Positions 1-34,753 of a DNA stretch of 34,753 nucleotides are shown here, piece after piece; the first letter of the stretch is position 1; the number at the start of each line of letters is the position of its first letter. The stretch covers positions 1 through 34,753 of the forward strand of contig JAJYEE010000026.1 in assembly GCA_021790335.1 (NCBI GenBank). Direction: 5' to 3'. A program made the translations under genes and the position numbers. The notes beneath the pieces were generated by a model. That model worked only from the letters and a program-made list of their open reading frames with translations, was not told where the DNA came from and made no database searches. The stretch comes from Pseudomonadota bacterium (GTDB taxonomy: Bacteria > Pseudomonadota > Gammaproteobacteria > Acidiferrobacterales > UBA6901).

Positions 1-122
1 GCTCCGGCAACCTGCGACTGGCGGAGAGCGCGACAAAGCTCCTTCGCTTCTCCGAATTTGGCGCAACTGTTGACCAGCGTCATCGTCTTGTCGGCTGAAA
101 TACGGAAAATGAAATACGGCAT
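1..122 (-). CDS. Conserved small hypothetical protein, N-terminal part (runs off left edge)
   Basis: The minus strand reads open from an ATG at 122 to the window edge, giving about 40 residues beginning MPYFIFRISADKTMTLVN and continuing with KFGEAKELCRALR. A GGAG Shine-Dalgarno sequence lies 9 bases upstream of the ATG, and a TAAAAT -10-like element lies a little further up. The opening MPY(F/V)-x-(F/Y)-(R/K)-I and the later 'EAKxLxRxLR' resemble a small conserved protein of unknown function that I recall from gammaproteobacteria; this is from memory, not a search. It is divergent from xseB. The C-terminus lies outside the window, so length and function cannot be stated. Confidence 0.65.
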   Translation of the reverse strand, partial: MPYFIFRISADKTMTLVNSCAKFGEAKELCRALRQSQVAG

Positions 123-531
123 GGCCGCAGTCTCCGGAAGATGTATTGGGGCTATTTTATCCATATCGGCCAATTCGAGATAGGCTCGGCCGAAAACCAA
201 GCCGGCCGAAGAGGCATGCCCGTCAAGATACCTCCCAAACACATGGGGTATTCGACGCAATCATGAAAGAAGCCGTGGCAGACCGGACCCGTTATGCGTG
301 GATGAAGTCGCTGAACCGGTCGCAGCCCGTCGGCACGTCTTGGGGCCCGAAAAAGATTGGGTGAACGCTGCAAGCGTTCCGTACGCAGGCCTCGACAGCA
401 GCGCCGGCCGGAGCGCTTACTGGTTTGTGCGGTACGGCCTGGTCCGGGGCCACAACCGACCGGAGGATGTCGCGACAGGGATGCCATGAGTTAACATCTG
501 GGTTCGCATACCGATATCCCTGGGAACCACA
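123..531. other. Intergenic region between the left-edge gene and xseB
   Basis: This 409-bp divergent region holds no gene I can support. The short open frames in it overlap one another on both strands, have no good ribosome site and show no recognisable family. A perfect 7-bp stem with a 3-base loop is present at 363-379 (GAACGCT/AGCGTTC). No tRNA-like or riboswitch-like pattern was recognised. It presumably holds the promoters of both flanking genes. Confidence 0.5.
154..159 (-). promoter_or_regulatory. Possible -10 element for the left-edge gene
   Basis: The minus strand reads TAAAAT here (5 of 6 to TATAAT). Transcription would start near 147, leaving a leader of about 25 bases before the ATG at 122. 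No convincing -35 hexamer is seen 16-18 bases upstream, so this is a weak call. Confidence 0.3.
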
Positions 532-774
532 GTGCCTAAAAAGACATCGATGCCGAATTTCGAAGCGGCGCTCGCCGAACTGGAACAGCTGGTCGAGAAA
601 ATGGAAAGCGGCAACCAGACCCTGGAGGAAGCGCTTAAGTCGTTTCAGCGCGGCATAGAATTGACGCGCGCCTGCCAGGAGGGCCTCAAGGAGGCCGAAC
701 AGCGCGTGGAAAAACTGGTGCAGCAGAACGGCATCGTGGCCGTCGAACCGTACCAGGGTAACGATTCCGCTTGA
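532..774 (+). CDS. xseB: Exodeoxyribonuclease VII small subunit
   Basis: This 80-residue protein is the small subunit of exonuclease VII, which with XseA degrades single-stranded DNA to oligonucleotides in the cytoplasm. The family signature is clear: NFEAALAELEQLVEKMESG near residue 9, then LEEALKSFQRGIELTRACQ and a helical, charged C-terminus. The length is typical. I take the GTG at 532, because the lysine-rich 'MPKKTSMPNFEAAL' beginning matches the family; an ATG at 553 is an alternative. The stop overlaps the TTG start of ispA by four bases. The xseB-ispA-dxs order is common in proteobacteria. No xseA is seen here. Confidence 0.95.
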   Translation: MPKKTSMPNFEAALAELEQLVEKMESGNQTLEEALKSFQRGIELTRACQEGLKEAEQRVEKLVQQNGIVAVEPYQGNDSA

Positions 775-1664
775 GCTTCCTGCACCACTTTCTGCCCAGC
801 AGTCAGGAACGGGTGGAGCAGGCTCTGGATCGCCACCTGCCTTCCGCCCAGACCGAACCGCGGCGCCTGCATGAAGCCATGCGATACGCCGCCCTGAGCG
901 GCGGGAAGAGGCTGCGCGCGGCGCTGGTCTATGCGACCGGAGAGACGCTCGGCGCCAGGCCGGAGCAGCTCGACGCGCCGGCAAGCGCCCTGGAACTGAT
1001 TCATGCCTACTCGCTCATTCATGATGACCTGCCCGCCATGGACAATGACGATCTGCGCCGTGGCAAACCATCCTGCCACCGGGCGTTTGACGAGGCGACG
1101 GCGCTGCTCGCCGGCGATGCGCTTCAGACACGGGCATTCGAGATCCTCACCACCGCCGCAGATCCTTCCATAAGCGCACAGCGGCGACTCGATATGGTCG
1201 CACGTCTCGCCGAAGCCGCCGGATCCCTCGGCATGGCCGGCGGTCAGGCGATCGACCTTCAGGCAGTCGGCCGCACGCTGGATCTCGCCGAACTCGAAAA
1301 CATGCACGCACGCAAGACCGGCGCGCTGTTCCGGGCAACCGTTGCGCTCGGCGCCCTTAGCGCCCCCCGGGTATCCGCCACAACGCTGGCGGCGCTCGAC
1401 CGCTATGCGGCATGCATCGGGCTGGCCTTCCAGATTACCGACGACATCCTCGACGTGGAAGCCAGCACAGCGACGCTCGGCAAACCCCAGGGCAGTGACC
1501 AGCGCCGTAGAAAACCCACCTATTCCGCCATTCTCGGAATTGAACGCGCACGGGCCCTTGCCTGCGCCCAGCACGAGGCGGCTCTCGCCAGCCTCGCCGG
1601 TTTGGGGGATAATATGCAGTTACTCGTGGAAATCGCCGGATACATTCAAGACCGAACCCGCTAA
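771..1664 (+). CDS. ispA: Polyprenyl (farnesyl/geranyl) diphosphate synthase
   Basis: A 297-residue all-helical trans-prenyltransferase. It condenses isopentenyl diphosphate with allylic diphosphates to make the C15 precursor for quinones, undecaprenyl carriers and (if present) carotenoids. The first aspartate-rich motif [10 protein letters not shown] is at residues 85-94 and the second, DDILD, at 224-228. The GGKRLRA substrate-binding motif is near residue 44 and GGQAIDL near 157. The start is TTG at 771, overlapping the xseB stop, so translation is probably coupled. The stop overlaps the dxs ATG by one base. Product chain length (C15 versus C20) cannot be settled from the sequence alone, but the position beside xseB and dxs favours ispA. 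Confidence 0.93.
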
Positions 1665-3550
1665 TGCCCTTCCAGAACGACTACCGCTTGCTGCAACAGG
1701 TTGATTTTCCGGAAGACCTGAGGCGCTTGAATGAGTCCGAGCTGCCTGCGCTCGCGGCAGAACTGCGCCGGTTCCTGATAGGAACGGTCAGCAAGACCGG
1801 CGGGCATCTGGCCGCCGGACTCGGCACCGTGGAGCTGACCATCGCTCTGCACTATGTCTTCAATACGCCCGAGGACCGTCTGGTGTGGGATGTTGGCCAC
1901 CAGACCTATCCTCATAAGATCCTCACGGGGCGGCGCGAGCGCATGGCCAGCCTGCGCCAGAAGGGGGGTCTGTCGGGATTTCCGCGCCGCGCCGAAAGCT
2001 CTTACGACACCTTCGGTGTGGGTCATGCGAGCACATCGGTGGGCGCTGCCCTGGGCATGGCCGTTGCGGCAGCCCGCGAGGGGTCGGATCGCAATGTCGT
2101 GGCAATCATCGGCGACGGCGCACTCAGCGGCGGCATGGCATTCGAAGCGCTCAACAATGCCGGCAACATGGATGCCAACCTGCTCGTCGTGCTCAACGAC
2201 AACGACATGTCCATTTCGCCCAACGTCGGCGCGATGTCGAATTATCTCGCCCGCATTCTCTCCGGAAAGGTCTACGCGACCGTGCGCGAAGGCAGCAAGA
2301 CGGTGCTCTCCACCCTTCCCCCGGTCTTGGAACTGGCCAAACGCGCGGAAGAACACATGAAGGGCATGATCATGCCGGGCACCTTCTTCGAGGAGCTCGG
2401 GTTCAATTACTTCGGGCCCATCGACGGCCACAATCTGCACACCCTGGTCAAGACATTGCGCAACCTGCGTGGTCTCAGGGGTCCGCGCTTTCTGCATATC
2501 GTCACGCGCAAAGGCAAGGGTTATGAGCCCGCGGAGGGCGATCCCTGCGTCTACCACGGCGTCACGCCTTTTGATCCGGCCACCGGAAAGATGGAGAAGA
2601 AGCCTGCCCGCAAAACCTACACGCAGGTCTTCGGCGAGTGGCTGTGCGACATGGCGGCCTGCGATCCGCGGCTGATTGCCATCACGCCGGCGATGCGGGA
2701 AGGCTCCGGGCTGGTGGCTTTCTCGGAGCGTTTTCCGGACCGCTACTTCGACGTCGGTATCGCTGAACAGCATGCCCTTACTTTCGCCGCCGGTCTTGCC
2801 TGCGAGGGTCTGAAGCCGGTGGTGGCCATCTATTCGACTTTCCTGCAGCGCGCCTATGACCAGCTGATCCATGACATCTGTCTGCAGAATCTCCCGGTGA
2901 CCTTTGCGGTCGACCGCGCTGGTCTGGTCGGCCCCGACGGTCCGACCCATGCCGGCAGCTTCGACCTAAGCTATCTGCGTTGTCTGCCGAACATCACCGT
3001 GATGACGCCATCGGACGAAAACGAATGCCGGCAGATGCTCTATACCGCTTTCAGCCAGGATAGTCCGGCGGTGGTGCGCTACCCACGCGGCAGCGGGCGC
3101 GGCGTAGAGCTCGACCCGGTCATGAGCGCCTTGCCTGTCGGAAAGGCGGAGCTGCGCCGGCGCGGCAAGGGCGTGGCAATTCTGGCATTCGGCTCCCTGC
3201 TCCAACCCGTGCTCGCCGCCGCCGAAGAACTCAACGCCACCGTAGTCAACATGCGGTTCGTGAAACCACTGGATGCGGAAATGGTCCTAAACATGGCACG
3301 AACCCACGATTTTCTGGTCACCGTCGAGGAGAACACGGTACTGGGTGGCGCCGGCAGTGCCGTGACCGAAGCATTGGCGGACGCCGGCATCAGCACTCCC
3401 GTCCTCCATCTGGGTCTGCCCGACAGCTTCATCGATCAGGGCGAGCGCGAAGAGTTGCTGATCCAGTGCGGGCTGGACGCATCGGGGATTCGGCGCGCCA
3501 TCCAGGCTGCAACGCCCGCTGGCCTTGTCAGAATGCCGGGCAAAGCTTAA
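1664..3550 (+). CDS. dxs: 1-Deoxy-D-xylulose-5-phosphate synthase
   Basis: This 628-residue thiamine diphosphate enzyme condenses pyruvate with glyceraldehyde 3-phosphate in the first step of the MEP isoprenoid pathway. Visible features are the N-terminal '[16 protein letters not shown]' and [14 protein letters not shown], and the ThDP-binding [18 protein letters not shown] motif ending in a conserved asparagine (about residues 150-180). The pyrimidine-domain '[18 protein letters not shown]' carries the catalytic glutamate, followed by [16 protein letters not shown]. The length is normal. The ATG overlaps the ispA stop. With ispA this forms a compact isoprenoid operon, and no gene follows on the same strand for over 370 bp. 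Confidence 0.97.
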
Positions 3551-3552
3551 AC

Positions 3553-3569
3553 TTGACGAAATTCGTCAA
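3553..3569. promoter_or_regulatory. Perfect 17-bp palindrome just after dxs
   Basis: Arms TTGACGAA and TTCGTCAA flank a single central A, starting two bases after the dxs stop codon. As DNA it looks like a dimeric repressor operator. As RNA it could form a 7-bp stem with a 3-base loop. No T-tract follows, so it is not a standard intrinsic terminator. The binding protein, if any, is unknown. Confidence 0.45.
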
Positions 3570-3673
3570 CAATGTCGGTGCGATGAGCACCAGCGGGTCC
3601 CAAGAAGCCGTAGGTCAGGCTCCGACCGACGCCGCAGGTCCTGTCCCGATGCGCGCATGGATTGGAACCGGCG

Positions 3674-3752
3674 GCGGCTCGTGGGCAAACGCAGCCTTCA
3701 CGGGTCCGGTCGGTTTTCCGGACCTGTGAAGGCAGTTGCCGCATCATGCCGC
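3674..3752 (+). ncRNA. Possible structured RNA: long imperfect stem-loop upstream of folE2
   Basis: Three stacked helices are visible. GCGGC at 3674-3678 pairs with GCCGC at 3748-3752. GGCAA at 3684-3688 pairs with TTGCC at 3736-3740. A 16-bp helix at 3694-3709/3718-3733 (one G-T pair) closes an 8-base loop at 3710-3717. A smaller hairpin GGTGC/GCACC sits at 3577-3591. I do not recognise a known riboswitch, and 6S, tmRNA, RNase P and SRP RNA hallmarks are absent. The strand is assigned only because folE2 lies downstream; the structure itself is symmetrical. Confidence 0.4.
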
Positions 3753-3886
3753 GGTGGTCAGGGGGCTTTTAGGCTTTTATCCGCATCCGGTCCGCCCGGC
3801 TAACCCCGTCGACCCCGCGATATCCGGCCGAGAACCTTCTTCGACCGGGTTACGCGTGATGTCTGGCGCTCAAAGACAAATTCCTC

Positions 3887-3908
3887 CCCTGACCGGTGTC
3901 AGGGTTTT
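3887..3908 (+). terminator. Terminator-like hairpin just before folE2
   Basis: A 6-bp stem CCCTGA/TCAGGG with a 6-base loop is followed directly by TTTT. It lies only 15 bases before the folE2 ATG and just ahead of its GGAGG ribosome site (3915-3919). It could end an upstream leader transcript, or act as an attenuator for folE2. The stem and T-run are short, so its strength is uncertain. Confidence 0.4.
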
Positions 3909-3923
3909 CGTTGCGGAGGTTTT

Positions 3924-4751
3924 ATGAAGGCCACTGTCAATAAAGCCGGAAAGGTCGCGATCAGTTCCATCGTGGACGTCCAGAACAAACCGGACACGCG
4001 CCACATTGCGATCGACAAGGTGGGCATCAAGGACATCCGTCACCCGGTACGCGTCAAAGATCGCAGCCAGGGAGAGCAGCACACGATCGCCCATTTCAAC
4101 ATGTACGTTGAGCTGCCGCACAACTTCAAGGGAACCCACATGTCGCGTTTCGTGGAGATTCTCAACAGCCACGATCCGGAGATATCGGTCGAATCATTCA
4201 AAGACATGCTGACCGAGATGAGCGCCCGCCTCGAGGCCAACACCGGGCATATCGAGATGAGTTTTCCGTATTTCATCGACAAGTCCGCTCCGGTGTCCGG
4301 CGTCCACAGTCTCCTCGACTATCAGGTGACTTTCCTCGGAGAAATCCGCGACGGCCGTCATGTGATGACCATCAAGGTGGTGGTTCCGGTGACCAGCCTG
4401 TGCCCATGCTCGAAGGAAATATCCAAATACGGTGCGCACAACCAGCGCTCGCACGTTACCGTAACGGTTCGCACGAATACTTTTGTCTGGGTCGAGGACC
4501 TCATCGATCTTGTCGAGAAACAGGCAAGCTGCGAACTGTATGGGCTGTTGAAACGGCCGGATGAGAAGTACGTGACCGAACGCGCCTATGAGAATCCCAA
4601 GTTCGTCGAGGACATGGTGCGTGACGTCGCCGCCCACCTTAACATGGACGAGCGCATCGACGCCTACACGGTCGAGTCGGAAAACTTCGAATCAATCCAC
4701 AATCATTCCGCCTACGCAATGATCTGGAGGGACAAAACCCAGTCCCGCTGA
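3924..4751 (+). CDS. folE2: GTP cyclohydrolase I, type IB (FolE2)
   Basis: This 275-residue enzyme converts GTP to 7,8-dihydroneopterin triphosphate, feeding tetrahydrofolate and related pterin pathways. It belongs to the FolE2/MptA family, unrelated in sequence to classical FolE and not strictly zinc dependent. The diagnostic [10 protein letters not shown] motif lies around residues 158-167 with Cys160 and Cys162, followed by [10 protein letters not shown] (171-180). N-terminal features include [11 protein letters not shown] and [10 protein letters not shown]. The length is typical. GGAGG four bases before the ATG fixes the start. In many proteobacteria FolE2 backs up FolE under zinc limitation, but no Zur-type box was recognised upstream here. 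The gene stands alone behind a structured 373-bp leader region. Confidence 0.95.
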
Positions 4752-4773
4752 ACCGGCAAACAGACCGCTGCGC

Positions 4774-4800
4774 TACCGGCCGCTACGATGGCGGCCGGTA
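4774..4800. terminator. Stem-loop between convergent folE2 and the small membrane-protein gene
   Basis: A perfect 10-bp inverted repeat (TACCGGCCGC/GCGGCCGGTA, 7-base loop) lies between the two convergent genes and covers the stop codon of the minus-strand gene (4783-4785). It has no T-run on either side. It may be a bidirectional terminator or an mRNA-stabilising hairpin. Confidence 0.5.
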
Positions 4801-5220
4801 GAGAGAAACCAGCACTACCGTCGCAGCGCACAACAGCAGGCTCTGCACGGCATTGCGCGTAAGAAAATAGTGCATCACTCCGGCGAGCGCCGGAAAGTCC
4901 GCGACGCTGACCCCTATCATCAACCGCCGACGCAGGATCATGGCTCGTTCGTAGTGGCTTGCGCCGGTCGCGCCGCCTGCACGGCTTGCCTGCCAATACC
5001 GGCGCAGCATCGGTATCGATGGAATCGCCAGCAGGACCCCGGCCAGAAGGGTATAAGGTCCGACGGTGGGCAGCAACGGACGTGCGGGCACGAACCGCTG
5101 GGTGGCCAGTATGAGAAGCGGCAAAAACAAGGAATGGACCCATGAGAGCAGCCAGACGTTGGCGACCTCGGGCGTGGGGCCCGTGCAAGCTTCCGAAGCT
5201 GGGATTTTTTCGATCATCAT
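4783..5220 (-). CDS. Small integral membrane protein, unknown function
   Basis: I start this at the ATG at 5220 (145 residues, MMIEKIPASEACTG) because AGGAAGA sits just upstream; a longer frame begins at 5262. Hydrophobic stretches are seen around WLLSWVHSLFLPLLILA, GPYTLLAGVLLAIPSIPML, GVSVADFPALAGVMHYFL and SLLLCAATVVLVSL, giving three to four membrane segments. Between the second and third is a basic loop, RRYWQASRAGG...RAMILRRRL. No family is recognised. It is the last gene of the long minus-strand block, 184 bp after the hydrogenase protease, so a link to the hydrogenase is possible but unproven. Confidence 0.6.
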   Translation of the reverse strand: MMIEKIPASEACTGPTPEVANVWLLSWVHSLFLPLLILATQRFVPARPLLPTVGPYTLLAGVLLAIPSIPMLRRYWQASRAGGATGASHYERAMILRRRLMIGVSVADFPALAGVMHYFLTRNAVQSLLLCAATVVLVSLYRPPS

Positions 5221-5404
5221 TTCTTCCTGCACCGTGCGGGGAATGCTTTGTCGCTGCGACAAGGCGCGGCAATAATAAAACTATTCCCTTGCACACCGCC
5301 ACCGCTCCTCGATTTCCGGCCCGCTGGCCAGGCAGGAATGTCCCTAAACGGCTGAAAAACGACCTGCCCGGTACGCTGTGATCCGGCGCAAGCACATCGC
5401 CCGG

Positions 5405-5929
5405 TCAGTCATCTTGCCGAGCGGACGCACCGCGATCGGCCCCGGCGCGGGAGATCTGATCAAGCACTTCGCGCTCAACGGCCGCAACGAGACCGGGCAT
5501 TGCCGCCGTTACCGCCGGACTGAGAACTTCACCGCCGGTGTCGGCGATTTCAAGACCGAAAACCGCCACCCGCGGCGGCAGACATCCCATTACCCGGCCG
5601 AGCTCAAGCGCCGCAACCAGGCCAAATCCGTGACTCGACAGCGGACCCGCCGCGCGGCCGATCTCATCGCCAGCCAGTCTGTGCAACGTCCCCGGAGCGA
5701 GACCAGCATGAACAGCGTCCACAACAATGAGTGCGGTCAGGCCTTCAAGTCCCTGCAGCAGATCCATTCCTGGCCGGTCGCGCTCGGCAATTGTCAGTGT
5801 CGGCGGCGGGAGTGCGGCCAGACCGGTCGAGCGGCGCAACTCCCCGGCTGCAACCCAGCCCAGCCGGTCATCCCCGTGCGGGGAACCCACACCGACAATG
5901 TGTATCCGGATATCTGTGGAGATGTTCAC
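5405..5929 (-). CDS. Hydrogenase maturation protease (M52 family) for the group 3b hydrogenase
   Basis: This 174-residue protein belongs to the HyaD/HycI/HoxW endopeptidases. These recognise nickel in the large-subunit precursor and cut off its C-terminal tail. The N-terminal fold IRIHIVGVGSPHGDDRLGW (about 8-25) corresponds to the family GxGN-x4-DDGxG motif, with Ser in place of the usual Asn. IVVDAVHAG supplies the central aspartate and SSHGFGLVAALELGRVMG the histidine. It lies 28 bp after hydA, whose nine-residue tail is its likely target. The start is GTG at 5929 without a strong ribosome site, so translation may depend on coupling. A separate protease (24285-24755) serves the other hydrogenase. 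Confidence 0.88.
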   Translation of the reverse strand: MNISTDIRIHIVGVGSPHGDDRLGWVAAGELRRSTGLAALPPPTLTIAERDRPGMDLLQGLEGLTALIVVDAVHAGLAPGTLHRLAGDEIGRAAGPLSSHGFGLVAALELGRVMGCLPPRVAVFGLEIADTGGEVLSPAVTAAMPGLVAAVEREVLDQISRAGADRGASARQDD

Positions 5930-5957
5930 TGCGTGGATGCAACGCGGCCGGTGCCGT

Positions 5958-7256
5958 TCAGCAGCGCTCTACACGCAGGTCGAGAAAATGCGTTGCGCAG
6001 GAAATGCATGGATCGTAGCTGCGGATGACCATCTCGCAGCGCCGGCGCAGCTCGTCGTCGCTGCGATCGAGGCCAAGCGCCTCAAGGCTTTGACGCAGAT
6101 CGGCTTCGATACGGGCCTGATTCTGGCTTGTGGGAGGCACGATTCGGGCACGCACGACGCGGCCATCCTCCTGTACGTCATAACGGTGCCACAGCATGCC
6201 GCGCGGCGCTTCAGTGCCGGCAATCGCGACCCCCGCCCTGGGCACCACCGCTGCGTGCGCCGCCTCCGGAATGCGATAGTCCTTCAGGATACGCGCTGCT
6301 TCCAGGACCGCATAGTAGATCTCGGCGGCACGCGCGACAATAGCGTGGAACGGATTGCGGCTGGGCCAGACTATCCCGCTTTCATCGAGCGCCGCACGCA
6401 CCGCAGCCGGCAGTCTTTCGAGGTTGAGATTGACACGGGCAAGCGGGCCGACCAGATATGGCTGCCCGTTCAGCAGACAGTATAATGCGGTCGAATGCGC
6501 GACCTGCTGTTCGGAAAAATGCGATTCGAACTCGTCTATCCCGGCATCGAGACCGGCGCTGGATGCCAGACGACCGGCGTTCATCGGATACTCGGCGGTA
6601 TGCCGCAACGATACGCTCACAAAACGCTGCTCCGCTGCCGGAAGATCGAGCGCCGCAGCCCAGCGCACCAACGCCTCGGTGTCGGGTATCGCCGCCGACA
6701 GGCGGGTGTAGATTTCGGTCACATCGGAGCGCGCGGGTACATGATGGAACCCGCCGACTCGCACGCCTACGGGGTGTACCGAGCGCGCCCCGAACAGACG
6801 GATGATGTCATTGCCGAGCGCCTGAAGCAGCAGCCCCCGGCGCACGATGTCCGGGTGGTCGCGCGCCATGGCAATGGCATTGTCATAACCGAGCAGATCG
6901 GGCGCCGCCAGCAGGTGGATATGCAGCGCATGGCTTTGCATCCACTCTCCGCAATACAGCACGCGGCGCATGTCCCGCACCCAGGAACCCGGGTCCACAC
7001 CGAACAGTCGCTCGAATGCGTGCACGGCACTCATCTGATAGGCGACCGGGCAGATACCACAGATGCGCGCAACCAGATCCGGAACTTCGCCGTGATCGCG
7101 GCCCTCGAGGATCTTTTCGAACAGGCGCGGTGGCTCGAAAATGCGCAGCCTCACGGCCGTGACGTCCTGCCCCTGGGTCCGGATCTCCAGAGCACCCTCG
7201 CCTTCCACACGCGCCAGCACCGGGACGCGGATATCGATATTGCGCTGCTCAGTCAT
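5958..7256 (-). CDS. hydA: Group 3b [NiFe] hydrogenase large (alpha) subunit
   Basis: This 432-residue subunit carries the Ni-Fe active site of a cytoplasmic NAD(P)-linked hydrogenase (sulfhydrogenase type). The N-terminal nickel motif RICGICPVAYQMSAVHAFE begins at residue 64. The C-terminal motif DPCISCATH lies at 415-423 and is followed by a nine-residue tail, FLDLRVERC, expected to be removed after nickel insertion. All four cysteines are present. The short length and the closing sequence fit group 3b or 3d better than group 1. The ATG at 7256 overlaps the hydD stop by eight bases. Gene order hydB-hydG-hydD-hydA matches the Pyrococcus sulfhydrogenase operon, which supports group 3b. Confidence 0.95.
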   Translation of the reverse strand: MTEQRNIDIRVPVLARVEGEGALEIRTQGQDVTAVRLRIFEPPRLFEKILEGRDHGEVPDLVARICGICPVAYQMSAVHAFERLFGVDPGSWVRDMRRVLYCGEWMQSHALHIHLLAAPDLLGYDNAIAMARDHPDIVRRGLLLQALGNDIIRLFGARSVHPVGVRVGGFHHVPARSDVTEIYTRLSAAIPDTEALVRWAAALDLPAAEQRFVSVSLRHTAEYPMNAGRLASSAGLDAGIDEFESHFSEQQVAHSTALYCLLNGQPYLVGPLARVNLNLERLPAAVRAALDESGIVWPSRNPFHAIVARAAEIYYAVLEAARILKDYRIPEAAHAAVVPRAGVAIAGTEAPRGMLWHRYDVQEDGRVVRARIVPPTSQNQARIEADLRQSLEALGLDRSDDELRRRCEMVIRSYDPCISCATHFLDLRVERC

Positions 7257-8046
7257 GCTCGTGCACCCGTCGCAGTCCGGCTTCGGTAAACGGCGGCGCA
7301 CCGTTGTTGATCGACAGGAAGCACCGGCCGATCGCCGCGGGTGCAAGTCCCAGGCCCTCCAGACGCCGACCGAGCACCTCGGTGTTGGGATTTTCCGCCG
7401 GGCCGTAACACGCATAGCAATCACGCCCGAAGCTCGGGCACAGGGCCCCGCAACCAGTGCGGGTAACCGGTCCCATGCAGGGCAGCCCGTGCGCAACCAT
7501 GACGCACACGACCTGCGCGCGCTTGCACTCCAGGCACACCTTGTCATGCTCTTCGAACGGTGCCACACCGAAGAGCAGCGCACGCACCGCCGCGATAAGT
7601 TGCCGGCTGTTCACCGGACATCCCCACAGCTCCAGATCGACCTTCACGTGCTGGGCCACCGCCGTGGACGATTGCAGGCTATCAACATAGTCCGGCGAGG
7701 CATACACGTCCGCGATCCACGCCTGTCCGTCCGCGAGGTTACGCAGCGCTTGCAGGCCGCCGGCGGTTGCACAGGCGCCGATGGCGACCAGAAAGCGGCT
7801 GCGGGCCCGTACCCGCTGAATGCGCTCGACGTCCTTGGCGGTGCTGATGCTGCCCTCGACGAAGGCGATGTCGACCGGCGCCTCGGGATTGACCTGACCA
7901 GCTTCGGCGAAATGCACGAACTCCACCAGCGACGACAGAAGCAGCAGATCCTCACCGAGATTGAGCAATGCCAGCTGACAGCCATCGCAGGATGCGAACT
8001 TGTGGACCGCGGCACGCGGCCTGTCTTTCGCGACAACCGTCGACAT
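7249..8046 (-). CDS. hydD: Group 3b [NiFe] hydrogenase small (delta) subunit
   Basis: This 265-residue iron-sulfur subunit passes electrons between the Ni-Fe site and the diaphorase part. The proximal cluster motif CDGCQLALLN begins at Cys20, GACATAGGLQAL follows in mid-protein, then WGCPVNSRQL. The cysteine-rich segment 'CLECK...CMGPVTRTGCGALCPSFGRDCYACYGP' provides further cluster ligands. There is no Tat signal peptide, so the enzyme stays in the cytoplasm. The ATG at 8046 lies two bases after the hydG stop; longer upstream readings run into hydG and are not used. It overlaps hydA by eight bases. Confidence 0.94.
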   Translation of the reverse strand: MSTVVAKDRPRAAVHKFASCDGCQLALLNLGEDLLLLSSLVEFVHFAEAGQVNPEAPVDIAFVEGSISTAKDVERIQRVRARSRFLVAIGACATAGGLQALRNLADGQAWIADVYASPDYVDSLQSSTAVAQHVKVDLELWGCPVNSRQLIAAVRALLFGVAPFEEHDKVCLECKRAQVVCVMVAHGLPCMGPVTRTGCGALCPSFGRDCYACYGPAENPNTEVLGRRLEGLGLAPAAIGRCFLSINNGAPPFTEAGLRRVHEHD

Positions 8047-8048
8047 GG

Positions 8049-8882
8049 CTAAAGCCCCCTTACCGAAATCAGATCCTTGATCTCGGGGTAATTGAACACC
8101 GGCCCGTCCGTGCACACGAACTTCCCTCCGATCTGGCAATGACCGCAGCGGCCGACGGCGCATTGCATGCTGCGTTCCATGCTCAGCCATATCGCGCTTT
8201 CAGAAACGCCGCGCGCACGCAGCAGGTCGGCTGCAATATGCATCATACCCTCCGGTCCGCACATCATTACGATCGACTTATGCGCGTCGATGCGCGCTCG
8301 TGCAAACAGGTCGGTCACGTGCCCGACGTGCCATGGCCAGAGCGCGCTCCCGACATCGGCCGCTACCAGAACCTGGGTGTGTGCCAATGTACTCCAGCGG
8401 CGGTAGCGTTCAGCCCATATGAGGTCGTCCGCATGCTTCACGCCCTGCATGATGATAAGCTCCCCGAAGTTCCCGCGGCGTCTCATCACATAGTTGATCA
8501 CCGAGACCGCGGGTGCGCAGCCCAGACCTCCGGTTATGATCATGACATCACGTCCCAGCGCCTGCGGCAGAGGCCAGCCGCGTCCGTAGGGTCCACGAAT
8601 ACCCAGCCGGTCACCGGCGCGCAGCTGCGCCAAACCCCGCGTCACGCGCCCGACCGCCCGGATCGTGTGGTCGAACAGCGTGTCGTCGAGCGGGTCCGAC
8701 ACGATCGAAATCGGGACCTCACCGACGCCATACAGATAGAGCATGTTGAACTGGCCGGGAGCAAAGCGATAGCGGGCATGTCTCTCACTGTCGCGAAACC
8801 GAAGCCGCAGCGTAAAAACGGTCGGAGACTCGCGGACGCATTCCGCGACCTCCGCCTCATGCGGAAGAGAAAGCTCATTCAT
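8049..8882 (-). CDS. hydG: Group 3b hydrogenase FAD/NAD(P)-binding (gamma) subunit
   Basis: This 277-residue ferredoxin-reductase-like subunit exchanges electrons with NAD(P)H. The flavin-binding region holds [24 protein letters not shown] (about 40-63), and the nucleotide-binding region holds [17 protein letters not shown] (114-130) and MMCGPEGMM (207-214). A C-terminal 2Fe-2S motif [17 protein letters not shown] has cysteines 241, 246, 249 and 257. This architecture is that of the sulfhydrogenase gamma subunit and of the related dihydroorotate dehydrogenase electron-transfer subunit; the hydrogenase operon settles the assignment. It overlaps hydB by eight bases. NAD versus NADP preference cannot be read reliably from the sequence. 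Confidence 0.94.
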
Positions 8883-9981
8883 CCGCGACCCCGGTACATA
8901 CTGTGGCCGCCTCCTCGGTGATGTCTATGCCCACTGGACACCAGCTGATGCACCGGCCGCAGCCGACGCAGCCGCTGCGTCCGAACTGCTCGTGCCAGCT
9001 TCCGAGCTTGTGCGTCAGCCATTGGCGGTAACGCGCACGCGTGTCGCTGCGTACGGTGAGGCCGTGGATATAACTATGGCCCTGGCTGAAGCAGGAATCC
9101 CAGGCACGGGCGTGCACGCTCATGCCACCGTCGAGCGCCGGCGTTTCGACGCTTGCGTGGCAAAAGCAGGTGGGGCAGACCGAAGTGCAGTTGCCGCATG
9201 CCAGACAGCGGCCTGCGACCTCCTCCCATCCCGGGTGCTCCAGGTTCGCGAACAGCGCGGCACGCAGATCGCGCCCCGGCAGGCTCCGATGCTGACGCGT
9301 GCGCGCCGCATCGGCCTGGCGCGCTGCCGCCGCGCGCGCATCGCCACCGACGGCCTCCAGTCCGAGCTCTGCCGCCACCACAGCACCACGGTCGCTGCCT
9401 GACTCCACGATGAATCCGGAATCGAGCTCACACAATGCCAGATCGAATCCGGACGAAGCCTGCGGTCCGTCCCCGGTAGATACGCAGAAACAGACATCCG
9501 ACGGGTCGCTGCAATGGACTGCAACCAGAAACAATTCCGCCCGGCGTGCTGCATAGTGCGGATCGTCTCCCGCTGCGCCCAGAAAATGGCGGTCCTGCAG
9601 TGCCAGCGCAGCCAGATCGCAGGCGCGCACGCCGATTACCGCGAGCCGCTCGGCAGGCGGTGTCTGCCGGTGAAATTCGAGCCCTCCGTCCGCCTGGCGC
9701 CGGACACGCCACAGCACTTCCTGCGGGGCGAATACGATCGGCTTCAGCGCCTGCGGGCCGTTTGCCCAGGCGAAATACCGGGGGCTCGCCGTCTGTTCGA
9801 TACGGTAATGTCCGGCCGCCTGATGGTCACGTGCACCGCGCGGAAGATCCTCTGCGACCAAGATCGCGGCATAAACGATCGCGCCCTCGCGCACCCGCGG
9901 GCCGAGGCAGCGATACCCGGATCTGTGCAGGGCGGCCAGAAGCTCATGGAACCTGCCGCGTGGAAGAAATCCAGTCTCCAT
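8875..9981 (-). CDS. hydB: Group 3b hydrogenase 4Fe-4S (beta) subunit
   Basis: This 368-residue subunit carries two 4Fe-4S clusters that wire the flavin subunit to the small subunit. One motif is [12 protein letters not shown] with cysteines 259, 262, 265 and 269; the other is [12 protein letters not shown] with cysteines 338, 341, 344 and 348. The N-terminal portion has [20 protein letters not shown], typical of the HydB/anaerobic sulfite reductase A family. The ATG at 9981 is the first gene of the group 3b set, 113 bp after the last ATPase gene. A GGAG lies about 10 bases upstream. No clear promoter was found in that gap, so read-through from the ATPase genes is possible. Confidence 0.93.
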
Positions 9982-10074
9982 ACCGGCGTCTCTCCGGCGA
10001 AAAGCAGTTGCCAGACATTAAACCACGATTTGCACACTGTCGTGACGGAACAGCGCCATGCCGTCTCTTATCCT

Positions 10075-10097
10075 TGAGCGCCGCTGCCTGCGGCTCA
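10075..10097 (-). terminator. Stem-loop at the end of the ATPase operon, covering the ntpD stop codon
   Basis: On the minus strand the TGA stop begins an inverted repeat: TGA-GCCGC, loop AGGCA, GCGGC, a two-base bulge, then TCA. No T-run follows. It may act as a weak terminator or as a processing/stabilising hairpin separating the ATPase message from the hydrogenase message. Confidence 0.4.
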
Positions 10098-10718
10098 GGT
10101 TCGGCGCCCGGACTCCCGCAGGCGCTTGATCTGAAACAGCGTCGTGCGCTCATCCTCCTCCAGCATCGACTCGATGAACCGGATTGTGCTGCGGTAGCGG
10201 GGGATGATGTTGTAGCGCAACGCATTGACGCGCCGCTGGGTTCTGCGCTGCTCGGCCATCAGCCGCCACAGCGCCGTTTCGGCCTCGCCCAGACGCACAA
10301 GCAATACTGCGGTCTTCGCCAGACCGCTGCGAGCCTGATCGAAGCTCGCGTCGGTGCCCATGAGCCCTACCGGCTGGAGCGCGATCTCCTCGGCGCTAGC
10401 CGCCGGATATTCGATGCCGGCGCTCGATCGCGGAAGAATGCTCACCCGCAGAGCCGACCCGGCCCCGAGCGCCGCATGGCGGATCACCTGGCTGCCCATA
10501 CGCATCTGCGCAATCGCCAACCAGCGGTACGCCTGCTCCAGAACGACGCGCACCTCCGAGTGCAGGCGGCGATACCGGTCCAGACGCTCGCGCACCAACC
10601 TGTTCAGCAGTTCGCGCTTGCGCTCGAGCATGGAATGGCCCTGCTGCAGGAAGCGAAGCTGGCGCCTCAGTCCGAGCAATGCGCTCTTTGTAGGCGGTAT
10701 CTTCATGCGCCCTTTCAT
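10095..10718 (-). CDS. ntpD: V/A-type ATPase subunit D (central rotor shaft)
   Basis: This 207-residue subunit forms the coiled-coil central axle that turns inside the A3B3 head. The N-terminal helix 'IPPTKSALLGLRRQLRFLQQGHSMLERKRELL' (about 6-40) matches the family signature (P-T-K-x2-L...LLKxKR-x-L). A second long helix near the C-terminus reads 'RRTQRRVNALRYNIIPRYRSTIRFIESMLEEDERTTLFQIKRLR'; the family hallmark is 'RRVNALE-x2-IIP'. The ATG at 10718 overlaps the ntpB stop (ATGA); an in-frame ATG at 10706 is an alternative. It is the last ATPase gene. Confidence 0.94.
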   Translation of the reverse strand: MKGRMKIPPTKSALLGLRRQLRFLQQGHSMLERKRELLNRLVRERLDRYRRLHSEVRVVLEQAYRWLAIAQMRMGSQVIRHAALGAGSALRVSILPRSSAGIEYPAASAEEIALQPVGLMGTDASFDQARSGLAKTAVLLVRLGEAETALWRLMAEQRRTQRRVNALRYNIIPRYRSTIRFIESMLEEDERTTLFQIKRLRESGRRT

Positions 10719-12109
10719 GGCGCCTCCGCAGCCTGCTTCTGACGATGGTATTTGACCAGATCCGCCTCGCGCACCCGGCCGAGTTCGCCCGGCGGCAGCA
10801 GCGACAGCAGCTGCCACGCCAGGGTAAGCGTATCGATGATTGAACGATCCTCGTTCTCACCTTGCGTCACAAATTGCGTCTCTATAGACCGGGCGAACTC
10901 GAGGTATCGCCTGTCGGTCTCCGAAAGATCCTCGGTACCGATGATCGAGGCAAGGTTCCGGACCTCGATCGCGCGTGCGTACGACGCGTAGATCTGGTTT
11001 GCAACGCGCGGATGGTCTTCGCGGGTTTCGCCCGCGCCGATACCGTCTTTCATCACACGCGACAATGACGGAAGAAGATCCACTGGCGGGTAGACGCCCT
11101 GATTGTGCAGTTCGCGCGACAGCACGATCTGTCCTTCCGTTATGTAACCGGTAAGGTCGGGTATGGGGTGGGTGATGTCGTCGCTCGGCATGCTGAGCAC
11201 CGGCACCATCGTGATGGATCCGCTGCGGCTGCGGATGCGGCCGGCACGCTCGAAAATCTCCGCCAGATCGGAGTACAGGTAACCGGGATAACCCTTGCGC
11301 GCCGGCACGTCGCCCCTGGCCATTGCCACCTCGCGCAGCGCTTCAGCATAATTCGTGATATCCGTGAGGATCACCATGACGTGCATGCCCAGATCGTAGG
11401 CGAGGTACTCGGCCGCAGTCAGTGCAGTACGCGGCAGTATCAGCCGTTCTATCGGGGGATCGTCGGCGAGATTGATGTACATGACGACGTTGCCGAGCAC
11501 GCCGTCGCGTTCGAAGTCATCCTGGAAAAAGTGCGCATCGGCGTAGGACACGCCCATGGCGGCGAATACCACCGCGAAGCGCGTCTGCTCTCCGATGATT
11601 CTCGACTGGCGCACGATCTGCGCCGCCAGACGATTGTGCGGCAGACCGGGCCCCGAGAAAATCGGCAGTTTCTGGCCGCGCACCAGGGAATACAATCCGT
11701 CGATCGTGGAAATTCCCGTCTGTATGAACTCGCGCGGACGGGTGCGCGCTGCCGGATTCATGGGGCTGCCGTTGACGTTACGCCTGATGCTCGACACCAG
11801 CGGCGGACGATCATCTCGCGGCCGTCCCACGCCGTTGAAGATGCGCCCCATCAGCTCTTGCGAAAGTGCGATCTCGAACGGCTGCTCCAGGAAGCGCGTC
11901 CAAGTGCGTTCGAGATCCAGCCCGTCCGTGCCTTCCAGGACCTGCACCAGAACCACCTCTTCCGAAGTCCGTATGACCTGGCCGTTGCGCGTGTGCCCGG
12001 CATGATCGCGCACCACCACCCTGTCTCCGAGCGCCACGCCCGGCACACCACGCACGAATAGCAGGCCGCCGCGCAGCGCCGAACCAAGCCGGTATTCCTC
12101 GCCTCTCAT
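10715..12109 (-). CDS. ntpB: V/A-type ATPase subunit B (non-catalytic nucleotide-binding)
   Basis: This 464-residue regulatory subunit alternates with subunit A in the cytoplasmic A3B3 head. The P-loop position is degenerate (FSGPGLPHNRLAAQI, about 151-165), as expected for the non-catalytic B subunit. Other family segments are FIQTGISTIDGLYSLVRGQKLPIF, the 'FAVVFAAMGVSYADAHFF' strand, and DITHPIPDLTGYITEGQIVLSRELHNQGVYPPVDLLPSLSRVM. The length is typical. The start overlaps the ntpA stop and the stop overlaps ntpD, consistent with tightly coupled translation. Confidence 0.97.
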   Translation of the reverse strand: MRGEEYRLGSALRGGLLFVRGVPGVALGDRVVVRDHAGHTRNGQVIRTSEEVVLVQVLEGTDGLDLERTWTRFLEQPFEIALSQELMGRIFNGVGRPRDDRPPLVSSIRRNVNGSPMNPAARTRPREFIQTGISTIDGLYSLVRGQKLPIFSGPGLPHNRLAAQIVRQSRIIGEQTRFAVVFAAMGVSYADAHFFQDDFERDGVLGNVVMYINLADDPPIERLILPRTALTAAEYLAYDLGMHVMVILTDITNYAEALREVAMARGDVPARKGYPGYLYSDLAEIFERAGRIRSRSGSITMVPVLSMPSDDITHPIPDLTGYITEGQIVLSRELHNQGVYPPVDLLPSLSRVMKDGIGAGETREDHPRVANQIYASYARAIEVRNLASIIGTEDLSETDRRYLEFARSIETQFVTQGENEDRSIIDTLTLAWQLLSLLPPGELGRVREADLVKYHRQKQAAEAP

Positions 12110-13899
12110 GCACTGCCTTCCCGTGATCGGGCATATTCGAGAGAAAGCGGCTGGAAAGCGTCGCGCATTTCGGCCGCGAATACCTTTAATCCGTCCACCT
12201 GGCCGTTCGAATATACCGACTTGGCGCGCCGCGCCCGCCCGAGAACCGGGAGCTGCAACAGCCGCTGCACCGGCACACCCTTGCCAAGCAGATCCCGGCC
12301 CTGATGGTAGAGATCAAGCAGCAGGTCGAGCAGCGCGAACTGTCTTTCGGGGGAGCAGAAGCTGTCGACGTCATCGAGCGCGCTCTGCTGCAGCAAGCCT
12401 TCTTTGAGAAGCGCGGCCGCCTCCAGAACCCATCGCTGGGCTGGAGAAAGCGCCTCAGGGCCGACCAGATTGACGATGCGGGCGAGTTCATCGGACTGCA
12501 GCAGCAGCCCCAGGGCCTCCGTGCGGTGGGCGCTCCAGCGTGGATCGACATTTTTTGCCCACCATCCGGCGGCTGCATCCACGTATCCCGAGTAGCTCTC
12601 GGTCCAGTCGATAGCGGGATAGTGGCGCGCATCGGCCAGCTCCTTCGAAAGCGCCCAGAAGGCCTGGACGATTTCCTTGGTGTGGCTCGTGACGGGCTCC
12701 GAAAAGTCTCCCCCAGGCGGCGACACCGCACCTATCAGTGAAACAGAACCGTATCCTCCGGCAAGCGTCTGGACACGCCCGGCGCGCTCGTAGAATGCCG
12801 ACAGGCGCGATGCCAGATACGCGGGATGACCCTCCTCGACGGGCATCTGCTCGAGGCGCCCGGCGACCTCGCGCAGCGCCTCGGCCCAGCGGCTTATGGA
12901 ATCGGCGACCATCACCACGTCATAGCCCTGGTCGCGGTAATACTCGGCAAGCGTCACGCCCATGTAAATCGATGCCTCGCGTGCCACCACCGGCATGTTC
13001 GACGTATTGGCCACGAGCAGCGTACGTTCCATCAGCAGGCGGCCCGTATACGGATCGGTCAACTGCGGGAATGTCTCCAGTATCTCCACCAGTTCGTTGC
13101 CGCGTTCCCCGCAGCCCAGATAGATCATGATCCCGGCGTTGGACCAGCGGGCTATCTGCTGCTGCACCATGGTCTTGCCGGCACCGAACGCCCCCGGCAC
13201 GGCGGCCCGCCCCCCCTTGAGCAGCGGAAAAAATGTGTCGAGCACCCGCTGTCCGGTAATCAGCGGAACACCCGCCTGGTCGCGGCGTCCGTAGGGGCGC
13301 GCCTTGCGGACCGGCCAGCGATGGTAGAGCCTCAGCGGGTGTTGCGTTCCGTCCCGGCTGCGTACCTGCGCGATCACCTGTTCGACGCCGTATTCGCCCG
13401 CCGGCGCAAGGTTCATCAGTTCGCCGTTGACATCAGGCGGCACCAGAATGCGGTGCATGACGGTCTCGGTCTCAGACACCGCACCGATGACCGTTCCGCC
13501 AGCTATCGTGCTGCCGATGCCGAGCCCGGGAGCAGGCTCAAAGTGCCACAGCCGCGTGCGATCGAGGGATGCAACCGTCAGGCCGCGGGCGATTCGGTCA
13601 CCGCTCTGCTTGAGAATCTCGGTCAGTGGCCGCTGCAGGCCGTCGAAAATATTGCCGAGCAGTCCGGGTCCGAGTTCAGCAGCCAGCGGGTGGCCGAGCG
13701 GCACCGCCGATTGTCCGGGTGCGAGCGATTCGGTCGACTCGTAAACCTGAACCACGGCGCGCCCGCCGTCGCGCCCGATGACCTCGCCGACCAGCGCCAG
13801 TTCGCCGACCCGCACCTGTTCCCCGACCGTCACCTGCGGCAGAAATACCGTGACGATCGGGCCATTGACCTCGATGATCCGCCCGAGGACCGCGCTCAC
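12106..13899 (-). CDS. ntpA: V/A-type ATPase subunit A (catalytic)
   Basis: This 597-residue subunit hydrolyses or makes ATP at the A/B interface. The Walker A motif is GAFGAGKT at 236-243, slightly different from the usual GPFGSGKT. It is followed by GCGERGNELVEILETFPQL (262-280), which holds the catalytic Glu-Arg. The large non-homologous insert expected in A but absent from F-type beta is present (about 110-200). Later motifs 'MVADSISRWAEALREVAGRLEQMPVEEGHPAYLASRLSAFYERAG' and GSVSLIGAVSPPGGDFSEPVT are intact. It overlaps ntpE and ntpB by four bases each. All visible catalytic residues are kept, so the enzyme should be active. Confidence 0.97.
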   Translation of the reverse strand: MSAVLGRIIEVNGPIVTVFLPQVTVGEQVRVGELALVGEVIGRDGGRAVVQVYESTESLAPGQSAVPLGHPLAAELGPGLLGNIFDGLQRPLTEILKQSGDRIARGLTVASLDRTRLWHFEPAPGLGIGSTIAGGTVIGAVSETETVMHRILVPPDVNGELMNLAPAGEYGVEQVIAQVRSRDGTQHPLRLYHRWPVRKARPYGRRDQAGVPLITGQRVLDTFFPLLKGGRAAVPGAFGAGKTMVQQQIARWSNAGIMIYLGCGERGNELVEILETFPQLTDPYTGRLLMERTLLVANTSNMPVVAREASIYMGVTLAEYYRDQGYDVVMVADSISRWAEALREVAGRLEQMPVEEGHPAYLASRLSAFYERAGRVQTLAGGYGSVSLIGAVSPPGGDFSEPVTSHTKEIVQAFWALSKELADARHYPAIDWTESYSGYVDAAAGWWAKNVDPRWSAHRTEALGLLLQSDELARIVNLVGPEALSPAQRWVLEAAALLKEGLLQQSALDDVDSFCSPERQFALLDLLLDLYHQGRDLLGKGVPVQRLLQLPVLGRARRAKSVYSNGQVDGLKVFAAEMRDAFQPLSLEYARSREGSA

Positions 13900-14543
13900 G
13901 GAGCACCGTCCGCAGAAGACACGGGCGCCGGGAACAGCCGCGCGGTGATCACCTGCTCCAGCGCCTCGTGCATGCGCTCGAGCCGCGCCTCGATCGTGAA
14001 GTCGACACGCATGGTGTTGCCGGCATCACGCACCCGAATCCCACCCAGGCAATGCAACGGCTCGGATGCGAGCTGCACCGCCGTGGTCACGCCGGCCGCC
14101 TGACAGAACGATTCCCAGCGCCCGGAGATGCGCGTCCAGTCACGGGCGTTGACCTCCGCAACCAGTCCGCCGCTACCGATCGCAGACGCCGCGCGGGCGA
14201 GAAATCCTGCGAGCACCGGGAGGTAATCCTCCTCGTTCTCGACGAGCTGCCCGAGGCGGTCCGAAAGGGCGGCGATCGCATCCTGCACCAAATGCCAGCG
14301 CAGCCACTCCAGTTCCCGCTGCAGTCTGATTTCGCCCGCCTGGACACGCTGCCGGTAAGTACGCTCGGAAAACTCCCTGGCCGACCGGGCCTCGCGATCC
14401 TCGCGCAGACGCAGCCGCTCGTTCCCGCCCGCTACGAGCTCATCGTACATGCGGCGGGCATCTGCGAGATATTTTTCCGCCTGCGCCCTGGCACGCGCGA
14501 GCAGCGCCGCCTCAAGCTCTGCAGTTTGCGAAGGCGAACTCAT
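13896..14543 (-). CDS. ntpE: V/A-type ATPase subunit E (peripheral stalk)
   Basis: This 215-residue stalk subunit, with its partner at 18379-18699, holds the A3B3 head still. The N-terminal half is a long charged helix (ALLARARAQAEKYLADARRMYDEL and onward to about residue 85). The C-terminal globular part ends with the family-like LHCLGGIRVRDAGNTMRVDFTIEARLERMHEAL. The ATG at 14543 overlaps the subunit F stop (ATGA); the longer reading to 14684 is inside subunit F and is rejected. Sequence conservation in this family is low, so the call leans partly on position. Confidence 0.88.
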   Translation of the reverse strand: MSSPSQTAELEAALLARARAQAEKYLADARRMYDELVAGGNERLRLREDREARSAREFSERTYRQRVQAGEIRLQRELEWLRWHLVQDAIAALSDRLGQLVENEEDYLPVLAGFLARAASAIGSGGLVAEVNARDWTRISGRWESFCQAAGVTTAVQLASEPLHCLGGIRVRDAGNTMRVDFTIEARLERMHEALEQVITARLFPAPVSSADGAP

Positions 14544-14902
14544 GATTGCGGATCCGGCGCCTGCGCACTGAACAGGCCACGGACCATTTCCTCGACGCGC
14601 GTGTGGTACTCTTCCGGCGCATTCAGGGACGGTATCTCCACGACGATGATGCGTCCGCCTTTGGCCCGCACACGCTGCAGCCATGGCCCGTTGCTTCGTG
14701 CGAGATCGCGCTCGAGGAATATCACCGCATTCCGGTCGTGCTGGCTGAGGGCGGCGAGCAGCGCCTCCAGGGATTGGGGCGTGGCATTGACAACCGTCTC
14801 GACACCGATCATGGCAAATCCGTCCATCAGGGCGGCGTTCCCCAGAGCGATGACCCGCGTGCGGAGCGCGTTCGCGTCGTCCCCGGTCATGGCCGTCACC
14901 AC
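14540..14902 (-). CDS. V/A-type ATPase subunit F (rotor)
   Basis: This 120-residue subunit binds subunit D in the central stalk. It has the expected small alpha/beta fold: RVIALGNAALMDGFAMIGVETVV (strand plus glycine turn), then NAVIFLERDLA, 'GRIIVVEIPSLNAPEEYHTRVEEMVRGL'. The family pattern is 'GD-x7-GFxLaGv' near the N-terminus and IP-x5 near the C-terminus; here the first acidic residue is replaced within GNAALMDGF. It lies between K and E and overlaps E by four bases. Confidence 0.86.
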   Translation of the reverse strand: MVTAMTGDDANALRTRVIALGNAALMDGFAMIGVETVVNATPQSLEALLAALSQHDRNAVIFLERDLARSNGPWLQRVRAKGGRIIVVEIPSLNAPEEYHTRVEEMVRGLFSAQAPDPQS

Positions 14903-14906
14903 CCCG

Positions 14907-15374
<468 letters not shown>

Positions 15375-15388
15375 TCATGAACAGGAAT

Positions 15389-17287
15389 TCAAAATTCCGT
15401 TACTGCGCCCGCCGCAAGGGCAAGCGGCCGGAACTTACGCCCGCTGCCGCCGAAAAAGTGCGAAAACCCTTCGTAATACTCGAGCCGCAGCGCCTGTATC
15501 GCCACGATCGCTCCCTCAAGGATCACTATGAATATGTTTCCGAGCACGATCGTTATCCAGTGCCCGGCGCCTGGCTGCATCATGGATGCAAGCGCGAAAA
15601 CCGCTACGGCAAGCGCCATGTGGTTCAGTCCGAATGCGGCTACCCGCAGGAAGGAAAGCGTGTTGGAAAAGTAGCCGATCGCGTCCTCAAGCACCTGGGT
15701 AGACGCCACCAGAACACGCTCGCCCATCTGCCCGGCATACCGGTACCAGTGGTACCCAAACACCAATGCCAGAGCCATCGCCGCCACCACCCACTGCGTG
15801 CGGTCTGGACCGCCGCTGAAAAACCGCCGGTACACGCCGTACAGCACGGCGACATAGAACAACAGCCCGGCCGCCCCCCGCCCGTCCAGCAGGGCGTCCA
15901 GATACCGACGGTCGATGATGCGGTTGCATGCGGTCAGCACACCCACGAGCAGGATGAACCCGATACCGCAGTAGAGAGACACGGTCAGCATGCGTACCGG
16001 ATCGGCAAGCGGAGACATCCATAAAGGATGTACCAGCCGCTCGAAACCGAAGACGCTGCCATAAAGCCAGCCGAATCCGACAGACACCAGGCCGCAGGCC
16101 ACCACGAAAGGCGCAAAGCCGCGCAGCCGCCGCGATCCCGATATTCCGGCTGCCGCAATGATGGCTCCGTTGCCGATGTCGCCGAACATCATTCCGAACA
16201 TCAGAACGAATGTCGCAGCAAACGGCAGCGTCGGATCGATTTCTCCGTAGCGCGGTACCCCATAGTTGCTCACCAGAAGGGAAAAAGGACGCAACAGCGC
16301 ATGGTGATACAAGAGCGAGGGGACGCGCGCGAACTCATCCGGGCGCGGGTCGCGTATGCTCAGTGCGAACCGCTGCCCAAGCCTGTCCTGGAGTGCGCGC
16401 TGCAGGCCTGGCAGCGCGGAAACCGGCGCCCATCCGTCAATCTGCGTCAACCCGCCGCGGCCGCGCAAGGCCTGGCCAAGCTCGGCGTAGGGTGCAGCGA
16501 CTGCGAGCGCACGTGTCGCCTCTACCAATCTGCCGTGGAATTCCCTTTGCATGGCTTCGACTTGCCGGCAGCGAATGTCAGCCTCGGCGATCATCCGGTC
16601 CTGGTGCTCCAGCAGCTGCCGCCTCGCTTCCTGCGGATCGTCATGCCACTGCGCGGGCACGCGTGCCGCCTGCCAGTCTGCAGACCGCAGCACCGCCCCC
16701 ACCTCGGACTCCCGGCCCTTGGGCCCGGCAATAACGACATGCGCCAATCCCTGCGCGTCCTGCAGTAGCGCCAGTACGTAACCGGCGAGAGCCACCGCCT
16801 CGCGCAGCCGGCCGGCGTTGCCCGATGGCACCATGCCGACCTGCACGTCGAGAAACCGCCGGCTGCGCGCCAGCAGACCGAAATCGATATCGAGCGCCGC
16901 GAATCTGTCCAGCATCTTCATCAGCTGCGCGACATAGCGCTGCTCCTCCTCGGCACGCCGCAGGCTTTCCTGGCAATTCGAGCACTGCACCCACACGGTG
17001 CGCAGCCACGCCTCCACTTTTTCAAGTTCCATCTCGTCAGGAAGCCCCCCCTGCGGCGCCTGTGCATCGGCCGACAGCGGACAGTGCGCCAGGATCTTGT
17101 CGAGATGTCCGCGTGCCGCCCGGTACAGCTCACTGAACCGCTTGCCCGGAAGCTCCGGGAGCAGCTCCGGCGAGCCGCCGGCCTCGGGATTGAAGATGCC
17201 GCGCTGCGCCAACACGACCGCGGCGGCCGGCGCATCTTCCCGCAGGACCAGCACTGCGATGCGTTGCATGGGCAGGGGCCTGAACAC
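15389..17287 (-). CDS. ntpI: V/A-type ATPase subunit I (membrane stator, a-subunit)
   Basis: This 632-residue protein is the stator that forms the ion half-channels beside the K ring. The N-terminal ~320 residues are soluble and helical and bind the peripheral stalks. From 'PFAATFVLMFGMMFGDIGNGAII' onward there are seven to eight membrane helices. The essential arginine is Arg548 in LSFLRVAAFGLNHMALA, and the final QALRLEYYEGFSHFF (Arg601) is also a family hallmark. The start is GTG at 17287, giving MFRPLPMQRIAVLVL; ATG at 17269 is an alternative. It lies 41 bp after subunit C and 26 bp before K. Confidence 0.95.
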   Translation of the reverse strand: MFRPLPMQRIAVLVLREDAPAAAVVLAQRGIFNPEAGGSPELLPELPGKRFSELYRAARGHLDKILAHCPLSADAQAPQGGLPDEMELEKVEAWLRTVWVQCSNCQESLRRAEEEQRYVAQLMKMLDRFAALDIDFGLLARSRRFLDVQVGMVPSGNAGRLREAVALAGYVLALLQDAQGLAHVVIAGPKGRESEVGAVLRSADWQAARVPAQWHDDPQEARRQLLEHQDRMIAEADIRCRQVEAMQREFHGRLVEATRALAVAAPYAELGQALRGRGGLTQIDGWAPVSALPGLQRALQDRLGQRFALSIRDPRPDEFARVPSLLYHHALLRPFSLLVSNYGVPRYGEIDPTLPFAATFVLMFGMMFGDIGNGAIIAAAGISGSRRLRGFAPFVVACGLVSVGFGWLYGSVFGFERLVHPLWMSPLADPVRMLTVSLYCGIGFILLVGVLTACNRIIDRRYLDALLDGRGAAGLLFYVAVLYGVYRRFFSGGPDRTQWVVAAMALALVFGYHWYRYAGQMGERVLVASTQVLEDAIGYFSNTLSFLRVAAFGLNHMALAVAVFALASMMQPGAGHWITIVLGNIFIVILEGAIVAIQALRLEYYEGFSHFFGGSGRKFRPLALAAGAVTEF

Positions 17288-17328
17288 GGGTCAGCCGCCT
17301 TGCCGTTGGGATCGGTGAGCGTAGCGCA

Positions 17329-18375
17329 TCAGCCGGGTCCGAATGCAGCCATCAAGCCGGTTGCCTGCCGGATCAGGTCTGGGGCAAGTCCGAGGCGCCG
17401 GCCCTTGATGACCGCACGCAACTGGCGCAGCAGTTTCTCGCGCAGCACGAGATAGGCAAGCACCCGCGCCAGGTTGATGGAACGACTGCGCAGAATCGTC
17501 TCGGCCTTGCGCCAGCCACCGCGCTCCAGGATCAGCGTTGCGTCCGCCGCCGTGGTCACCCCGGACAGCGGCCGGGAGAACGGCTGTGGAAGTCCCGCTA
17601 TGACCTCCTCGATGGTTTCCAGCCGTGACAGGCGCTGCAGCAGCGGCGCTCGCAGCCGGTCGCCTGCAGGTACGAGGAGGTAATAGGTCTGCGCCGGAGG
17701 CAGGCCATAGGAAAAGCGGTAACGCAGCAACCAGAGAAGATTGGTCCGATCGATGATGTCCCCGACGAGCGTATCGAGTTGTCGACGGTCGCCGCGGTCC
17801 AGCGACTGCAATTGTTCGCTCAGCCCCGCGTAGTAGCGCCGGTCGACGGCGGCATCCATGTCAAACAGCTCGCGCCGCTCCTCGTAGATACGCCGCGCTT
17901 CGCGTGCAATGGCCCCGAATGGCGTATGCTCCAGACGACGGAGCAGTTCGGCCACATCCTGCGTGCCCAGCAGTTCCTCGACCGGCAACCGCCCATACGG
18001 GCCCATGTCCACCAGCTGCGCCCGGATTTGCGCCGCGGGCTCGCCGGTCATTTTGCCGCGCACTATGGCCTTGAGGTTGCTGAGCTCGAAGCGGCATGCC
18101 CAGTAGATGAAAAACCGGCGCGGCGCGGCGCTCAGGGCGCGCACCAGAATCACGAAATCCGCCAGCAGGCTTGCGATCAGTCGCTGTTCAAGAGAAAGGC
18201 CGGTATCGGCCGGATGCTCGGGCTGCCAGCCGGCGAGCCCCGCAGCCTGCAGGATGCCACCGTCGTGCTCATCGGCCTTGTCGATGAGGTCATCGACGCC
18301 CCGGTCGGAAAGCAGTCGCGCTGCCATTCCCGACACTCGGGCGTTCAGGTATGCATACCGCGCGATGGCGCGCAT
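17329..18375 (-). CDS. ntpC: V/A-type ATPase subunit C (rotor-to-ring socket)
   Basis: This 348-residue subunit connects the D/F central stalk to the proteolipid ring. It begins YAYLNARVSGMAARLLSD, the usual family opening, and has the repeated three-fold helical pattern with FELSNLKAIVRGKMTG (about 115-130) and 'RTNLLWLLRYRFSYGLPPAQTYYLLVPAGDRL' (about 210-245). The C-terminus 'NLARVLAYLVLREKLLRQLRAVIKGRRLGL' is also typical. It starts three bases after the upstream gene stops. Confidence 0.92.
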   Translation of the reverse strand: MRAIARYAYLNARVSGMAARLLSDRGVDDLIDKADEHDGGILQAAGLAGWQPEHPADTGLSLEQRLIASLLADFVILVRALSAAPRRFFIYWACRFELSNLKAIVRGKMTGEPAAQIRAQLVDMGPYGRLPVEELLGTQDVAELLRRLEHTPFGAIAREARRIYEERRELFDMDAAVDRRYYAGLSEQLQSLDRGDRRQLDTLVGDIIDRTNLLWLLRYRFSYGLPPAQTYYLLVPAGDRLRAPLLQRLSRLETIEEVIAGLPQPFSRPLSGVTTAADATLILERGGWRKAETILRSRSINLARVLAYLVLREKLLRQLRAVIKGRRLGLAPDLIRQATGLMAAFGPG

Positions 18376-18378
18376 GAA

Positions 18379-18699
18379 TCACTCCCAGTCGGGGTCGACG
18401 AACAGCGCAAACGCTGCACCGACCGCTTCGTCTCCATGTTTTTGTGCCAGGCTGCGCAGCAGCTCACCCCGTTGGTGGTAGCGGCGCTCCAGTTCTGCCA
18501 GCGCCGAATCAGTACGCTCCACCGCCTTGTTGAAAAAGGAGCTGCGCAACTCCGGCAAATGCTCCTCCACGCGCTGCTCGGCGGCGCGCACCTCCGCATG
18601 GGCCTGCTCGATCAGACGATCGCACTCGCGCTTGGCCCCGTCGACCAGAGCTTCGGCGCGTGCTTCCGCTTCGAGCAGCCTTCTCAGTTCTTCCGCCAT
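18379..18699 (-). CDS. V/A-type ATPase subunit H/G-like (peripheral stalk coiled coil)
   Basis: This 106-residue charged protein is almost entirely helical (EELRRLLEAEARAEALVDGAKRECDRLIEQAHAEVRAAEQRVEEHL...) and has no hydrophobic segment. Such a protein at the head of a V/A-ATPase operon is the partner of subunit E in the peripheral stalk. The first ~45 residues resemble the ATPase subunit H/G pattern (EAxAxxIVxxAxxExxxxxxxAxxEA). Sequence identity is not diagnostic, so the call rests on composition, length and position. A GGAGGG lies two bases before the ATG, closer than ideal. Confidence 0.8.
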   Translation of the reverse strand: MAEELRRLLEAEARAEALVDGAKRECDRLIEQAHAEVRAAEQRVEEHLPELRSSFFNKAVERTDSALAELERRYHQRGELLRSLAQKHGDEAVGAAFALFVDPDWE

Positions 18700-18902
18700 C
18701 GCCCTCCGCCGCCCTCATGCCCGCCAAAGCGCAGTCGCATCGGACCCGGCAATCGCGCCGCCGACAGGGGACGGCCCGGGTCGTCCGCCAGACCGGCCGC
18801 AGACAGAGGTGCCGGGTTGTCCGCCGACCCCTCCGTATGCGGTCTGCAGCAGCATGGTCACAGACGTTGAATGTCCCAGGTCTTCGCCACCGGCGGTGTC
18901 TT

Positions 18903-18930
18903 GTGAGAGCGGTCTGGCCGCCTATCTCAC
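18903..18930 (-). terminator. Stem-loop covering the hynL stop codon
   Basis: On the minus strand GTGAGA pairs with TCTCAC and GCGG pairs with CCGC around the loop CCAGA. The TAG stop codon is a three-base bulge on the left arm. There is no T-run after it. It marks the boundary between the hydrogenase genes and the ATPase genes, and may attenuate or process the message. Confidence 0.45.
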
Positions 18931-20697
18931 TTTCACCTGAATGAGTTCGTCGCCTTCGGGATCGGTCACATGCACCGCACAGGCAATGCATGGATCGAAA
19001 CTGTGGATGGTGCGCAGAATCTCCAGCGGCTGCTTGGCATCGTACAGTTGCGTGCCCTTGAGAGATGCCTCATAGGGTCCTTCCTCGCCGGCCGGGTCGC
19101 GCGGCCCGGCGTTCCAGGTGGTTGGGACAACCGCCTGGTAGTTGTCGATCTTGCCATCCTTGATCACCACCCAATGTGCGAGCGCACCGCGCGGCGCCTC
19201 GGTATAACCGACACCCCGTGCCGTCTTCGGCCAGGACGAAGGCTCCCACAGCCTGTCGTTGAACGTCCGCACATCCCCGTTCTTGATGTTGGCGATCAGG
19301 CTGTCGTACCAGCCCTGCATCGCATCGACGATGATCTTCGACTCGAGTGTCCGCGCTGCAGTGCGTCCGAGCGTCGAATACAGTGCCTGGATTGGCAGAT
19401 CGAGCTTCTTTAGCGCGTAATTCGCAAGCTCGCGTGTAGGCTCGTGACCGCTGGCGTAGAGCACTAGCACCCGTGCCAAAGGACCGACCTCCATCGGCTT
19501 GCCGCGCCAGCGCGGAGATTTCAGCCAGGAATAGCTCTGTTCGGTATCCAGGTTCTGGTACGGCGGCTTCGGTCCGGTGTAGTTAAGGACGGTTTCGCCC
19601 TTGTACGGATGCAGACCCTTGTCCTTGCCGACACTGTAGTCATACCAGGAGTGCGCGACGAATTCCTGTATCTGCGCCGGATCGGCCATATCCACCGCGT
19701 GCAGCTTCGTCAGGTCACGGTCGATGATGGCCGCGGGCGGGATCAGATAACTCCCGGGATCGTTCATGCCTTTCTGCGGAAACTCTCCAAAGGTCAGGAA
19801 ATTCCCTACGCCTTCGCCCCGCGTGAACCAGTCCTTGTAGAAACCGGCAATGGCGAGTGTATCGGGAAGATACACCTGGTCCACGAACGAACGCATCTGA
19901 TGGATGACATTCTGTACGATTTCAAGGCCGACGATATTGACCGCAGTCGCCCCCGCGCCGGCGCCACTGCTGTACCGCTCGCCTCCGGCCTCCGGGTGTT
20001 CCGGGTGCACACTGATGGCGCACGGTGCACCGCCTACCAGGAAATTCGGATGCGGATTCTTGCCGCCGAAAATGGCATGCAGCTTCACCACCTCCCGCTG
20101 CCATGCAAGGGCCTCCAGATAGTGACTGACGGCCATGAGATTCGCCTCGGGAGGCAGCTTGTACCCCGGATGTCCCCAGTAGCCGTTGGCAAAGATTCCA
20201 AGCTGGCCGGATTCCACGAAGTTCTTGAGCTTCTTCTGCTGGTCGGCGAAGTAGCCGGGCGACGACTTGGAATAACTGCTGATGGATTGCGCCAGTGCCG
20301 CTGTTTTTGCGGGATCGGCCTTGAGCGCCGATACCACGTCGACCCAGTCGAGCGCATGCAGATGGTAGAAATGCATTACATGGTCGTGGACAAACTGTGC
20401 CGCAATCATCAGATTGCGTATCAGCTGGGCATTGGGTGGAATCTCGTAATTCAGTGCGTTCTCCACCGTGCGCACCGATGCGATGCCGTGAACCAGCGTG
20501 CATACACCGCAGATGCGCTGCGTGAATGCCCAGGCATCGCGCGGATCGCGCCCGCGCAGGATGATCTCTATGCCGCGCACCATGGTGCCGGCGCTCGATG
20601 CCTGGGTAATCGTGCCGGTGGCGTCAGTCTTGGCCTCGATGCGCAAATGGCCCTCGATACGGGTAACCGGGTCAACCACGACTATTTGGCTTGGCAT
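18922..20697 (-). CDS. hynL: Isp-type (group 1e) [NiFe] uptake hydrogenase large subunit
   Basis: This 591-residue subunit bears the Ni-Fe site of a membrane-bound respiratory hydrogenase. VVDPVTRIEGHLRIE opens the protein, RICGVCTLVHGIASVRTVENAL begins at residue 61, and DPCIACAVH lies at 568-576. A 15-residue tail, VTDPEGDELIQVKVR, follows the final histidine and should be removed by HynD. The subunit has no signal peptide and would be exported with HynS by the Tat route. Two ATGs (20700 and 20697) follow a GGAG; I use 20697 for better spacing. It sits after isp2, as in Thiocapsa-type hynS-isp1-isp2-hynL operons. Confidence 0.96.
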   Translation of the reverse strand: MPSQIVVVDPVTRIEGHLRIEAKTDATGTITQASSAGTMVRGIEIILRGRDPRDAWAFTQRICGVCTLVHGIASVRTVENALNYEIPPNAQLIRNLMIAAQFVHDHVMHFYHLHALDWVDVVSALKADPAKTAALAQSISSYSKSSPGYFADQQKKLKNFVESGQLGIFANGYWGHPGYKLPPEANLMAVSHYLEALAWQREVVKLHAIFGGKNPHPNFLVGGAPCAISVHPEHPEAGGERYSSGAGAGATAVNIVGLEIVQNVIHQMRSFVDQVYLPDTLAIAGFYKDWFTRGEGVGNFLTFGEFPQKGMNDPGSYLIPPAAIIDRDLTKLHAVDMADPAQIQEFVAHSWYDYSVGKDKGLHPYKGETVLNYTGPKPPYQNLDTEQSYSWLKSPRWRGKPMEVGPLARVLVLYASGHEPTRELANYALKKLDLPIQALYSTLGRTAARTLESKIIVDAMQGWYDSLIANIKNGDVRTFNDRLWEPSSWPKTARGVGYTEAPRGALAHWVVIKDGKIDNYQAVVPTTWNAGPRDPAGEEGPYEASLKGTQLYDAKQPLEILRTIHSFDPCIACAVHVTDPEGDELIQVKVR

Positions 20698-20767
20698 CAT
20701 ATTTCTCCAGAGGACGGATCGGCTGGTGTGGGATGCGGACCGTTGCCCGGACCCTGCGATCCAGCTC

Positions 20768-22123
20768 CTATTGCACGAGATTGTCCGCGACCAGCTCGAG
20801 CAGGCTGTGCGCGGTCTTGTCCCACTTGAAATGCGCCTGACCATCGTCGAAAGTCTGGCGGCAGTTCGAACAGCTCATCACCAGCATCTCCGCGCCCGAG
20901 TCGTCCACTTGCTTCATCTTGATCTGAAAGACCTTGTAGCGCAGCTCGTCCGCCCGATGGATAGTCACGACTCCGCCGCCGCCGCCGCAACACCAGTTGC
21001 CGTCTCCGCTCGGGGTCATTTCGTGCAGATCAACACCCAGCTTCCCGAGCACCTGGCGCGGTGCCTGCGTAGCCCCGCCGCGGCGCGCGATCTGGCAAGG
21101 ATCATGGAATGTCACCGACTTCGGCACATTCCTGACCTTGAGTCTGCCGTTGCCCAGATTCCTGGCAAGAAACTCGGAGATGTGCAGAACCTCGAATGGC
21201 AGCGGCTTGCCGTAGACATTGGCCCCGTCCCAGCGCATGGCGCCGTAGGCGTGGCCGCATTCGGGCAGAATCAGCAGCTTCGCCTTGCACCTGACGGCGG
21301 CATTGATCATTTTCATGCTGAGGTCTTTCTGCCATTGGCTGTTGCCCGAAAGCATGCCGAAATTCGTCGCTTCATAGCCATCCAGACGGATCGTCCACTT
21401 TTCGCCGAGCGCATTCAGCACCCTGGCAGTGGCGACAATGGCCTGGGGATATTTCATGATTTCGATCGATGACATGGTCACCAGGATGTCCGCCACGTCC
21501 CTGTCCACAGGAATCTCCACTGCGTTCTCGTCGGACAGCCAGTCGATGCGATCCTTGAATACCTTGGGCGTGGCGCCAAGCGGACTGCCCTCGCGCTCGG
21601 CACGCTCGGCAACGGCCCACAATTCGTGCGGCACAAGCCCTGCCTGGAACATTCCGTGACGCGCCTGTCCCACAAGACGCGCGATGTCGATGCCCATGGG
21701 ACAGATCAGCGTGCAGCGCCCGCACATGGTGCACGAATCGTAAATTAGCTCCTGCCACTTCTGCAGCTCATCCGCCGTCACCCGGGGCTTGAGGTTGAAC
21801 AGCCGGTAGAAGAATGCGAACGGCCCGGCCTCGCGCTTGTATGCCTGCTTGAACGGTTCCAGCTTGCGCACCGGGGTATATCGGGGATCGTTTGTCTGGA
21901 CATAGTAATGGCAGGCTTCGGCGCACATGCCGCAGTGTATGCAGGATTCCAGATAAATTGCCGAAGTCGCGCCGAATTCACGCACGAACGTGCGCATGGC
22001 GGCTTCCACGCGCTGTCCATCGGACATGTCGCCCTGCCGATCGTAGCGCAGGGCGGGTTTCTTGATGCTCAGGCGCGCCCCTTCGGTCTCCAGAGGATGG
22101 ATTGTGTTGATGTCAGAGCTCAT
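20768..22123 (-). CDS. isp2: Isp2, HdrD-like iron-sulfur electron-transfer protein
   Basis: This 451-residue protein resembles the catalytic D subunit of heterodisulfide reductase. Two 4Fe-4S motifs are seen: CIHCGMCAEAC with cysteines 61, 64, 67 and 71, and CTMCGRCTLICP with cysteines 131, 134, 137 and 141. The C-terminal half holds one cysteine-rich CCG-type domain (HDPCQIARRGG at 340-350, CCGGGGGVV from 378, CSNC at 418-421). The first CCG domain appears degenerate, keeping only PECGHAYG. No membrane helix is seen, so it is probably a cytoplasmic partner of Isp1. In group 1e hydrogenases it is thought to move electrons between the hydrogenase and sulfur or quinone metabolism. Confidence 0.94.
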   Translation of the reverse strand: MSSDINTIHPLETEGARLSIKKPALRYDRQGDMSDGQRVEAAMRTFVREFGATSAIYLESCIHCGMCAEACHYYVQTNDPRYTPVRKLEPFKQAYKREAGPFAFFYRLFNLKPRVTADELQKWQELIYDSCTMCGRCTLICPMGIDIARLVGQARHGMFQAGLVPHELWAVAERAEREGSPLGATPKVFKDRIDWLSDENAVEIPVDRDVADILVTMSSIEIMKYPQAIVATARVLNALGEKWTIRLDGYEATNFGMLSGNSQWQKDLSMKMINAAVRCKAKLLILPECGHAYGAMRWDGANVYGKPLPFEVLHISEFLARNLGNGRLKVRNVPKSVTFHDPCQIARRGGATQAPRQVLGKLGVDLHEMTPSGDGNWCCGGGGGVVTIHRADELRYKVFQIKMKQVDDSGAEMLVMSCSNCRQTFDDGQAHFKWDKTAHSLLELVADNLVQ

Positions 22124-22773
22124 GTACTCGCCCCCCTGCGACCGTAGACCGCGCCGGTCTGTCCGCGCGCGAGAAACAACAGCACGGAGTGCATGAGCTT
22201 GCCGAATGGGAACCAGATCAGCAGCAGTTCGAAACTCAATATGTGTACCGCCAGCAGGTCTTCATAGCGCCCACCGTAATGTCCCGCAGCCAGCAGTCCG
22301 GTCACCACCGGAGCGGCCGTCACGAACCAGCTGAAATAGTCGTCAAAGTTCGATAGCAGCTTCAGCACCGGATGTGTCAGGCGCCGGACGATGGCCATCA
22401 CCAGCGCTACCAGGGTGATAACGGCGCAAAAATAGATGATCCCGCCCGGCAATCCGCTCCAGCCGACTCCGACAAGGTTACGGATAAACAGGATATGCGG
22501 CACGAACCCGAAGACGATGATTGCCAGCCCGATGTGGAAGACGTAACTGACCGTTACGCCGTAGGCGGTACGCGCCTGGAACTCCCTGCGTGGCCATGAA
22601 CGGCGAATGATGCTCCGCAGGGCCCCGAGTCCGGCAGCGTGCACGCGCGGCTCCGAATAATCATGCGTGCGCCGCAGCAGCAGCATGCCGAACAGGCGCC
22701 ACAGCATGCCGAACAGGAAGATCGCAATCGACCACTTCATGACCGCCCCGCGGGCGAAGTCGAGCAGGTTCAT
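22120..22773 (-). CDS. isp1: Isp1, cytochrome b membrane subunit (NarI-like)
   Basis: This 217-residue integral membrane protein has about five hydrophobic helices and anchors the hydrogenase. Histidines in membrane segments (for example FHIGLAIIVFGFVPHILF and LLAVHILSFELLLIWFPFGKLMHSVLLF) are candidates for heme b ligands, as in the NarI/DsrM family. The ATG at 22773 overlaps the hynS stop, and its stop overlaps the isp2 ATG; both overlaps are ATGA. It takes electrons from HynS and passes them to the quinone pool or to Isp2. Confidence 0.93.
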   Translation of the reverse strand: MNLLDFARGAVMKWSIAIFLFGMLWRLFGMLLLRRTHDYSEPRVHAAGLGALRSIIRRSWPRREFQARTAYGVTVSYVFHIGLAIIVFGFVPHILFIRNLVGVGWSGLPGGIIYFCAVITLVALVMAIVRRLTHPVLKLLSNFDDYFSWFVTAAPVVTGLLAAGHYGGRYEDLLAVHILSFELLLIWFPFGKLMHSVLLFLARGQTGAVYGRRGAST

Positions 22774-23834
22774 GACTGCTTCTCCTTTTCGGAATGCGCA
22801 TGGCGGCGGCGCGAGACAATCGCCGCACCCACACCGATAGCGGCCCCGGCGACCGCGGCCGCACCGAGAACGGCGCCGCCGCTCCAGGTGCCCGTGGACA
22901 GCGCCTGGTAGAAACTGCCCTTGTCCCAGAAATCCGGCTCCGAACAGCCGAGGCAGCCGTGCCCCGACTGGATCGGATAGCTTGTGCCCTGGTTCCACTT
23001 CACGGTCGGGCAGGCATTGTAGGTGACCGGGCCCTTGCACCCCAGCTCGAACAGGCACCACCCGTTGCGCGCGCCTTCATCGTCGAAGGTCTTGGCAAAC
23101 TTGCCTTCATCGTAGAATGGCCGGCGATAGCAGCGATCGTGAATGGTCTCGCCGAAAAACACCTTCGGGCGGCCAAGATGATCCAGCTCGGGAATGCTGC
23201 CGAAGGTCAGGTAATGGGCCAGTACGCCAGTAATGACCTCGGGCACCGGGGGGCAGCCGGAGACGTTCACGACCGGCTTGTCTTTGACGATGCGGCTTAC
23301 CGCAACGGCGCCGGTCGGATCGGGGTTGGCATGCGGTATGCCGCCGAACGCGGCGCAGGTGCCGACCGACACGACCGCCGCCGCACCCTTAGCGGCCTCG
23401 GTTAGGATGTCAACCGCACTTTCGCCCGCAATGGTGCAATAGGCACCGTCGTGCCCCACGGGCACCGCGCCGTCGACCACGAGCAGGTACTTGCCCCAGT
23501 TTTCCTTCATGGCTGTCTTGCGGGCCGCTTCCGCCGCGGTGCCGGCAGCTGCCTGCAGGGTTTCATAGTAGTCGAGCGACATGACGTTGAACATCAGGTT
23601 CTCCAGGGTCGGAGAGAACGACCGAGTGAGCGACTCGCCGCAGCCTGTGCATTCCTGATATGAGAGGTAGATGACCGAAGGGCGCCTGGCGCGACTCAGC
23701 GTCTCTGCCATCACCGCCGCCATGCCCGGCGGCAGCGCCAGCAGCGATGCCGTCGCTGCACAGAACTTCATGAAGGCCCTGCGGGATATGCCCTGCTTTC
23801 TGAGAGATTCCCCAATCGAATCGTCTTTCGACAT
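22770..23834 (-). CDS. hynS: Isp-type (group 1e) [NiFe] uptake hydrogenase small subunit
   Basis: This 354-residue iron-sulfur subunit has a Tat signal with SRRAFMKF at 17-24 followed by a hydrophobic run, so HynS-HynL is exported folded to the periplasmic side. The proximal cluster motif ECTGCGES has Cys62 and Cys65. Further ligands lie in VGTCAAFGG, VSGCPPVPEVI, and the distal and medial cluster region 'HDRCYRRPFYDEG...CLFELGCKGPVTYNACP...SGHGCLGCSEPDFWD'. The C-terminus is a membrane anchor (about 318-340) followed by basic residues. The start at 23834 is chosen for the signal peptide; longer upstream readings are not supported. The order hynS-isp1-isp2-hynL is characteristic of group 1e. 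Confidence 0.96.
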   Translation of the reverse strand: MSKDDSIGESLRKQGISRRAFMKFCAATASLLALPPGMAAVMAETLSRARRPSVIYLSYQECTGCGESLTRSFSPTLENLMFNVMSLDYYETLQAAAGTAAEAARKTAMKENWGKYLLVVDGAVPVGHDGAYCTIAGESAVDILTEAAKGAAAVVSVGTCAAFGGIPHANPDPTGAVAVSRIVKDKPVVNVSGCPPVPEVITGVLAHYLTFGSIPELDHLGRPKVFFGETIHDRCYRRPFYDEGKFAKTFDDEGARNGWCLFELGCKGPVTYNACPTVKWNQGTSYPIQSGHGCLGCSEPDFWDKGSFYQALSTGTWSGGAVLGAAAVAGAAIGVGAAIVSRRRHAHSEKEKQS

Positions 23835-23868
23835 CGGATACCCCCTTGGTAGCGACACCCTGTGGCGC

Positions 23869-24288
23869 TCAGCCGCCGAGCGCCTCGAGCTGCGCGTGCA
23901 GCATTTCAAGCCCGTCGGCAACATCGTCCGGCGGCGTTCTGAGAATGTCGGGCATGTGCGTGATCTCGATGAACTCCGCAGCGACTTTTCCGTCTTCGTT
24001 CTGATGCGCAACCCACCATACCCCGCGTACGACCGACTCGTACACCTGCGTCTGTCCGAGGGCACGAACCACGGCGCTCACCTCGCCTTCGGCGAAAATC
24101 CTGCGCAGGACATCACGGTCGCCCGGTGCCATCGGCAGGCTGCGCAGATCGATGGATCCGCAGATCCCGGCGTCCGCCAGCCTTGCCAGCATGGACTCGA
24201 CTTCGTTTACGATCGCCAGCACCCGGCTGAAATTGCGGGCTGGGTCCGCGCTGACCACCTTGATCGGGAAGTCACCGAGCGCGCTCAT
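23869..24288 (-). CDS. Small HupH/HyaF C-terminal-domain-like hydrogenase chaperone
   Basis: This 139-residue protein resembles only the C-terminal domain of HupH/HyaF, accessory proteins thought to assist small-subunit maturation. Family-like segments are 'IFAEGEVSAVVRALGQTQVYESVVRGVWWVAHQNEDG' and AEFIEITHMPDILRTP; the match is to the pattern LGEGEVxxxi...xxExxxxGvWrv...IEIxxiP. Full-length HupH is about twice as long, so this is either a naturally short version or a lineage-specific form. The ATG at 24288 overlaps the hynD stop (ATGA), and it lies 34 bp before hynS, consistent with a role in small-subunit maturation. Confidence 0.75.
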   Translation of the reverse strand: MSALGDFPIKVVSADPARNFSRVLAIVNEVESMLARLADAGICGSIDLRSLPMAPGDRDVLRRIFAEGEVSAVVRALGQTQVYESVVRGVWWVAHQNEDGKVAAEFIEITHMPDILRTPPDDVADGLEMLHAQLEALGG

Positions 24289-24755
24289 TGCCACGCTCCA
24301 GCAAGACTGAAGACTTCACCGCAGGCCTGCGAGATCGCCCGGGCAACGGCTTCGCTGGGACCATCGGCCCAGTCCACGAATTGGGGCTGTATTCCGATCA
24401 GCGCCCGACGGTGCGGCAGCCGTCCGGCAAGCAGGGCTATCGCCAAGAGGTCGAGCAGGCTGACCTCGTGCACACTCGCCCTGCGATTCGTACCGAGAAA
24501 GTGATCCATATCCTCACCAATGAATACCTGCAGGGTGCCAGGGGCTGCATGCAGCTGCGCAGCGTCGACTACGATGAGATTGTCGGTCTGTTCGATCGGA
24601 CCGGCGAGCGTGAAACTGAGCGTGCCGCCGTCGAGGAATTCGATGTCGGAACGATCGCCGTGCAGTTGCTGCATTCGGCGCACGACATGAACGCCCGCAC
24701 CTTCATCGCCGAGCAGCGTGTTTCCCAGGCCGAGGACCAGCGTTTTTATTGTCAT
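24285..24755 (-). CDS. hynD: Hydrogenase maturation protease for HynL
   Basis: This 156-residue M52-family endopeptidase is the first gene of the structural operon and should trim the 15-residue tail of HynL. The signature GNTLLGDEGAGVHVVRRM starts at residue 11. By alignment with HybD, Glu18, Asp64 (in IVVDAAQ) and His96 (in SVHEVSLLDLL) would be the nickel-sensing ligands. The ATG at 24755 has a GGGGGA ribosome site directly upstream; a longer frame to 24785 exists but lacks this support. It overlaps the HupH-like gene by four bases. Transcription probably begins about 150 bp upstream at the FNR-linked promoter. Confidence 0.94.
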   Translation of the reverse strand: MTIKTLVLGLGNTLLGDEGAGVHVVRRMQQLHGDRSDIEFLDGGTLSFTLAGPIEQTDNLIVVDAAQLHAAPGTLQVFIGEDMDHFLGTNRRASVHEVSLLDLLAIALLAGRLPHRRALIGIQPQFVDWADGPSEAVARAISQACGEVFSLAGAWQ

Positions 24756-24911
24756 TTCCCCCGCACCGCTGCCGGGCGGCAGCACTTGCCTGACCCGAGA
24801 CCATCAGCCCGCGATCACCAACGTTGGCCCCGCGCTTCCGTGCTTCCGCACAACATCCGGTTCGGCGACGTCACACTCCAGCACCTCTGCACGAGCCGTG
24901 CTGTCGATTCG

Positions 24912-24917
24912 ATAGTA
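24912..24917 (-). promoter_or_regulatory. -10 element of the hyn operon promoter
   Basis: The minus strand reads TACTAT (4 of 6 to consensus). Its nearest edge is 28.5 bp from the centre of the FNR-type box, placing the predicted start near 24905 and the box at about -40.5. This is class II activator geometry, which usually comes without a good -35. Confidence 0.5.
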
Positions 24918-24938
24918 TTCCACCCAAGATGACGATCA

Positions 24939-24952
24939 TTGATATAAATCAA
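24939..24952. promoter_or_regulatory. FNR/Anr-type binding site shared by divergent hyn and hypCAB promoters
   Basis: TTGAT-ATAA-ATCAA is an exact match to the FNR consensus TTGAT-N4-ATCAA. It lies between hynD (minus) and hypC (plus), with a -10-like hexamer 28.5 bp from its centre on each side. An FNR-family oxygen sensor bound here could activate both transcripts. The assignment to FNR rather than another Crp/FNR-family member is inference. Confidence 0.75.
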
Positions 24953-24973
24953 AATTCGGCAAAAGCGCTGCGC

Positions 24974-24979
24974 TAATAT
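24974..24979 (+). promoter_or_regulatory. -10 element of the hypCAB promoter
   Basis: TAATAT lies 28.5 bp from the centre of the FNR-type box, giving a predicted start near 24986 and a leader of about 68 bases before hypC. The spacing mirrors that on the opposite strand. Confidence 0.5.
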
Positions 24980-25053
24980 TGAAAATAACTGGCGCCGAGA
25001 GGTGCGATCCGATTTTGCAGTACGGCTCGCCCGGTTCGGCCGCGGAGGGCAGC

Positions 25054-25281
25054 ATGTGTCTCGGCATACCCATGCAGGTCATGGAAATTGATGGTTATGT
25101 AGCGCGCTGCGCTGCCCGGGGCGCCGAGCGCGAAGCCAGCCTGCTTCTGCTGCAGGATGAACCGCTCGTGCCGGGCGATTTCGTGATGATCCACCTGGGT
25201 TATGTCATTCAGAAGATGACCCCCCAGGAGGCATTTGCCGCCTGGGAACTTTACGATCAGATGCTTGCCGCCGATGCATGA
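25054..25281 (+). CDS. hypC: Hydrogenase maturation chaperone HypC
   Basis: This 75-residue protein begins MCLGIPMQVMEIDGYVARC. The catalytic-type Cys2, which carries the Fe(CN)2CO group together with HypD, is exposed after Met removal. The later segment 'PGDFVMIHLGYVIQKMTPQEAFAAWELYDQML' is the usual HypC/HupF C-terminus. A GGAGGG five bases upstream fixes the ATG at 25054. It overlaps hypA by eight bases. Its partner HypD is not found in the window. Confidence 0.96.
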   Translation: MCLGIPMQVMEIDGYVARCAARGAEREASLLLLQDEPLVPGDFVMIHLGYVIQKMTPQEAFAAWELYDQMLAADA

Positions 25282-25660
25282 ACTCTCGGTGTGCCGGTCA
25301 CTGATTGCCCAGGTGGAGGCAGTGGCAATACAGCATGGGGCAAGGGCGGTACGGAGTATCCGCATCTGCGTGGGACCGCTATCCGGCATCGATCCGGACC
25401 TCCTGCAACGGACCTATCCGCTCGCCCGGGCAGGCACCGTTGCGGATACCGCCGGACTCATTATCGAGCACCTGCCGATCCGCGTCCGCTGCGAGCGCTG
25501 CGGCTTTGAGTCCGAGGCGGCGCCAAATCGGTTGATATGCACCCGCTGCGGCGACTGGCATACCCGGCTGCTGAGCGGGGACGAGATGCTGCTGGCGAGC
25601 GTGGAACTGGAAACGGACGATGGATTGCCTGCATCGCCGGATCAGGCCCGGATTTTTTGA
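25274..25660 (+). CDS. hypA: Hydrogenase nickel incorporation protein HypA
   Basis: This 128-residue metallochaperone delivers nickel to the large subunit. It begins MHELSVCRSLI with the nickel-binding His2. A structural zinc site is formed by CERC (73-76) and CTRC (89-92), followed by the typical SGDEMLLASVELE end. The ATG at 25274 overlaps hypC; an upstream in-frame start at 25235 would bury the essential N-terminal Met-His-Glu, so it is rejected. hypB follows 42 bp downstream. Confidence 0.95.
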   Translation: MHELSVCRSLIAQVEAVAIQHGARAVRSIRICVGPLSGIDPDLLQRTYPLARAGTVADTAGLIIEHLPIRVRCERCGFESEAAPNRLICTRCGDWHTRLLSGDEMLLASVELETDDGLPASPDQARIF

Positions 25661-25702
25661 GTCGTGGCATTACCCGAACCGCAACCGTTCCGGAGATAAA
25701 TC

Positions 25703-26566
25703 ATGTGCGACACCTGCGGATGCAACATTACACCCGGAAACGGGCATCTGGTGGCAAGCGGCGGAAAGCTGTCCCGGACCGAGGACGGCAAGGCCGCCGT
25801 GACGGTGCTCAGAGGTCTTCTGGACGAGAACGATCTGCAGGCACACCACAATCGGGAGCATTTCGACCGGCATGGAGTCCTGGCCGTCAACCTCATGTCA
25901 TCGCCGGGTTCCGGCAAGACCGCGCTGCTGGAAGCGACCATCGATGCATTGCGCCATGAATTCAAGTTGGCCGTAATTGAGGGCGACCTCGAGACCGAAA
26001 ACGACGCTCAACGCGTACGCGCCAAGGGCGTGCCCGCCATTCAGATCACGACCGGAAGCGCCTGTCATTTGGATGCGCACATGGTACACGATGCACTGCA
26101 TCTTCTGCCGCTCACGGGAATCGACATCGTCTTCATCGAGAATGTCGGAAATCTCGTCTGCCCGGCCAGCTTCGATCTTGGTCATCACCGCAACGTCACA
26201 CTGCTCTCCGTCACCGAGGGCGACGACAAGCCCGCCAAGTATCCGGTGATGTTCCGCGCTGCTGATCTGATGCTGCTCACCAAGACCGATCTGCTTGCGG
26301 TCCTCGACGATTTCGATCCACAGCGCGCCGAGGCGGCATTGCGCCAGCTGGCGAGCGAGGCACCAGCGATCCGGCTTTCGGTGCGCTCCCATGAGGGCCT
26401 GGACGCCTGGACCGCCTGGCTGCGGCGCGAACTCAGCGCACAACGCCAACGCGTAGCGCAGCACGCCAGTGCGCGCCCCGCGGGCCAGCCTGACGGCCAC
26501 CGTCTACATCACAGGATGGCGGCGAGCGCCCGCCCGGGATACGTGTTTCTGCCGGCAAAACCCTGA
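25703..26566 (+). CDS. hypB: Hydrogenase nickel incorporation GTPase HypB
   Basis: This 287-residue SIMIBI-class GTPase drives nickel insertion with HypA. The N-terminal CDTCGCN high-affinity nickel motif is at residues 2-8; no histidine-rich stretch follows. The P-loop SSPGSGKT is at 66-73, the dimer metal site GSACHLDAHM begins near residue 118, 'IVFIENVGNLVCPASFDLG' is the switch region and TKTD the guanine-specificity motif. After the domain ends near residue 243 there is an extra ~44-residue basic, Arg/His/Ala-rich tail with no recognised function. GGAG precedes the ATG. Confidence 0.96.
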   Translation: MCDTCGCNITPGNGHLVASGGKLSRTEDGKAAVTVLRGLLDENDLQAHHNREHFDRHGVLAVNLMSSPGSGKTALLEATIDALRHEFKLAVIEGDLETENDAQRVRAKGVPAIQITTGSACHLDAHMVHDALHLLPLTGIDIVFIENVGNLVCPASFDLGHHRNVTLLSVTEGDDKPAKYPVMFRAADLMLLTKTDLLAVLDDFDPQRAEAALRQLASEAPAIRLSVRSHEGLDAWTAWLRRELSAQRQRVAQHASARPAGQPDGHRLHHRMAASARPGYVFLPAKP

Positions 26567-26654
26567 ACCCCGCCCGGTTGCACATCGCCCGGCCGGCGGT
26601 GAGTCCGGCCCGGCTTGCTGCAGGCCGACGGTTCCGTTGGTGCAGCCCATCGCC

Positions 26655-26685
26655 TTGACAGGATCCGGTGCAGCGGCAAGACTAT
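26655..26685 (+). promoter_or_regulatory. Possible promoter between hypB and the permease gene
   Basis: A perfect -35 hexamer TTGACA (26655-26660) is followed after a long 19-base spacer by a poor -10, GACTAT (26680-26685). A GGCAGG-TAG-CCTGCC hairpin lies slightly downstream. If real, the permease and methyltransferase genes are not simply part of the hypCAB transcript. This is a weak call. Confidence 0.3.
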
Positions 26686-26777
26686 TTTGCGCAGGCAGGT
26701 AGCCTGCCCCGGGGCGGACTGCATGCCGATTGCGGTCCGCGGGTCACTCACACCGTGCCGGCCTCCTTGATTTATCA

Positions 26778-27752
26778 ATGGCTCCACCTGCCCGCCTAGC
26801 GGCCACTATCCGCCGGAGCGCACGTACGCATGTCACACGGCTGACTGCCAGACATCCGCGACTTGCCGCCGCTGGCGCACTCACCCTGCTGTCTCTGATA
26901 TGGGGATACAACTGGGTGGTGATGAAACTCGCGCTGCGCTATGCGAGCCCGTTTGACTTTGCCTCATTGCGCACGCTTCTTGCCACCGCGTGCCTGTTCA
27001 TCATTCTGGCCGCATTGCGCCGGCCGCTGCGCCCGAAAGAGCCGCTTGGTCTCGCCTGGCTCGGCCTGTTGCAGACGACCGGCTTCATCGGGTTTACCAT
27101 GTGGGCACTGGTAAGTGGCGCCGTCGGCGAAACTGCGGTATTGGCCTATACAATGCCGTTCTGGGTCATCGTGCTCGCCAAGCTTGTGCTCGGCGAGCAC
27201 ATGGACGGCATACAGCGGGCGGCCGTCATACTGGCGCTATTCGGCCTGATCATGGTGCTGACACCCTGGCGTTCGCACGGGGGTATCGAAAGCGACCTGC
27301 TCGCCATCGGTGCCGGGATTTTCTGGGCAGCAGGCACGCTGTACGCCAAGATACTGCGCCGCCGGGCACATTTCGATCTGCTATCACTTACCGCATGGCA
27401 GATGCTGTTCGGCGCCATCGGGCTCACGGTCGTCGCGGTGCTTGTGCCTCACGCGGCGGTACACTGGAACAAGGAGTTCATCGGCGCGCTGGCCTATAAC
27501 GTGATTCTCGGAAACGCACTCGCCTGGGTCCTGTGGCTGTACGCGCTCGACAGGCTTCCGGCCGGAGTCGCGAGCCTTGGAACGCTCGCCACACCCGTCA
27601 TCAGCGTGCTGGCGGCGGCGCTGCAGCTCGGCGAAATACCGGATACGCCGGAGATCATCGGCATGCTGTTGATCGGGTCGGCCTTGACGCTCATCTCGCT
27701 GCACGCCATCCGCAAACTTGGACGCGTGAGTTCGACCTTCGACCAGAAATAA
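26778..27752 (+). CDS. DMT-superfamily (EamA-type) permease
   Basis: This 324-residue integral membrane protein has about ten hydrophobic helices arranged as two EamA repeats. The first repeat opens with LTLLSLIWGYNWVVMKLALRYASPFDFASLRTL and ends with 'RAAVILALFGLIMVLTPW'. The second opens with 'LLAIGAGIFWAAGTLYAKILRRR' and ends with 'EIIGMLLIGSALTLISL'. Members export amino acids, metabolites or, in some cases, nickel and cobalt; the substrate cannot be told here. I start at ATG 26778; a longer reading from 26730 adds 16 residues. It separates hypCAB from hypFE, and the methyltransferase gene follows by five bases. Confidence 0.88.
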   Translation: MAPPARLAATIRRSARTHVTRLTARHPRLAAAGALTLLSLIWGYNWVVMKLALRYASPFDFASLRTLLATACLFIILAALRRPLRPKEPLGLAWLGLLQTTGFIGFTMWALVSGAVGETAVLAYTMPFWVIVLAKLVLGEHMDGIQRAAVILALFGLIMVLTPWRSHGGIESDLLAIGAGIFWAAGTLYAKILRRRAHFDLLSLTAWQMLFGAIGLTVVAVLVPHAAVHWNKEFIGALAYNVILGNALAWVLWLYALDRLPAGVASLGTLATPVISVLAAALQLGEIPDTPEIIGMLLIGSALTLISLHAIRKLGRVSSTFDQK

Positions 27753-27757
27753 TTAAG

Positions 27758-28510
27758 ATGAACTCCTCCGGATTCAGCGACCACTTCTCGTCCGTTTCGG
27801 CAACCTACGCGCTACACCGGCCGCACTATCCACGCGAGCTGTTCGCCTATCTCGCCGCGCTTGCTCCGGCGCGCACCTGCGCCTGGGATTGCGGCACCGG
27901 AAACGGTCAGGCGGCGATCGGGCTCGCGGAATTTTTCGACGTTGTGACCGCCACCGACGCCAGCGCCGCGCAGATCGAAAGCGCGCTGGCGCATGCGCGT
28001 GTCCGTTACCGTGTCGCACCGGCGGAAAATCCGGGACTCGAACATCGATCCGTCGATCTCATCAGCGTCGCCCAGGCCCTGCACTGGTTTGATCTACCAC
28101 GGTTCTACTCGCAGACAAGCTACGCACTCACGGAGGGCGGTGTGCTGGCGGCATGGTGCTACGGCCGATGCCGCATCAGCTCTCGGATCGACGCCGTCAT
28201 CGATATCCTCTACCGCGATATCCTCGGACCGTATTGGCCTGTGGAACGCAACCATATCGATGATGCCTACAATTCCATCGACTTTCCGTACGATCGCATA
28301 TCCGTTCCTCCCTTCGAAATACGCGCGCACTGGCGTCTCGATGGGATTGTTGGCTATCTGCGTACCTGGTCGGCTGCGCAGCGCTATGCCCGTGAGACCG
28401 GCCGCGATCCGATCGACGCGGTGCGGACCGCTCTGATCGCGGAATGGGGCAATCCTGACGGACTGCGCGCGGTAGTCTGGCCGATCCATCTGCTTGCCGG
28501 TCGCGCCTGA
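27758..28510 (+). CDS. Class I SAM-dependent methyltransferase, substrate unknown
   Basis: This 250-residue protein begins 'FSDHFSSVSATYALHRPHYPRELFAYLAAL', the opening of a common family of putative methyltransferases. The SAM-binding motif I is CAWDCGTGNGQAAIGLA (about 43-59), and 'VTATDASAAQIESA' gives the acidic residue for the ribose. 'VDLISVAQALHWFD' is motif IV/post-I and ALTEGGVLAAWCYG the next strand. All core motifs are present and the length is complete. It lies five bases after the permease gene and is probably co-transcribed. No link to hydrogenase maturation is known to me. Confidence 0.87.
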   Translation: MNSSGFSDHFSSVSATYALHRPHYPRELFAYLAALAPARTCAWDCGTGNGQAAIGLAEFFDVVTATDASAAQIESALAHARVRYRVAPAENPGLEHRSVDLISVAQALHWFDLPRFYSQTSYALTEGGVLAAWCYGRCRISSRIDAVIDILYRDILGPYWPVERNHIDDAYNSIDFPYDRISVPPFEIRAHWRLDGIVGYLRTWSAAQRYARETGRDPIDAVRTALIAEWGNPDGLRAVVWPIHLLAGRA

Positions 28511-28683
28511 TCTGCGGTTGACGGCTGACGCCCGCGAAGGCAAAGATTGGCTTTTCCGGAACGCCACAATCCCGGCCAGCCTGCGTTCGGTGAACATGAA
28601 AACAATTTGGACCAAAGAATCGGAAATTGCGGCTGTCGGGCAACCCGCTGCTGGCCATGCCGTGGCACAGCACCGGCGATAGC

Positions 28684-30990
28684 ATGCACGACGATCCTCC
28701 TCGCGCGCCGGCCGGGTCGTTCCCGCAGCAGATTGTCGCGAGGCGCTGGATGCTGGGCGGTCGTGTCCAGGCAGTCGGATTCCGCCCGTTCGTCTACCGC
28801 ACGGCGCATCGCCACGGACTTTCCGGCTGGGTCAGAAACCGCGGTGGACAAGTCGAAATCCTGGCGCAGGGGACGCTTGCAGCGATTGATGAATTCGCCG
28901 CCGCGCTGCTGGCCGAGGCGCCGCCCTTGGCGCAACCCGCGCTGCTTTCGGTCGAGGATGCATCACCCGGCCCGCTGCAGGCGTTCACCATTCTGGAAAG
29001 CGACGATACATCGAGCGCTCCCATCCATGTCCCGCCCGATTACTTCGCCTGCAACGACTGCCTGAGCGAACTGCAGGATCCCGGCAACCGGCGCTACCGC
29101 TATCCCTTCATCAACTGCACGCAGTGCGGTCCCCGCTACACCCTGATCCGGAACCTGCCCTACGACCGGGCCAACACGACAATGGCCGGGTTCGCGCTGT
29201 GCGACGCGTGCCGGCACGAGTACCACGATCCGCGAGACCGCCGCTTCCACGCCGAACCGATAGCCTGTCCCGCCTGTGGCCCGACCGTAGAATTCCGCGT
29301 CCCGGGCGCACCCGTCGTGTCCGATATGCAGGCGGCCTTGGCAGCCGGCGTTGCAGCGCTCCGATCTGGGCGAATCGTTGCTGTAAAGGGCGTGGGCGGC
29401 TATCACCTCATGTGCGACGCGCTCAACGCCACCGTTGTCAGGCGCCTGCGTCTGCATAAGCCACGCCCGCACAAGCCGTTCGCCGTGATGTTTCCACTGC
29501 GCGGCAGGGACGGCCTGGATGCCGTACGCGAGGCGGTAACGCTCGATGATGAATCGGCCCGCTGGCTGCGCTCGCCAATGCGCCCGATCGTGCTGTGCCG
29601 GAAGAAAACCGCCAGTCCGCTCGGCATGGAAGTCGCCCCTGGTCTGAACGAAATAGGCGTCATGCTGCCTTATAGTCCGCTGCATCATATTCTGCTCGCC
29701 GACCTCGATGCCCCGGTGGTGGCCACTTCTGCCAATGTGGGCGGCGAACCCGTTCTGACCGAACGCGCCCTGCTGGAAGAACGTCTGGGGCAGGTCGTCG
29801 ACGCGGGCCTGCACCACAACCGTCCGATCGAGCGGCCGGCGGATGATGCCGTATACCGCGTCATCGCGCAGCGACCGCGGCCGCTGCGCCTCGGACGCGG
29901 CGGCGCGCCACTGGAACGCCGGCTGCCGCTGCGCCTGGAGCGGCCGCTGCTGGCCGTCGGCGGCCACGCCAAGAACACGGTGGCGATCGCCTGGGAAGAC
30001 CGGGTTGTGATCTCGCCACACATCGGCGACCTCGGCTCGCCGCGCAGCCTCGCCGTCTTCGAGCGGACGGTGGCCGACCTTCAGGCACTCTATCGCGTTG
30101 AGGCATCCGCGGTGGTATGCGATGCACATCCCGGCTATGGCAGTACACGCTGGGCAAAACGATGTGGCCTGCCCCTGGCCGAGATCTACCATCACCACGC
30201 ACACGCCTCGGCTCTCGCCGGAGAGTTTCCCGAGGCGGGCACCTGGCTCACTTTCACCTGGGACGGCGCCGGTTATGGAGAAGACGGGACACTGTGGGGC
30301 GGCGAGGCATTGCTCGGCCGCCCCGGTGCATGGCGGCGGGTGGTACGATTGCGGCCGTTTCATCTGCCGGGGGGTGAGCACGCGGCGCGCCAGCCATGGC
30401 GCAGCGCGGTGGCACTTTGCTGGGAAACCGGAAACGCCTGGGACGCCTGCCCCGAAGGCACGACGCTGCTGTTTGCGGCGTGGCAGCGGCTTCTCAACAG
30501 CCCGATGACTACTGCCGCCGGAAGACTTTTCGATGCGGCCGCCTCATTCACCGGATTGCTTCATCATGCAAGCTTCGAGGGTCAGGGCCCCATGTATCTC
30601 GAAGCGGCGTGCGCCGCTTCCGCGGAAATAGTCGTCCTTCCGCTGCAGCGCACAGCGCAAGGACTGTGGGAGTGCGACTGGGAGCCGCTGGTACCCTACC
30701 TTATCGATGCCACGCTGCCGGTGGCGCAGCGCGCAGCCGGCTTCCACGCGAGTCTTGCCCATTCTCTGGCGCAGCAGGCGCACACGCTGCGGCTCGAGCA
30801 CCGCATCGATGCCGTGGGGCTTACCGGCGGGGTGTTTCAGAACCGTGTATTGACCGAGCATGCCTGCGCTTTATTGCAGGACGACGGCTTCACGGTATAC
30901 CTTGCACGCGACATCCCGTGCAATGACGCTGGAATCAGCTTCGGCCAGATCGTGGAACGTCAGGCGCAGCTGGCCGGGCACAGCCGGTAG
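28684..30990 (+). CDS. hypF: Carbamoyltransferase HypF (hydrogenase cyanide-ligand synthesis)
   Basis: This ~768-residue enzyme uses carbamoyl phosphate and ATP to carbamoylate the HypE C-terminal cysteine, the first step in making the cyanide ligands of the Ni-Fe site. Domains in order are an acylphosphatase-like part (GGRVQAVGFRPFVYR near residue 25), paired zinc fingers (CNDCL, CTQCGPR, CDACRHEY, CPACG), a YrdC-like nucleotide domain (VKGVGGYHLMCDA, RPHKPFAVMF) and a Kae1-like carbamoyltransferase domain (YHHHAHASALAGE, GLTGGVFQNRVLTEH). I start at ATG 28684 just before the acylphosphatase part; TTG 28627 and ATG 28657 are in-frame alternatives. All domains look intact. Confidence 0.96.
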   Translation: MHDDPPRAPAGSFPQQIVARRWMLGGRVQAVGFRPFVYRTAHRHGLSGWVRNRGGQVEILAQGTLAAIDEFAAALLAEAPPLAQPALLSVEDASPGPLQAFTILESDDTSSAPIHVPPDYFACNDCLSELQDPGNRRYRYPFINCTQCGPRYTLIRNLPYDRANTTMAGFALCDACRHEYHDPRDRRFHAEPIACPACGPTVEFRVPGAPVVSDMQAALAAGVAALRSGRIVAVKGVGGYHLMCDALNATVVRRLRLHKPRPHKPFAVMFPLRGRDGLDAVREAVTLDDESARWLRSPMRPIVLCRKKTASPLGMEVAPGLNEIGVMLPYSPLHHILLADLDAPVVATSANVGGEPVLTERALLEERLGQVVDAGLHHNRPIERPADDAVYRVIAQRPRPLRLGRGGAPLERRLPLRLERPLLAVGGHAKNTVAIAWEDRVVISPHIGDLGSPRSLAVFERTVADLQALYRVEASAVVCDAHPGYGSTRWAKRCGLPLAEIYHHHAHASALAGEFPEAGTWLTFTWDGAGYGEDGTLWGGEALLGRPGAWRRVVRLRPFHLPGGEHAARQPWRSAVALCWETGNAWDACPEGTTLLFAAWQRLLNSPMTTAAGRLFDAAASFTGLLHHASFEGQGPMYLEAACAASAEIVVLPLQRTAQGLWECDWEPLVPYLIDATLPVAQRAAGFHASLAHSLAQQAHTLRLEHRIDAVGLTGGVFQNRVLTEHACALLQDDGFTVYLARDIPCNDAGISFGQIVERQAQLAGHSR

Positions 30991-31027
30991 GGTCAGAGCA
31001 TTCATCGTGCAACGCGGCGGCACCGAC

Positions 31028-32047
31028 ATGAAATCGGAAAAAACCGGAGAAACCCACATATCCCTGGCGCATGGCAACGGCGGACGTTTCATGCGCGAGC
31101 TGATCGAGCAGGTGTTTGCGCGTCACCTGTCGAATCCGCTGCTCGACATCCGGGCCGACGCCGCACCTGTACCCGTCAGGACAGGAGAGATCATGATCAC
31201 CACGGACGGATTCACCGTCCAGCCGCTGGAATTTCCCGGTGGCGACATCGGCTCGCTTGCGGTTCACGGTACCGTCAATGATCTCGCCGTGTCCGGTGCC
31301 GCCCCGCTTTACCTCAGCCTCAGCACGTTCATAGAGGAAGGCATGGAAATCGCCCAACTCGAACGCATCGTCGCCAGCCTCGGCCGCGCCGCGGCTTCAT
31401 CCGGCGTGCAGGTCGTTGCCGGCGACACCAAGGTAGTGCGCCGCGGCGAAGGCGGCGGACTCTACATCGCCGTCACTGGCGTGGGGGTCCGTCCGCCGGG
31501 ACTGTCACTGGGCATGCAGCACATCCGGGAGGGCGACGTCATAATCGTGAGCGGACCCGTCGGAGACCACGGAATCGCGGTAATGCTTGCCCGCGAGCAG
31601 TTCGGACTGCGCAGCGACCTCCAGTCCGACGCTGCCAGCGTGCTGCCGCTCACCCGCGCACTGCTGCCCATGGCCGGACTGCGATTCATGCGCGATCCGA
31701 CGCGCGGCGGACTGGCCACGGTCGCACACGAAGTCAGCCGCGCCACAGGCCTGGGCGTGCGGTTGCACGAACCGCAAATACCGGTGCGCGAGGCGGTGCG
31801 CTCGGTATGCGAAACGCTTGGCTTTGATCCCTTGTATCTCGCCTGCGAAGGTCGTGTGGTGGCTGTGGTTGCCGCCGACGAGGCCGCGGCGGCGCTTGCC
31901 GCCTGGCGCGTACTGCCGCAGGGAGGGCTCGCCGCTATCATAGGAAGGACAGAGGGGACGCGGCCACAGGTTGTCATGGAGACCGCACTCGGAGGGGAGC
32001 GCTTTGTTGAAGAACTCGAAGACGATCCGCTGCCGCGCATCTGCTGA
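31028..32047 (+). CDS. hypE: Hydrogenase maturation protein HypE (thiocarbamate dehydratase)
   Basis: This 339-residue PurM-like ATPase dehydrates the HypF-made S-carbamoyl group on its own last cysteine to a thiocyanate, which is passed to HypC-HypD. It begins ISLAHGNGGRFMRELIEQVF, has ITTDGFTVQPLEFPGGDIGSLAVHGTVNDLAVSGA (about 57-91), VVAGDTKVV and 'FMRDPTRGGLATVAHEVS', and ends in the required PRIC. The ATG at 31028 follows a weak ribosome site, GGCGG. It starts 37 bases after hypF stops. hypD, which usually sits beside hypE, is missing here. Confidence 0.96.
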   Translation: MKSEKTGETHISLAHGNGGRFMRELIEQVFARHLSNPLLDIRADAAPVPVRTGEIMITTDGFTVQPLEFPGGDIGSLAVHGTVNDLAVSGAAPLYLSLSTFIEEGMEIAQLERIVASLGRAAASSGVQVVAGDTKVVRRGEGGGLYIAVTGVGVRPPGLSLGMQHIREGDVIIVSGPVGDHGIAVMLAREQFGLRSDLQSDAASVLPLTRALLPMAGLRFMRDPTRGGLATVAHEVSRATGLGVRLHEPQIPVREAVRSVCETLGFDPLYLACEGRVVAVVAADEAAAALAAWRVLPQGGLAAIIGRTEGTRPQVVMETALGGERFVEELEDDPLPRIC

Positions 32048-32093
32048 CCGACCGCATCCGCGACCTGCGGTGTGCCAGCGCCCGGCGTGCGGT

Positions 32094-32122
32094 TTCACTC
32101 GATGCGGCACTCACGCTAGAAT
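32094..32122 (+). promoter_or_regulatory. Promoter predicted to give a leaderless transcript
   Basis: A -35 TTCACT (32094-32099) and a -10 TAGAAT (32117-32122, 5 of 6) are separated by exactly 17 bases. Transcription would start about 7 bases after the -10, which is the A of the ATG at 32129. No Shine-Dalgarno sequence lies before that ATG. Confidence 0.5.
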
Positions 32123-32128
32123 CAAGCG

Positions 32129-32830
32129 ATGAAGGAAATTCTGATTTTGCGCCATGCGGCCGGCGAAGGGCCGGGCTACTTTGCCCGATTTCTAGACCGT
32201 CACGGTCTGCACTACCGCGTGGTCCAAATAGACCGGAACGAACCGGTACCTGCAAACATCGACGACAGTGCCGCGCTCGTGCTCATGGGTGGACCGATGA
32301 GCGTCAATGATCCCCTCCCCTGGATCCCGAAGGTCCTCAGGCTGATCGGCGAGGCGATGGCTGCCGACCGGCCAGTGCTCGGCCACTGTCTCGGGGGACA
32401 GCTGCTGAGCAAGGCGCTGGGAGGCACGGTCACATCCAACGCGGTGCGCGAAATCGGCTGGTTTCCCGTTCGGCGCGAGGCCAATGCCGAGGCGGATGAC
32501 TGGCTCGACGGGCTCACACCCGAATTTGAAGTCTTCCACTGGCACGGAGAGACATTCACGATCCCGCGTGGGGGCAGTCGCATCCTGTCTAGCAATGCCT
32601 GCGCCAATCAGGGATTCGTCATCGGAAAGGCGCTCGGTCTGCAGTGTCACGTGGAAATGCTGCCCCAGATGGTTCACGACTGGGCCCGGATCGGGCGGGA
32701 GGAGATCGCCCGGCCTTCGGACACCGTCCAGAGCGCCGAGCAAATGGCCGAGACGCTGGAAGAACGCATCGGTCGCCTGCATCGAGTGGCGGATGTCCTT
32801 TACACCCGCTGGATGCGGGGCTTGACCTGA
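32129..32830 (+). CDS. Class I glutamine amidotransferase (GMP-synthase-like GATase domain)
   Basis: This 233-residue stand-alone GATase-1 protein has the catalytic triad Cys87 in VLGHCLGGQLLSKALGG, and His174 and Glu176 in LGLQCHVEM. The segment ALVLMGGPMSVND (about 49-61) gives the oxyanion region, and 'FHWHGETF' (136-143) is typical of the family of GMP synthase-like putative amidotransferases. It has no synthetase domain, so the acceptor is unknown; related proteins include gamma-glutamyl peptidase and hydrolase types. No ribosome site is seen before the ATG, and the gene appears to start at its own promoter. Confidence 0.88.
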   Translation: MKEILILRHAAGEGPGYFARFLDRHGLHYRVVQIDRNEPVPANIDDSAALVLMGGPMSVNDPLPWIPKVLRLIGEAMAADRPVLGHCLGGQLLSKALGGTVTSNAVREIGWFPVRREANAEADDWLDGLTPEFEVFHWHGETFTIPRGGSRILSSNACANQGFVIGKALGLQCHVEMLPQMVHDWARIGREEIARPSDTVQSAEQMAETLEERIGRLHRVADVLYTRWMRGLT

Positions 32831-32954
32831 ACACGGCACAGCCGCCGGCTGTTCCTGCCTCGCTGACACCGGGCACGCAATGCACCCGCCCACGGCGAAC
32901 GCGCCGCGCGCAGCGGCCCCCAGGGTTCTGGCAGCGCCGCCCCAGGAATAACTC

Positions 32955-33923
32955 ATGAACATGGCTGCCACGACGACCACCCTACGTATCGGCATCGACC
33001 TGGGCGGCACAAAAACGGAAGGAATCCTTATGGACAGGCACGGAGACATCCTGGTGCGCGAGCGCCGGGCCACTCCGCAGCACGCAGGTTACCGTGCCAT
33101 CCTCGAGAATGTCCGCGACCTGGTCCGCGACCTCGAGCGACATGCCACCAGTCCCTGCTGCGTGGGAATCGGCACCCCGGGATCGGTCTGTGCGCGCACC
33201 GGTCTGCTGAAGAATTCCAACACCGTCTGTCTCAACGGCCAGCCGATCACCCGCGACCTGGAAACCCTGCTCGGGCGTCCGCTCCGGATTGCAAACGATG
33301 CAAACTGCTTTGCACTGAGTGAAGCGATTGATGGCGCCGGACGCGGTCACCCGGTCGTATTCGGCGTCATCCTCGGCACCGGCGTCGGTGGCGGCATCGT
33401 TGTCCACGGCCAGCTCCTGGAAGGACTGCAGCGCATAGCCGGCGAATGGGGTCACAACCTTCTCGATGCGCAAGGACCGGCATGCTACTGCGGCCGCCGC
33501 GGTTGCGTCGAAACCTTGCTGTCCGGACCCGGACTCGAACGCGACTACGCGGCGCAAGGAGCACATGGACAGATCACCACTGCGTCCGTCGCCAGCGCAG
33601 ACCGCATGCCGCTTGATGCACGCGCAATTGTTGAGCGCGCGAACACCGGAGAACAACGAGCCGAAGCGGCCATGCAGAGATATCTGGAGCGCTTTGGGCG
33701 CGCCCTGGCCACGGTGATAAATATTCTTGACCCCGATGCGGTAATCCTGGGCGGCGGACTTTCCAATATCGCTCGGCTCTATGATGAAGGGCGCGCGCAC
33801 ATTGCCAGGCATGTTTTCAATGATGAATTGCGAACCCTGATATTGCCGAACGTCCACGGCGACAGCTCCGGCGTGCGTGGTGCCGCGCGGCTGTGGCCTA
33901 TCGGTGCAGACCCGGACGACTGA
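32955..33923 (+). CDS. ROK-family sugar kinase (fructokinase/glucokinase-like)
   Basis: This 322-residue protein phosphorylates a hexose with ATP. The phosphate-binding motif GIDLGGTKTEG is near residue 13, and the catalytic aspartate is Asp115 in IANDANCFALSEA. 'GVILGTGVGGGIVVHGQLLEG' (137-157) is the second phosphate loop. The ROK zinc site is complete: His167 in GEWGHNLL, then CYCGRRGC with cysteines 177, 179 and 184. The closing 'DPDAVILGGGLSNI' supports the adenine pocket. Lack of a helix-turn-helix excludes a ROK repressor. The exact sugar (fructose, mannose, glucose or N-acetyl sugars) is not determined. AGGA precedes the ATG at 32955. Confidence 0.92.
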   Translation: MNMAATTTTLRIGIDLGGTKTEGILMDRHGDILVRERRATPQHAGYRAILENVRDLVRDLERHATSPCCVGIGTPGSVCARTGLLKNSNTVCLNGQPITRDLETLLGRPLRIANDANCFALSEAIDGAGRGHPVVFGVILGTGVGGGIVVHGQLLEGLQRIAGEWGHNLLDAQGPACYCGRRGCVETLLSGPGLERDYAAQGAHGQITTASVASADRMPLDARAIVERANTGEQRAEAAMQRYLERFGRALATVINILDPDAVILGGGLSNIARLYDEGRAHIARHVFNDELRTLILPNVHGDSSGVRGAARLWPIGADPDD

Positions 33924-33932
33924 ACTCCGACT

Positions 33933-33946
33933 TTGACTGTGATCAA
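33933..33946. promoter_or_regulatory. FNR/Crp-type binding site upstream of the repeat-protein gene
   Basis: TTGAC-TGTG-ATCAA matches the FNR consensus TTGAT-N4-ATCAA at nine of ten positions. Its centre (33939.5) is 29.5 bp before the -10 element at 33969, putting it near -41.5 from the predicted start. TGTGA within the site also resembles a Crp half-site, so the regulator is not certain. Confidence 0.55.
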
Positions 33947-33968
33947 AGCTGCCTCCAATCCGGCCTGT

Positions 33969-33974
33969 TATAAA
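33969..33974 (+). promoter_or_regulatory. -10 element of the repeat-protein gene
   Basis: TATAAA (5 of 6) with a predicted start near 33981, leaving a 40-base leader. No good -35 is seen at 17 bases, as expected for an activator-dependent class II promoter. Confidence 0.5.
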
Positions 33975-34020
33975 GTCCACCAGCATTACGGTACCTGGAC
34001 AGATCAACAAGGAGGCAGCA

Positions 34021-34455
34021 ATGAAAAGGTATTTGATTTATGGGGTAATCGCCGGGTTGCTTGGACCGGGCTTGCTTTCGGCCGCAATGGCCGCAGACCA
34101 GGATCGGTTGCAGACCCGCGATCACCTGCAGACGCAGGATCGCACCCGCGATCAGCTACAGACACGGGATCGCAATCAGATTTACGGCTACCAATTGATG
34201 ACGCCCGCGGAACGCGCAGAGTACCGCGCGCGGATGCGCAGTATGAATACCGTGCAGGAACGCGAACGATACCGCCTTGAACATCATCGCGAGATGCAGG
34301 AGCGTGCCAGAGAGCGGGGTGTGACCCTGCCGGATCAGCCGATGCCGCGTGGCGGCGGGATGGGACCCGGCGGCGGGATGGGACCCGGCGGCGGGATGGG
34401 ACCCAGCGGCGGGATGGGACCCAGCGGCGGGATGGGACCCGGTACAGGTAGATAG
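34021..34455 (+). CDS. Secreted small protein with Gly-Met-Pro repeats, unknown function
   Basis: This 144-residue protein begins with a Sec signal peptide (MKRYLIYGVIAGLLGPGLLSAAMA, cut probably after residue 24). The mature N-terminus is rich in repeated QTRD/LQTQDR units. A charged helical segment, 'MTPAERAEYRARMRSMNTVQERERYRLEHHREMQERARERGV' (about 60-101), follows. The C-terminus consists of five GGGMGP/SGGMGP hexapeptides. AAGGAGG before the ATG is a strong ribosome site. The helical segment recalls small periplasmic proteins that follow the 'LMTPxExxxYRxRM' pattern, but I do not know a function. Possible FNR control suggests a role under low oxygen. Confidence 0.8.
   Translation: MKRYLIYGVIAGLLGPGLLSAAMAADQDRLQTRDHLQTQDRTRDQLQTRDRNQIYGYQLMTPAERAEYRARMRSMNTVQERERYRLEHHREMQERARERGVTLPDQPMPRGGGMGPGGGMGPGGGMGPSGGMGPSGGMGPGTGR
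34351..34440 (+). repeat. Five tandem 18-bp repeats inside the secreted protein gene
   Basis: The unit (G/A)GCGGCGGGATGGGACCC occurs five times without a break, encoding (G/S)GGMGP each time. Units 1-3 begin GGC and units 4-5 begin AGC; otherwise they are identical. Such identity points to recent expansion by slippage or recombination, so copy number may vary between strains. Confidence 0.9.
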
Positions 34456-34587
34456 CATCACGTCATGAAGTTAGCCGAGCCCTGACACCGGATCTGCAAT
34501 CGGGCACAAACCACGGCTTACAGCATCTGTATTGCGACACGGAGGGTTCCAATGCGGCATGCGCAGCTTTCCCGAGACGGGCGCATC

Positions 34588-34620
34588 GCCCGCCCCGCCG
34601 AGGCATTGAGCGGGGCGGGC
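34588..34620. terminator. GC-rich stem-loop after the right-edge gene
   Basis: A perfect 10-bp inverted repeat (GCCCGCCCCG/CGGGGCGGGC) encloses a 13-base loop, eight bases after the stop codon of the minus-strand gene at the right edge. It lacks a T-run on either strand. It probably ends or stabilises transcripts converging from both sides. The remaining 34456-34587 holds nothing I can identify. Confidence 0.5.
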
Positions 34621-34627
34621 CGGTCAT

Positions 34628-34753
34628 TTACGGGATCTTCGATCCGATGGTCGCCAGCACCCCGGGTGATGTGCCCGCGCGGTAGTCATCGCTGGCCGCA
34701 TTGCGGAACAGCGATGCCAGATCGCTCCAGGACATGACCGTGGGATTCTGGTC
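34628..34753 (-). CDS. C-terminal fragment of a protein entering from the right edge
   Basis: The minus strand is open from the window edge to a TAA at 34628-34630. It encodes 41 residues beginning DQNPTVMSWSDLASLF and ending GVLATIGSKIP. The frame has amino-acid composition and codon use like its neighbours, and a strong stem-loop follows the stop, which supports a real gene end. The family is not recognised. Confidence 0.5.
   Translation of the reverse strand, partial: DQNPTVMSWSDLASLFRNAASDDYRAGTSPGVLATIGSKIP

Follow-up and report, generated by a model that had tools for sequence, protein, structure and literature searches.

A single FNR box as the predicted class II site of two divergent promoters for hydrogenase and maturation genes in an uncultured gammaproteobacterium

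The analysis of the spacer between the divergently oriented genes hynD and hypC revealed a single FNR box lying at the same distance from two outward-facing -10-like hexamers; on the basis of sequence, spacing and conservation, we consider it very probable that both promoters are activated, in the class II manner, by one FNR dimer. The window, that is, the whole stretch of DNA analysed, comprises 34,753 nucleotides of contig JAJYEE010000026.1 (assembly GCA_021790335.1), and the features discussed below are listed in Table 1. The earlier note had reported an exact FNR consensus in this spacer, and both its sequence and its coordinates are correct. The gap from either edge of the box to the neighbouring hexamer is 21 bp on either strand (the plus-strand letters at 24912-24917 are ATAGTA, read as TACTAT on the minus strand). 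The previously given distances, 28.5 bp from the box centre to each hexamer and about 40.5 bp to each start site, also hold, the former being measured to the nearest base of the hexamer (the hexamer centre lies 31 bp away) and the latter being derived from the -10 positions. The two predicted starts would be about 81 bp apart, with leaders of about 150 nt (hynD) and 68 nt (hypC). The idea that the box occupies an exact centre is true of the two hexamers, from which it is equidistant, but not of the genes, since it is off-centre between the likely start codons of hynD (ATG 24755) and hypC (ATG 25054).

Table 1. Features of the window discussed in the text.
Feature	Position	Strand	Remarks
FNR box TTGATATAAATCAA	24939..24952		centre 24945.5; exact match to TTGAT-N4-ATCAA
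-10-like hexamer TACTAT, hynD promoter	24912..24917	minus	21 bp off box; predicted start ~24905
-10-like hexamer TAATAT, hypC promoter	24974..24979	plus	21 bp off box; predicted start ~24986
hynD, hydrogenase maturation protease	24285..24755	minus	TIGR00072, TIGR00140; ATG 24755
hupH	23869..24294	minus	PF04809 HupH_C, E 1.5e-27; overlaps hynD stop
hynS ORF, hydrogenase small subunit	22770..24065	minus	TIGR00391; true start internal
isp1 ORF, cytochrome b-like membrane anchor	22120..23061	minus	TmcC/HmcE-type models below curated cut-off; true start internal
isp2, HmcF/DsrK-like iron-sulfur protein	20768..22123	minus	HmcF, TmcB, DsrK models below curated cut-off
hynL, NiFe-hydrogenase large subunit	18922..20844	minus	PRK10170, E 2.6e-213, below equivalog cut-off
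hypC (MCLGIPMQ...)	25054..25281	plus	TIGR00074; translation
hypA	25235..25660	plus	TIGR00100, PF01155
hypB	25703..26566	plus	TIGR00073
hypF	28627..30990	plus	TIGR00143
hypE	30860..32047	plus	TIGR02124

No sigma-70 -35/-10 promoter and no -35 element were found in the box region, the hexamers at the -35 positions of both promoters being poor, as expected of activator-dependent class II promoters. Ordinary sigma-70 promoters were discarded on this ground, and so was sigma-54 control, since the spacer (24755-25054) contains no -24/-12 pattern. The features by which class II FNR promoters may be recognised are present: an exact box, a predicted position of -40.5 on both sides without a -35 element, a fixed and conserved spacing, and a four-cysteine FNR protein with E-xx-SR encoded in the same genome.

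This arrangement resembles the class II FNR promoters of E. coli (narG, dmsA, nirB, focA-pflB, yfiD), which have the same box at the same distance from the -10 region but where a box usually serves one promoter. Indeed, in E. coli the site lies at -41.5 +/- 4 in 19 of the 23 FNR-activated promoters with known starts, and at -40.5 in focA-pflB and yfiD (PMC3688515). In Dinoroseobacter shibae, promoter mutagenesis showed that one Fnr/Dnr site at -39.5/-41.5 drives the divergent nirS and nosR2, and the divergent promoters of hemA3 and dnrE likewise have a single Fnr/Dnr site (PMC5398030). As in nirS/nosR2, one Crp/Fnr-family site lies here at class II distance from both (predicted) starts, 21 bp from each hexamer; the former, however, are denitrification genes of an alphaproteobacterium with near but not exact symmetry, whereas here the genes are those of a hydrogenase and the function of the site is predicted. 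The same principle reportedly applies to a related activator, CRP rather than FNR: El-Robh and Busby are said to have described in 2002 the activation of divergent promoters by E. coli CRP bound at a single target. That a single FNR/Dnr site may serve divergent promoters is already known experimentally, and the hyn/hyp case is convincing but largely expected.

As for hydrogenase genes, the hyn operon of Thiocapsa roseopersicina is said to be under the control of FnrT, with sites upstream of hynS, in work attributed to Kovacs et al. in 2005. That hydrogenase is of the same kind (hynS-isp1-isp2-hynL) and has an FNR-type regulator, as is predicted here; the site described here, instead, is upstream of hynD and common to hypC. 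In Rhizobium leguminosarum, the hypBFCDEX genes have an FnrN-type promoter (PMC3534401), similar to that predicted for the hyp genes of this window, but hupSL is transcribed from a separate NifA promoter and no site is shared.

Within the 3.08 Mb of the genome, the pattern TTGAT-N4-ATCAA occurs at 12 sites, where base composition would predict about 0.4 and the reversed control gave none; the exact 14-mer of the hyn/hyp spacer occurs once. The full mirror pattern, with a gap of 21 bp on either side, is likewise found once in this genome (control 0), and the hyn/hyp box is the only one of the 12 perfect boxes to be flanked on both sides by TAnnnT at 21-22 bp. In the order as a whole, 9 of 57 genomes carry the strict 21/21 pattern, never more than once each (control 0), and five of these nine places are the hyn/hyp spacer. 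Other symmetric 21/21 matches are those of G006, located upstream of a dsrC-like gene (L140:1077-1144), of G056, whose contig carries a MarC-family gene, and of G015 and G055, where no gene was identified at the site.

The earlier note had suggested looking for loss of the box in close relatives that keep the gene layout; the box is instead retained, with 0-1 mismatches, in each of the four relatives from the same genus, whose hynD is 76-96% identical, and in the other same-order loci with close hynD homologues (about 58-67% identity), one of which (L012) keeps it though the divergent gene is hypA and not hypC. When the spacer is aligned across five same-genus species, most of the invariant islands correspond to the box, the region of the left hexamer, a portion of the right one and the start of hypC, the remainder having diverged. 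Most of the same-genus and same-order relatives also keep TAnnnT at 21-22 bp on either side of the box. Of 20 related loci, which belong to several gammaproteobacterial lineages, some of them outside the order (L086 and L106 among others), 13 have such a hexamer towards hypC, 12 towards hynD and 10 in both directions. The position-shuffled means are 0.9, 0.6 and 0.04, respectively, and none of 20,000 shuffles reached the observed counts, a figure that is not a probability of independent origin, the 20 loci being mutually related and not 20 independent events. Other offsets in the same, equally related loci gave nothing similar to the 21-22 bp peak.

The divergent layout does not require the box, since many loci with the same layout, mostly from Betaproteobacteria (e.g., Thiobacillus), are without it, and in most of the betaproteobacterial ones no hidden FNR box was found within two mismatches. 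In six betaproteobacterial loci with divergent hynD and hypC and no FNR box upstream of hynD (L087, L097, L107, L110, L112, L121), inspection by eye showed in some cases a -35/-10 pair with a 17 bp spacing (TTGTTA-17-TAGATT) together with an IHF-like ATCAR-N4-TTR motif, which suggests a different control there.

These data bear on the alternative readings of the site. With about 40% G+C around the box, the spacer has a higher AT content than the genome, a background in which an AT-rich palindrome might arise by chance and have no regulatory function; nevertheless, 12 perfect sites where about 0.4 are expected, a mirror pattern unique in the genome and the conservation across species make this reading extremely improbable, and it was rejected on counts and conservation. 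It might also be supposed that true class II activation by FNR operates in one direction only, with the opposite promoter weak or repressed by the same dimer, as happens in E. coli, where FNR suppresses acsP1 while activating nrf, from which acsP1 diverges (PMC5434802). A few relatives, in which only one hexamer is clear, would fit this idea, the poor one being on the hypC side in L014 and L017 and on the hynD side in L013. Here, though, both hexamers are good, and over the related loci the same sharp peak at 21-22 bp is seen on both sides, conserved about equally often, so that we regard a single functional class II promoter as quite unlikely.

A further question concerns the protein that would use the box. 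The genome harbors four Crp-family genes. The products of two of them (L002 and L003) combine the C-x2-C-x5-C motif with a fourth cysteine, within VCE[IL]P, and with the recognition helix ETVSR (E-xx-SR), and their matches to a solved FNR-type regulator (PDB 5cvr/5e44) have E-values of 2.9e-60 and 4.4e-75, respectively; judging from their sequences, these FNR proteins should be able, in principle, to bind the box. A third homologue (L004) has ETVSR and is devoid of the cluster cysteines. Hence, another member of the Crp/Fnr family with the same recognition helix, for example a DNR-type protein responding to nitric oxide, might use the box instead of, or alongside, FNR, just as the single nirS/nosR2 site of Dinoroseobacter answers to both FnrL and Dnr (PMC5398030). 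Against this stand the two full four-cysteine FNR proteins and the fact that hydrogenase and nitric oxide have, as far as we infer, no obvious link; we hold a DNR-type user to be rather unlikely, though less so than a single functional promoter. The proposal of the earlier note that one FNR site would activate both promoters in a class II manner thus gains support from the conservation, the spacing and the FNR proteins of the genome.

Concerning the genes that the site would control, the minus-strand operon has the order hynD-hupH-hynS-isp1-isp2-hynL, and the hynS translation shows an internal start (MSKDDS) followed by a twin-arginine-type signal (SRRAFMKF). Directly downstream of hynL, genes for subunits C, I, E, A and B of an A/V-type ATPase are clustered at 10715-18375 on the minus strand, here in a proteobacterium. 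A second NiFe-hydrogenase set resembling a cytosolic sulfhydrogenase (HydB, HydG, HydD and HydA types, below curated cut-offs) lies at 5958-9981, minus strand, and is presumably served by the same Hyp proteins. A plasmid search returned only distant hypB matches. On the plus strand, the operon is certain only for hypC-hypA-hypB; two unrelated genes (an EamA-type transporter and a methyltransferase) separate hypB from hypF, which may be on a separate transcript. A promoter-like sequence (TTGACA...AAGACT) at 26640-26700, ahead of the EamA-type gene, may give hypF-hypE a transcript of their own.

The previous suggestion that the site keeps enzyme and cofactor synthesis in step with oxygen supply is, therefore, tenable for hypC-hypA-hypB but perhaps not for the whole set: hypF comes after the two unrelated genes, and hypD is outside the main cluster, so that, the hyp operon being incomplete here, the hyn/hyp site alone may not control all cofactor synthesis. 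The hypD gene is on contig C71 (L137, G000:C71:11000-21000), flanked on one side by a hydrogenase-large-subunit-like gene and a second hypC (hypC2) and on the opposite side by a HypX-like fusion of formyltransferase and enoyl-CoA hydratase. The first reading frame of this group (hydrogenase-like gene-hypC2-hypD-hypX) is preceded, at about 60 bp, by another of the 12 perfect boxes, although a good -10 at class II distance in the direction of the group is missing; on account of this second box, the FNR control of hydrogenase assembly probably extends past the hyn/hyp site. CO synthesis by the HypX type is usually tied to growth with oxygen, with which an FNR box before a HypX-like group is at odds. 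Another perfect box (L045, about 1501-1514; G000:C100:2061-2074) is just upstream of an apparent dsrA, a gene recognised by eye from its translation, with TACCGT 22 bp away towards it, which suggests that FNR may also control sulfur oxidation genes.

On the whole, we propose that at low oxygen one FNR/ANR-type dimer would assemble and bind the palindrome, standing in for the missing -35 of two mirror-image class II promoters and recruiting sigma-70 RNA polymerase towards the hynD-hynL operon and, in the opposite direction, towards hypC-hypA-hypB, so that the hydrogenase and part of the nickel-iron assembly machinery would be switched on together. Since each polymerase would depend on the one dimer and its two flanks, and the geometry sets the starts so close to each other, the two promoters would probably fire alternately. 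It is conceivable, even if we advance it only tentatively and with more doubt than confidence, that the exactly mirror-symmetric pair, with its one shared FNR dimer, has been selected and retained in several gammaproteobacterial lineages, where it would work as an alternating, ratio-setting switch coupling the hydrogenase subunits to the supply of HypC, HypA and HypB. If confirmed, the double activation would explain the joint low-oxygen switch-on of hydrogenase genes and some of their maturation genes in an uncultured, probably sulfur-oxidising gammaproteobacterium, and the hyn/hyp spacer would represent a clean natural test case of whether two class II promoters facing away from each other are served by one dimer simultaneously or in turn.
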